Origin: Omphalotus guepiniiformis
Lineage: Eukaryota; Basidiomycota; Agaricomycetes; Agaricales; Omphalotaceae
NCBI GenBank assembly: GCA_028554645.1
Contig: JAQOOI010000021.1
Span: forward strand, 1,798,001-1,862,000
Length of the DNA stretch: 64,000 nucleotides
Reading direction: 5' to 3'
The first letter of the stretch is position 1; the number at the start of each line of letters is the position of its first letter. A program made the translations under genes and the position numbers. The notes under the pieces are model-generated. The model was not told the DNA's origin, ran no database searches, and worked only from the letters and a program-made list of their open reading frames with translations. Below are positions 1 to 64,000 of this stretch, piece by piece.

Positions 1-3000
1 CTACGCTGATGGATTCCCTTCTGGCTGCAAATAACATCATTTCGTCTCGGATGGCTGGAAAAATGAGGTATCTCGATAGCCGAGAGGATGAGCAAGAGCG
101 GGGAATTACGATGGAGAGCAGTGCAGTATCTTTGAAGTTTCAAGTCCTTGGAGGGCAAGGTATGTCAGCTATATAAGAGAGTGCTTAATCGCTGTGACAG
201 ATTTGCCCAGGAAGATCCCCAATATCGTATATCGTGAACATGATTGATACACCTGGGCATGTCGACTTTTCTAGTGAAGTAAGCACTGCTTCCCGTCTGT
301 GTGACGGTGCACTTGTGCTGGTTGACGTGGTAGAGGGGGTATGTACGCAGGTAAATCAGAATTCTAGTCCTATGATGTATTTTCACCGACGTTTTCTTTC
401 AGACCATAGCCGTTCTCAGGCAGGCTTGGCACGACCGGTTACAACCTATCCTTGTCATTAACAAGTTCGATCGACTCATCACCGAGCTACAGCTAGCTCC
501 TGTAGAAGCTTATCATCATCTTGCTCGTCTGATAGAACAGGTAAATGCGGTCATGGGTGGGTTCTTTGCTGGAGAGAGGATGGAGGATGACTTGAGATGG
601 AGAGAGGAGCGAGAGCGTCGATTAGCTGAACGGAAAGATCAACAAGCCGACGAAGTAGATGCCGCGATCGACGACGCCAACGATTATCAAGAAAAGGACG
701 ATGAAGACATTTATTTCGCCCCAGAACGGGGAAATGTCATCTTTGCTTCTGCTATTGACGGTTGGGGGTTTCGAGTCGGGAAATTTGCTCAGCTCTACGC
801 TGCAAAACTGGGAATTAAGGAACCTAACTTTCGACGTGTTTTATGGGGTGATTTCTTCCTTGATCCCAAAACCAAGAAAGTTATCGGCTACAAGCATCTA
901 CGAGGACGTGCGCTCAAACCACTCTTCGTACAATTCGTGCTGGAGAATATTTGGGCAGTCTATGATGCTGTAGTACTCAATCCGTATGTCGTCTATTGCA
1001 AGGTGTTATCTTTGTTTCTTACCATCTCACAGCAATGCCGACAAGGTGACCAAAATCGTAACAGCGCTTAATTTGAAGATATCATCACGCGACTTGAAGT
1101 CAAAGGATAGCCGTCATCTATTGTCGCTGATATTTTCTCAATGGCTTTCGCTATCAACATGTGTCACACAGACGGTCATAGACATTGTTCCTGCACCGTC
1201 TGTCGCACAGGGAACGAGAATTCCGAAGATGTTATACCCAAATCTCCGCGAGGCTACTGTTGCACCCAAAAACAAACTAGAGCAAGATCTTTTCACTGCC
1301 AATGCCAATGCAGACGCATATGTTTGTGCATATGTCAGCAAGATGTTTGCTGTGTCAGAGAAAGACTTGCCAGAAAACAAGAAGAAAACATTGACAGCTG
1401 AGGAAATGCGGACCCGTGCGCAGGAAGCTAGGCGTGCAAGGGAGGCTGCTAAGGCGCCGGAAACCGAACTAGGGGCAGAGTCATCTGGAATTGATTATAC
1501 CTTAGACTCTGTTAAACCTGCTGAAGACTCAGTAGCTCAGGAAACGGACGATGTTGAGGTGATTCTTGGTTTCGCACGTTTGTATTCGGGAACGATCGAA
1601 GTTGGGTCGACAGTCTATGCGTTATTGCCCAAGTTCAATCCAGCTCTGGAGCCCACTCACTCATCAAACGAGCAATTTTTGGCCAAAGCTACCGTTGAGG
1701 GTCTGTATGTGATGATGGGCAGAGAATTAGTTGGTGTCAAATCAGTTCAAGCTGGGAATATCTTTGCTATCAAAGGTTTGGAAGGGAAGGTGTGGAGAAG
1801 TGCAACACTCTGCGCGAGTGGTAACACGTCTGGTGGGGCCTTGGTAAAGGAGTCCTTGATCAATCTCGGGCGTGTCAGTCGTACAGTGAGTGGTCTTAAA
1901 TGTAGACACACAGCTTATTTGATCATCGTCATCCGTTGCCAGATTCCCCCGATTGTGAGAGTAGCGCTGGAGCCTGCTATGCCAGCTGATATGCCCAAAT
2001 TGCTCAGCGGCCTCAAACTGCTTAGCCAGTCTGATCCGTGTGTGGAATCGTTTCAACAAGAAACGGGAGAACATGTCATCGTTACTGCTGGAGAGTTGCA
2101 CCTGGAGGTTCGTGGTTCGATGACGTCTGTCATTCGAAGAACAGAATCACAAGACGTTCGATTAGAGATGTCTGAAAGACTTGCGAGAGCGGTTTGCTCG
2201 AATCGACATTCACGTATCGAAGCCAATTGTTCCATTCCGTGAGACTGCAGTCAAAGGCACAGGTGAGCAACTCTTCTAATAGCAGTGTCGCCCGGTGATA
2301 TGATAGCCTGTAGATATGGCACCTCCTAAGACTACGGGCTCTCCTCGAGGTACAATGAAAGGATCTATCTCTCATGGGATAGTTAACTTTGTTGTTCGTG
2401 CAGTCCCACTCCCTAAGTCTGTCATGAAATTCCTTCAAGACAATGTCCTTGTCTTGAAGAAGATACAGCAGGAGCGCAAGACCGTTGACTCCGAGCTTGA
2501 TACGGAACTGCAGGACAATGACTTGATCAGCAACGATGACAGTGATGCAATTAAAAATTCTGGTGTGAAACCGGATCAGTTTTGGTCGTCGTTTGAAGCA
2601 GTATGCAAAGATGCAGGAGCGGAATGGGAAGGTCTACCTGAAAGAGTTTGGGCATTTGGCCCGCAGAAGGCCGGAACATGTGTACTAATTGACTCACGAA
2701 GGACGCCCGGGGTTCAATCGTCTGTCTTCACCTTCATTTTGTTTTGAGTACTTTGGTCTGATGTCTGTGATTTTCTTCGCAGCCTTCGTCGCCGACTTGA
2801 GAAATCCAAGACCGAAGATTTGGACGTTCACGGGGACAAGACCATCAATGAATTCGACAACCATGTTGAAACCGGCTTTCAGCTGGCTACCTTTCAGGGA
2901 CCTCTTTGCGCGGAACCAGTTGAAGGACTGGCATATTTCGTGGAAAGCCTAGTTATAGATAGAGATGCTCTGGATGGAGAAATAGGTATGGATATCTGAT

Positions 3001-3731
3001 CTTGATACCTGGGTGGTTCGCCTGATGCACTTTATCTGTAGCCCAGAACAGAGTAACTCAAGTAACTGGGTCCTTGCTATCATCTGTCAGAGATGCCTGC
3101 AGGAGTGGTCTGCTAGACTGGTCTCCGAGGCTGATGCTTGCAATGTATACTTGTGATATCCAATGCTCCAGTAAGAATATACCAGCATCGCCTATCAATT
3201 GTTCACCTGACATAATGTCACCTATCATAGCGGACGTGCTTGGGAAGGTGTACGGAGTGGTTGCCAAAAGGCGGGGAAGAATTGTAGCTGAGGAAATGAA
3301 GGAGGGTACATCGTTCTTCACAGTTTCAGCTCTACTCCCAGTTGTGGAAAGTTTCGGGTTTGCGGATGGTGCGTCAAAAACCATGGGTCAGCGATCGTGT
3401 GCAACTGAGAGTTGTTGTCTTGCAGATATCCGCAAACGGACATCCGGCGCTGCGAGCCCACAGCTGATCTTCAGTGGGTAAGCCAATCGAAAGTTTGTCG
3501 ACATGGTACACGATACTGCATCTCATACATCTTACTTGTAGATACGAATTGTTGGACCAAGATCCATTTTGGGTCCCGACAACGGAAGAGGAACTAGAAG
3601 ACCTGGGCGACAAGGCAGACAGGTCAAATATTGCGAAGGGATATGTGGACGGAGTGCGAGAAAGGAAAGGAATGTTTGTAGATCGAAAAATCGTGGAATT
3701 TGCAGAGAAACAGAGGACATTGAAGCGGTAG
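1..3731 (+). CDS. EFL1: Elongation factor-like GTPase 1 (ribosome assembly), 5' end outside window
   Basis: This is a spliced gene of the EF-2-like GTPase family (yeast Ria1/Efl1), which with Sdo1/SBDS releases eIF6/Tif6 from late 60S subunits in the cytoplasm. The window opens inside the G domain, in the switch I region (residues ERGITMES). After an intron at about 157-200 come the G3 box DTPGHVDF (near 246) and the G4 box NKFDRL (near 463). A charged insertion at 560-700 is typical of Efl1 rather than EF-2. The domain containing GELHLE is followed by an intron at 2107-2159 that restores [10 protein letters not shown] in frame. Further introns lie near 983-1032, 1886-1941, 2263-2313, 2712-2780 and 2986-3041. 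The C-terminal domain V has [10 protein letters not shown]. The stop is TAG at 3729-3731. The start codon is not in the window. Assignment to EFL1 rather than EF-2 rests on the insertion and the divergent G domain. Confidence 0.93.
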
Positions 3732-3846
3732 TCGATAGAGTGTATTACGTAATAGACTAGAAAATAGGATCAAAGTTGCGCTCCTGTTCTGGAACTACAC
3801 TCAGTAATTCGACCAAGGTCGCTTCAAGGTCCCTCTTTTAATTTTT

Positions 3847-6800
3847 ATGGCCGCTGTGACCAGCACTGCGGTTTATAGCTCTCCACATGCCACTTTCCTT
3901 CCTTCTTCATCAACTTTGAGTTCTTCGGTGTTGTCCATGCAATCCCAGTCGTCACAGTCTCAATCAGTGTCGTACCAGGACACAGATCTTTCCGACGACT
4001 CGTATCCTCCGCTTTTTTGTCGCGCTCTCTATGATTACGCCGCCCAGGATGCTTCAGCACTCTCTTTTCATAAGGGGGATATAATAGAAATTCTCTCTCA
4101 GCAACCGTCCGGCTGGTGGGACGGTCTGCTTGGTGACGAGCGAGGATGGTTCCCTTCAAATTATGTTACTATCATCTCAGAGGAGGATGCTGAATTGGCC
4201 TTCTCTGGATCAGATTTCTCCAACGCCGAGAGTCAAAGTCAAACAAATGGCAGCCAGGATCGCAATTCCGTGGTTGACATGTCGCACGCAATGATGCAGG
4301 GCACCCCAGAAGAGAATGAGCAGTGGTTGGAGAACGAGATAAATGGGTCTCGGAATGGACTAGATGAACTCGTGAATGCTACATGGGACAATGGACCCTC
4401 CAGCGATTTTTGGATGCCTCAGGTAGCTTCAAATGGTCAGGTACGCGACTTCGTGTTTTTTGACTCTCGGATATGTCTTCATACGCCGCAATAGATATAT
4501 TATATCAATACTAAGACTGGCCAACAGTCTCGTGATCTTCCTCAGGATGCTGAGGATCCATCTGACAGTGACTTGGCTGGACTGACAACGTCGCAGTCTA
4601 GTTCTCGCTCAGGGACAAGCGCAGGGCTCGGGCTTGCTAGCGATGCATCAGCGTCTTCTAGTAACTCCCAAGCACCCGCTCCATTCTCTGCTGGCTTTGG
4701 TTTACCTCGTCGAACGGGAACCCCTGAACCATGGGTCAAGAGATTGGCAGACGACGGACAGTCATACTATTACCAGAATCAGGTGGATGGAACTGTTCAA
4801 TGGGCTCGCCCAGAGGCCACCCAATCTCAGACTAATGGCACGACCCCTAATCCGATACCATCTGCCACACGCGTTAACCCTCCCTCAACCACACTTGTGC
4901 CTATAGGGTCACAAGCAAGCGGTACACGACCAGTGAGCGTGTACTCTGATAATTCCGACGTCCATCCCCTTGATCCAGACACCGCCCGACGGATTCTGAA
5001 CACCCACTCCGATCCCCCACAGTCACAGGTTACCGTCGAGCCGACTATCACAGAATTAACATCTGCAGAACGAATAGCTCAATCCTTGCAGCAAGCGCTC
5101 GCCTCACCGCCACCTGAATCGGTTATTGACTTATCTAGACAAGCCAAGGCATCTATTCACGCTGTGGTTAACAATATCCAGCTGCACGGTTCAATGCGAC
5201 GTCCTGAAGATGATCAGCAAATGGACGAACTCATACATTCTGTTGTCCTTGCTGTTCGAAATCTTTTGTATGTGTCTGCGGTGCCAACTGGCTCAATCCC
5301 TTCCAATGTGCTTCCACAAGGCTATCAGCATAAGAGATCAGGATCGTCGTCCCACTCACCCTTGAAGCCGGCTCAGCGCAAAGTGACAGCTACATTATCT
5401 AGGCTGGTTTTGTCTGCACGAGCAATACAATACGATTCGGGCTCTTCGGTGGCTGACACTCTCAGCCGGATAGAGGTGGATGTTTCAGAGCTTGACCGTG
5501 CGGTCCACTCGTTTGTAATGGAGGCTCAGCGTATACGGCATCCTGACCAACCTGAGAATAGTTCTGCACCTCTCTTAAAGCGGCTGAAGGCGGTATATGC
5601 TACAGCAAACATTGGACTGGGACTGCCTGGTGCAGGTGTAGCCGGCAGCTGGAAAGGGTTTGGTTGGGTGTCTTTGGATGGCGACGAGGGTGGATCACCC
5701 CAGCGGTCATTGAGTCAGGAAACGATTGGTGATGTCGCAACATCCCTCGCCAGACTAGACGGCAGTTTCGGGGTGTTGATGGTTGCTGTGAGATCACCAG
5801 ATCACAGTGCAGGTGTGTTTCCCGACCAATGCTCCCCGTTGTGTATCTGACTTGATTTGTAGTTACTCAAATACATTCGCATGCCCGAGACATCATTGCT
5901 CAGATCTCCTCTTTCGTTACACTTGTTGCAGATATTCATGTCGCCCGCCACGTGGATATTGATGGCATACGCAAGGACTCGAGCACTTCCTTGAACGAAA
6001 TCTATGCTCGGACCGTGGAACAAGCTCGCGTTGCTGTACGAACCCTTGAAGCTGCTCTGCAAGCTGTATATGATGACTGCGCAGCTCTATTCGTACAAGC
6101 GCAATCGATGCGCGATGTAGAGCCAGGACAGCAGCATCATGACAGGGACTACGCGTGCGATATGCTGAATGTTCTCATTACCTCACTCAAAGCGAATGCT
6201 GCTGTTGTGCATCAGACTTTGGAAGGCCTTCTTACCATTGGCCACGACCAGAAGGACATGGCACAAGGTGATTATATTGGGTCCATTGAATGGCGGATGT
6301 CGCGTCAAAGTATGATCGATGCACAATTTGGTGGAGCTCTTCGCCCTTTATCAGCCTTCCCCCGATCCTTCGATCCTGCTGATGACGAGGAGTTGAGTTG
6401 GGAAGACGCGTTTTTCTCAAAGGAACGAAAACCACGCGTGGAGCCTAATCAGTTCCCGGATCCTCAGCCAGACCCCTACCCTCCGACTCAACAGGATGGC
6501 TCAACATCATCGCACGGTGATGTTGGTCATGGTCCATCGAAATCACTGGATTTTGTTGACTCTGAACCGACTTTCAATGCTCCGGATTCTCCGGATTGGG
6601 CTGAGGATTCACCAGAATTTGGTGAAAGCATCTTCCCCGAGGATAACCGTGAGTTCAGGTTTAAAAACATTTATGCTTCTTGCTATTGACAGTGAAGTTT
6701 CCAGTCATTACTCCAAAGCAAGCGAGAAAAACCGACAAAATAGCCAAGCTATTGGGCGAGGAAGCACCTCCATGGTATCTGCTTCCGAACGCGGATAATC

Positions 6801-8383
6801 AGGATATCCTACTCGACAGTGACACGTCGGTAAAAGGTGGAACGATTGCCGCTCTAGTAGAACGTCTGACTGCACATGACACTACCGGTGAATATCTCAA
6901 CATTCGACTTCGTTGCACTGACTAAGATGTTGTACTAGATCGTAACTACTCCAAGGCATTCCTAATGACATTCAAGTCATTCACTACCCTGGATGAACTA
7001 TTTGATCTCCTCGTGCAACGATTCAAGATTCAGCCTCCTCCAGGCCTTGCAACGCCAGATCTCAAGCAATGGACGGCAAAGAAGAAGAATATTGTGCAAT
7101 TTCGGTAAGCTGATTGGTATCAAGTTTTGTGTCAAACTCAATGTTTGTCTAGAGTGATCAATACATTCAAGTCGATGATTACAGATGAAGACATTTTAGA
7201 GAAGGAGGATCTCTATATCTTAGATCGCATGAAGGAGTTCGTGCTATCTGAGGATGTGGCTCAAGTTACCGCATCAAAATCCCTTCTGGTTCTCATTGAG
7301 CGTGCTGTAAGTGGTATCTTGTACACAACTTATCTGCATTCCTTAAGATATAATTGCGTAAATAGCAACAGAATGGTGAGACGAAGAGGCTCATCACCAA
7401 GGCTGCTCAAGCACCAACGCCACTTGTCCCGAAAGTCAACAAAAAACTCAAGCTTACTGACATTGATCCTTTGGAACTGGCGCGGCAGCTGACGCTTTTG
7501 GAAAGTGCCCTATATCAAAAAATTCGGCCAATGGAGTGTTTGCAACGCGCTCGTGAGCAGAGGACGGATAATATGGACAATATCGCCTTCGTCATTCAGA
7601 CCAGTAATCGAGTAAGGGATCTTGACGGTTGTCGTGAATGTTCCGCTGACCATTTTAAAGATTGCAGACTGGGTTGCGGAATCTGTTCTCAGCAAAGAAG
7701 ATTCACGCAAGCGTGCTGCCACTGTGAAACATCTCATTCTTGTCGCCGATGTACGTCGTCAGACTTGGGAATAGGAAAGCTATTTTCTGATGATCCTTGC
7801 AGCGTTGTCGTACATTGAATAATTTCTCTACAATGATCGCTATCGTATCGGGGTTGAACACTCCTCCAATCCGTCGGCTAAAGCGAACCTGGGAGCAAGT
7901 CAGTCAGAGACATATGGCTCAATTCGGAGCTTGTGAAGTTACTCTCGACAGCAACCGAAATTTCAACAAGTATCGCTCAATGCTAGCGTCGGTGATACCG
8001 CCTTGCGTACCTTTCATTGGTGAATACATTCATTTTCAACACCTTTTCTGGATTTATGCTCATGACGTTTGTTAGGTGTCTTCCTTTCTACTCTGCAATT
8101 TATCCAGGACGGAAATAAGGATATGATTTCGGACAATATGGTTAATTTCAAGAAACGGCAGATGGCGTCAGAAGTTATCAACGACATTAAGCGTTGGCAA
8201 GCGCATTCGTACAACTTTCAGGTGGTTCCTATCATTCGCGAGTATCTTGACGAGTCGTTGAGTGGGTTTGACGATACCCGGGTTTCGAGTGACCGTTTCT
8301 GGGCTATGAGCTTAGAGCGAGAGCCGAGAGAGCGCGAGGATGAGAAGATGGCGCGACTTCTTCAAGAAAGCGGATTTTTATAA
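3847..8383 (+). CDS. CDC25: Cdc25-type Ras guanine nucleotide exchange factor with SH3 and WW domains
   Basis: The product activates Ras by GDP/GTP exchange, upstream of adenylate cyclase and PKA in fungi. The order of domains is: an SH3 domain (about residues 57-115, ALYDYAAQD ... GWWDGLLGDERGWFPSNYV); a first WW-like repeat whose second half (IYYINTKTGQQSRDLP) only appears after splicing an intron at about 4441-4495; a second WW domain (PWVKRLADDGQSYYYQN near 4732); a long helical middle part; a RasGEF N-terminal domain (6840-7310); and a catalytic RasGEF domain (7460-8300, with DPLELARQLTLLE and NTPPIRRLKRTW). Introns of about 46-60 bp lie near 5811, 6655, 6890, 7106, 7310, 7611, 7753 and 8020. 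The ATG at 3847 is the first in frame after the upstream gene. The stop is TAA at 8381-8383. It lies about 115 bp downstream of EFL1 in the same direction. Confidence 0.92.
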
Positions 8384-8749
8384 CTCTTTGGTTGACTTTA
8401 TTTTCTTTCTGTTTCTCATCTTCTTCTTTTTCGCGTTCGTGTTCCTTTTTTGTTTTGCTGGGACGGTCTTATCTCATTCATCTGTATTATTCATTAAGTA
8501 CTGGTACTACTTTGCTATCGTGTACAATAGGGAATTTGCTTTCGGTATGCCCTCTATGCCTCCCCAAACCTTGATTGGTTTCGGATTTGAGTACATACGT
8601 TGTTGCCCAAAAGAGCTTTATTGCTACTGTTAATAGTTAGATTGTCAGTGTCACTGGGACGTTCGAACAGTTGGTCGTCCGTGTCATGTACATAACGAGA
8701 TGGAGGACAGGCCGACATATACACACTTTTTGAGTTTTAACCTCTATGT
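8384..8749. other. 3' flank of the RasGEF gene, no gene seen
   Basis: This is a T-rich stretch downstream of the RasGEF stop codon (runs of ttctttt at 8400-8460). It looks like a 3' untranslated region and terminator zone. I see no coding signal or RNA gene in it. Confidence 0.5.
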
Positions 8750-9325
8750 TTATACATAGATCGGCGCTACTGACACACCAGTATACAGCACCCGCGTCCG
8801 AGCATTATGTTGGATGCACAGAGAATGCACCCTACGATGAATTCCATTCCACAAATCCTGATGTGATATTGCGGAAAGATACATACAACTACCAGTACTA
8901 GGAGCGCTCTCAGAGTGACAAAGATTCAAGAAAGATTCCCGAGTGGAGCTACTAAGACAACTGAATTGAAGAGATATGATATGCACCTCGAAAGCTCCAG
9001 CGCAGCTTCCATTTGCGTAGGTAAGATCAAGTACTTCAGTTGCCACAATCACTGCCCGGCAACTGTTACAGACCGCGATTATTGAAAGAACGAAAGCAAA
9101 AAAGGGTAGCGGATTACAATGTACAAGAAATTCCTCTGAAAAATGAATAAGAAGTCGAACAAGCGGAACTGGTGGACAAGGCGCCCACCCGTGTAAGGCC
9201 AGGTTCACATTGAACGCATAAACGACAAGTCGAGGGAATAGTGCAGAAAACTCCGGGCTCGAAAAGAAATGGTCGATGACCGTAACGGTACTGAAAAGGC
9301 TGAATCCACAAAGTGGTTGTCGTTA
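8750..9325 (-). CDS. Possible small membrane protein, exon structure unresolved
   Basis: On the minus strand one frame stays open for about 190 codons from about 9325 to the stop at 8750. It contains a strongly hydrophobic segment (residues PFFAFVLSIIAVC, near 9070-9110) that could be a membrane helix, and a second apolar stretch just before it. The first in-frame ATG-like position is inside the frame near 9208, so a 5' exon is likely. The candidate just upstream (9330-9395) begins MNHRYMLYSIFALLLPL, which would suit a signal peptide. I recognise no family. The open frame could be chance; the region is GC-balanced and lies between two real genes. Confidence 0.3.
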
Positions 9326-9440
9326 TGGGGTTGCTTCTGTTTTGCAGCGGGAGTAATAAAGCGAATATAGAGTACAGCATATAGCGATGGTTCATTGGAA
9401 CAGAACGAAGTCGAAAGGATAGGAAAGAAGACAGAGATTT

Positions 9441-10032
9441 CTAATCCGTGCTTATTGCCTGGTCATCGGCAAACCTAGAGGTTGGTTCCTTCTCCTGAGG
9501 GGCAACTTCATCGGAGCTCTCTTTATTGATTGGACTGGTGGGGTTGGTAGGAGAAATGGAAAGACCTTGATGACCGTTTGCTGGGGAAGATGCATGAGGG
9601 ATGCTAACGATGAACGCACGATGTTAGCTGTCAAGCGGTGTACATGTAAACAGCAAGGAATCCACGTACTTTTCAGGATTAGGAATCGCAGTGCCAACAG
9701 TGTTTTGTGGGGTAACGCCCGCCTTTGAAAGCGCATAATCTCCCGAATCAAAGTACTTTCGATCCTGGTGTACAGAACGCAAGCGTGAATGAGTAACTGA
9801 CGTGGAACAAGGAAGAAATTACAACAAGATCCTTCTGCATCTTCATAAGCGTGTTCTTATGTGTGGGTATCTTCCCATATTTTGCGAAGAGCAGCTGTTC
9901 CTGCTCTGTCAATTTCTAGATGAAATATCAAAGAACCACGGTGAGTGTGTGATCAGGATACGCCCATATGCTCTGTGGGTGTGAATGAATGCTCACACTA
10001 ATATCAACTTTATTTCTTTGAGCTGGAAGCAT
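9441..10032 (-). CDS. IGO1: Endosulfine (Igo1-like) inhibitor of PP2A-B55
   Basis: The spliced minus-strand product starts MLPAQRNKVDIS and continues KLTEQEQLLFAKYGKIP, THKNTLMKMQ, then the family hallmark FDSGDYALSKAG. The serine in FDSGDY is the residue phosphorylated by Greatwall/Rim15 kinases, which turns the protein into an inhibitor of PP2A-B55 and controls quiescence and mitotic entry. Three introns are needed: about 9923-9996 with donor GTGAGC, about 9769-9843 (donor uncertain, GTAATT or a nearby GT, changing one or two residues before RKYFDSGDY), and about 9604-9668. The reading frame is kept across all of them and ends at TAG 9441-9443. The total of about 120 residues is normal for the family. 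The tail is rich in Pro, Ser and Asp. The ATG at 10030-10032 is chosen because the product then starts right before the conserved helix. Confidence 0.88.
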
Positions 10033-10180
10033 ATCGATGTATGAGATGATGAAAGATTGAGTGTGATGAAAGAAGTGTCTGAGGGTGCTTTGAGATATGG
10101 GAGGGTGTTGTCGTGAGGGTATGTGTTTGTCTATATAAATTCCGTCTACTTCAAATCGGACCCTAGACCCCAAGCGGAGC

Positions 10181-10603
10181 TCAGTCGGAGTCAGGATCCT
10201 TCTGTCCGGCCGGCATCGCCGAATAGCCTCCGGATCTTGCGTCAAGTTCCGTGCAAACTTTGCAAGTAAATACGTATTTTACATATTCCAGACTTACTTT
10301 ATTGTTTAGCGAGGCAATCCCACCAGCTTGACTTTCAAGCGTCAGGGCGTCTTTGTGATTATCGTTGTCGGACTCAACAAATTGACGATCCATGAGGCGT
10401 CGAATCATATTTCTTATCCCAGGCTATTGCTACTCAGTCTACCACTCATTCCCTTTTCCTCAACCGAACGAGATTTTTGTTTTCCACGGCGGCCCTTGAA
10501 GCTTGAAGAAGTTTACTCCTGTCCTCTGGTTGGCAGGATGTTCAATGGAGCGGCATTACTATCCACGGCAGTGAAAGTTATGCGTCTTCCTTTCGACATG
10601 CTC
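10181..10603 (-). CDS. Possible small spliced gene of unknown function
   Basis: Upstream of endosulfine the minus strand holds a short frame from an ATG at about 10603 (MSKGRRITFTAVDSNAAPL) that could splice at a GTAAAC donor near 10519. A second open piece at about 10270-10395 (MDRQFVESDNDNHKD) ends in a good GTAAGT donor and continues after a TGCAAAG acceptor. The composition looks coding, but I recognise no family and cannot prove the joins. It could instead be part of the 5' region of the endosulfine transcript. Confidence 0.22.
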
Positions 10604-10638
10604 GAATTTCGGAAGCTTGGAATGAGAGATTGCCCTAG

Positions 10639-11060
10639 CTAGAAGATGCTAGCTCGAGAGGTGGAGGAAGGCTCAACTGTGAGGGATACAATGCCTAAAC
10701 TTGTGGTGAAGGTTAATATTTGGTCCGGCCATGAGGCAAAAGTATGAATACATATGCCATGATCTGCCAGAGCAAAGCCGGTCGGGTCTGTATTACCTCG
10801 AGGGGAATGTCTACTTTCGCCAAGCAGCTTTCCAACAGGAATGTACCAGAACAAGAAAGAAGGACGGATAACGGCGTTAGAAGAAACCCAATTTCGCAAG
10901 TGCATCAAACATGAGAACGCTAGCGAATTCCCTCCAGAAAGTTCGATTTCAAGTTTGTCAAGGGACCTAGTGAACCCAACGCAATACTTAGCAATCGTAC
11001 GGTACGCTCGACGAACTCGATCGGGAAACTCACGGCCGACGATGAATTGAGGTAATTATA
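10639..11060 (-). CDS. Open frame of about 140 codons, unrecognised
   Basis: One minus-strand frame is free of stops from about 11060 (closed upstream by TAA) to TAG at 10639-10641. The product is neutral with a moderately apolar C-terminal half (DQILTFTTSLGIVSL). There is no early ATG, so either a 5' exon is missing or the frame is accidental. No family is recognised and there is no supporting splice pattern. Confidence 0.2.
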
Positions 11061-11181
11061 TACATCGACATCCTAATTGCGATGCTAGGCAATGAGATGG
11101 CATATTGGGACAGTTAAGTTGTGGAAACGCACAATAGACACGTAAATGTAACCGAAGCAAGCAATGGATAGAACATTCTAC

Positions 11182-13679
11182 TCAAGTATCCTCCTCCCAG
11201 TCAACCTCTTCTTCAAAAGCGACATGACCTAGTATCCTTGCTTCCACTTGACGATCAAAATGGGCGATATTGATACCAAGGTCGGAGTCAGTATCTTGTA
11301 AAGCATAGCCCTCCTCGCAAAAATCCACAAGCTCGTCGAAAGCTTCAATCTCATCTTCATCCTCGAGCGTAGCCTTTTTGCTTTGAGCCATCTTGAGCTC
11401 AGGAGCAAGCCATTCGCCGACATCGTTCATCTCGATCTCCAAATCAGTATCAGATTCTGAGAGCATGTTAAAGCCAGGTGCTTCGATAGAGTCGACCTCG
11501 TATTGATCACATAGGGGCACGAGAGCAGATAGGTGGTTGTTCATTGCGAGGGATCGCTGAGAGCTCCTAAACCAATGCAATTTTGATGAAACGGACAGAT
11601 CTGACTCGGCATCCGAGTCGACAAGAATTTCATTTTGTCCTTCGGCCGCAGAGATTGGAGTTGAGCGCCGGTCATGTGTTGAGTTTAGACTTGGGACTTG
11701 CATATTCAGGTCACCACGAGACTCTATGTCAGTATCCAGATCTAGGTCTAGATCGCTCTCGCAGGAGGTTAGAGCCACATCTTCGTAGCTGTGGGTATGA
11801 GCGGGAATGTACAGGTCATGGGGACCAGCCAACATAGTAGGGGATTCAGAAGGCGATAATTGTGAGGCAATTACGAGATTCTGTTCCAGACAATCGGAGT
11901 CTTCTGAGTTCATGTCCAGGTCCAATGTCGCGTAATGTTGCATGTCAACTATTTGAGGCGACGGAAGCGATTCTGTTTGGCCCTGCGTTCGCAGGCTATC
12001 GTCGTCCGAGAACACTTCAATGTCAGCAGGTCCCGTAGAATGGTAGGACATATCAAAGTCGAAGTCGTCATCTTCGATTCCAATGTGTGCTTGGCCAGGC
12101 CTCAACTTTAGATCGCCGAAATCAAAAGGATTGCTGGGCACGGAGCCAAACAGGAACGGAGATGAAGGTCTTGCTGCGATGACACCGTCGCCGAAAGAGG
12201 TCTCAGTAGTTTGCGTAGCAGGATGTTTTGAGGTCAGGAGAAACTGGTCGTGGGAGAGTTCGTCGTCGTCTTCGATGTCTGATTTGGTCATGGGTATTTC
12301 AGTTGAACTCTACATAGCGGGAACGAAACTTAGATACTTGTATTTCGGTCTAGAGAAGAGTGGAACCTTAAATGTTGGCCGCTTCATCCCATCCAAGAAA
12401 AGCTTTTCCATTGATAGGCACAACGCGATCTCGCCGCTGATGTCCAGGTTCTTGATATGGCTATCGCATTCATCTTGAACGTCTAGACAGTTTGAGAGTA
12501 GGCTTGAGGACTTTGCGAAACAGGCCGCGTGTTGGTGCTTCATCGTCTAAGCGGTACGATTAATCTTTATAGAAGCCTTGAGCGCTTGAAACGGACCTTG
12601 ATGAGGTTTCTAACACTGGATCGAAATGTCGCGTTCGGCGATCTTTTGGCCATCTCTGTGATGGAGCGATAGATGCTTGAGAAAAACCGTACTTCGGTAT
12701 CCAATTGCTGAAGTGGAGAACGCATTTAGCCACAGCTCTGCGTGTGATATGATCAAGCTTACTTGAGACCAAGCACCAAAAACAAGGGGATATCGCCTGT
12801 CAGTCTGAATCAGCAGAGAACTATTGGGCAGAAATGGAGAGTATGACTTGACGAGATGCCAAGCAACGAAGCGTCCGAGGATATTATCCACAAGGCTCTG
12901 GAAGGGGATCGAGAGGGTCTTGGAAAAGAGATGATTCTCCAGGGATTCCACCTCGGGGTTTGATTTAGTCCTAGACCATGAGTACTGAAGATGAATTTCT
13001 CGGAGGGTGACGCTCAGGGGAACTTGTGTATGAAAAGGCTGTCGACACCGAGTGGAAGTCAGGTTGACTAGATATACATTCGATGAATTAGGAATTGAGA
13101 ATGCCTGGGAAATCCTTACTCTTAGGTCGATCATCCTCATCATCAGTATAGAAATCGGAAATCGTGCGTAACCCAAGTTGACCAGCATTCTAGGGAAACA
13201 AAAAAGAAACAGTGAGGCTTCTTGTTCTGAGGGACATGCAAAATAATATATGTGAATTCCATGGTGGCAAGGGGATCAATGGCCGTAGCTGAGAATCAAA
13301 GGAAATTTTGAGAGATAAGGGGACTCAGCGTAGATTGGCAGTCGAAGTGATAATCGATGGTCTGAATGAACGAAAGCGGTGTGCGGATAGCAGTGAGAGA
13401 AATTCAACATACGCTCCGTAAATAGGCGAGAAGATGCTGAGCAAGCTGTGATTCCGTGAGTACTTCGGGAGATACTGGTACGCGATCTAAGACGCCGGAG
13501 ATTGCAAGAACGATATTCGGGGCGGGTAACACATGAATTTCGTCTGAAAGACGCGTCTTTTTTGAGATAAAAATGGTATCAAAAGAATCGTAAGCTTGAA
13601 GACGATGTCTAGCAGTGAGAATGAGAACAGAACTATCAGCAGCAGCGCGCAATTTGGAGATAAATTCCAAGGTCGGCAT
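11182..13679 (-). CDS. Unrecognised long spliced protein with very acidic C-terminal half
   Basis: By eye this reads as one gene of about 700 codons. The first exon starts MPTLEFISKLRAAADSS at 13679. Introns with clean borders follow at about 13362-13415, 13081-13132, 12708-12767 and 12549-12599. The last upstream segment ends in frame at 12310, but splicing a 57-bp intron (about 12312-12368, CTAAG branch point, GTAG acceptor) joins it in frame to the 369-codon acidic segment that begins 18 bp further on. That join removes an otherwise implausible 18-bp gap between two minus-strand genes. The N-terminal half is mixed alpha/beta in character. The C-terminal half is rich in Asp, Glu and Ser (runs such as DLDLDLDTD) and ends EEEVDWEEDT. 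I do not recognise the family. It shares a short head-to-head promoter region with PKC1. Confidence 0.55.
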
Positions 13680-13867
13680 TGGGGTGAAGGTGAAAAAGGA
13701 AGCCCCGATATGGCGATGGGCGGCACAGCCCCAGTTGACGCAGCCACAAGTGACATACGATTTCTGATTTGAGCCGTGAAAGCTGTTCTTCTCTTCGTCT
13801 CTGTCTCTCTCTCTCATCTCGACCCCCGCATTCAGCGGGCTCAATCACAGACGAATACCTTTCTGCG
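13680..13867. promoter_or_regulatory. Short divergent promoter region between PKC1 and the minus-strand acidic-protein gene
   Basis: Only about 190 bp separate the two start codons, which face away from each other, so both promoters and 5' leaders must overlap here. The stretch carries a CT/AG-rich run (ctctgtctctctctctcatctc near 13800) of the kind common in fungal housekeeping promoters. No TATA box is evident. Confidence 0.45.
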
Positions 13868-17688
<3,821 letters not shown>

Positions 17689-18749
17689 GAATCAGATGTA
17701 TAAACGGACTATGCCATCTGTGTGTTGTCATCGATTACTGTTGTCATGTTTCTGTATACCTACGACTCGTAAATAAGCATCGCATCCATTAGGTTTGTTC
17801 ATCTCTCACATAATGTTATCTCTTTTTTCTAGTTTTACTGTACCTGTTGAACAATCACGGCTGTGGGCCAAGCGTTTTTGCGAGGGATTTTCCACGGGTA
17901 GAAACTACTCGCGTTTACCGTGGATTTCCGGCAGGTCAAAATTTGTAGTTTTTGTAAAATATTGGACCCGTGAAAGTGCGGAATAATGGGGATATTTTAG
18001 ATACTTTTTCAAAGACATGAAAGAATGAATCTTTACTGCCATTTTTATGTGCGCGAAATTCGGCAAAAGTCCTTTGTTTTTGTGAATTTTTTTTCTGATC
18101 AAAGGCATGTAGTTTTGGAGGCACAGAAATAGCACGTTTTTGTAAATAATTTTTGCACTGATAACGAATGAAACTTTGAACAAAGAAATACATAAAGATT
18201 TTATGCCATTAAAAGATAAATTTTTCACGTAGCTAAAACCTCGCATTTTTTACCAGATTTATTTATATCAAAAAGAACAAATTCTCAAAAGAGCTTTCGA
18301 ACTGAGAAAAATTCAAGTTTTTACCAAAGAAAATTGATGCAAACACAAGATATTTTCGGAATGCAAATACTGGGGATATATTTTAAATTTTTGAATGAAA
18401 AAAACAGATACAAAAATAATATATTTTTACTTAGGTTTTTACGGGCCAAAAATTGGTGGGAGGTGAGGGAGTGGCTCATCGCCTACGCCATCGCCCGACC
18501 GCCGCCTCCGCACAGCGGCAGACCATCCGTCCGATCATCAGACTACCGTCGCTTCAAGACCCTCAGAGCCTCGACGGTCTCTTGAAACATGCAAACGCAG
18601 AATTTACGACTGATCGTTCACGAACATCGTTACAATACATTAAGACAAAAAGTAATCATACATGTGAAAATAAAGACAGCGGATTGAACTAGTAGATACA
18701 GACGAGATTTAGATACACAAAATCCAAAAGAGCTTTTAAAACACGCAAG
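17689..18749. other. AT-rich intergenic stretch without a gene
   Basis: From about 17900 to 18440 the sequence is very AT-rich with many short A and T runs and no supported coding frame. A small GC-rich islet at 18450-18590 interrupts it (tcgcctacgccatcgcc). It may be relic repeat sequence, but I can identify no family, terminal repeat or target duplication. Confidence 0.5.
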
Positions 18750-19470
18750 TTATCCCTGATGCACAGTCGTCACCAAATTGTCGATCTCTTCCACCAAATT
18801 CACGATTGTTTTCTGCCAAAGTCCCTCTCCTTCCAATCGAAAGATTTCTCGATGACTCCGTGAGCCTCCGCAGATGTCAATTCAAGGAGAAAAATGAGAG
18901 GAAAGAGGAAAACTGACTTACAATCAACACAAGGCGCTCGTGGTCGCTCCAAACACATATCTTCCAGCACGATATGTAGCAAACTCTCCACGCGATGGGA
19001 ATGCCGGCACTCGATTCCTTCATACCACTGCTGAAGTTGGGATGGGTCCTGACGCCGCCACTCCTTTTCTCGACGTGCCGGATCGATGCTTCGGCCGACC
19101 TTCAGCAATTCCTCGCCCCCTGGTACCCTGTTCAATATCCGAAACGCATAAATTTTCCCCCGCCCATCGCTTCTCGACAGCTTCTTCTTCAACACCTCCT
19201 GGAACTTATCTGCTTCTCATTAGTCCTATCCCCACCTCCTCTGCTGCATTCACAAGCCCTACCTGTATCCATCCAACCACACAATCTCCTTTGGCACCTT
19301 CAAATCAACCTAGAAATCATTAATAGAGCTCTAGCATCTCCACAACAACTTTACTGCTCACCTTGATGGTCCTGAAGAACTTGTTGTAGCCTGGAAGGCC
19401 AATGTTGGTGGAGGAAACAGGTGAGGGAGACTGTGACACAGCCGCGCCACCACGACGACCATGTAAACAT
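18750..19470 (-). CDS. T5orf172/GIY-YIG-like domain protein, 5' end unresolved
   Basis: The spliced minus-strand product holds a compact domain of the phage T5 Orf172 (DUF1766, GIY-YIG-like) type: KIYAFRILNRVPGGEELLKVGRS, then RREKEWRRQ, a Cys-His segment (EGIECRHSHRVESLLHIVL) and, after an intron with donor GTAAGT at about 18862-18922, a final CVDCSRSHREIF motif. Such genes are common and multi-copy in Agaricomycetes; a nuclease or DNA-binding role is inferred from the fold only. Exons upstream (NIGLPGYNKFFRTIK and VDLKVPKEIVWLDGY) join by introns at about 19312-19361 and 19212-19264. There is no ATG in frame in the first visible exon, so the start lies in a missing exon or the gene is truncated. 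The stop is TAA at 18750-18752. Confidence 0.62.
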
Positions 19471-19984
19471 CGAAAAATGAGCGGCAACTCGACCTTTTTT
19501 TTTTTCAAAGCATTTTATTGTGCTAAGGCCAATGGCCCAAGATGTCATCTACGCTATGAAAACTACGAAGAGGCCCAGTTGCTTTTGACGTTCGACAAGA
19601 GATGCCTAGGAAAAGTCAGTCAATCAACGTCATCCAAACCCCCAAAGGTGCTAGTGGGCGGCACAGCAGTGGTCGGGGACGATAATACAGGCCAGTCGAA
19701 AACGAGAACGTGACACTCGACCTAGGGCTCTCCTGCTGCCCCATCCGCTACTCATATTCGCAGAGGACGTGTTCGATGTCTGCTTATTCCGCTTCCTTTC
19801 GATCTTTATCAATATCTTGTTCCTTTGGATCTGAGAGAACATCTAGTGCATCACAAACATGAGCCTTCGATGGACGATCACGCAACCTAAAAGGAAGGAA
19901 GGAAGGAAGCAGACGAGGGCCCGCCTTCACAGAGTCAGCCGACGTCCACTCGCGAAACAAGGAAAGCCAGTTTGGCCTTTATGA

Positions 19985-20345
19985 TTACCGAGCAGTCATT
20001 TCATCGGCAACATCCCTCGCCCGAAGATAAGGCATATCCTCTAGCATCTTCACATACAACTTCGTCAACAAGCTAGACTCCTTCTTCATGTTCATCGCAA
20101 CCTCAGTCCCCTTGAACCTATCCCTCAACCTCGGCTGATACTCCTCCCTCAAATCTGCCAGATCAGAATCTGAAGGATCCATATCCATCACAGCCACAAA
20201 ATCACCGTCCTCCCCGTCGTCCAACGCAGCATTAGGAAAATCCATCGTCATTGCAGCAAAAGCAAGAGGGAAAGGACCCGCAGATGGTGTCACGACGCTA
20301 TCCACCCAATTCTCAACTCCATCCACCCGCTGTTGCGAGCCTTGG
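19985..20345 (-). CDS. Short acidic open frame of unknown function
   Basis: About 120 codons stay open on the minus strand, ending at 19985. The first ATG in frame gives MTMDFPNAALDDGEDGD; an upstream acceptor would add about 40 residues. The C-terminal end (KLYVKMLEDMPYLRARDVADEM) looks helical and protein-like. I recognise no family. The frame abuts the RNA polymerase III pseudogene and might itself be a remnant. Confidence 0.3.
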
Positions 20346-20449
20346 GAGCTTCAAATAATAACTTCTTTGGTTTAGTCATTGGGGGGTGATGGGGAAACAA
20401 GATCCGGCCTGAAATTACATCGATGAGTGCAAATGCACAAAGTATCGAA

Positions 20450-22290
20450 ATCAGGGACGCACATAGAGGTACCACATTGAGCAGCTGGGTTCCCATAATC
20501 ATACTCTCGGACACTCCAGATGTGCTGTCGTTTTGCTGAACGCCGCCGCATCGAATACATGGTCGATGATTTTTTCAAAAGAGGCAAGCATCAGTACGCT
20601 GTCCTTCATTTTTGCGACTCCAAAACGAGTAATTCCCAGCACTTCACCCTACAGACAGACTTGATTCGTAAGTTGACAAAATCCACACAGAGTTAGTAAA
20701 CCTCTCACCTTGTAAGCCATAACGTCTCCAGCTCTGTACCAAATTCGACTTCGCAGCCGTGGTCCTTCGACAAGCGCTCACGAAGAATGGCTTCGTGGCG
20801 ATCTTGTCCGATTATTCGGCGACCGACGAGGGAACATCGATTGTGTGATCTTCGAGGCCAAGTAACATAACATGCCGAGGGGTCAATGTTCATGTCGTGC
20901 GACCTCATGGTGTATTGAATCTCATTTATGATCGTCTGGCAATGCCTAGGACTTGTGCAACAACCTCAATGACATATTTTGATATCGTTTGCTCGCCGCC
21001 AACACCTGATTTACAGAAACAGATGAGTCAGGTTCAATGCTCATAACCTTCAGTATTCATGCAATTCTGCAGACCATATCCCTCAACTAGAAGCTCGCTC
21101 CTTGCTAAAGCAGACAAGAGTTAATGGTTTTTTAGTTAGGGTAAATTTATTTTTGAAAGGTACACCCGATTGAAGTGAGCCTGTATATCTCAATATTTGT
21201 AGTTACTTTAACCTGGAGTACTCATAAGGACCTGGCACTTATGATAAATGAAAGAAAGCAGCCCTACCCGATGACACATGATAGAGAGCTAATTCAAGAG
21301 AATCAGAGTAGCCCAAGTAGAAGAAAAGTATAGTGGCGCACCTTGTGCAAACTTGGCTGCCGATTGAACAGTACAATGTCTCCATCAATGTATCATTATA
21401 TGTCGTTCCACAACATCGCCAATAGCCAGTCCATCCGCAATGGCAACCCGATTTCCAAACTTCAAAAAAATTTGTTTTGATCTCTCGCAACGTAATTCAC
21501 GCCAGGGTGTACGTCTGGTCCATTCCTGATCGCTTGCTTGAGAGTTTCTATATTATGCGGCGTGACACGTTCACGATAAGTGAGGATCTTGGCTACACGT
21601 TCCGGGACAGCGACCTCATCGATGCGTAAGTTGGGATCGGGAGAAATCACAGTACGACCAGAGAAATCGACACGCTTTCCAGATAGATTTCCACGAAAAC
21701 GGCCTTGCTTTCCTTTCAACCGTTGAACGAAGCCGCGGATTGCTTTCTGGCCTATCTGGGATGGCACGCCGGAGAGCTCAGAGTTGTTGCACATCGCGAC
21801 AGCAAGTTGGAGAAGCTCCCATTGTTCCTGAATGAAGGGCTAAGTAACAGCATTTGAATTGATTAATGAAATCGCACCATGAGCTGTGAAGTAATCGAAC
21901 CTTTTGCGAGGCCGTACTTGATGAGGGCATTGGTGAAGACTATTTCCGACAACTTCACTGTCAGATCGTCTTCATTGGATGCGCCATCTTGCGCAACCGA
22001 TGGACGGATATAAACGGGTGGGACCGACAAATACTGCCAGAGATGAACTCCTCTGGCCGGCGAAGCTGTAACCCGAGTAGCTCACAATCCTCATCTGAGA
22101 TGCGTTTGAATAAATCCAGAACTTTCAGAGGATTAAGGTCCTCGTGACCAGCCTTATTGAGATGCATCGCCAGATCTTTTTGAGCTTCGATCGCTGGTCC
22201 GAACGATCTCTTCCATTTTACCATCTCCTCAGCAGTTTTCTTCGCCCGGAATTTATCATGTATAATCTTGAGAGCAGTACACCACTTTTC
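20450..22290 (-). pseudogene. Decayed RNA polymerase III largest subunit (RPC1) copy
   Basis: Separate minus-strand pieces match the largest Pol III subunit in the right order. A first piece (about 22275-22040) has ALKIIHDKFRAKKTAEEM and DLNPLKVLDLFKRISDEDCE. A second, in another frame, has WQYLSVPPVYIRPSVAQDG (about 22035-21880). A third (about 21790-21480) has the very conserved [20 protein letters not shown] and [12 protein letters not shown] fourth (about 21470-21340), shifted again, has [13 protein letters not shown] and DGDIVLFNRQPSLHK. Pieces of the C-terminal end (NEIQYTMRSHDMNID, RHVMLLG near 20880; [20 protein letters not shown] near 20630; GVSESMIMG near 20515) follow. The zinc-binding N terminus and the whole catalytic middle (NADFDGD region) are missing. 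Frameshifts and stops break the rest. An intact copy must exist elsewhere in the genome. Confidence 0.85.
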
Positions 22291-22314
22291 GGGCCATAGT
22301 ATTGACAGCCTTGC

Positions 22315-22965
22315 TTAGCGCTTGTCGTTAAATGTTCTCGAGGTTCGGTCGGCGGAATCGTTTGATAAACGTTCGGCGGTCAGGTTCTTCCAGTAAGACG
22401 CGTGCGCATGTCTGCGTAGACATGAGTTGTATCGCAAATTAGCAGAAGCACGACACGCGCTTTGCAGATACATTGAAGAAAGCCTAAACACGCGCTCGAG
22501 CTCAACTTTACTAGTGCCCTCGTTCAACCCTTTGAAACACGACTGAACCTCAAGACGAATCGTATGAACCGTTTCGCGCAGTTCAGACTCGAGAATTTCC
22601 ACCGCCCGCTGGCGGTACCAAGGTGTTTCGAACAGTCTCATCTTGGTAGCTCTGCGAATCCTGCGGACGGATGAGATGACAGTGGTCTCGGAGGAGTACA
22701 GCTAGTTCGTGAATACATTGGGGCTCGTTGACGGCGTTGTGGATGTCCAGAGCTGCGGCGAATGCAGTGGAAGAGCCCGTGGCGATAGCTGGTAAAGAGT
22801 CGAGCAGTTCACTACCCGCTGAATCAGGATCAAGGGAAAGTGCTGCGATGGCGTTATATAGACCAAGGGAAGGGTTAAGCTTGAAAAGCGTCTCAAGATG
22901 TTTCGACTCATTTTCTTTGACCAGTGGTTTGCTCGAAGAATAATGAGATTTCAGGAAAAGTTACA
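22315..22965 (-). CDS. Two overlapping open frames, probably one spliced unknown gene or remnant
   Basis: One minus-strand frame runs from about 22965 with NESKHLETLFKLNPSLGLYN and LLDSLPAIATGSSTAF, then LDIHNAVNEPQCIHELAVLL. A second frame (22641-22315) begins MRLFETPWYRQRAVEILES and is helical and charged. The two overlap near 22640, so an intron or an indel must join them. They lie between the IRG-like GTPase gene and the polymerase pseudogene on the same strand. I do not recognise the family; they could be a C-terminal exon set of the GTPase gene, but no convincing splice donor connects them. Confidence 0.32.
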
Positions 22966-24488
22966 AGAGGCGAAGAGATGGAAGAAGCAGAACAAGGAGG
23001 GCAGAGTCTGGACTTGTATTTTTTTTATAAACTTGCCAATTTTCATTGTAAGCATTTTGATGCGTCGTTCCTTCACTGACGCCAGTACAGCCTGAATCAA
23101 CTCGTATTCATCAATAACCCTCGAAGTCGAAACCGATTTCTTCTCCTGGACGATTCTTAAGAGCGGCCTTCGGGAGATTAGATACGCCCTCTGAGGTTTC
23201 AGCCCAGCGTTCTTCAAATTGAGCTCGACGTTGGCACGAGTGGTGGAAATGTACTCGGCTCGCGCTTCAGCTTCAACACTTGTGTAACGTGTTTCCTTCC
23301 TCCTAAATGAAGATCGACCTTTTCTTCCCTCCATCTGCTCTCTCATCTCGTCTGCAATCGCTTTGATATGATAATCCGACTTGGAGCGTACAATGAACGC
23401 AGGGATATTGAAACGCTCGCATTGCTCCAAGATAGCGATATCTGTCTCCTGGAAACGATTGTCGAAAAGGACTATGATACAGTCGAAGATGTAGAGACCT
23501 TGTTGGAGGAAATACTGAGCGCTACCAACATTCGCGGTGCCCGCTCCAGGAATGTCGTACCAGACGAACCGCTGCCTCTTGGGATCGGGATACCGCCCAA
23601 TGACCTTCGTGGTTTCGACGACACCCGTATCTGCAGCCTCTGCAGCGCCTTTACTGATGCCCCGGAAAGCATTAATCAACGACGACTTGCCACTGCCCGC
23701 TACACCAGCAACAGCAAAATGCAAGAGCCCTTCAGTATACTGTCGCTCCTTCTTCACTCTCTCCACTTCCTCCTTCGACGGTGCAGGAATAGGCTGTAAA
23801 TTGGCATGCTGCGCTTCTCGTCGCTTACTCTTCGCAAGCTCTCTTTCCGCCTCCTCCTTTTCAGCTTGAGCCTGCTCTCGCTCTCGAGCCGACTTTTCAT
23901 TCTCCAACCGGAGTTTTCTCTCAGCCTCCTCCCTCTCTACTCGGTCTCGTTCAGCTGCCTCCTTAGCCGCAAGCTCCTTCGCATGATGTTCCTCAGCACA
24001 CGCATTTGCACGGTCCCTAGTCTTTCCCTCTCCTTTCGTTCCTTTTCAGCCTTCTCCTCAGCCTCCTTCTTCACCCGCTCAGCCTCTTCAGCTTCCCTAT
24101 CAGCCTTCTCCTTCGCCAAACGTGCAGCTTCTGCACGTTGCTCAGCCGCTCGAGCTTCACGTTCAGCCTGCTTCTTCAAATGTTCTGCTTGTTCTTTCGC
24201 CAGACGATCAGTGTGAGCTGCTAGCTCTGCCGCTTTCCTTTCCTGCATCTCACGGTCTAGCTTCGACTGTAAAGTCTCGACGTCGAGTTTATGCTGCCTC
24301 TCCGCTAACTTCCTCGAGCGCTGGTCGTCCATGGCGCGTTTCTCTGCATGTCGCTTCAACTCTTCGACCTCGTCTCGGTGCTTCTTCTCAAGAGAAGCAA
24401 GGACAGGATTGGAATGATATTCGCTCGACGACACTTCCTCGAAAACCGCTTGAACCTTTCGAGAAACATTGGAGACGGTATTTCCCAT
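22951..24488 (-). CDS. IRG-like (interferon-inducible type) dynamin-related GTPase with coiled coil
   Basis: The product starts MGNTVSNVS, which fits an N-myristoylation signal (Gly2, Ser6). A long charged coiled coil follows (about residues 30-260, many KEE/AER heptads). A 50-bp intron at about 23963-24012 is required to keep the coiled coil in frame. Then comes a GTPase domain: P-loop GVAGSGKSSLINAFRG, switch region DTGVVETT, G3 DIPGAGT and G4-like VRSKSD. This order and spacing fit immunity-related GTPases (IRG), of which fungi of this class hold expanded sets of unknown role; membrane remodelling or defence is inference from the animal family. The visible frame ends at 22951 with a Phe/Cys-rich tail that may be read-through of an unrecognised intron. 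Confidence 0.72.
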
Positions 24489-24814
24489 GTCGGCAGCTGG
24501 TGGTTAACGTCATTACTCATACACATTTCGAAAGGATAGATTGACTTACAAGTGAAACCGACTCTGACACGTCAAAAGGAGGTTTGATGATGTTCTAGAA
24601 AAAGTTCGAATAGGGTCTGGGGGTGTAAGCTCGACTTTGAACGCCGGGTCCGAATGATGTTCAGACGTAGCAGCAGTCTATCAACGACGCAAAGCAGCGG
24701 AAATTTCTGGACACAGGGTGAGGGGGCAAATGATATTCATGATCCCCTTTTATTCCAAGACCCGCTCAATGCCAGCTTCCGTACGCGACCAGGTACTTCA
24801 AGTGATGCACGACC

Positions 24815-25235
24815 GCCGACAATCTCCTTTGGCAACTAAAAGTCAACCAAAAAATCATTAATAGAAGACTCTAGCATCTCTACAACAATTCTACTGCTTA
24901 CCGAGAAGGGCAGACGTCTCACTCGCCCAAAGCCATATGACCTCGCAGCCTGCAGCAACCACAGGCATGGTCTCTTCGGTATATTCCAACGGCACGAGCC
25001 ACTCGAAAGGTACGGCATTGTGTAAGGAACGAGCTCTGAGGCATAGACTCTTGAGACATTCGATTTTCAGGACTCCTGTGAAACCCGCAGAAGAATTTGA
25101 GTGCAAAAGAACGATCTCTGAGGTATAAACTCTGGGACGTTCACTGTGCACCTGTGTTGGTAAATCCTGCAGCGCTATCACACGAGGATAAGAATGCTTC
25201 TGAACGTTGAGATTATTCGCCTTACCTGGCATTCG
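24815..25235 (-). pseudogene. Patchwork of gene fragments: T5orf172-type exon/intron piece joined to a piece of the 927-codon orphan family
   Basis: At 24815-24905 the sequence (ctcctttggca, then aaatcattaatag) closely follows 19290-19362 of the T5orf172-like gene, including its intron. Directly beside it, at about 24940-25015, the minus strand encodes EWLVPLEYTEETMPVVA, nearly the same as EWLEPLDYTEETMPVVA in the intronless gene at 30568. The frame does not continue into either full gene. Both parent families have a full member in this window. The structure is a decayed chimera, not a working gene. Confidence 0.6.
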
Positions 25236-25793
25236 AAAGCATCATTATTCAACAAACATCGAGGCAAGGTGGGCGCTTACAAGATCGCGCTTGCATTCAT
25301 TCCCACGGGTCACGTTTTAATTTTTATATCTGGATGATCTACTGTAAGTACTTACATTTCCTGACTAGACATAAGCGACTTATACGCCGTGCTATATATC
25401 ATACTTGATCTTCCGTAGTGCATCTAGCGACTTGTTGACGAGTGAGAATGAATATACGAGCTCACCACTGAAAGGAATGACAGATTTAAAGGCCCGACAA
25501 TGGACATCTCGACAGCTCGCAAACCCGATAGCCTCCAAAGCTGACGGACTCTCGAATACTTCCGTGACCCGAGCTGTGACGAACTTTAGCATGTCCCGAT
25601 ATTTGCTTGGTAATTTCCCGACGTCTCATAAGAAATATGAGAGGTTGGTAGGTCTGTCTAAGCATTGGAAGGAGCATATGTGTAGAATTACAAGGGTGTA
25701 CGATAAGAAGAGAGCTCAGAATTGAGAATTTTGCGTGTCGCGAAGAACGATAATAGGTTGTAAAAAAGCTATATAAATTTACAATACTTGAAA
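25236..25793. other. Region without a supported gene
   Basis: Open frames of about 65-105 codons exist on both strands here, but they start without ATG or lack recognisable motifs and splice logic. I see no repeat or RNA gene. It may be decayed gene sequence continuous with the fragments upstream. Confidence 0.35.
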
Positions 25794-27027
25794 CTAAGCA
25801 TAATTACTCGAAGTACGTGCTTGTACCGCCTGAGCGATGCGCTCAAGCTTGCGTGTCCTGACGGCATCGATGATAGGACCGCAGATACGGCTCCATCCTG
25901 GATGATATATGTGTTTATTCGTGTTCATGTAGCAAAAGGAGGGATGGGAGTACTTACCTTTGTCGGTGAGGGGCTTGGAATTGTGGGTGTATTTTCGAAA
26001 AGTCGAATTGCACCGTAGAGCAGAGAAGATGTCCTCCACGTAATCAAAGTCTTCGCCCAATGCGTTAAGCCTTGCCACAATGCTACACAGAGAAAGATGT
26101 CAAATGGAAGCAAGTGCGCCGTAGTAGTAGATATTACCTGTCCCAACGCGTCTCCCTTTTGTCGTGTCGATTACGGTCACGGCGAGCTTGCTCAGAGGAC
26201 CACCAGAACCTAAAACGTCGTGCGTTCTCGTTGGAGATTTAGTAGTGCACGGTCGGGAAAGGTGGAAAACCTACGGATTCCACCTCATATCGTGATCGAA
26301 TCAGGTCAACCTGTCGATCAAAGTAGATGGGGAATGGAGCGTCTAAGAGCTTCTGAATTCTTTTGTAGTGTTCCTTAGGATACAAAAACAACGTAACGTT
26401 GTTGACTCCTAGGGGGCCCGTTAAAATGTGGGGCATCATCATAAAAAATCGACCTCGTACTGTACGTCGTAACCGGCACCAGGCGGGTCACCTTGGGGTC
26501 AAGTAAATCCACTGATAGGTAACATTCGCTGAGAAGGCAGGCGAAGCACAACCGTTTCAGCAAAGTGAAGTTGATGTTCTTGATCGGCTTCTTGCCGCAA
26601 GACTGCAATACAGACGGTGAATCGTTGTAGTAGAAGAGCTATAAGAACAAGGGCATACCTGGCAAACGTACTTGCCAAACACCAAATTCGCCCACTTGTA
26701 CTCCAAAAATCCCTCGGGAGGGCAAGGAACCCAGTGGGCTATCCTGCAGCGAGCTCTACACCAGATCACGTCCATCCTTGGATCCGTGACAAAGGCACGA
26801 AATTCACGACAGACCGCAGCTAGCGTGCGCAAATCTTCGAGGCCGACATTGCTGAAAATCTGACACGATGCCCTAAGTTAAGAAAATACACCATAAATAC
26901 CATAGGTAGAACACACTCGAGTAACAAGTTCATTGGGAACTTTGGTCCAAGGGTCCACAAGCAACGCCGAGCTGGATGCAGCGGAAGGAGAAGCGAGAGC
27001 TCTACGCTTACGGGGTGAAGCTGGCAT
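25794..27027 (-). CDS. F-box protein
   Basis: The start MPASPRKRRALAS at 27027 leads to VDPWTKVPNELVTR. After a 57-bp intron (about 26856-26912) the F-box continues IFSNVGLEDLRTLAAVCREF. A second intron (about 26600-26655) joins KYVCQ to SCGKKPIKNINFTLLKRLC, a Cys-containing segment typical of Agaricomycete F-box proteins. Later exons contain FLYPKEHYKRIQKLL, WWSSEQARRDRNRHDKRE and ARLNALGEDFDYV, ending at TAA 25794-25796. F-box proteins bring substrates to SCF ubiquitin ligases; the substrate is not predictable. The join before WWSSEQ cannot be made in frame with a normal GT donor, so it uses an unusual donor or carries a frameshift. The F-box assignment rests on the LPxEL-like start and hydrophobic pattern. 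Confidence 0.66.
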
Positions 27028-27451
27028 ATTCTAGAGTCCTTCAGATCTTCATGGCACTTGAATAAATACATAAAATATAAGTACGGGAATTGATTGTTAC
27101 AGACAAGAACGTACCTCGTGCAGGAAAGGACGTTGGCCACGGAGTGAAAGAGTTATTGAAAGTTCAAAGTTGAAAGAGCTATTGACCATGAAAGAAATTG
27201 TTTGCAGCGTGAGATCTGCGGAGTTTGTATTCAAGGTCTGAAAGAAAGGGAGCTCGTGGAATCGAAAGGAACGTGTATTACCAGGGTCTGACCCGACAGG
27301 ATCGACCCGGTGAGTTCCTCTTTGTTCTTGACAGGTCTTTGTTCGCCGAGACGAACACGACGTGCTATTATGGAGGGGTAGAATTCGCACGCCTTGGAAG
27401 TTCTTTGTGTATAAACAAGAGGGCTTTGAGTCCATATTTTCCATCCCTCTC

Positions 27452-27987
27452 ATGCCTCAGCCGCACTATCAAGTCGATCCTGTCGATCCTGTCGAGGACG
27501 AATACACCTTACAATATCCATCCGACTATGGGGAATCAGGTGTGGTAGAAGTGGAAGAACAACCAGCGGTGGAGCCACCGGCCCATGATGTCAGCCCCGA
27601 CGCTCATCCTGTGATCCGGCATCGCACTCTTCGCTTTCATCCCCAACCCCGCAGGGTGGCTCTGAGCACGGTCCTGGTATTCTACTTTCTTCCGGCCATA
27701 TTCATGTCTTGGTTTGGTCTCTGCTTGACGACAGATGAGTGGTGTAAGCACAAGCCTTGAATTCTGAATTGCCGACATGCTGACACCTATCTCTTTCAGA
27801 TGTCCATTGGCTGAGCAACAAGTGTCGCAACACGTTCAGTGCCGAGTATTGTCGCCAGGCATACTGGCGTTTCGTGGCACACACTTGTGTCCGGATTCCT
27901 CCCATCAGGTTCTTTGCTCTCCACCTAGTCGCTCTTCTGGTGGTCATCAAGCTCTTCAACACAGATTGGCCGAGGAGAGGCAATTAG
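27452..27987 (+). CDS. Small protein with two predicted membrane helices
   Basis: The ATG at 27452 starts MPQPHYQVDPVDPVEDEY, an acidic Pro-rich N terminus. The first membrane helix is VALSTVLVFYFLPAIFMSWF (near 27655-27715). A 56-bp intron (27744-27799, donor GTAAGC, acceptor TTTCAG) keeps the frame into DEWYVHWLSNKCRN, a Cys-rich loop, and a second helix FFALHLVALLVVIKLF. The stop is TAG at 27985-27987. An upstream in-frame ATG at 27362 is possible. I recognise no family; clean splicing and two helices argue that it is real. Confidence 0.55.
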
Positions 27988-29501
27988 GAAGTGGTTCGGG
28001 AGGGGTGGAGGGGCCTTGCGAGCAATCCGTGGTTGTTAGATGGATAGTTTCTTGTCAAATAAAAAGAGCTGTAGTAGAGATTATGTCAAACGACAAAAGT
28101 GGGAGAATGAATCGGGAATGCTCGTGCGCGGAATCGCCCAATGCCAAATGTAAGATGAATTGCCTGGGTGGTATCCCAACCGAGCTCTGAGGTGGCGGTC
28201 GTTCCATGCCTGCCAGCGAAAGATCTTCGCCTATTGCAAGCTTGTCGGCAACATCGAAAAAGAAAGAGGCGAGGAAGAAATAGACGGCGGTGGGCTATAT
28301 CGTGCTCTCCTGATTCAATCTGGGACCGAATGTCATCTTCAGCATTCACGGTCGCGCTCTCTCGCTCCCGAATCTCTGAATTCGACGGCGCACCGTTCGC
28401 GAAGGACACGAGCGCTGCAGTGAACATCAGCCGCCAAGGTCGTGGCTTCCGCGTACAGTACACGCATCCCTCGAGACCGGTGCGTCGCCAAATGAAACGA
28501 ACGAGGACCGAGACGCGGCGAGTTTGGGAACCAGACTCACCAGTGCCTCGAAGGCTTGCCGAGAAGAGAGTTGCGCATGTTTCAAAGTCCAGCATTGTTA
28601 GGCCGACACACCACGGTAAGGGATGGATCCACGGTGGAAACGAGACGATGGTGGGTATAAACCTCCAGCGTCAAGGTCGGTAGATGTAGATGGGTGCCGG
28701 CTGATATGAAGAATTAGTAGCTAGAAGTAACCCAGCACGTATGAGCGACTCACCTATTTCGTTCCTGTGAAGCCGGACTTGCGGTAATAACAAAAGTTGA
28801 TTTGGTGTGCGTGGATCATCCGGGTGCAATTCAAACGTGACCCGTGGGAATGAATGCAAGCGAGCAGGTAAGCGCCCGCAATATCGCGAGGCGAATGCGC
28901 GAATGCGCAGAGGTACGTTTGTTAGGGATCCAAGCCAGATACTAGTTCAAATACATAGATTTAGTATCTATGTACATATATCATCAAATCAAATAATTCC
29001 TTACGTTGAATCACGGAAGATTCACGGTATACGAAAGTCTTGATATATGTAACACGCTCTTAAGAGGTACGAGTAGGACAGCCATTCAAATATTTAGGGC
29101 CCTAGCCACGTCGACTATCCTTCCTTTCCTGCGTCTCTTGCATCTCCTGCAGCGCTAAGCAACCTAATCGCTGTCTTTTTGTCGGTCTTACCACGAGCAT
29201 CTATTCATCGCCATCTGCCGCCCGCTGTACATTGAATACTTGGAAAGTGGGTCTCGCCTTCCTGGAATGGCGAATAAGCGCAGAGGGAAGGAGGATCGTG
29301 CAAGCCAGGAGCCTGTGTCGCCCGCAACTCAAAACTCAAAACGTCCGGAATGATGCCAAGCAACCCAAAGTTACTTCATGTGCAGTGTTCTCGTCAGCGT
29401 GAATCATAGATGATAAATTCCTGATGAATTCCGTCTTCCCGATCCACCGGCGTCTTCTCGAGGTCCCTAGTAGGTTGATAGAGCTTCATGGCTGCGAGCA
29501 G
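27988..29501. other. Gap with only uncertain open frames
   Basis: At 28086-28683 both strands are open for about 170 codons, which reflects GC-rich composition. The minus-strand frame (from 28595, MLDFETCATLFSASLRG) and the plus-strand frame (from 28168) are both Arg/Ser-rich and match nothing I know. The stretch 28690-29500 holds no frame, RNA gene or repeat that I can support. Confidence 0.4.
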
Positions 29502-30149
29502 TCACACAGGGGAAAGCTGCCTAGCAGCAGCTAGCAGGGTAGCCAGCGAAGACAGAGGTTGCGATTGTGAAGAAGTCGATGTCGCGGAAGAAGATGGATC
29601 ATCGTGAACTTTCGAAGGTTGCAAGCTTGAGCTTGCTTCAGACGATGCCTTTACGGGACAGGGCGAGGTGGGGCGGGGGACAGTGTGAATGCCCAGCGCG
29701 CTAATAGCCAGCTCGCTAATAGCCGCATTCCATTCCCTCTCAAAAGCCCTCATAATGGCTTTGAGTTCCTCATTCTCGCGCTTCAACGCGACAAGATCGA
29801 GTGACTGGTCAGAGTCCAGTAACTTATTAGTGGGTGGGGTCGAGGATATGGACGCTGGAGATTGAGTTGGTGCGGGCGAAGTCGACCCGGAGGCAGTGCC
29901 CAATGTGGTGCGCAATACTTTCACTTCCTCCTCCAGCTCTGCCACTCGATCCTGTAATTTTGCGATTTTTGCGATTTTTGTAGCGCGATATTTTTGCGAA
30001 GCGATTCTGTTTCTCTCTTTGCGGGTCGTGCGAAGAGATGGCGTAGCCGCACTTGTACTGACATGGCTATGACCGGGACTCGAGGGCGAAGGATAAGGAG
30101 AAGCAATTTGACGAGCAGATTGTGAACGAGATGGAGTGGCTTTTGCCAT
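29502..30149 (-). CDS. bZIP transcription factor
   Basis: A single exon encodes 215 residues from an ATG at 30147-30149. Residues about 41-85 form a bZIP: basic region RKERNRIASQKYRATK (the NxxAxxxxR signature is N-RIA-SQKYR), then leucine-zipper heptads in KLQDRVAELEEEVKVLR. A second helical stretch (LDLVALKRENEELKAIMRAF) follows. The flanks are Ser/Thr/Pro-rich as in activation regions. The target genes cannot be told. Family-wide, such small fungal bZIPs act in amino acid, sulfur or stress responses. Confidence 0.82.
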   Translation of the reverse strand: MAKATPSRSQSARQIASPYPSPSSPGHSHVSTSAATPSLRTTRKERNRIASQKYRATKIAKIAKLQDRVAELEEEVKVLRTTLGTASGSTSPAPTQSPASISSTPPTNKLLDSDQSLDLVALKRENEELKAIMRAFEREWNAAISELAISALGIHTVPRPTSPCPVKASSEASSSLQPSKVHDDPSSSATSTSSQSQPLSSLATLLAAARQLSPV

Positions 30150-30567
30150 GTTGAAGTGCTAGTTGAAGTTCAGGTTACTAATTACTATGTGGCGTCCGAC
30201 CACAAAATCATCATGGTCCGTGGGAATGAGTTACCAGAATCAGGAGTGAAGCGCCCACAAATTACGCGGATTCGACATTCTTTTGAGTTCAATTTCAGTG
30301 CTTGCAGTTTGCACCACCACCTGCCGCTATACCGCCCTCAACTACTGCAAATATATTCGAGTTGCAGGTAAGCGATCAGCTTGACGATTGTAATCGTTCT
30401 AACTTGCATTTACTAGGCAGCTTTTAACACCGAGAGTCCCGCACAATTGAACGTCTCAGAGTTGATACCTCAGAGCGCGTTCTTTTTGCGACAATTGCAA
30501 CACCAGAGGCCCCTTGACAACGTTTTGAGGTCACTTATCCTTATATCTCCTTCTCTACGCCGGCAAA

Positions 30568-33351
30568 ATGTCTCAACGACCAAAGCACGTGGGTCTGGCG
30601 TTGACATCGAATCTCCAGCATACTCTCATCGACAACGATCTTTTTACTATCGTCAATGGAAAACCTACTGGATTTCCCAAAATACCGCCCCGATACGGAC
30701 ATGACCCCACCCCTAGGAGCGAGTCACTCTCGAGAATAACTCGCCCTCTCTGGCTGACTGATTCCATGCCGTATCTTGCTTTTGTGCCTGCGCAGGACCC
30801 TTTCAAAACAGAGTGGCTCGAGCCTCTGGACTACACGGAAGAGACCATGCCTGTGGTTGCAGACATCACACCTGGTGCAGGTGGCATGTTTGTTTTGGAC
30901 AGTGTGGTCATACAGCTCTGGGAAGACCTTGAGCGAGTGCTCAGAAGGTTGTTACGGGCTTCGATGAAGCTAGCGAACATCGGCATTCCCAATGACTTTC
31001 GATTTTGGTCGTATCCAACCCAATACGGCTACACTCGTCCGCATTATTCAGAGCTCACAACGCGCCGTCATGCAGTAGCTTCTCGCAACGCGTTCCTTCC
31101 ATTGGCTGGAGCGATCTCGTACTTTGTCCATTGCATGAAAATGCAGGAAGAGGTTCGCGACTCTCAATCGCGAAGAGACCTTCCCCAAGGTCTCAGTGAC
31201 GAGGGATTGGAAGAACAGCATTGGAGGCAGGTTCTGGACCGCCTGCAAAAGGAAACCGGCCTCTCGAGCATTTGGTTATCTTACTGGAGAAAGTCATTGC
31301 TGGAGGCCACTCATGTGGGTGCCTTCGTTGATACAACGAGTCTGAAATATCTGGTACCTGTTCTTATCAAGGCAAAGTTACCACTAGCATTGTATTGGGG
31401 TGATGCTCGAGAGAGTTGGTATCATGCGCCCTCTCTGACTACTTGGGCACCTAGTACTGCAGTGTTGAATAGACTCGTTCTGATTCGGTATGGGAGTGCC
31501 AGGCTGTTTGCCCCGGATGCCGAGATAGGCATGTTGGACGACGAGGTGCGAAGAGCACAGTCTGGCCAACACGGGAGCACTGTCATTGAAGGTCGGCTTT
31601 ACGAGATCTTGACACGAGCTCTGGATCGTGAGCAGAGTACGCGGCGGGTAGATCGAGGCCCCACTTCAGATCCACTGCTCGCCATTGCACCGCAATCTCG
31701 CAAAAATCCTGTTCTCCCAAACTCTGGTCAGCGGCCAGACGAGGATATTAATGCATTCTTTGAAAGACGGGAGCAGGAGAAGGCCTCACGGATCGCTCGT
31801 GAGTCAGCGGTGGATCGTCAACGCCGACTTCAAAGAGAGAGTGTTGCAGCAAAAGACCTTCCCCCGGGTAGAAAAGGTGCAACTGTGTTCTATTGGGAGC
31901 TGGTGGATGGAGTTCGGAGGCGAATGCCAGCGGGTCGCAATCACTACGAGTCTTACTGGGAGGAGTACGGTCCGCACCAGAGAAGGTATGATTCAGTGCG
32001 TAATGAGTGGGATGTGTGTACCGATTTTGATCCCGACGACTCGCCCCCATACTGCTCTGACGATGAAGAGGCGGACGAACCTGCTTCTGAAGTGCTTCCG
32101 GATGAACAAGATAACCTTGACCTTGAAGGAGGCACATCGGCTGAGTACCTCCGACATCTGCATGGTGAAGCTGAACCCACCTCCACCCATCCTCCACTAG
32201 AATTCCCAGATCCGTTTGAGGATATCGCTTACCATCGCCTGGGATGGCTGGACCATATTAACGTTATCACTCATCCTGAAAAGGACGTCCATTGGGACAA
32301 AGTGCGCAATGTTTTAGGAAATGCACGGTCTGAGCAGGCGCCACAGCTTAGAAAATCCAACTGTGACATCCTGCGTCATTTCATTACTGCCCTCCTCGCT
32401 GCAAACAGGCTTGCCGATGCACCAAAGAATCTCGATTTACATTATGAAGGCGCGGAAATACATGGCAATTGGGGTTTCTCCGTGATTTACAAGGATATCA
32501 AGGATGGATTTTACTTGATCTCGCCTGATTCAGCGAATCGTGGTCCGTTTCAACTTGCGTTGAAGAGTGCCGGTGCTGTTCTTGAAATTGTGCGTCGTGG
32601 ATGGGGCCCCGATCCAACGAAAGTTATACCGAATCTGATGCGGCATGGCATCGCGTTCAATACATTCATTCGTGATACACCTAGGCTTCGCGTGGCACCA
32701 GGCGATTCTTGGCCTCGACCGTTGCTGGGGTACAGAGATCAGAAGTTTTTGCGAGAAGGATCGGTGGATGCGGGGCCTCAGCAGGTGCTAAAGGAGTATC
32801 GGGCATATGTGTACCAACGAGATCATTTCTTGCGGATGGAAAGAGGTCGAGCGGCTATCTTGGCAGGAGGCATCATAGCGCGTCTTGCGCTGCATATAGT
32901 CAACGAAGATGCTCTCTTGAAGGGTCCAACTAAGAAGGTCTGGTCATCGGGAGAGTGCCTTTGGGACGGGCATTCAGACAGTGCAGGGTATTGGGACGAT
33001 CTGCTTACTGAAGAGGAGATTGATTTGATTTGTGGAGTGTACGACGTGGGTACTGGGCAACGGGACCGTCGGGGATATATGCAAGTGGCTCAGAAGTCCT
33101 GGTGGCCCAGACCAACGGCATGGAAAGTGAGCGGGCTCAATTGCGGGTACTGGACTAGAGATGCGGAAGCCTGGTTTCAGCGCCGTTTAAAGAGCATTAG
33201 CAATGGATCTGCAATGGTCCTGAGCAATGAAGAGTGGAAGCAATCGATCAAGTTTACAAAGGATGCATTCAGACTGGCGAAGAGGACCGAGAATCTTGCA
33301 CATGAGTACCTTCAAAGACGGATCATGGAAGGCCAGGACAATTGTCTGTAG
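30568..33351 (+). CDS. Intronless 927-codon protein of an Agaricomycete orphan family
   Basis: One uninterrupted frame from ATG 30568 to TAG 33349-33351, unlike the intron-rich neighbours. The N-terminal third has EWLEPLDYTEETMPVV, IPNDFRFWSYPTQYGY and SRNAFLPLAGAISYF, a pattern I associate with large multi-copy gene families of unknown function in mushroom genomes. A charged middle (about residues 410-545, acidic with DDSPPYCSDDEEADEP) links to a C-terminal region rich in Trp and Tyr (HGNWGFSVIYKDIKDGFYL, GRAAILAGGIIARLAL). No catalytic motif is evident. The lack of introns and the fragment of a relative at 24.9 kb suggest spread by duplication, perhaps by retroposition. The function is unknown. 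Confidence 0.72.
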   Translation: MSQRPKHVGLALTSNLQHTLIDNDLFTIVNGKPTGFPKIPPRYGHDPTPRSESLSRITRPLWLTDSMPYLAFVPAQDPFKTEWLEPLDYTEETMPVVADITPGAGGMFVLDSVVIQLWEDLERVLRRLLRASMKLANIGIPNDFRFWSYPTQYGYTRPHYSELTTRRHAVASRNAFLPLAGAISYFVHCMKMQEEVRDSQSRRDLPQGLSDEGLEEQHWRQVLDRLQKETGLSSIWLSYWRKSLLEATHVGAFVDTTSLKYLVPVLIKAKLPLALYWGDARESWYHAPSLTTWAPSTAVLNRLVLIRYGSARLFAPDAEIGMLDDEVRRAQSGQHGSTVIEGRLYEILTRALDREQSTRRVDRGPTSDPLLAIAPQSRKNPVLPNSGQRPDEDINAFFERREQEKASRIARESAVDRQRRLQRESVAAKDLPPGRKGATVFYWELVDGVRRRMPAGRNHYESYWEEYGPHQRRYDSVRNEWDVCTDFDPDDSPPYCSDDEEADEPASEVLPDEQDNLDLEGGTSAEYLRHLHGEAEPTSTHPPLEFPDPFEDIAYHRLGWLDHINVITHPEKDVHWDKVRNVLGNARSEQAPQLRKSNCDILRHFITALLAANRLADAPKNLDLHYEGAEIHGNWGFSVIYKDIKDGFYLISPDSANRGPFQLALKSAGAVLEIVRRGWGPDPTKVIPNLMRHGIAFNTFIRDTPRLRVAPGDSWPRPLLGYRDQKFLREGSVDAGPQQVLKEYRAYVYQRDHFLRMERGRAAILAGGIIARLALHIVNEDALLKGPTKKVWSSGECLWDGHSDSAGYWDDLLTEEEIDLICGVYDVGTGQRDRRGYMQVAQKSWWPRPTAWKVSGLNCGYWTRDAEAWFQRRLKSISNGSAMVLSNEEWKQSIKFTKDAFRLAKRTENLAHEYLQRRIMEGQDNCL

Positions 33352-33571
33352 TGTAATATGTAATTATAATAGTTGTATCTCAATGTTCGTGCACAATTGT
33401 ATCAGATGTCCGACCCAACCACTCTAGATTCTTGCCTGCAGAACTTAATAATACGTTAGCTTTGACATGCAAGAAAGAAAGCCCTATGTGTTTCAAAACA
33501 TTACAATTACTTGCAATTGGATTGGAATACATAATTGCGATTAGAAATGCATTATTGTCTCAGACCGCCAT

Positions 33572-33735
33572 CACTCGCTCTGTCAGCCATATATCCTCCA
33601 CCTCTACACCAGTTTCGTCGCTCTGTCAGCCATACATCCACCTCTACAACACCAGTTTCGTGATCTCTTGCTCTGTCAGCCGTACATCCACCTCTACAAC
33701 ACCGGTTTCGTGATCTCTTGCTGTATCAGCTTGCA
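33572..33735. repeat. Tandem repeat, about three copies of a 50-bp unit
   Basis: The unit reads ctctgtcagccgtacatcca, then cctctacaacaccggtttcg, then tgatctcttg. Two nearly exact copies are preceded by a shorter, diverged one (ctctgtcagccatatatcct ...). The 50-bp period is not a multiple of three, so it is not a protein repeat. Confidence 0.75.
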
Positions 33736-33941
33736 GAACCCCTTCGGAGCGCAAACGCCTTATTATATCCTCCACAAGGACCGATTGTTCGCTATGACGG
33801 GTGGTGGACTCTGCAGTGGTAGGGGCATTGTTTGATACCATCGCGTAAGCAGGCCAAAGATGAGTTACGCTCGTTTCGAAGGTACCCCTGGTTACTTCAA
33901 CAATACCAGGCATTTGCTATATGCGTTCAGTCAGTTAAGCC

Positions 33942-34138
33942 TTATGTATGTATGCGCCGTGATAGACCAACCGTTCTAAGCCACCCGAGCCAAGAAGGAG
34001 CTGTCAGCAGGATGACCAGAAGGATCAGAACAGAGTCGCGGCGTGTGGCGGTAGTGGGGCAGTTCTCGGCATCATCATCTTCATCCAGAGGGGCTGGAGG
34101 GGCGGTTGGTGATTGTATGGCTTGTGGTCCAGGAACGG
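33942..34138 (-). pseudogene. Detached last exon of the WD40/transmembrane gene (left of element 1)
   Basis: On the minus strand this stretch encodes PGPQAIQSPTAPPAPLDEDD, then a membrane helix SVLILLVILLTAPSWLGWL and a short basic tail ending at TAA 33942-33944. It continues, in the right frame, the last exon that starts at the other side of the retrotransposon (48523 and up, after a CTAACAG acceptor). Removing element 1 and one copy of the ACGG duplication reunites the two halves. Confidence 0.8.
34135..34138. repeat. Target site duplication of element 1, left copy (acgg)
   Basis: The four bases acgg directly left of the 5' LTR recur directly right of the 3' LTR (48519-48522). A five-base reading (aacgg) is possible if the terminal A of the LTR is shared. 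Four to five bases is normal for Ty3/gypsy integrases. Confidence 0.75.
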
Positions 34139-34775
34139 TGATACGACCGCGGGAATACCACTACCATTTTCGGCCTCGCGGGATTGATCACTCCAGTACA
34201 AACCTACTAAGTACACTGTATAGTCCTAAGTTCCGCGGTGTATTACGCACATTCAACCACTAGTATATGTGTACAAAGGTGTACAAGACTGTAGAACGGC
34301 ACTAAATGGGTCTTCTCAGTGTAGGTATTACCTAAGTATGCACTCAAGTAAAGTGTCGCGGCACTTGTTCTAAGGTCCGACGTGTATAACTTGATGGCCC
34401 CAATACTGTATAAACCAACGCGTAGGTAACGAGGTACCGCGGCACTACTCAGAAGGCCAGACTTAGAAACCAGGTAGCAGTAGCTCCGTGCACTAGTCAT
34501 ATCTAATGACCACTGTTGAGCCACAGAAGGGTCTAGACGTACGATGTAACACGAAGTACTTCCGACGACGCGGAAGTAGAACACGTAAGGAGACACAGCG
34601 TTAGCGAACTACCGCGATACTTTCTAAAAGCGGCAAGATTATAACCCGATATAGGATACCCTGTTACCGCGTACTATACTTCATCCCTACCTTACGCGGT
34701 GCACCATATGCACCATATATCTCATAACTGTCAAGTATCGCGACATTTGTTTGTACTATGTAAATAGAGATACTG

Positions 34776-34782
34776 TATATAA
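34776..34782 (+). promoter_or_regulatory. TATA box of element 1 (TATATAA)
   Basis: TATATAA within the LTR, placed so that transcription would start about 25-35 bp downstream and produce an RNA whose first AUG is about 1.1 kb away, at gag. The same site in the 3' LTR could drive outward transcription into the broken WD40 gene. Confidence 0.65.
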
Positions 34783-34945
34783 GAAATAGAACCTGGGCAA
34801 GGAAGGGGAGGTTCCCGAGCCCCCCATAGAGCTAATAGCATTTGTGTGTGGAAAAGCTTAAGTCCCTCTGAGTGATTAGAAGTTTTAAAGTGTTAACCGT
34901 CGCGTTAGTTCATAAGTCAGTGTGCCTAAGTGTTTACAAGCGGGA

Positions 34946-35096
34946 TCGTCTGGTACCGCGGAGCCTGTGTGTGTAGTGCGAATAAGAGTGGATCGTCTGG
35001 TCACTCGTTGAACTCGTCGTCTGGCAGTTCTGAAATCCTCCTATACCCAACTCCACTAAGTGAGAAGTCGTCTGGCATCTCCCAACAATCGTCTGG
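34946..35096 (+). repeat. Five direct copies of TCGTCTGG in the transcribed part of the LTR
   Basis: Copies at 34946-34953, 34993-35000, 35017-35024, 35068-35075 and 35089-35096, irregularly spaced. All lie downstream of the TATA box and thus in the leader RNA. They could be RNA or DNA protein-binding sites or a packaging/dimerisation signal; this is inference. Confidence 0.7.
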
Positions 35097-35379
35097 TTGT
35101 TGTATCGTTTGTAGTCACTGGTCGCGGTGATTTGTTAAAGTTACGCGTTAGTTTGTTTGAGTGGTGTGTAGCATAGAGTTATCTGTGCCGCGTCGGTTTT
35201 GACTGTGTCTCCGCGTTCCTCTTACAACAACCTTATTCGCTTCACAGAGTTTGTTAGTCCCCCAAACCCCACGAACTTAAAAGTCTTTGTGTGTTGTGTG
35301 TGTGTTTTGAGTGCTTGATAGATTCATTCGAGTTAGTTAGCACTTCTTCTCATTCATACCCCATACCAAGCACATCATC

Positions 35380-35394
35380 TGGAGCCCACCGCGA
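35380..35394 (+). promoter_or_regulatory. Probable primer binding site of element 1
   Basis: TGGAGCCCACCGCGA begins two bases after the LTR end, as expected for a site complementary to a tRNA 3' CCA end. I did not identify the tRNA. Confidence 0.55.
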
Positions 35395-35464
35395 GGGGTT
35401 TCTGATTAATAAACTAAGTGAAGTGTTTTAGGTTCCGTACGAGACCGAAGAGTTATAGTCGCGG

Positions 35465-37228
35465 TTGTCTAACCAACAATCAGACAAAACGTCTAGACGA
35501 AGTTCACGGCCTTCAACGGTAGAGAATACCAGAGAGTCGTTAGCACGTGCAAAGGCAATCAAAAGAGTTAGTAGCTACAGGAAGTCACATCCTGAAGTTG
35601 TTGCTCAACCCCGAGAATCGATTAACGTAGTTGACGCGGAAGATTCGAGTATTAGACAGTCGCGGAACTTTGACGAAGAACTATCTGATTACGGAGAAGG
35701 TACTTCAATTCAATTTCCTAGGCCAGACCCACCGTCGCGTCGAAACTCAGTAGTCCCACCAACTATTGATAGACATTCTCATTCGGACGAGGAACTATCC
35801 GAAGTCCACACACTTCTATTTGATTTACATATTTCACCGAACTCTGCACCTAATTTACCTATAATTCAAGAAAATATCATAAAAATGCCGGCTATGGATA
35901 AGATTCCGAGGAGAAGAGAACGTGGAGCACCAGATTTGCGTCGCGATCATGATGTAGACGACGTCAGAGACTATCTGGGGGAGATTGAGGATATTATCCA
36001 AGATTTCAAAATAGAGGAAGAAGCGGATAAGAAATCAGTCGCGTTGCGTTACCTACCCGCAACTATAAGAGAACAATGGAAGGCGTTGCCTACGTACGAG
36101 AAAGAGGAAGGGACGTTTATCGAGTTCCGCGACGAGATTTTGAAGAGTTATGATGGAGGATCGGACGAGGGAACTTTCTCCTTCGCAAAATTTGAAAGAG
36201 CCGCGAAGAAGTATAAGAATATAACGATGGAAGATCTCGAAGATGTATTAAGAATGAGGAATACCCTACGGCCGTTCCTTAAGCACTACACTACGACCGC
36301 GTTGTATACTAACAGAGAAATTGTCAGAGTCCTCCGCGGAATGTTTGAAGATGAATTTTGGAGATCCATCACGTTGACTTTGAAGTTACAAAAGCGTGCG
36401 AACCCACCTGCAGAGGCTAGACCGAGAGATGATGCCTATACAGCAGAAGAGATTCTGGACGAGGCAGAATTTAACGCGAGATCTCAGGTTGAGGAAGTAA
36501 TTAGTCTTGGGAACGTAAGGTCCGCGAAGGAAGATAGAGGAAAGAAAGTAGAAAAAGTGAAGCATGAGCAAACGGAAGGATGGGTGGCGGAATTGAAAGA
36601 TCTAATCACGATTCAAACAAAGAACCTTACCCAGAGAGCCGCGAGAGAAGAAGAAATGATGGGTAAACTGCTAGAGCAATTAAAGCTCGCGGCACCTGGA
36701 ACGAGTAGCGGTACCAGGCATCCAGAACGTATACCCTATATGGCGCCGCGGGACTACGGGAGAACCGCGTTGAATGACAACCGTCCCGACTACTTTCGAG
36801 CCGCGACGTGTTGGTTCTGTGGCTTAAACGGACATATGGCAGGGCAATGTATGGTACGCAAGCAGTACGTAGATGATGGAAAGATCATTTTGAAAGAAGG
36901 GATCACTTGTATGCCAGATGGAGAGCCAGTAGCACAGAAAGCTCCAAATGGGCCTCCTCAGAAAGACTTTGTGGACCGAAGACTGTCTGAAAAGAAAGTA
37001 CAAGCTTCTCAGGTTGAGGTACTACAGATGCAACTAGAGGAGGTCGAGTCGTACAATAAACAGTACACTAGAGTTTGGCAAGAATATGAAGAGGCGAAGC
37101 GTGCTCAAGAAAGGGTGTTAGAATCCAATCTCAGCGCGGCCTATATTCGAGGGTCGGCAAGAGATTCAATAAGTAACGTGGCAGTTAGTAACAATGAGAA
37201 AGGAAGGTTCGAGGAGGGTTTTCGGTAA
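35465..37228 (+). CDS. gag: Gag of element 1, first ATG at 35885, open frame extends upstream without ATG
   Basis: From ATG 35885 the product is 447 residues: a helical capsid-like region (IEDIIQDFKIEEEADKKS, EQWKALPTYEKEEGTF) and a zinc knuckle CWFCGLNGHMAGQC (CX2CX4HX4C, near 36809). The C-terminal part is coiled coil (VEVLQMQLEEVESYNKQ). The same frame is open for a further 140 codons upstream, to 35465, and reads like protein (SRRSSRPSTVENTRES, SDYGEGTSIQFPRPD), yet it has no ATG. Either initiation is at a non-AUG codon (TTG at 35465 or an ACG near 35489) or the stretch is leader. The stop TAA at 37226-37228 lies 3 bp after the slippery heptamer GGGTTTT. Confidence 0.88.
   Translation: MSNQQSDKTSRRSSRPSTVENTRESLARAKAIKRVSSYRKSHPEVVAQPRESINVVDAEDSSIRQSRNFDEELSDYGEGTSIQFPRPDPPSRRNSVVPPTIDRHSHSDEELSEVHTLLFDLHISPNSAPNLPIIQENIIKMPAMDKIPRRRERGAPDLRRDHDVDDVRDYLGEIEDIIQDFKIEEEADKKSVALRYLPATIREQWKALPTYEKEEGTFIEFRDEILKSYDGGSDEGTFSFAKFERAAKKYKNITMEDLEDVLRMRNTLRPFLKHYTTTALYTNREIVRVLRGMFEDEFWRSITLTLKLQKRANPPAEARPRDDAYTAEEILDEAEFNARSQVEEVISLGNVRSAKEDRGKKVEKVKHEQTEGWVAELKDLITIQTKNLTQRAAREEEMMGKLLEQLKLAAPGTSSGTRHPERIPYMAPRDYGRTALNDNRPDYFRAATCWFCGLNGHMAGQCMVRKQYVDDGKIILKEGITCMPDGEPVAQKAPNGPPQKDFVDRRLSEKKVQASQVEVLQMQLEEVESYNKQYTRVWQEYEEAKRAQERVLESNLSAAYIRGSARDSISNVAVSNNEKGRFEEGFR
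37216..37222 (+). promoter_or_regulatory. -1 ribosomal frameshift site 1 (GGGTTTT), gag to pro
   Basis: The gag codons here are GAG GGT TTT CGG TAA, so the heptamer is G GGT TTT (X XXY YYZ). Slipping back one base moves the ribosome exactly into the pro frame, which is open from 37198. It is followed after 7 nt by TTCGAGGA. No strong hairpin is evident close by; a GGCCC(C)TA/TAGGGCC pairing begins about 29 nt downstream. Confidence 0.8.
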
Positions 37229-38442
37229 GTTCGAGGATGGAAAGCCAGGCCCCTACAAAAGAGAAAAATCCTGTTAGGGCCGCGGCACCTGAGAATGATA
37301 CTGAAAACAAGGGTAATGAACGACGGTTGTGGAAAGAAAAGGACGCGGAACCTGAGAAGGACGCGAGCCTAGAGAAAGATAAGTATAAGGAGTTGGTCAA
37401 GAGGGAAAAACGTTTGAGATTCGATGGTGTCGAGATGCCTCCGCTACCTACAGTAGTGAAGAAGAGCCGCGTACCAGAGGTTCCTTACGCGAACGTACCT
37501 GATGTGTCGTATTCGCCAACTGAGCAAGAGAAACTGAAAGCTCAGAAAGAGCGGTTAGAGAACCCGAGGGGGATAATTTGGAAGACAAGGAATGAGAAGG
37601 CCGCGGAGTCTCCTGTTATTCCGTTAACTAAACATCCTGACGCGGAAGAAACAGTAGTGGAATCAGAAATTTCACTCAGAGGAACAATCAAGTCAAGAGT
37701 CAAATTGAAGCCTGAAGAGACCGCGGGAGGTTTGAGAGAGATCCTAGCCAAAAGCCCCCTATTACCTTTTAGCGAGGAAAATGTAGGAGAGGTTCACGTA
37801 ACAGCAAATACAGTCGCGTTAGCTGACCTTAATGTCACCGCGGAAGTTTTTGTTCTGAAACAGGCGGAAGGAGATCTTCCAGCAGGAGCGGTTGTGATTA
37901 GCGATCCAGTTGAACAGTACGTGGAAAGCCTGGGAAGCAAAGATAACCCAATTCAGATCTACGTGGCAAGAGATTCAGAGTCGCTTCGATGCGTGTATCC
38001 TTTGGTAAATGGTACCGCGAAGATCGAAAGTCTACTAGACTCGGGTTCACAGATTATCTCTACATCGGAGAAAAGAGCTCGCGAAGCAGGTTTATCGTGG
38101 GACCCGGACATAGTAATCTTTATGCAATCGGCTAACAAGGGTGTTGAGAAGTCTTTGGGATTGGCGCGTAATGTACCATTCTTACTAGGCGGAATCACCG
38201 TGTACTTACAAGTACACGTAATTCGAGACCCCGCGTATGAATTGCTACTGGGACGGCCTTTTGACACGATCACGGAGAGTTTAGTGGATAATCATGCAGA
38301 TGGAACGCAGGACCTCGTTATTCAGGACCCTAACACTAAGAAGCGAGCTGTTGTACCTACCTATGAGAGAGGGAAAGGTTCTGTACCTATAAGCAAAGAC
38401 AAGGAACAGACTCAGGGTTTTTCAGCAGCTTCGAGGAATTGA
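37216..38442 (+). CDS. pro: Pro (aspartic protease) reading frame of element 1
   Basis: This frame is -1 relative to gag and is entered at GGGTTTT 37216-37222. The first ATG is at 37237, but translation by frameshift explains the overlap better. The product has a long charged linker (many Lys/Glu), then a retroviral-type aspartic protease with the active site LLDSGSQI near 38030 and the second conserved motif LLLGRPF near 38240. It ends at TGA 38440-38442, shortly after a second GGGTTTT. The protease would cut Gag-Pro and Gag-Pro-Pol. Confidence 0.88.
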   Translation, partial: GFSVSSRMESQAPTKEKNPVRAAAPENDTENKGNERRLWKEKDAEPEKDASLEKDKYKELVKREKRLRFDGVEMPPLPTVVKKSRVPEVPYANVPDVSYSPTEQEKLKAQKERLENPRGIIWKTRNEKAAESPVIPLTKHPDAEETVVESEISLRGTIKSRVKLKPEETAGGLREILAKSPLLPFSEENVGEVHVTANTVALADLNVTAEVFVLKQAEGDLPAGAVVISDPVEQYVESLGSKDNPIQIYVARDSESLRCVYPLVNGTAKIESLLDSGSQIISTSEKRAREAGLSWDPDIVIFMQSANKGVEKSLGLARNVPFLLGGITVYLQVHVIRDPAYELLLGRPFDTITESLVDNHADGTQDLVIQDPNTKKRAVVPTYERGKGSVPISKDKEQTQGFSAASRN

Positions 38443-38461
38443 TCCCAGATCAAGGAGAAGC
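38415..38461 (+). promoter_or_regulatory. -1 ribosomal frameshift site 2 (GGGTTTT plus hairpin), pro to pol
   Basis: The pro codons are CAG GGT TTT TCA, giving G GGT TTT at 38415-38421. After a 6-nt spacer a stem can form: GCTTC (38428-38432) with GAAGC (38457-38461), then an inner stem TTGATC (38439-38444) with GATCAA (38448-38453) closing a CCA loop. Slipping -1 enters the pol frame. As at site 1, TTCGAGGA follows the heptamer, here after 8 nt. Confidence 0.8.
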
Positions 38462-41400
38462 CGCGGTGGTTTTTGAATTAAATAACGAAGGTATTCCCAT
38501 TGGCATAAGTGATGTAGTATTTGCAGATATAAACGAAGAGCAAAAATCAAAGTTTGAGAAGCGAGAGTTACGCGATCTATACTTATCTGCCGCGGAAAAG
38601 TATATTGATCTAAAAAGTGATAAAGAAACGACGAGACCCGTATTGAGATCCTATTTGAGTTCGGTGTATGGAGCGCAAAATCCTGCCGCGTACTCTCAAG
38701 CAAATTTCACGGTGCAAGAAGTAGAGCTAGAAGACGGCGTAGAAGAGTTACAGCAAATTCCCCTGTTTGATGTAAGGAGCATCGCGATGCTTGATGTATC
38801 CCCTGATATGAAAGATCAAGTGAGGAGGCACGCGTCGCGGCTGTGGAAGGAACGTTACGAACCAATTAGTATCTTGGCAGGGAAGAAATACAAACCTGTC
38901 GCGTTGAAAACACGCCCTGTTCTAGGAGATTTGCCATCGAAGTTTAGAATCATAAGAGAGATTAAAGGAGATCCATTGGCTGATATGCCGCAGCTTTCGC
39001 CTAATCCTCCAGAATTCACGCCGACTGGTAGGTATACTCAGGAACGTAAAGAGATAATAGACGAGATACATAAGGAAGAATTCCTTTGGCCAGAAGAACG
39101 GAAGTTGATGCATCATATGATGATGCAGCAAGAGAAAGGGTTCGCGTGGGACGACAGTGAACGCGGAAGATTCAGAACAGATTTCTTTCCTTCAGTAGAG
39201 ATGCCCGTGATACCTCATACACCTTGGGTTGAGAGGAACATTCCTATTCCCCCTGGTATTTTTAATGAAGTATGCGCGGCAGTTAGACGAAAGATTGACG
39301 CGGGAGTTTACGAACCATCGAACTCGTCTTACCGATCGAAGTGGTTCGCGGTGTTAAAGAAAGACGGAAAGAGTATTCGACTAGTACATAGTTTGGAACC
39401 GTTGAACGCGGTAACAATAGCACATTCTGGTATACCGCCTGCTACTGAAGAGCTCGCGGAGAAATTCTGTGGTAGAGCTTGTGGAGGAATTCTAGATTTA
39501 TATGTTGGCTATGATGAAAGAGAGTTGGCAATAGCATCGCGAGACTTAACTACATTCCAGACTCCCTTTGGAGCCCTGAGGTTAGTAACACTACCGATGG
39601 GATGGACGAATTCAGTACCAATCTTCCACGATGATGTAACACACATATTACAAGAAGAGATCCCGGAGTTTACGCAACCATACATCGATGATGTTCCTGT
39701 ACGCGGTCCTGAAACGACTTATCAAAGTGAAGATGGTACGTACGAGACCATTCCTGGTAATGATGGGATACGGAGGTTTATTTGGGAACATTTCACCAAT
39801 ATGAATAGAGTCATTCAAAGAATGAAGTACTGTGGTGGGACTTTCTCAGGCCCCAAAGCTGTATTGTGTAAAAGCGAGATTACCGTGGTCGGACATAGGT
39901 GTACACGAGAAGGAAGAGAGATCGACCCGGAACGAGCGAAAACTATTACCAACTGGGGTGGACCTGAGAATATCCTAGAAGAGAAGGATATAAGACCATT
40001 CTTAGGCACCGCGGGACTAGTAAGAATGTTCGTCAAAGACTATGCAAAGATCGCGGAGCCTTTAACCCGATTTACGCGTAAAGATATTCCGTTCGAATGG
40101 CGACAAGAGCAAAGTGACGCGTTGGCAAAGTTGAAAGAGACAGTAAAGAATAGCAAGGCATTACGACCACTAAAGTATGATGTGGAAGACCCTGTTATAT
40201 TGGCAGTAGATACGTCGTGGAAAGCGGTTGGGTTCTATATTTGTCAAGTGGATCCAGAGAATCCGCGACGAAGGTTCTACTCCAGATTCGGTTCGATTAC
40301 ACTAAGTGATCGCGAAGCTAGGTTTTCACAGCCGAAACGGGAGTTGTTTGGTTTGTATCGCGCGTTACGAGCGTGCCAGTATTGGTTGTTTGGTATTCGC
40401 AACCTTATAATCGAAACTGACGCGAAGTACATTAAAGGCATGTTAGAGCATCCTGATCAAATGCCAAACGCCGCGATAAATAGGTGGATAGAGTCGATCA
40501 TGATGTTTCATTTTAAACTGAAGCACGTACCAGGCAAGGTTCACGGACCTGATGGACTATCACGGCGGGATAAGCAAGTAGGAGACGATGAGTATGACAA
40601 TCCTGAAGATGGTGAAGTTCAAGAACCCTATAAATTAGAGGAGTTTGTAGATAAGATTGACTCTAAGCATGGTTACGCGCAAGTATTAGTTGATGAGAAA
40701 GAGGAATGGAAAAGTAATTATATGACAGGTTTAGCCGCGTCGGTAGACGACTTTAAGGAAGAATTGACGCGTGCTTATAAGCAAGAACGAGAGTTCCGCG
40801 ACATACCAGAAGTAAAACAGTTTGTAGCCGCGAACTTGGCTAATGAAGTACCAGAACTCGAGGAGCCACCAGAGCATATTGACGAAACAGAGTATGATGA
40901 GTCTAAGCGATCGAAGGGAGCGATAAACCAAGATAAAACAGTCGCGGAGGTTTTCAAATGGCTAACAGACACTTCTAAGAGGCCTGTAGGCTATGAGAAT
41001 AACAAACGCTTCAAGAACTTTTTAAGGTTAGCGCGGAACTTCTTTATACAAGACGAAAAACTCTATCGACGTGGAATTGAGGCAAAACATAAGCTGGTAG
41101 TTGAGAAGTCGCGTCGCGTCGCCATGATCCATGCTTGTCATGATAGTCTGGGGCACCGCGGCTTCTTCGCTACTAAATCCTTACTTATGGAACGCTTTTG
41201 GTGGCCTGAAATGGAGAAAGACATCTATGAGTATGTGAAGACCTGTCATACGTGCCAAGTAAGACAAAAGACAAAGATCAGGATTCCTCCTACCGAGACG
41301 AAGACACCGTCAATCTTTCAGAAAATTCACGCTGACACCATGTATATGCCGGCGTCGAATGGCTACAAGCTGATTGTACATGGTAGGTGCGCGTTAACCG

Positions 41401-42386
41401 GCTGGATGGAAGGAAGACCGTTGAAAGCAGAGTCCGCAAGAGCGATTGGGCAGTGGTTATGGGAAGAAATTATCTGCCGCTGGGGCTGTCTTATAGAGAT
41501 AGTTACAGATAATGGCGGACCTTTTCTAAAGGCGTTGGAATGGTTAGAGAAGAAATATGGCGTACGCGGTATTCGCATATCACCTTATAACTCCCAAGCC
41601 AACGGTATCGTGGAACACGCGCATTATGATGTGCGACACAGTCTCATAAAGGCCGCGGGAGGTGACGATTCAAAATGGTTTTACTATTTCTACTTAGTAA
41701 TGTGGGCTGATAGGTGTACCATAAGAAAGAGATTTGGGTGCTCCCCATTCTTCGCAGTAACTGGTGCGCACCCCTCGCTACCTTTTGATATCGTTGAGGC
41801 AACATGGCTTGTAGAATATCCTGATCATTTCATAAGTGACGCGGAACTAATTGGACTACGGGCGAAAGCATTAGCTAAGCACGCGAAGCACATAGTTGAA
41901 TTGCGGGAACGCGTAACACGTGAGAAAAGGTCACGGTTGTTGAGGTTTGAAAAAGAGTATAAGTATGTTATTAAAGACTACGTGTTTAAGCCAGGTAGTT
42001 TGGTCTTAGTTAGGAATACTCAGATTGAAAAATCTTTGAACTCTAAAACAAAGCCGCGCTATTTAGGACCTATGGTAGTACTCAGGCGTACCACAGGTGG
42101 CAGTTACATTGTGGCAGACCTAAATGGTGCGGTGTTCCAGAATAAAATTGGAGCCTTCCGCGTAATTCCATATTGGCCACGGTCGCACATTGAACTCCCC
42201 GAGAACCTAAGTGAGCTGATTGGTTTGTCAGAAGATGGCTTGTTGAGAATTGAACAAGGTCTAGAAGAAGAAGAAGAAGATTTATCCGTAGAACACGATC
42301 AAGCGGACCTAGATGGTGAAATTCACGCGGACGTTTCAGTATACGACGCGAAGCACTGGATATCGAAGCCGAAGATCTTTCAGTAA
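38415..42386 (+). CDS. pol: Pol (reverse transcriptase, RNase H, integrase) of element 1
   Basis: The frame has no ATG near its start and is -1 relative to pro. A region of about 220 residues precedes the RT. The RT has HTPWVERNIPIPPGIF, LDLYVGYDERELAIASRDL and the catalytic YIDDVPV near 39680. RNase H follows (VILAVDTSWKAVGFYI ... ETDAKYIKGML near 40430). The integrase has the HHCC zinc finger (HACHDSLGHRG ... CHTCQ near 41260) and the DDE core (IHADTMY; VTDNGGPF near 41505; NSQANGIVEHAH near 41600) and a GPY/F-type C-terminal module (RYLGPMVVLRR). The stop is TAA at 42384-42386. All catalytic residues are present. It belongs to a gypsy clade that is abundant in Agaricomycetes. Confidence 0.93.
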   Translation, partial: GFFSSFEELIPDQGEAAVVFELNNEGIPIGISDVVFADINEEQKSKFEKRELRDLYLSAAEKYIDLKSDKETTRPVLRSYLSSVYGAQNPAAYSQANFTVQEVELEDGVEELQQIPLFDVRSIAMLDVSPDMKDQVRRHASRLWKERYEPISILAGKKYKPVALKTRPVLGDLPSKFRIIREIKGDPLADMPQLSPNPPEFTPTGRYTQERKEIIDEIHKEEFLWPEERKLMHHMMMQQEKGFAWDDSERGRFRTDFFPSVEMPVIPHTPWVERNIPIPPGIFNEVCAAVRRKIDAGVYEPSNSSYRSKWFAVLKKDGKSIRLVHSLEPLNAVTIAHSGIPPATEELAEKFCGRACGGILDLYVGYDERELAIASRDLTTFQTPFGALRLVTLPMGWTNSVPIFHDDVTHILQEEIPEFTQPYIDDVPVRGPETTYQSEDGTYETIPGNDGIRRFIWEHFTNMNRVIQRMKYCGGTFSGPKAVLCKSEITVVGHRCTREGREIDPERAKTITNWGGPENILEEKDIRPFLGTAGLVRMFVKDYAKIAEPLTRFTRKDIPFEWRQEQSDALAKLKETVKNSKALRPLKYDVEDPVILAVDTSWKAVGFYICQVDPENPRRRFYSRFGSITLSDREARFSQPKRELFGLYRALRACQYWLFGIRNLIIETDAKYIKGMLEHPDQMPNAAINRWIESIMMFHFKLKHVPGKVHGPDGLSRRDKQVGDDEYDNPEDGEVQEPYKLEEFVDKIDSKHGYAQVLVDEKEEWKSNYMTGLAASVDDFKEELTRAYKQEREFRDIPEVKQFVAANLANEVPELEEPPEHIDETEYDESKRSKGAINQDKTVAEVFKWLTDTSKRPVGYENNKRFKNFLRLARNFFIQDEKLYRRGIEAKHKLVVEKSRRVAMIHACHDSLGHRGFFATKSLLMERFWWPEMEKDIYEYVKTCHTCQVRQKTKIRIPPTETKTPSIFQKIHADTMYMPASNGYKLIVHGRCALTGWMEGRPLKAESARAIGQWLWEEIICRWGCLIEIVTDNGGPFLKALEWLEKKYGVRGIRISPYNSQANGIVEHAHYDVRHSLIKAAGGDDSKWFYYFYLVMWADRCTIRKRFGCSPFFAVTGAHPSLPFDIVEATWLVEYPDHFISDAELIGLRAKALAKHAKHIVELRERVTREKRSRLLRFEKEYKYVIKDYVFKPGSLVLVRNTQIEKSLNSKTKPRYLGPMVVLRRTTGGSYIVADLNGAVFQNKIGAFRVIPYWPRSHIELPENLSELIGLSEDGLLRIEQGLEEEEEDLSVEHDQADLDGEIHADVSVYDAKHWISKPKIFQ

Positions 42387-42606
42387 ATCACTCAAGAGAT
42401 AGGGCCACATGGCAGTTTTATTATAAAAACGAGTGTATGATCTGTACGTGTTATGTTGAAATATACGCGACAAATTGGAAATAAATAAGTTTACGCGATA
42501 GTTGAATACAAGTGCGGAAGGGAAACGGAAAGTTACGCGGTACCTCTATTCACGACAAGAAGATTAAAAAGTGTCGCGGAAGCACAAGAAAAGTTCCAGA
42601 AGCAGT
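42387..42606. other. Junction between pol and the antisense genes of element 1
   Basis: About 220 bp separate the convergent stops of pol (plus) and the antisense partner gene (minus). The stretch would hold both 3' ends. CGCG remains frequent here. No coding signal. Confidence 0.5.
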
Positions 42607-44045
42607 TCAAGTATCAGTCACGGAGGGCATATCTTCGTCGCCAGTCATATCGATAAGGGGAACGTTAGTTTTATTAACCAGCTCCTTCTGCTGCGACGCG
42701 ATGCTCTGGTAGCTCTTCATCAGCAAATCCCGCATTTGGAGCTGGAGACTGATCTGATGGTTGACCGCGATAAGTTTAGAGCGAGTCTCGAACTCCAGCA
42801 TGGTGAGGCTACGATCAGTAGGCCCACTAACGGGTTCGAGCACCGCGAGATTGGCACGATCAACGAGTGACTGCACAACCGAGTTAGAGAAAGTGGAGAC
42901 AGGGTCTACCAAAAGATAGGTTAGTTGAAAAGTCGCTAGCGGCAGTATGAAAACGTGACACGTACTAGGGGGTGCCAGAGGTGGATCGAGCATAGAGAAG
43001 TTGTGCGCCCAAGTAGGAGGAGCTGCCGCGACACTAACCACCTCCATCTTAGCTTTCTTGGCAGGAGGATTGATGGTACTCTTATCCACCGCGGCAACTG
43101 CCTTAAGGTATTGCCGTGAAGTAATAAGCATGCGTGGTATCTCAGAAAAGTGGAGATATCTTACGGGGTGATTAGTCGACGCGTGAGGCTATGAAAGGAA
43201 CGTTAAGTCAGAATAACATTGGGAGAAGGAATGGTGGTCGTACCCTTTTAACTGCCGCGACGCTAGGCTCAACCTTTGGAGTAAAGGGGGCAACGCGGGT
43301 AACTTCTTCAACTGCTGCGAGGTCGAGAGTCTGAAGCGAGGTACATAGTTTTAGCAACAGAGCAAGCTGGCTCGGGGTAGGGTGGCGACCTACCGTGGTA
43401 TTAGTAGTGGAATCTGCAATAGAGGGGGATTCATCGTCACCCATAGCAATATCGCTACCCGCCGCGTCGTCGTCAACCTCCTCGTCACTACTATCAATAC
43501 GAGCTTGGGATGCAATACGCTTGCGAATCTAGGAAAAAGTTTTAGTACCAGTGGTTATTCAAGAAAAAGAACTGATTACTTACGCGGCGGCTAGTACGAA
43601 CGCGACCTTTGCCTTTGACGGGCACTGGGGTTACAGCAGTTGGAACAGGAGCAGCCGCGGCGACTTTGGGAACCTCCTTGGGTTTACCAAACTGAACACA
43701 TTTACCGCGGTACGGACCAAGTAAATGATGAGTTGGTGTATACTTCGCGGTAACTGGGTCCCGCGGCAGTTGTTCAAAGAAGAACAGAGTGAAAGTACGA
43801 ATGTCAGCGTTAGCCAGCGCGGCATCAGGGTGAGCTTTCCAGAGCTCGAGCTAAAAAGAGAGAAGTAAGGCACGGGAAGGGAGTCAGCGCAGTAGGAAAC
43901 TTACGAGTTTTTGTGCACAAGACATCGCGACGCGATTAGCATCGTCAGCACCACGTTTGGCTCGACGCTCGCTAAACGACTTATAAAGAGGTGCTACCTC
44001 TTCCACGAGAAACTGGACGTCAACAGAAGAAGTATCAGTAGACAT
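42607..44045 (-). CDS. Antisense partner gene (type B) carried by element 1
   Basis: A spliced gene opposite to gag-pol. It starts MSTDTSSVDVQFLVEEVAPL at 44045, has a GTAAGT donor after CAQKL, and continues LELWKAHPDAALANADIRTF, LPRDPVTAKYTPTHHLLGPY. Later exons hold a nuclear-type acidic stretch (IDSSDEEVDDDAAGSDIA) and a basic one (GKGRVRTSRR), then a helical C terminus (LIAVNHQISLQLQMRDLL) ending at TGA 42607-42609. A TATA box (TATAAAA on the minus strand, 44085-44091) sits about 40 bp upstream of the ATG. The overall plan resembles the gene at 62441 in element 3. The function is unknown; a chromatin or regulatory role is only inference from composition. Confidence 0.68.
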
Positions 44046-44522
44046 AAGTGAATCCGATAGGAAGAACTTAGGGTTTGGAGGGCCTTTTATACCAGGCCAG
44101 GGCAGTCATGACTACGAGGAAACTTGTCAGTGTAGAATTCTAAGTCCGCGATACTTACTTTCAAAGTGGACGCGGCGGACCATATGGTACTTTACCAAAG
44201 GACACGAGTGTTCAAGACAACTGGGGACAGTTGCAATTTCAAAGATGGGGAAGGGTCACAGGAGTAGAAAAGTACCGCGTAAGGATCGCTCGAATGTACC
44301 GCGTAGAGTTAAGTGCCGCGTAGGATCGCTTGAATTCTGAAAAATCTTATATAACAAAGAAAGTGTCATACAGCTTAAAGATTCAATCTCCATGAAACAA
44401 AAGCAGTGATGATTTTCATGTAACAAAGAATATACAGGATCCGCGATATGACAATACTACGATACTAAAAGCTTTTATTACCGCGGGGCCTGGACAAGAA
44501 CGATGAACGCATGCAGTGATCA
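44046..44522. other. Spacer between the two antisense genes of element 1
   Basis: Contains the TATAAAA box of the downstream gene (minus strand, 44085-44091), a second TATA-like run (minus strand, near 44347) and a short near-repeat (taccgcgtaaggatcgctcg at 44274 and a related gccgcgtaggatcgcttg near 44313). CGCG motifs are frequent. No gene. Confidence 0.5.
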
Positions 44523-46834
44523 CTAGTTCTGATATGCATGGTGAAGAGAATCCGGGTTTATGGAGGAAAGCTCCCCCGCGTCGATTTTGGGTTGAATTTG
44601 TTCATCAATAATCACCTTGGCCAAGTCCCCGCTAAGTCGAAGCTGGGCCAGGTAATCTTTGCCAAAATTAAAATACCCCGCAGCAATAATGTCGACGAGC
44701 TCCGCGACCTTGCCTTCCGCCTTACGCTGAACCCCATGCATCGCTTTGGCAATATGATCCAGGTCTTCAAAAAGCGTCGCGGCCTCGTGTTGAAGAGATA
44801 GAGCATCTGAAAACTAGAAGTTAGGAGGAGAAAAGCAAGCAAAAGAAAGAAATACATACGGCGAACAGAGAAGAGGCCGCGGTTGTGCATTGCATCATCT
44901 TCGAGCGCGATCTTCCGTATACCGTAGCGAAATGTACAAGCCGAGTCCTTCTTACTCAAGCACTCGTTACAGGACTCGCCAGGTGCCACGAAGACACAAG
45001 GTTTGCCATGAACGACGCAAGAGCTGCACCGAAGAGAAGGCTAGCAACGAAAAGTAGAAAGTCAGAATAAAGTGCCGCGGTACAGGAAGCTAGATCACGT
45101 ACCAGATTGACGCTCTTGGCCACGGATTGAAACATTTTGATATGAGAAGTCATCAGGGGCGGCAATAGACCAGGGAAATCGAAATTGATTGCTTGCGCAG
45201 AAGGAGCCTCGTTAGGCTGAAACCACCGCACACCTGCCTCGAAGTTGCCGTGAGAAGAGGAAGGAGCCGCGGAGGCTTTACTTCCCTTGGTGATAGGCAA
45301 GGAGTCGCGAGGAATTGCAGCGCCCATCTTCGCTGCCGCGGGGAAAACATGGTCGTACCAGTATTGAGGATACCCCTCCACTTCGCGTAGAAATCGACGA
45401 TTGTCCGCGGGATCACCCATTTGAGGAGGAGGAGTGAGGAATCGGCCCTCCTCTTGAATAGTAGTAGCCGCGGGTTTGGTATTGGCCCGCTTCTTACCTT
45501 TACCTTTGCCTTTCACCTGAAAGGGAGAAGACCTTTAGAAAGAGTGTTGGACGACGGGCAAACCAGCAAGACTTACAGGAGGAGCTGGGTCCTCAGGTAG
45601 AGATGAAGTCGCGGGCAGCGCCGCGGAAGCTCCCGGTTGACTAACAGCAACAGCAGAAGGGGGAACGACTGTCGTGGAGGTTAATGGCGAAAAGGAAGCC
45701 GGTACCCCAGAGGAAAGAAGAGCAGGAGGGATCGCGTCGTCTCGCAGAGAAGGTGGTAAACGAGGGGTAACGGGCAGCGGCACCTCTATCATGTCCTGAC
45801 CAAAGCCAGCGGATAAGTCAACCGGCGGAGGCGATCGAGAATGAGCCTAAGTAAGCCAGAGTTTTGAACAAAGAGTCGCGGAGAATTTGTAAAAGAAACT
45901 TACGAAGGGAGAGCCAGCAGAGGGAGTAGGAGCGGTAGCGGGCAAAGAAGTAGAGTCCGCGGGGACACTAGGAACAACCTCAGCTGTGGGCTCCGCGTCA
46001 GATTCACTGTCCACGCGTCGTCGAGAAAGAACGCGACGACGTTCCTTAGAAAACGAAGTCTCTATATCGGACTCGACAGCTTCATCATCGAACTAAGAAA
46101 AGGCGAAGTCAGAAAATAAGCATTAGGGAGGAACAGAGAAATAGTACCAAGTCCAACGGTGGAGGACGTTTTCCCGGACCAACGCGACGATGTCCATGTT
46201 TGCGGTGAGAACGCGCAACGGGAGTAGCTGACGCGGGGCTAAGATCGTAGGTCTCATCCTTAAAGGCCAAAAAGTCAGCGTCGTATTGCGCCCGATCTTC
46301 CGCGGTGACAGGGCGAAGCTGCAAGAGACAAGTAAAAGTATAAGGTAAAAGAAGGGACAAGAAACTGTTGTACCAAATGAGAAGTCTGACCGCGAGAACG
46401 AGCACGCTTGGACGCGAGTTTTCTCAGCGTCTCACGGCGAACGTGTGTGAACGAGACTCCGCAGGAGGAGGCGATGGAGTACGACGCGAAGACGAAGCGA
46501 GTGAAGGCAAAGCCGCCGCGGAAGTAGGAATCACAGTCGGTTGGACAGCCAGTTGCCCGCTACGGATGTATTGAAGCAGAGCGAACTCCGCAGCAGATAT
46601 AGACTGCTGTGAGTTAGGCTCCGACATTCCAGGGAGAGGTGCTGGGGCTGCCTCGCGGCGTTGTCGTTTGTGAGGGCGAGAGTTTGAAGGTCGAGGAGAG
46701 GGCATGATAGATTTAGTCTCCGAAGGTGTGGGTGAAAAAGCCTGTCCAAGGAAGTTAAGAAAGGGATCACCAAGAGCGGCCGCGACACTTACTATTAAAG
46801 AATTATAGTCAAGGGGTTCAGCTTTGATGGGCAT
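44523..46834 (-). CDS. Antisense Cys-cluster gene (type A) carried by element 1
   Basis: A spliced gene running away from the 3' LTR. It starts MPIKAEPLDYNSLIVS at 46834, about 60 bp below a TATATAA box (minus strand, 46893-46899). Exons are Pro/Ser-rich with basic patches (SRPHKRQRREAAPAP, KGKGKGKKRANTKP). After an intron near 45045-45105 comes a Cys cluster, CSSCVVHGKPC then 8 residues then CNECLSKKDSAC (CX2CX6C-X8-CX2CX7C). A helical tail (KAMHGVQRKAEGKVAELVDI) ends at TAG 44523-44525. The Cys spacing suggests a zinc-binding, perhaps DNA-binding, module. The same layout occurs in the gene at 59772. Exact exon borders in the Pro-rich part are approximate. Confidence 0.7.
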
Positions 46835-47270
46835 AAACCAGTGATGAAAGAGGGAGCAAAAAGTTGAAGTTCGACACCCGGGCACTGAAGGTTATATACA
46901 CCTCGCGGCGATGGGGTCCTCAGAATGGTGCCAGTATCAAGTTCCATTCCTAGAAGACGCGAGAGCAAAAGTTTGATGTATTACACACTTATTCAGGGTA
47001 CGACATACAGCTTTGACAAAGAAGCGATGGCAATCCATTAACTGAATAACCGGTATGTCCGGGAACTAACGTAACCGGACGATGAGGAATGAAGAGACGC
47101 GGCGATTTACCAATAAGGTAACGTGATGGCATGTGATGTGACAAGAAGGAGGGAGAGCGCTACATGAGTCAGAAAGAAGTTTGTGATATCCAGAAAAGGG
47201 AGGTTGATGCGCCTTTCCGGGATAGACCCTGAGTAGGACCCCAGCGACTGGGACAGTCGATATTTTAGTC
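46835..47270. promoter_or_regulatory. Promoter zone of the antisense genes next to the 3' LTR
   Basis: Holds the minus-strand TATA box (46893-46899) of the Cys-cluster gene and otherwise noncoding sequence up to the polypurine tract. No open frame that I can support. Confidence 0.5.
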
Positions 47271-47279
47271 AGGGGGAGA
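47271..47279 (+). promoter_or_regulatory. Polypurine tract of element 1 (AGGGGGAGA)
   Basis: AGGGGGAGA directly precedes the TG of the 3' LTR, the normal priming site for plus-strand DNA synthesis. The same end, GGGGGAGA followed by TG, is found on the minus strand at 59263-59271 in element 3. Confidence 0.8.
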
Positions 47280-48518
47280 TGATACGACCGCGGGAATACC
47301 ACTACCATTTTCGGCCTCGCGGGATTGATCACTCCAGTACAAACCTACTAAGTACACTGTATAGTCCTAAGTTCCGCGGTGTATTACGCACATTCAACCA
47401 CTAGTATATGTGTACAAAGGTGTACAAGACTGTAGAACGGCACTAAATGGGTCTTCTCAGTGTAGGTATTACCTAAGTATGCACTCAAGTAAAGTGTCGC
47501 GGCACTTGTTCTAAGGTCCGACGTGTATAACTTGATGGCCCCAATACTGTATAAACCAACGCGTAGGTAACGAGGTACCGCGGCACTACTCAGAAGGCCA
47601 GACTTAGAAACCAGGTAGCAGTAGCTCCGTGCACTAGTCATATCTAATGACCACTGTTGAGCCACAGAAGGGTCTAGACGTACGATGTAACACGAAGTAC
47701 TTCCGACGACGCGGAAGTAGAACACGTAAGGAGACACAGCGTTAGCGAACTACCGCGATACTTTCTAAAAGCGGCAAGATTATAACCCGATATAGGATAC
47801 CCTGTTACCGCGTACTATACTTCATCCCTACCTTACGCGGTGCACCATATGCACCATATATCTCATAACTGTCAAGTATCGCGACATTTGTTTGTACTAT
47901 GTAAATAGAGATACTGTATATAAGAAATAGAACCTGGGCAAGGAAGGGGAGGTTCCCGAGCCCCCCATAGAGCTAATAGCATTTGTGTGTGGAAAAGCTT
48001 AAGTCCCTCTGAGTGATTAGAAGTTTTAAAGTGTTAACCGTCGCGTTAGTTCATAAGTCAGTGTGCCTAAGTGTTTACAAGCGGGATCGTCTGGTACCGC
48101 GGAGCCTGTGTGTGTAGTGCGAATAAGAGTGGATCGTCTGGTCACTCGTTGAACTCGTCGTCTGGCAGTTCTGAAATCCTCCTATACCCAACTCCACTAA
48201 GTGAGAAGTCGTCTGGCATCTCCCAACAATCGTCTGGTTGTTGTATCGTTTGTAGTCACTGGTCGCGGTGATTTGTTAAAGTTACGCGTTAGTTTGTTTG
48301 AGTGGTGTGTAGCATAGAGTTATCTGTGCCGCGTCGGTTTTGACTGTGTCTCCGCGTTCCTCTTACAACAACCTTATTCGCTTCACAGAGTTTGTTAGTC
48401 CCCCAAACCCCACGAACTTAAAAGTCTTTGTGTGTTGTGTGTGTGTTTTGAGTGCTTGATAGATTCATTCGAGTTAGTTAGCACTTCTTCTCATTCATAC
48501 CCCATACCAAGCACATCA
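47280..48518 (+). repeat. 3' LTR of element 1
   Basis: Same length (1239 bp) and, on reading, the same sequence as 34139-35377, including the TATA box, the five TCGTCTGG copies and the TG..CA borders. It is followed by acgg, the target duplication. Confidence 0.95.
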
Positions 48519-50011
48519 ACGGGGGCATGCTCTCTCTGTTAGGGGGGCTCAGCAACTCAGCAACAAGTCTTGCATAAGAAGGACTATTTACCAGCTTTTC
48601 CCAGATACACACTGTGGCGGGCCAGTTGGTCGACCCGCTGGCAATGAGATGTCGAGTTTTAGTTGACATGCACTGCAGTGCTTGTTAGAACCTCCAGCTC
48701 AAATTCAGAAGCGGGAACTGACCGTGACAGTCTGTATCGAAATAGGTCCTGCAGGAAAAAATGAACAACTCGAGGAAGGGTTAGTGAACGTCTCGTACCT
48801 GATTCTTGTTCAAGAGTCTGCAGGATGTCACCGCCGTGATAATCAATATCGAATATATAGACTTTGCCATCATCACTTCCGCACACCGCAACATCTTTAG
48901 CGCCCTCCCCAAAAACACATTGCTTCGGAGATCTTAGTCGAGAATTGCCAGTAAGCGTCAACACAGGCTCTCTGTTTGGAACACGATACAAGTTGAAAAC
49001 CCCGGTTGAAAGGTTGTGTACGAGGAGCCTAGATTGCCCACGAGAAAGCGCGGCACTTCCCCTAAAGCGTAACGTCAGGGATGACACAGACATGTACAAA
49101 AGTCACCCGTACACTCCGCCATCCAACGTGGTCTGCCATTTCACTTCCCCATCTTCCGAGTTCCGACAATACCTTAACAGTTAGTCAGTTGAATGCAGAC
49201 ATATGCACTAAGTTCTAACAACGGCTCACATGATACCGGTTTCCAGACCGAGTACAAGGACACTGTGATTATCCTCTCCGTAGAAACATAACCCACGAGG
49301 AATGGTACGGTCGAGGACAGCTGTCCATATTTGCTTCAAGGACGCTAGAACGACATGAGTTCACGCAAAATAACGCTGAAACAGGGTCATTACCGCCGTC
49401 ATCCACGACTTCGAACATCTTGATATGACCCAAATGGCTCGCCACAGCTAAACGTTTGTTGAGGTCGTCGTACGATAATTCTTCAACTGCGTCGTCCAAC
49501 TCAAACACGCAATGGTAAGTGCTTGATACAGTTGTGCTCTGTAGAATTATCGTTGAGGGTGGTAGTTCAAGGCTCAGGATCGTACACATACCATCTCATC
49601 ACCAAGCGCACAAACGGTTAAACCACCTCTGCCTGTTCCAATGCACAGATTGTGTACTGCTTTGCCTGTAGAACCATTCATCCATTTCAAAGCAGTAACC
49701 TGCCCCCATTTGGTGTTACGCAGCTTTTGTAGCGAATCGCCAGTGCGTGTGTTCCACACATGCACAATCTCGTCGTCGCCTATGGTTATGACTTCAGAAA
49801 GATTCAAGGATTCGATGAAAGTGACCCACCTCCACTAGCTAAATGTTCCCCGTCACGACTAAACGCAAGGCAGTTGATAGGAGCTGAGTGGCCCTTGAGT
49901 TCCTTCAGAAGGTGGTATTGGTCGGGCTGACGAAGTATGCAAAGAATGAGTAAGTAATGCAAATGCGAGAGGGAAGTATCTTACAGTCGACATGGGAGTG
50001 GAGAGCTTCAT
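48519..50011 (-). pseudogene. WD40-repeat protein gene broken by element 1 (main part)
   Basis: The minus-strand gene starts MKLSTPMST at 50011, with an intron after codon 9. WD40 blades follow: LKGHSAPINCLAFSRDGEHL, then after an intron DDEIVHVWNTRTGDSL, ASHLGHIKMFEVVDD, CGSDDGKVYIFDID and IASGSTNWPATVCIWEKL. Introns are short and clean. After CIWEKL an intron (donor GTAAAT, acceptor CTAACAG) leads into the last exon, which is cut at 48522 by the 3' LTR. The C-terminal membrane segment lies beyond the element at 33942-34138. Before insertion the protein would have been WD40 repeats plus a C-terminal membrane anchor. The truncated transcript may still be made but would read into the LTR. Confidence 0.8.
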
Positions 50012-50395
50012 GAAATTTTGACTGGGTTATATATTGAGATATAAGTATAGATACAGGTGTTTGAAACCAACTCATCTCGCGACAAAGGGTCCATGAAATA
50101 AGAAGAGGCTGAACGCCGAAACAATGAAATCTTTCAAGATAGAAGACGAATTTGCGGTGACGCAGGTTTGCTTTAAATGAAAGACGAAGTTTGCGGACAA
50201 GGAGGTCAAGAACAAAGGTGCTTAGCGCTTAGCGCCTTGAAGAGTCAAACCACTGAGACCCAACGGGAAAGGGCGGGCCGCATCCCATCATCACAAAAAA
50301 AACAAAGAAAACAATGAACTTCTGATTTGGGATTGTTGAAATCAAGCACGTATAAAATATAGCGAAAGAGGTGGGATCGTCCATTTTACCCAGCT

Positions 50396-51154
50396 ATGGA
50401 ACAGAAACCCTTCATTCAACGACACCATCCTCCTATCGCACAACGCTTAGTGTTCAAATTAGCACCACCCCGACCTCTTCCGCCCATCGCAGCACGAACA
50501 GAGTTCTCTGAGACCTGTTTTTCACACACGACAGAAACGCAGAACCCGGGAAAAGGCGGTGACGGGAATATATCCGGCTCCTCAGCGGGTGTACACGAGG
50601 ACGAGAACTTACCCTCAGCGGGTGCACCTGGTACCGAGGGTACGCAAGAAAACAGTGAGGATGCTGCGCTTAATAAGATTCCGAAGCCTCGTGGCGAGGC
50701 CGGAAAACCAGGAAGTGGCGGGTATAATCTCGAGAAGGTGTTGATAGAGACCCACGGCTGGTCCACAAAATCGTTCAACGAGGTGATGGTGGGTATTTCC
50801 GGATAAAATAACAGTAACAATCATACGCTGAACGTTCACAGAATCAGGTCCACGCAGAAGCTCGTAAACGTCTTGACACCACGAAGTCCTATTCTCACCA
50901 GAGTAATCAGAAGGTCAATGACCTCTGTGCATACGTGAGTGAGAGGTGATGCGCATTCGCCCTCAGGCTTACCTTGAACCTAGATTACGAAGGAGAACAC
51001 GAATCTGAGTTTTGACAAGTACGAAAACTATTGGCCGATTCGTGACCTTCTCAAGATGCATCTCAAATCAAGATCTAATGCTCATCGCAGAGCAACTGAA
51101 AAAAAGGAGGCAGAAAAATGGAGGAGGAGGGAAGCGTCCGAAGATCTCAATTAG
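50396..51154 (+). CDS. Orphan protein of a transposon-associated Agaricomycete type
   Basis: Three exons: ATG 50396 (MEQKPFIQRHHPPIAQRL) to ...FNEVM, then NQVHAEARKRLDTTKSY, then ITKENTNLSFDKYENYWPIRDLLKMHLK and a basic coiled tail ending at TAG 51152-51154. The introns are about 50-55 bp with GTGGGT/ACAG and GTGAGT/CTAG borders and keep the frame. The motifs GEAGKPGSGGYNLEK and KYENYWPIRDLLKM are ones I associate with a widespread mushroom-genome family of unknown function. It converges on the transposase-like gene next door, so both may belong to one old DNA transposon. Confidence 0.6.
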
Positions 51155-51194
51155 AATACATAAAATACGAATTGAGGGTAATAGGCAGCACTAG

Positions 51195-52980
51195 TTACTG
51201 AAATTCCACCTCGTATTTACCTTCTTTGACTCTTAAGCGAAGTGTCTTGAGTGTATATGTCAGTTTTTGATAGGTCTCAGGTCTAAAACTAAGTTGAACA
51301 CACCTTCGACAGTGATGTTGCGAGAGCAACTTGTCTTCCTTCCCAAGTGACGGTACGCAGTGCAAAATGAGATGGAACGCCAAAAGTATTGAACGAAATG
51401 ATGGCCCGCTCGTTTAGCAAGTCGGGTTCAAAGAATCGAGTTCGTAACATGGGTAAAGAACTAAAAGGTTCATCTTTCACCTGTGTTGGCGTGAGTGATC
51501 GGAAAATAACATGGATCTCCGCTTCACGCTCTGCGTTCACGACAAAATGGTCGATGTAAACCGCTCCTTTGCCAGGAAGTATGATGCCGCTATTGCCTGC
51601 GTGATGTTGGTACGTGGAATAGCGTACTCCCTTCACCACGATGCTGGAAGGCAGATGGACACGACGTGGAGCAGGGATATTGGCAGAATGGAATACATGT
51701 CGGAGTTCTTCTGGTAAACCATGTACCTGCCGACCACCAGTATATTCCGGACCATCGCCAGGTGCGTCTTCATGTACATCTTGATCTGAAGGGTCGTGCA
51801 GATCTATGCTGAGAGTGTCTTGAACTCGGCGCGAGGTGAGTTTGTTGAACGCATCCAGGCAGTTAAGGATTGCTTGTGGGCAACCGGTCTGGACCATGAT
51901 CGCACGTAGGTTGGACGAACGTGTGAACGATCTCGCGATGGTTTCCTCGTACTCTCCTGCAAATGAACAATGTGCATCATGAGTCGGAAATAAAAACAAC
52001 AGAAGCGGTTGGAAGACCTTACCAGGCTTGTAATTGGTGGGAATGCGCTCCAGCATCCCGATGAGACGCTCGTATGGAAATGTCCACCAGCCATGCACAG
52101 GGCCATAGAAGAGTAGGTATTCATGAATGTGAAGAGCCATATGGTGATTGGGGTGAGCGGCATACTGAGGGAAGAGCATGTGAAGATGCCGGCGATACTC
52201 GACCATGAGCATGAGGTAGAGCTGAGCATGCAAATCGGATGTGATGCGAGAAGTGACTACAACGATGGCAGAGACCAGAAGCAAGGTAAGGTTGAGCATC
52301 TGACGCTGACGCTCAGTAGCATCCTTGTTACCCCACAGGCGCGCCAGGGAAATGGGCATGAATACGGTTCCAAGAGAACGCCATTCCTCAGCTTTCAATT
52401 TACCACCCTTCAGGTCAGCTGGAGGCGTTGTAAGCCAGGTCGGTTTATTCATGGATATAATATCAGAAAATATCTCTTCCAGGTCATCTTCGTTCAAGGC
52501 GTGGCCAAGGTCCTTGGCCGCATTAGAAAGTTCTGGAGCATCGTCATGGTCTTCAACTTGTCGAGAACGCTTTGTAATTGAAAAAGATAAGCTGGGAAGG
52601 TGTCAAGGCTATGATACTACGCACCCATTTAAGTATACACGTTACGATGTCCTTCTTTGCATACTTGCTTGTTCTAGCAAGATCACAAGGCAGTGTTCTA
52701 GCGGTGAAGAGTAAAGCAGCTCTACTAAAATTGGTCGAGATGACATTAAGGTCCTGAGTGAAGTCTTTCTCGTCTGTAAGACGTTCTGCCAAGGGCTGCT
52801 GCAAGTACACCTTCAGACGTGATATTTGTTCTTGATCACTAAGGGACTCGGGAAGTGGATTGCCAAAAGATGCCTCCATCGACAATGGAAATATTTGCCC
52901 ACCATCAGGTTGCTTATTTCGCTGTTTGAGATGGCGTTAGCAACCTGGCATTCCAAAATTTGATGGAGATGCAACTCACC
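51195..52980 (-). pseudogene. Fragment of a CMC/CACTA-like transposase gene
   Basis: The minus-strand exons encode HPNHHMALHIHEYLLFYGPV, then GWWTFPYERLIGMLERIPTN, after an intron EYEETIARSFTRSSNLRAIM, and a C-terminal part with KGVRYSTYQHHAGNSG and RAIISFNTFGVPSHFALR, ending at TAA 51195-51197 after a last intron. The WTFPYERLIG...KPGEYEET pattern is typical of the C-terminal region of large CMC-type (CACTA-related) transposase proteins of Agaricomycetes. An upstream exon lies at about 52553-52920. The catalytic N-terminal part is absent; the sequence ends at the presumed left LTR edge of element 2, near 52982. I found no terminal inverted repeats. Confidence 0.6.
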
Positions 52981-53267
52981 CATGTTAAGATTTGCCGAGT
53001 AATCTCAACTGTGTTACGAACGTTTTCTTTTTTCATCTTATCTCATTGTTTGTACATATGGACACTTTTATTATCAGTAGATAGCATCTTAAGTTATAGA
53101 TCTAGGGTTATATTAAATACACACGTAGGTAGCATAATGATCGAGATCAAGCATGTAGACCTCAAGGCGATCACGATCATTAATGAAACACTTGAGGCGA
53201 TCGAACTCATGGTAGACACACGGTGGATTAGTCAAGGGTTATAGCCCAGGGTTTAGGGTTTTATTTA

Positions 53268-53274
53268 CGTATAT
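53268..53274 (+). promoter_or_regulatory. TATA-like box of element 2 (TATATAA)
   Basis: The run gtatataacaag lies in the presumed LTR. From here to the gag ATG at 54000 (about 730 nt) there is no ATG in any frame, matching a leader that ribosomes scan. Confidence 0.5.
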
Positions 53275-53999
53275 AACAAGTCCGCTTAGGTAGATATTTC
53301 TTTAGCTTCGATCTTGTCAATAACTCCTCGAGTTTAGACTTGTACTTAGCATAACATCTTTGTATCATTCCTCTTCTCAATTCTATTTTCTGCTTTTCTC
53401 TTATTCGTGTGAAACTGAGATTCTCGTGTTTGGTTATTTGAGTTTGACAACTCGAGTCGCTGACATAAGATCGAAGCTACACAACTCACCCGACCAACAC
53501 AATTCAAATCGCCTTCTTGTTGCTATTTCAGTAGCAAGTAAGTTTCTCTTGACCCTTCACACACTTACTTCATTTTCTCCCTTTGATATTCGGGTTTCCG
53601 TCCGAATTAGGAATCTGTGCTCCATTAGAGTAATTGCGCCTATAGTACAAACGAGTAACGTTGAGTCCGACTTGGTACTGGCAGCAGAAAGCATCGTCTG
53701 ATAACCAACCTTCGGGGAGGGGACTTTGCGCTTGGGGAACGAGGTGCACTCCTAGAAAGGCACGTCCAGGTTTACTCAGCAAGCAAGCACAGATTAGGAA
53801 CTCGTCTATTAGAGGTAGAAAAGGTCCCGAAATCTCTTCGTGAGGTTACTGACGGACCGAAGTAAACTCTACCATTACGGAATCTTGGGGGAACTTTAGC
53901 AGTCTCTTCGAAGAAACTACTATCCCATCACCTATCACACCTTCCTACAAATCTCTTGCATCATCTCCCTATTCTACCCGACCTTCTACCCCTATCAGA

Positions 54000-54893
54000 A
54001 TGTCTGAAATCGACACCTCGCGAGGAAAATCACTCCTCAACAAACCCGACAACTTCACTGGCGTCAAATCTGAGTTCAAGAATTGGCGTCGAAGGCTCTT
54101 TACATACATTCGTGATAAGAAAAATGGTATCACGACCGACGATGAAAGGATTGATGTTGCAATCTCTTTCATGAATGGAAAGCTTGTGGACGGATGGGTG
54201 AATAATTACTACAACACCCATTTTGACCAAGACAACGAGAAGTGGCAGAAGGACTGGGCGCAATTCAAGCAAGCCTTGAACAAGGCGTTCCTAGATTCCG
54301 GTCTGCAGAGGACAGCACAGGAGAAGGTGGAGTTGTTGAAACAGGGAGCGGGAACGGCAGAGGAGTATTTCCAGGAGTTGGAGATACTGTTGACGGAGGC
54401 GGATTACAAGAAGGATGACCCGTACGTGGTGCGGCTCATTGAGAAGGGCATTAATGAGAAAACAATTGATGCCATTTACACGAGGGACGAGTTGCCCAAA
54501 GTGTACGACGAATGGAAGGACATAGTGATCAAGATTGATCAACTATGGAGAAGGCGTCAGGAATGGCGCAAGAATCAGAACCAGAACCGACCGGCGTTTA
54601 CGCCAAGAAGAGAAAGTCCGCAACAGGCGGCAGGAAGTGGTGATCGGAGAGACGCCACAGGAACAACCTTTGGGGGTATAGGTAAACCCATGGACATTGA
54701 CGCGGCCCGAAGGAATGGGCAGTGCTTCAATTGCGGACAGAAGGGACACATCTCGCGGGATTGTCCAGCGAAGCGGGGTCAGAGAGTGAGGCAGGTGAAC
54801 GTGCAGGAGGAAGAGAAGAAAGAAGAACAGCCACCGAGCTGGTTCTTGAACTGGTTGAAATCGGATACGGGTTTTGTCAGAGCTCAGAAGTGA
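54000..54893 (+). CDS. gag: Gag of element 2
   Basis: From ATG 54000 ([19 protein letters not shown]) 297 residues: a capsid-like helical domain ([33 protein letters not shown]) and a zinc knuckle [14 protein letters not shown] (CX2CX4HX4C, near 54725), then a basic-acidic tail. The stop TGA at 54891-54893 comes five codons after a GGGTTTT heptamer, from which a -1 shift enters pol. Confidence 0.88.
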
Positions 54894-54912
54894 ATACAGG
54901 TCCTTCTGAGTT
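54869..54912 (+). promoter_or_regulatory. -1 ribosomal frameshift signal of element 2 (GGGTTTT plus hairpin)
   Basis: The gag codons ACG GGT TTT GTC place G GGT TTT at 54869-54875. After a 7-nt spacer an 8-bp perfect stem forms: CTCAGAAG (54883-54890) with CTTCTGAG (54903-54910), loop of 12 nt, extendable by G-U and A-U pairs. The -1 frame is open into pol. This has all parts of a classical frameshift signal. Confidence 0.85.
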
Positions 54913-56542
54913 AGAATCGGAACAGTCTAGTGTAGATCACAAGGACAGCAATTTTCACTTTGTATTTAATCATCCTGAGAATAAATTTGCGTCAGTATCT
55001 ACAAAGTCCGATTCAAAACCTGTGAGAGAACGTTATCCGCCGAATTCACCAGAATGGATAGCGCAGAGAGTAAGGGAGGATGAGTCAGAACGAGCGGTGG
55101 GAATTCTGAGAGCATGGATGCCAACCTGTCGGGCCAGGGAAGCATCAGAAGAAATGGTTGCCCAGATCCGGTCATTGGACATCAGCGAAGCCATCACAGC
55201 CGTAAAGTCACTTAAGAAAAACTTGCGGTTCGTAAAAGGTACTAAAGGAAAAGATCTCAAGTTGTCTGTTACAATCGAAGACATCGAGAGTGGCAAGCAG
55301 ATAGAGACATCAGCATTACTTGACAGTGGAGCAACGGGTTCTTGCGTCAATAAAGAATTCGTAGAGCGACATGGCTTAACTGTTAAGAAATTACCAGTAA
55401 AGATGCCGGTATACAATGCTGATGGTACCTTAAACGAAGACGGTTCAATTGAAGGATTCATAGAAGTCAGATTGGTAATGGGAGATCATGCGGAACGCAT
55501 TGAACTTGCTGTTACAAATTTGGGCAAAACGGACATATTTCTGGGACTCGATTGGTTAAGACGTCATAATCCCAATATAGATTGGAATGACTCAACCTTA
55601 AAGTTTGACCGATGTCCTAAGAAGTGTGGTTACATACCATATTACCTAAAACCTGAATCCGACGCTGAAGTCCGGGAACTGGAAGAAGGGGATCGCTTGT
55701 TTTACCTGAATTGGGATGGATATCTTCGAAGTATGAACTTTGGAAAGGGCAAAAAGACTGAGTCGAAAGCAGACAAATACGTCAATGAGTACAAGGATGT
55801 TTTTGATGAAGCCGATTTCCAAAATTTACCCGAACGAAGACCCTGGGACCATGCAATTGAGCTGAAGCCAGACTTTACGCCAGTAGATTGCAAGGTCTAT
55901 CCATTAAATCCTTCGGAACAGAAAGTTTTAGATGAGTTCATTAAGGAAAATCTGAAATCTGGACGAATTAGACCATCAAAGTCACCGATGGCCTCACCAT
56001 TCTTCTTTGTGGCAAAGAAAGATGGGAAACTTCGACCTGTTCAGGATTATCGGAAGTTGAATGAAGCAACGATAAAGAACAAATACCCGTTGCCGCTCAT
56101 TCAAGAACTCATTGATAAACTGAAGGACTCGAAAGTATTTTCGAAAATGGATGTTCGATGGGGATACAATAATATCCGGATCAAAGAAGGTGATGAGTGG
56201 AAGGCGGCATTTAGGACTAATCGGGGGCTCTTTGAACCAACGGTTATGTTCTTTGGTCTTACAAATTCTCCGGCGACCTTCCAAGCGTTCATGAATCATA
56301 TCTTAAGGGATTTGATCAATGAAGGTCATGTCATGGTGTACTTAGACGACATTTTGGTTTTCACAAATACAATCGAAGAGCACGAGTCAATTGTAAAACA
56401 GGTGTTAGATATATTACGACAACACAAGTTGTATCTTAGACCTGAAAAGTGCGAATTCGAGACCAGTAATGTCGAGTACCTTGGAGTGTTTGTAGGAAAA
56501 CGGACAAGTGCGGATGGATCCAAAGAAAGTCAAAGCGGTTAA
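54869..56542 (+). pseudogene. pol: Pol of element 2, first part (protease and reverse transcriptase), frameshifted at the end
   Basis: The open frame begins at 54722 and would be entered at the GGGTTTT. The protease active site is [15 protein letters not shown] near 55318, with [13 protein letters not shown] near 55538. The RT has [50 protein letters not shown] and the catalytic YLDDILVF near 56338. Near 56501 an extra C shifts the frame and the product ends at 56542. A further extra A near 56541-56544 moves it again into the frame of the next part. The protein is therefore broken between RT and RNase H. Confidence 0.85.
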
Positions 56543-56544
56543 AA

Positions 56545-57770
56545 GAATGGAAAATACCAGGAAACAAGAAGGAAGTACAGTCCTTCTTGGGTTTCTGCAA
56601 CTTCTACCGACGATTTATCCGAGGGTTCAGTCAAGTGGCGAAACCATTGTCATCACTGACTGGGAATTCAAAGTGGGAATGGACAGAGCAGCAACAGCAG
56701 GCATTCGAAGAACTCAAAAGTAGAATTGCCGAAGAAGTTGTTCTAACCATACCCCGTGATCATGGGCAATTCAGAGTCGAGGCAGATTCCTCAGATTATG
56801 CGAACGGAGCTGTCTTATCGCAAAAGATAGATGGAAAATGGTGGCCTATTGCATTCAGATCTAGATCTCTAAATGAAACGGAACGTAATTATGAGATCTA
56901 TGATAAGGAAATGATGGCCATTATGGATTCCTTAGCAGATTGGAGACAGTATCTGATGGGTGCGGAAGAGTCATTTGAGATCTATACAGATCATCAAAAT
57001 CTTCAGTATTTCAAAAAACCTCAGAAATTGAATCGTCGACAAGCCCGATGGATCACTGAATTATCTGAATACGACTTTACACTGATTCATAAACCTGGAA
57101 AGTCGATGGGAAAGCCAGATGCATTGTCCAGGATGGCCAATCATGAGACGGGGGAGAAAGACAATGAGGATGTGGTACTTTTAAAGCCGGAACTTTTTTC
57201 GATCAACAGACTAGAGATGCCCGAGGACGAGATCTTAGATCTTATCAAGAAAAAGTCAAAAGTGCGGGATAATCTAGTGAATAAGGCTTTAGAAGGAAAA
57301 GAGAAGGATTGGGTCGAGTCAGAGGAAGGAATTGTGACGTGGCAGGATAGGATTTACGTGCCTATTGATAATAGGTTACGGGGAAAGATCATCGGACTAC
57401 ATCATGATACCGTTCTGACGGGACATCCAGGACAGTTCAAAACCATGGAATTGGTGACGAGAAACTATTGGTGGCCGGGAATCACTCAGGATGTACGGAA
57501 ATACGTTAAAGGGTGTGAAAAGTGTCAGGCCACTAAGATTCATCGAACCAAACCAACGGGAACACTAGTCACAAACAATGTTCCACAAGGTCCCTGGGAA
57601 GTCATAGGAACGGATCTGATCGGAGAACTACCGGAAGCTGGAGGTTTTAATGCCATAAGTGTGACTGTGGATCATTTCACGAAACGAACACGTCTGGTAC
57701 CCACACACATGTCGTTAACGTCTGAAGGAATGGCCAGAATCTATAGGGACAAAATCTTTCCTATACACGG
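56545..57770 (+). pseudogene. pol: Pol of element 2, second part (RNase H and truncated integrase)
   Basis: After the indels the frame continues with FCNFYRRFIRGFSQVAKPLS, an RNase H (FRVEADSSDYANGAVLS, YTDHQNLQYF near 56985), the linker and the integrase zinc finger (HHDTVLTGHPGQ ... GCEKCQ near 57515) and the first part of the DDE core (WEVIGTDLIGELP near 57600, VDHFTKRTRLVP). The integrase sequence stops being recognisable after IFPIHG at about 57770, before the second Asp and the Glu. The frame runs on to 57888 in unrelated sequence. Confidence 0.85.
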
Positions 57771-57784
57771 TAATAGCAGCGTAA

Positions 57785-59263
57785 TGAGCACTCTAAGACG
57801 TAGGAACTCGTCTAAACTCAAAGGTTGCCTTGTAAAAGCGAGTGTAGTCTGGCGTTGGCAAAGATTCCGCACGCAGAAAACTGACTAAAGTCGAGCTAGA
57901 CTGTTGGAAAGACTAACTGAACTGTAAGATCACCGTCTAGACCCTTCGACGAGTACCAGAAACAGCAAACAGACAGACACAGACAGACAGACACAGACAG
58001 ACAGACACAGACAGACAGACAGACAGACAGACAGTTCAAACACAACAGATGTTCAGATATTTAGCACTCTATTAAAGCACTGCAATTCCTAATAGTCCGC
58101 CTCTACCAGCTCGAAGAACCGGGGCCTGACGTTCACAATCAAGAGGCCTTCTGCGATTTAACGCTCTAGAAGATACGTAAAGTTCTCCAATTTGGCGGGC
58201 AGTCGTAACCTGGGGCGCTCGACCCTATACATGACAGTATATGTACTCTACTGCTTGTAAGTATTTCATAAATAGATAGAAAACTGAGTGGAGTAATTAA
58301 AAGGAACAGAGGGATAACATCGAGTATAAAATGGATATAAACAGAAACAATATGACTGAGTTGGGTAAGTAGGCACGTCTAGAGGGTAATTATGTGCAGT
58401 TCTTGGGTATATATGTGTAAGTATTATGTTTTAGTGATGTTTTTGGTACATCTAGACCCTTCTTATCATGCGCTCGAGCCATTCTAAACGAACTACTCCT
58501 ATGCATTTCGTTATTATTCATCTTCGTAACTGTTTTACAGTGTACTTATAGGGGCGCCGAGGGCAGTTTCTAGTCATTTATCCCGTCGGGCTTCCGTATT
58601 TTCTCCTATTTCGACATCTAGACCCCATAGCACCTCGTAGATATACCAATATCCAGCGCTCGAAGGTCAATTCTGTCATTACTTTACTAATAAGTTATTA
58701 TACAGTCATCGAGACTGATCATTTTCATAGCTTTGACCATCTAGTATCTCGGAACGGAATCGTCGATCATATATTTCCGATCATAAAGCGTTATCTCCAG
58801 TATATCATCAATCTGCAGGTTCTAGGAGGTCGGCTAAGTTCGAACAAACCATTTTGATGGCTCGGCGATACCTCTAGCTTTGTCCTTTCGACATTATCGA
58901 GGCTCATGAGGCTATTACGCCTGTGTGTGTGTAGTTTCTTCCTTCCTAAGTCCCGTGGATTACACAGATACTTAAATAGCGACTTCCAGACGAAGGGCTC
59001 TTTGCCAGGCAGGGTGGGTCTGACCATACTGTACAGTCTCGCAGCAGGTAGTTACTTCGCCGAAGGTCTAGAGGCATATCAGCCATAAGGTCTTGATGCA
59101 TACTCGTACATCGTAGTCCTTTCACTTCGAGCCTTTAACTATTCGTGTTCTATGTTTTAGCTAGCACTATGGGACATAGTCTAGCCCTTTATTCCCATCA
59201 TATTCACAGTAGAAATCGTTTAATTTCAGGTATTTCAGGTGTGTATGCGTTTTCAGCGCAACA
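57785..59263 (-). repeat. Probable 3' LTR of a minus-strand retroelement (element 3)
   Basis: The right edge is well supported: read on the minus strand, TTTGGTTTGGGGGAGA (a polypurine tract) is followed at 59263 by TGTTGCGCTG, like the tract and TG of element 1. The left edge is a guess: the integrase of element 2 ends at about 57770, and TGAGCACTC at 57785 would give TG..CA borders and a length near 1.48 kb. The stretch is noncoding, has a CAGA microsatellite near its left end and several TCTAGACCC-like words. The other LTR would lie to the right of the window. Confidence 0.55.
57964..58033. repeat. (CAGA)n microsatellite
   Basis: About 70 bp of cagacagacacagacagaca repeats with occasional CACAGA interruptions, in the presumed LTR of element 3. 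Confidence 0.9.
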
Positions 59264-59279
59264 TCTCCCCCAAACCAAA
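59264..59279 (-). promoter_or_regulatory. Polypurine tract of element 3 (minus strand)
   Basis: TTTGGTTTGGGGGAGA on the minus strand, directly followed by TG. The last eight bases and the TG equal those at the 3' LTR of element 1. An exact second copy of the 16-mer lies at 62194-62209. Confidence 0.65.
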
Positions 59280-59359
59280 TCTAGACCGTCCCCGGTCTGG
59301 TGATCGGTCAGTCATACAGCCAAAGATACATTCTAAAGCTTCGCAGACAGCCTGTTGAT

Positions 59360-59366
59360 TATATAA
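59360..59366 (+). promoter_or_regulatory. TATA-like box upstream of the type A gene of element 3
   Basis: TATATAA about 410 bp upstream of the ATG at 59772. A leader intron (for example donor GTGAGT near 59641, acceptor CTCAG near 59717) could bridge the distance. Confidence 0.4.
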
Positions 59367-59771
59367 TACTTATTCACACACATCTCAGAGTTCGCCGAAG
59401 CAGTGGTACACTGTTCATTGCTTTTTGCCGGTCTATGCCGATCATCAAATTTCAAACTCCGACCAAAATACTCTCGGCCAGTTGTTTGCCTTCGGCAATT
59501 GCCGTAGGTTCTTTTCAGGCAAGTGACTTTCCGTCTCTTTTCCTCTTTCACATTTCTTATTCAGTTTCTTACTTCTCTATTCTTTCTTTTCACGCATCTC
59601 TCAGCCTTTCACTGGTCCGTGCGCCGTGGGAACATGGTCAGGTGAGTCGTTCCATAAGTAAACGGACTTCAACTTTTTCACGCCCATTCTTCCTTTCTCT
59701 CTATTTTTCACTCAGAGTGGCTCTAGCCTTCTGTTTTTCTCTATACATACTTGTTCTTTTCTTTTCTTCTA

Positions 59772-61692
59772 ATGGCGCGAACTACCGGCAAAGCTTCCAA
59801 AGGGAAGGGCAAAGCAGCCTCTTCTTCTCAAATTTCGGCAGTGGCCAAGAAAACTCGAGCCGGTCGAAAGACCGCGCAGATCAACCCTCACGAACAAGCC
59901 AATGAAGTCATCGCATGTATTGTCGACGTCTATCGTCGTTACTTTGATAAACCACGAAAGAATCCCCCCAAGGTCTCAGAAATGACCAAGGCCGTGGAAA
60001 GTGCCACTCCCTTCATGGTATGTTGTATTTCTTATAGTTTTAATCTTTCATTCTTACATTTTCTCTTCTAGGATACTCTCTTTGAGCACGTCGACTTCGA
60101 CATCGAGGATTTCTGTCCGCATGTGCGCCCGGTGTGGCTAGCTTTAGTGCGACTTTGCAACCCCCTCGAATCTCGACTCCCATCTCTTCACAAGACTGGT
60201 TGGTATATCTCGAAGGACGATCGACAGGAGAAACATAGTCTCGAGCCTGTAAGTCCTTATTCCACCGTAATCTTTTTAATCTTATTCAATATAATTTCCT
60301 AGTTTCACGACTTCGATACCATCCTCGGCGACGATTGTGGCGACGACGATACCGTTCTTAGCAACTCAGAGGATGAGGTCCTCGAGTCTGACGACGAGTC
60401 CGTCCAAGTCAAGCCTGAGGTTCGTTTTCTTCTTCCTATTCCCTTCAAATTTCTTTCTTATATCCTTTCATATTCTAGCCTGTTCTGACTTCGAAAAAGC
60501 GAGCGCTCGAGCTGCTAGAAGACGACGACGACATGGATCTCTTCTCTTTTAAGAAGCCTCGCGCGTCCACTCCTTCCAAAACACTCAAGACTGGTCCACC
60601 CGTTCGCGCAGTGAAGCCCAAACCGAAGCCCAAGCCTAAGGCAAAGGCCCCGACTCCCAAAGAGCCATCTCCTGTTGCTAGCGAAAGGTCGCCGACCCCT
60701 GCTCCTGCTTCATCAGCGAGGGCTGGTCCTTCTCATCAGGTCTCCGAGGCCGGCCTCTTCACACATCCTGCTAGCGACACGGTCTTCAACCTTGCCGACT
60801 TGCTCCATGCAACTCGAACCATCGACGCAGTAAGTCTCTTTCTTATTTATTTTATTACTCTTTCATTTATCTTTTATAGCTCACTGGCAGCTTGCCATGT
60901 ACGCGATGTACCGCAGCTCACGCAGCAGAGAAGTGTGTCCCGCCCGAAATACAGAGCACCTCCTACAAATGCGCCGTCTGCTTCAAAAGCAGGCAACCTT
61001 GTTCATGGACCCTGACGCCGGCTCGTGCCCTCGAGATGCGAAATACGATCTACGGGTTGGCTCGTCAAGGTTCTCATAGTAAGTTTAATCATTTATTTCT
61101 TTTTATTTAACATCTTTTCTCATTTCCTCCTTATTCAGACCTCGGCGCAGAAGTTATTGGTCTCGTCGAGAAGATCTCTGTATACGACCAACTTCGCCGC
61201 AGCGTCTTGGACCTCGCCGACAACGCCAACAAGCTTCGCGAGTCCATCGAGCGGGACCAGGAGCACCTTCGTGGTTCAGTCACCGATCCTACCCTTCTTT
61301 TCAACATTCTTCATCGTAACGACCCTTCATTCAAGGACGAAATCGAAGATTTGAAGATGATAGGCGCGGGCTTGGGCTGGGACATGTCGGTTTTGGATCG
61401 AGACTCGAGCTTGGTGAAAACGGAGACTGGTTTTCAGATCCAACCGAGTTCGTCGCGCCTTCCCCTCGACTTCTCTAAATCCGACACTCGCAGCACCATC
61501 GAGCGCATGGTAACCTCGGCTCTCGTGCCTCTTCGCTCTTCGGCGAATGCTTCATCTTCCCGGGTACCTGCGTCGGCTGGTTCTTCCTTTCCATCCTCCC
61601 TCCCTACCATTACGACACTCAACACCGCCCGTTCCCCGGTGGAGGAGGAAAGCGTTGGTCGGATCCTGGCAGAGGATAGTCCGGAGAGGTGA
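59772..61692 (+). CDS. Cys-cluster gene (type A) antisense to element 3
   Basis: Six exons with short introns (60018-60071 and near 60249-60301, 60420-60479, 60829-60879, 61080-61138). It starts MARTTGKASKGKGKAASSSQ, with basic Lys-rich N terminus, a helical part (NEVIACIVDVYRRYFDK), an acidic stretch (DDDTVLSNSEDEVLESDDES), a Pro/Lys-rich region, then a Cys cluster: CTRCTAAHAAEKC, 11 residues, CAVCFKSRQPC (CX2CX8C-X11-CX2CX6C). A coiled segment (DQLRRSVLDLADNANKLRES) and a Ser-rich tail end at TGA 61690-61692. The layout, basic/Pro-rich then Cys cluster then helix, equals that of the antisense gene at 44523-46834. Zinc binding and a DNA or RNA contact are inference. Confidence 0.72.
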
Positions 61693-62193
61693 CTCGGGAT
61701 CTTCGTCGAGGCGTAGCCTACAGTCTTCGGACTTTAAATAATATTTTCATTACATCGCAGCAGGGAGTCTCTTTATAGAGCTCCAAAATCATTATATCTA
61801 GCAAGGGTTCTCTTCATAGAGGCCCAAATATCTTTGTTTTTCATTTCTTGTACCATGTACATAGAAATCTCGTGGCCTTAGTGCCAAATAAAAGCTTTCA
61901 TGTTCTTTCTTTATGTGTGAATCCATTGTTAAGTTCAAATTTAATTTAATATCTTTAAGATTGCCTTCGTCGAGGCTGTAAGTATGGACTCGACTTAGAG
62001 AAATCCCAGCTCGAAGGTAATAAGTAGTAACTAGACCCCTTTATTTATAAGTCTCGTGCCCTTACTTATCACTTCTGTGCCTCAGGCACTTATTTGTTCG
62101 TTTCAACCAATCTTAGATGTTGATTTATTGAAATCTAAAACACTTAAGTTTCGTTTTTAGAAATTTCAAAATTCTATGTCCTAGATGGACTCC

Positions 62194-62209
62194 TCTCCCC
62201 CAAACCAAA
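62194..62209 (-). repeat. Second exact copy of the 16-base polypurine tract
   Basis: TTTGGTTTGGGGGAGA on the minus strand, identical to 59264-59279, but followed by GGAGTCC, not TG. It could be an internal polypurine tract, the leftover of another LTR junction, or a promoter element shared by the two genes (both copies are followed on the plus strand by CGTCCCC within 20 bp). Confidence 0.6.
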
Positions 62210-62329
62210 AGAAGTTCAGCGTCCCCGCTGCATATCTCGGCTAGTCCTTAGTTAAGTCCAGGGTGCCTTAATCAGTCGGGCATGTTACTTCGTCGAAGGG
62301 ACCAGGAGTTCCGCTTTCAGTCAGAAAAG

Positions 62330-62336
62330 TATAAAG
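62330..62336 (+). promoter_or_regulatory. TATA box of the type B gene of element 3 (TATAAAG)
   Basis: TATAAAG about 105 bp upstream of the ATG at 62441, followed by TCGCCGAAG, a word that also follows the TATA box of the type A gene (near 59392). Confidence 0.5.
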
Positions 62337-62440
62337 GAGGGTCGCCGAAGGTGGGTCCAAGTTATCAGTACACTTTAAGACCTTCAACCTGCATTCTCGA
62401 CCTTACTTTCGTCTTCTTCTCGTTCATATTTCATCGTCAC

Positions 62441-63765
62441 ATGGCTCGAGGATCCAACAAGACCTGGCCCGAGAGGGATCAATGGTTAAAGGAGACTCAA
62501 GAGGCCATTACTGCCGCTCAAGCCGTTCAAGCCTTCCCCAAAGCCAGTCCCAAGCTTCTAGGACCAGTCGTGACGGCTCTAGCCGATCATATGGTTTGTT
62601 TATTATATTCTTCAGGCTTCGTCGAGCTCATATTTCTTCATAGTCAAAGCCTTTGAATGCCAAAGTGGTGGCCAAGGATGATATCGCCTTTGATACCTTC
62701 CAGAAAGGACTCAACACTGTGATAGCTATTACAGAGATTGATGGGGTAAATCGTCCCTACCATCTAAATGGGCTCGAGGAGTTCTTTGCCAAGCTCGAGG
62801 TGCTTCGACAGCCCACTCGCAAGCGCAAGGTAACTCTCCTCTTTCCTCATTAATCTTTACAAGCTTCATTCTATACTCTTCACAGAACGTTAAATCTCCT
62901 CTTATCATCGAAGACGATGATGATGATGATGAGATCGAGTTCGTCGGAGGTCGGATTGCTTCTACTCCAGTAAGTATCCATATTTCTTAGGTCGAGACTC
63001 CGACTTGACCTAAGTTTAGGACTATAAAGCCGGACTCGCAGCCGCATTGGGTCTTTCTGCATCCATGCATGCCCCTTCTCAAGAATTAAGCCTTCCACCT
63101 GGCCTCAAGTTCAACAAGAAGGTCAGGGTAAGTGCGGTGTCTTCTTATCCATCATATTATAACTTCGCCGAACGTTCAGGACGTCGCGAATCGTTCTTCT
63201 ACTCTTTCATTGGCCCTCGGCGATGTACCTGGAATGGATGTACGTTCTCGTTCCTACCTCAAGGCCATGTATTACTTATCAGTTGCTCAGGATAACATTG
63301 CAGCTGCCAATGGCAAGCGCATTCGCCTCGAGCAACCCATTTCCGATCTTCGTGAGGATATTGAGGGTAAGTAAGCATGGGTTCTCCCTGTCTCGACCCT
63401 ACTGATCATATTGACCAGAGGATAAGACCCTACGAGAAGCCGCCATCGCTACAACTTTCCGTCATATCGCGCTCACTCCATATCTCGAACTGCCCAAGCT
63501 TAGCGTCGAAGCTTTACGCTCAGTTCTCAATTTCCTTCGTACCGAACAAGTCACTCTTCAGCATGCTGTACATTTCCATGCCAATCAATACCAGTTCGTT
63601 GTTAAACAGATGGACAACATTCAACGAGAGCAATTTAGTCGTCTCTCAGTCGAGGACAAGCAAACCGCTGATTCTTCATCTTCGGAGACCCCTCAAGATG
63701 CTACCATGGAGGAGGCTGGGTCTAGCTCGGCTGATACCACAGCTACCAACTCTAGCAGTGCCTAA
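62441..63765 (+). CDS. Partner gene (type B) antisense to element 3
   Basis: Starts MARGSNKTWPERDQWLKETQ at 62441. Exons joined by short introns give LADHM-KPLNAKVVAKDDIAF, NRPYHLNGLEEFFAKLEVL, a basic end TRKRK, an acidic run (IIEDDDDDDEIEFVGG), a segment with SRSYLKAMYYLSVAQDNIAA and a helical C terminus (LRSVLNFLRTEQVTLQHAVH), then a Ser/Thr/Asp tail ending at TAA 63763-63765. The plan (helical N terminus, a YHLNGL-like motif, basic-acidic linker, helical C terminus) recalls the antisense type B gene of element 1 (THHLLGPY). Homology between the two is likely but unproven. The function is unknown. Confidence 0.65.
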
Positions 63766-64000
63766 GTAAGTTTCGTCGATCCCCATAATCTAGTTCTTTC
63801 TAATTGAATTGTTGTGAGAATAGGCGCTAGACCCTGTATTCAGAGTCTCCAACCTACTTTACACTCCCAACTCATGATATAGTTCATATACCTTCGTACA
63901 TATAACTCTTTTGAGTTTCTTATTACTGTCATTACTTCGAGCCTTCAGAATATCGATTAAGTACCACTTCGACGCAATAGAACAAACTGTTTATTGCTTC
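63766..64000. other. 3' flank of the type B gene, window end
   Basis: Noncoding, T-rich, with a CTAGACCC word (63825) like those in the presumed LTR. In element 1 the end of pol lies about 220 bp past this gene, so the pol stop of element 3 would be expected just beyond the window edge. Confidence 0.4.

Follow-up and report, generated by a model that had tools for sequence, protein, structure and literature searches.

The retrotransposon situated at positions 34139 to 48518 of the window, i.e., the whole 64,000-nucleotide stretch of contig JAQOOI010000021.1 of Omphalotus guepiniiformis (assembly GCA_028554645.1, positions 1,798,001 to 1,862,000) analyzed here, carries gag, pro, and pol in three reading frames, each of them −1 relative to the preceding one when checked base by base. 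This layout raises the question of how the three products are obtained, for which the initial annotation had proposed two successive −1 ribosomal frameshifts. The features on which the question turns are the following, with coordinates referring to the window.

34139..35377, + strand: 5′ LTR, 1239 bp, TG...CA, matching the 3′ LTR at 1239 of 1239 bases
35459..37228, + strand: gag ORF, 589 aa from stop to stop, or 447 aa counted from the first ATG at 35885
37198..38442, + strand: pro ORF, 414 aa, encoding an aspartic protease (LDSGSQ) preceded by a long N-terminal extension
37216..37222, + strand: putative gag-pro slippery heptamer G GGT TTT, in gag phase (site 1)
37226..37228, + strand: gag stop codon TAA
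37237, + strand: next pro-frame ATG after the gag stop, 8 nt downstream
38367..42386, + strand: pol ORF, 1339 aa, with reverse transcriptase (RT; YIDD), RNase H, and integrase (H2C2, DDE)
38415..38421, + strand: putative pro-pol slippery heptamer G GGT TTT, in pro phase (site 2)
38428..38461, + strand: predicted two-helix RNA element 3′ of site 2, pairing 38428–38432 with 38457–38461 and 38439–38444 with 38448–38453
38440..38442, + strand: pro stop codon TGA
47280..48518, + strand: 3′ LTR, 1239 bp

Architecture and class of the element

The element extends over 14,380 bp, and both of its outer ends are flanked by the 4-bp target-site duplication ACGG, which together with the identity of the LTRs suggests a recent insertion. 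The translation of gag contained a CX2CX4HX4C zinc knuckle, and a Pfam search of this ORF returned no Gag family at the cut-off. The protease matched PF13975 with an E-value of 7.7e-05, under the curated cut-off, which is cleared by the protease of a related copy (L043). The latter protein additionally showed a weak match to 'DUF4100', a name of which no mention was found in the open-licence full-text literature. The order RT–RNase H–integrase within pol, with the protease (PR) preceding the RT, corresponds to the Ty3/gypsy (Metaviridae) plan. Among solved structures, the best match of pol was the Ty3 Gag-Pol polyprotein (E 7.3e-29, residues 301–750); retroviral chains scored below Ty3, a ranking that does not place this pol in the retroviral lineage. 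Judged by these sequence characters, the element is a Ty3/gypsy-type LTR retrotransposon with a pol closest to that of Ty3 among solved structures. The reverse-strand ORFs located downstream of pol matched no family in a Pfam search.

Junctions in the window, its copies, and related families

Both junctions read as the initial annotation had described them: gag ends at the TAA closing at 37228, with G GGT TTT at 37216–37222 and pro in the −1 frame, and pro ends at the TGA closing at 38442, with G GGT TTT at 38415–38421 and pol in the −1 frame. The statement that pol has no ATG of its own is true for the start of pol, the first ATG in that frame being codon 141 (38787). We defined a canonical heptamer as X XXY YYZ in phase, with Y being A or T and Z not being G. 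When the three ORFs were scanned in the window element as well as in one divergent copy, such heptamers occupied 7 of 4817 codon slots, and three of the seven were situated at junctions. For the ten junctions of the five families described below, the chance of finding a heptamer inside the given overlap was estimated at 0.003–0.04 per junction.

The genome (42.5 Mb, 80 contigs) was searched with the junction stretch, which listed 40 rows, and 30 loci were cut out and compared. Both heptamers and both stops were conserved in 30 of the 30 copies cut out. When the 29 other copies were compared with the window, 252 of 2301 sites varied, including none of the 14 heptamer bases and none of the 6 stop-codon bases. 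Other disabling changes in the junction stretch were present in six of the 30 copies, located in pro in L016, L025, L028, and L036 and in gag in L037 and L038.

A search of the genome with the protease, with 150 of 175 candidates scored, yielded by hand count 34 matches belonging to the window family and 116 with 46–52% identity to it. From the copies read, five families were distinguished, namely F0 (the window family), F1 (L048, L052), F2 (L049, L051, L054, L055), F3 (L050, L053), and F4 (L041–L046), F3 being close to F4. The copies read of F1–F4 repeat the three-frame layout of the window, and all five families bear in-phase heptamers at both junctions. At site 1, the intact copies read G GGA AAC TAA in F1, G AAA AAC TAA in F2, and G AAA AAC TAG in F3 and F4, with the exception of L053; the G GGA AAC of F1 is a heptamer that we take to be of the betaretrovirus type. 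At site 2, F1–F4 carry A AAT TTT, as against G GGT TTT in F0. In the upstream phase within the overlap, F0 and F1 thus show the form X XXY YYZ at both sites, and F2–F4 show it at site 2, while the G AAA AAC at site 1 of F2–F4 is an imperfect, near form of it. The gag-pro overlap of F3 and F4 comprises just 13 nt, with the heptamer inside.

The initial annotation had named full-length copies with gag, pro, and pol in fewer frames as one finding that would speak against it. An RT search of the genome, with 150 of 342 candidates scored, gave no open frame above 1434 aa among the matches scored; pro and pol at full length would need more than 1700 aa to share a single frame. At the gag-pro junction one copy departs from the layout: open frames were at most 529 aa in 149 of the 150 protease matches scored, and the remaining one, L053, has gag and pro fused in a single 1106-aa frame, the sole case of this kind among them.

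Pattern scans of the genome extended the comparison. For site 2 of F1–F4, AAATTTT preceded the downstream sequence at 120 places, and 123 places were obtained when only TTCA was required there; the reversed-pattern controls gave 0 and 1. For site 1, TCGAAAAACTA was found at 81 places and the downstream pattern at 94 (reversed controls 0 and 1), the two patterns differing slightly in length, as the downstream one requires three extra 3′ bases. Twelve further site-2 stretches from divergent copies comprised seven with AAATTTT, one that had lost the heptamer (L059), and four without a recognisable site.

Relatives of the protease were also sought among 5.8 billion proteins, giving 937 relatives, 120 of them listed; the search admits lengths of 0.55–1.75 times the query, and fused pro-pol proteins are thus outside its reach. 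The C-terminus lay at or just after an x-Phe dipeptide in 112 of the 120 listed relatives, 93 of which end in xF-x(1-4)-[SL][MRK][NISTK] and 19 at xF or one residue on, the pattern that a pro stop close to the heptamer would produce. The eight listed relatives with neither ending include three with the motif plus extra residues and three from records named partial. Among the 93, the dipeptides were mostly GF (38), VF (24), DF (22), and NF (5); in this protein-level reading, GF and NF fit GGU UUU and AAU UUU, and DF and VF would require other heptamers. The Phe was invariant across 21 aligned proteins. The listed relatives were mostly unnamed or 'hypothetical', and the eight that carry organism names all come from mushroom genera (Collybiopsis, Laccaria, Lentinula, Armillaria, Collybia, Mycena). 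Scans of IMG/VR and GTDB returned no relative. Regarding gag, one protein search returned none and another a single protein of Rhodocollybia butyracea.

Selection, RNA structure, and the translation of three frames

Nonsynonymous/synonymous ratios were calculated from the 30 F0 copies by counting distinct changes with the window as reference. In its own frame, gag gave a ratio of 0.19 (35 synonymous, 24 nonsynonymous changes; shifted frames 1.34 and 1.05) and pro a ratio of 0.20 (83 synonymous, 55 nonsynonymous; shifted frames 1.06 and 1.12). For pol, the ratio was 0.31 (27 synonymous, 31 nonsynonymous), with 1.54 in one shifted frame and 0.51 in the other, +1, which is also below 1 and makes for a weaker contrast based on 453 nt. 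Between the pro stop and the first ATG of the pol frame, the latter gave 0.28 (shifted frames 0.42, again +1 and below 1, and 2.67). Likewise, the comparison of F3 with F4 gave 0.11 for the end of gag and 0.14 for pro, and in the pol frame 0.23 from the heptamer on against 3.85 upstream of it. All five families share the reading KFS/GFF...QGE(V/A)A in the pol frame from the heptamer onward, and the preceding sequence in that frame is unrelated. Gag, pro, and pol are each under purifying selection. The constraint on the pol frame begins at the second heptamer and covers the stretch ahead of the first ATG, which suggests that pol is translated from the heptamer and not from that ATG; an internal start of pol at 38787 was rejected in view of the constraint on this frame ahead of that position (0.28).

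When eight site-2 sequences from the five families were folded with RNAalifold, with no structure supplied, an outer and an inner helix were predicted 3–6 nt past the heptamer, including three compensatory pairs. The named pairs were formed in 95% of 60 cells (six distinct rows), compared with 40–53% when slid, and the covariation score was reached by 2 of 500 shuffles. All three compensatory changes set F0 apart from the other four families, and a conserved peptide is encoded by the 3′ strand of the fold. Folded as single sequences, only F3 and F4 formed both helices, F0 formed the inner one, and F1 and F2 formed neither, with z-scores ranging from +0.32 to −2.55. Taken together, these analyses lend moderate support to a conserved 3′ RNA fold at the pro-pol junction, which we regard as probable. 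At site 1, no conserved 3′ fold was found. A simple H-type pseudoknot search over the ten sites was matched by 3% of shuffles at site 1 of F3 and by 18% at site 1 of F4, and its hits were not counted as evidence.

The comparative data, with heptamers swapped between families and selection acting in three frames, favour the two successive −1 shifts that had been proposed. We consider it likely, with good confidence, that gag, pro, and pol are expressed from one RNA by programmed −1 ribosomal frameshifting at two successive sites. The majority of ribosomes would terminate at the gag TAA, some would slip by −1 on G GGU UUU at 37216 to yield Gag-Pro, and a subset of these could undergo a second slip, on G GGU UUU at 38415 and aided by the predicted 3′ RNA fold, to yield Gag-Pro-Pol. 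That ribosomes slip at all, in which direction and how often they do so in the cell, what the fold contributes, and that the products are dosed step by step are all matters of inference from the sequences.

The three frames could instead be the product of mutational decay in a single copy or of an assembly error, as certain copies are plainly decayed (the six F0 copies mentioned above and L047). Since both junctions are common to all 30 copies, purifying selection acts in three frames, and the layout is repeated in related families, we regard this reading as practically negligible. The connection of the frames by spliceosomal introns has more to recommend it in the window itself, where the gag stop sits within GTAAGT (37225–37230) and TTTTTCAG (38418–38425) lies ahead of pol. 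Excising 37225–38425 would leave gag and pol in frame without pro, excising 37225–37277 (53 nt) would leave gag and pro in frame, and both splice signals are retained in 30 of 30 F0 copies. However, GTAAGT is missing at site 1 of F1–F4, and a CAG at the corresponding place of site 2 is confined to F0 and F1. No frame-joining intron was detected at either site in the five families by a scan covering introns of up to 150 nt with a GTRNGH donor, a CTRAY branch, and a YAG acceptor, and splicing would account neither for the in-phase heptamers nor for the constraint on the pol frame from the heptamer on. Splicing was dropped as the main mechanism, given that the related families lack the signals and no consensus intron of up to 150 nt was found, and we hold it to be very improbable.

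The alternative that deserves somewhat more weight, improbable as it also appears, concerns only the first junction. Ribosomes terminating on gag could reinitiate at the ATG situated 8 nt past its stop and so translate pro, alone or alongside frameshifting, leaving the pro-pol junction as the only true frameshift. All five families have the stop-N8-ATG arrangement, even F0, where the stop is one codon farther from the heptamer. Nevertheless, reinitiation would leave the in-phase heptamer at or adjoining the gag stop of every family without a reason, the 13-nt gag-pro overlap of F3 and F4 contains that heptamer, and the ATG may merely encode a conserved Met. Even then, Pol would still be tied to a Pro frame.

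Relation to known frameshifting systems

MMTV (a betaretrovirus) and HTLV (a deltaretrovirus) are vertebrate retroviruses with two −1 frameshifts. The window element resembles such viruses in that gag, pro, and pol occupy three frames and both steps are −1, and differs from them in its fungal host and in its pol, which among solved structures is closest to Ty3. With the fungal Ty3/gypsy elements (Metaviridae) it shares the LTRs, the short target-site duplication, the zinc-knuckle gag, the order PR–RT–RNase H–integrase, and Ty3 Gag-Pol as the best solved relative. In contrast, fungal LTR elements usually have two ORFs with the PR within pol, according to one study (PMC3248453), and in the window element the PR has a separate frame placed between those of gag and pol. 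A review that deals with single shifts in LTR elements also states that two −1 events are used by certain retroviruses, the first being more efficient (PMC5009743). The element is also like the single-shift Ty3/gypsy elements of animals and fungi, as described in two sources (PMC5009743, PMC2582038), in the −1 shift at a heptamer leading from gag to the next frame, and unlike them in the second shift, which parts pro from pol. Another Ty3/gypsy lineage of the same genome carries the PR inside a long pol frame, with 40 of 87 RVP_2 matches located in open frames of at least 1300 aa (hand count), and the window itself bears an ORF (54701–56539) with both PR and RT motifs (DSGA and YLDD) in one frame.

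The likeness to the two-shift retroviruses is most likely due to convergence. On balance, we slightly favour the broader reading that a mushroom Ty3/gypsy lineage independently evolved a two-step −1 gag-pro-pol cascade with exchangeable heptamers and a conserved fold at site 2, to which reinitiation may be added, so that the protease would be made both fused and free. The initial annotation knew of no description of such an arrangement in fungi, and within the open-licence full texts, which make up a part of the literature, we likewise found no report of a fungal LTR element with two −1 shifts. What appears to be new here is a probable two-step, retroviral-like scheme in a Ty3/gypsy element.

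Gene finders split elements of this type into separate hypothetical proteins. With five families in one genome bearing differing natural heptamers at the same positions, O. guepiniiformis offers a series for addressing the question of what determines the ratio of Gag to Gag-Pro to Gag-Pro-Pol. Should the slippage prove real, control of protease and polymerase by two frameshift steps would have arisen in fungal Ty3/gypsy elements, beyond the vertebrate retroviruses.

Gag-pro fusion in a related copy and ends of the protease relatives

In L053, a copy of the related F3 type (C46), gag and pro form one stretch of 559 aa in the locus as cut (positions 1-1680), within an open frame of 1106 aa. L053 is a natural gag-pro fusion at the gag-pro junction (site 1). 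Among the 120 listed protease relatives, 19 (including P0015, P0020, P0030, and P0032) end at x-Phe or one residue later, as if a stop codon stood directly 3' of the pro-pol heptamer (site 2).

Features surrounding the main element

24955-25004 and 30811-30860, arms of a 50-nt inverted repeat, 88% complementary
53853-57885, second, conventional Ty3/gypsy element

The second arm of the inverted repeat lies within a 940-aa ORF (30529-33351), for which the Pfam search returned no family above its cut-off. In the second element, the protease (DSGA) and reverse transcriptase (YLDD) share ORF 54701-56539, downstream of which the element is interrupted.

Internal ends of the main element

42387-47279, 3' module, a stretch of about 4.9 kb that separates pol from the 3' LTR
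42607-43188 and 44956-45534, minus strand, examples of its reverse-strand ORFs

Directly 3' of the 5' LTR, TCTGGAGCCCACCGCG (35378-35400) could serve as the primer-binding site. At the other end, no Pfam family matched the reverse-strand ORFs of the 3' module. This module looks mosaic, since 43000-46500 was matched nearly whole at 99-100% in 7 of the 45 genome matches listed, yet several copies with a 98-100% identical gag-pro-pol junction were only 84-89% identical across the module.
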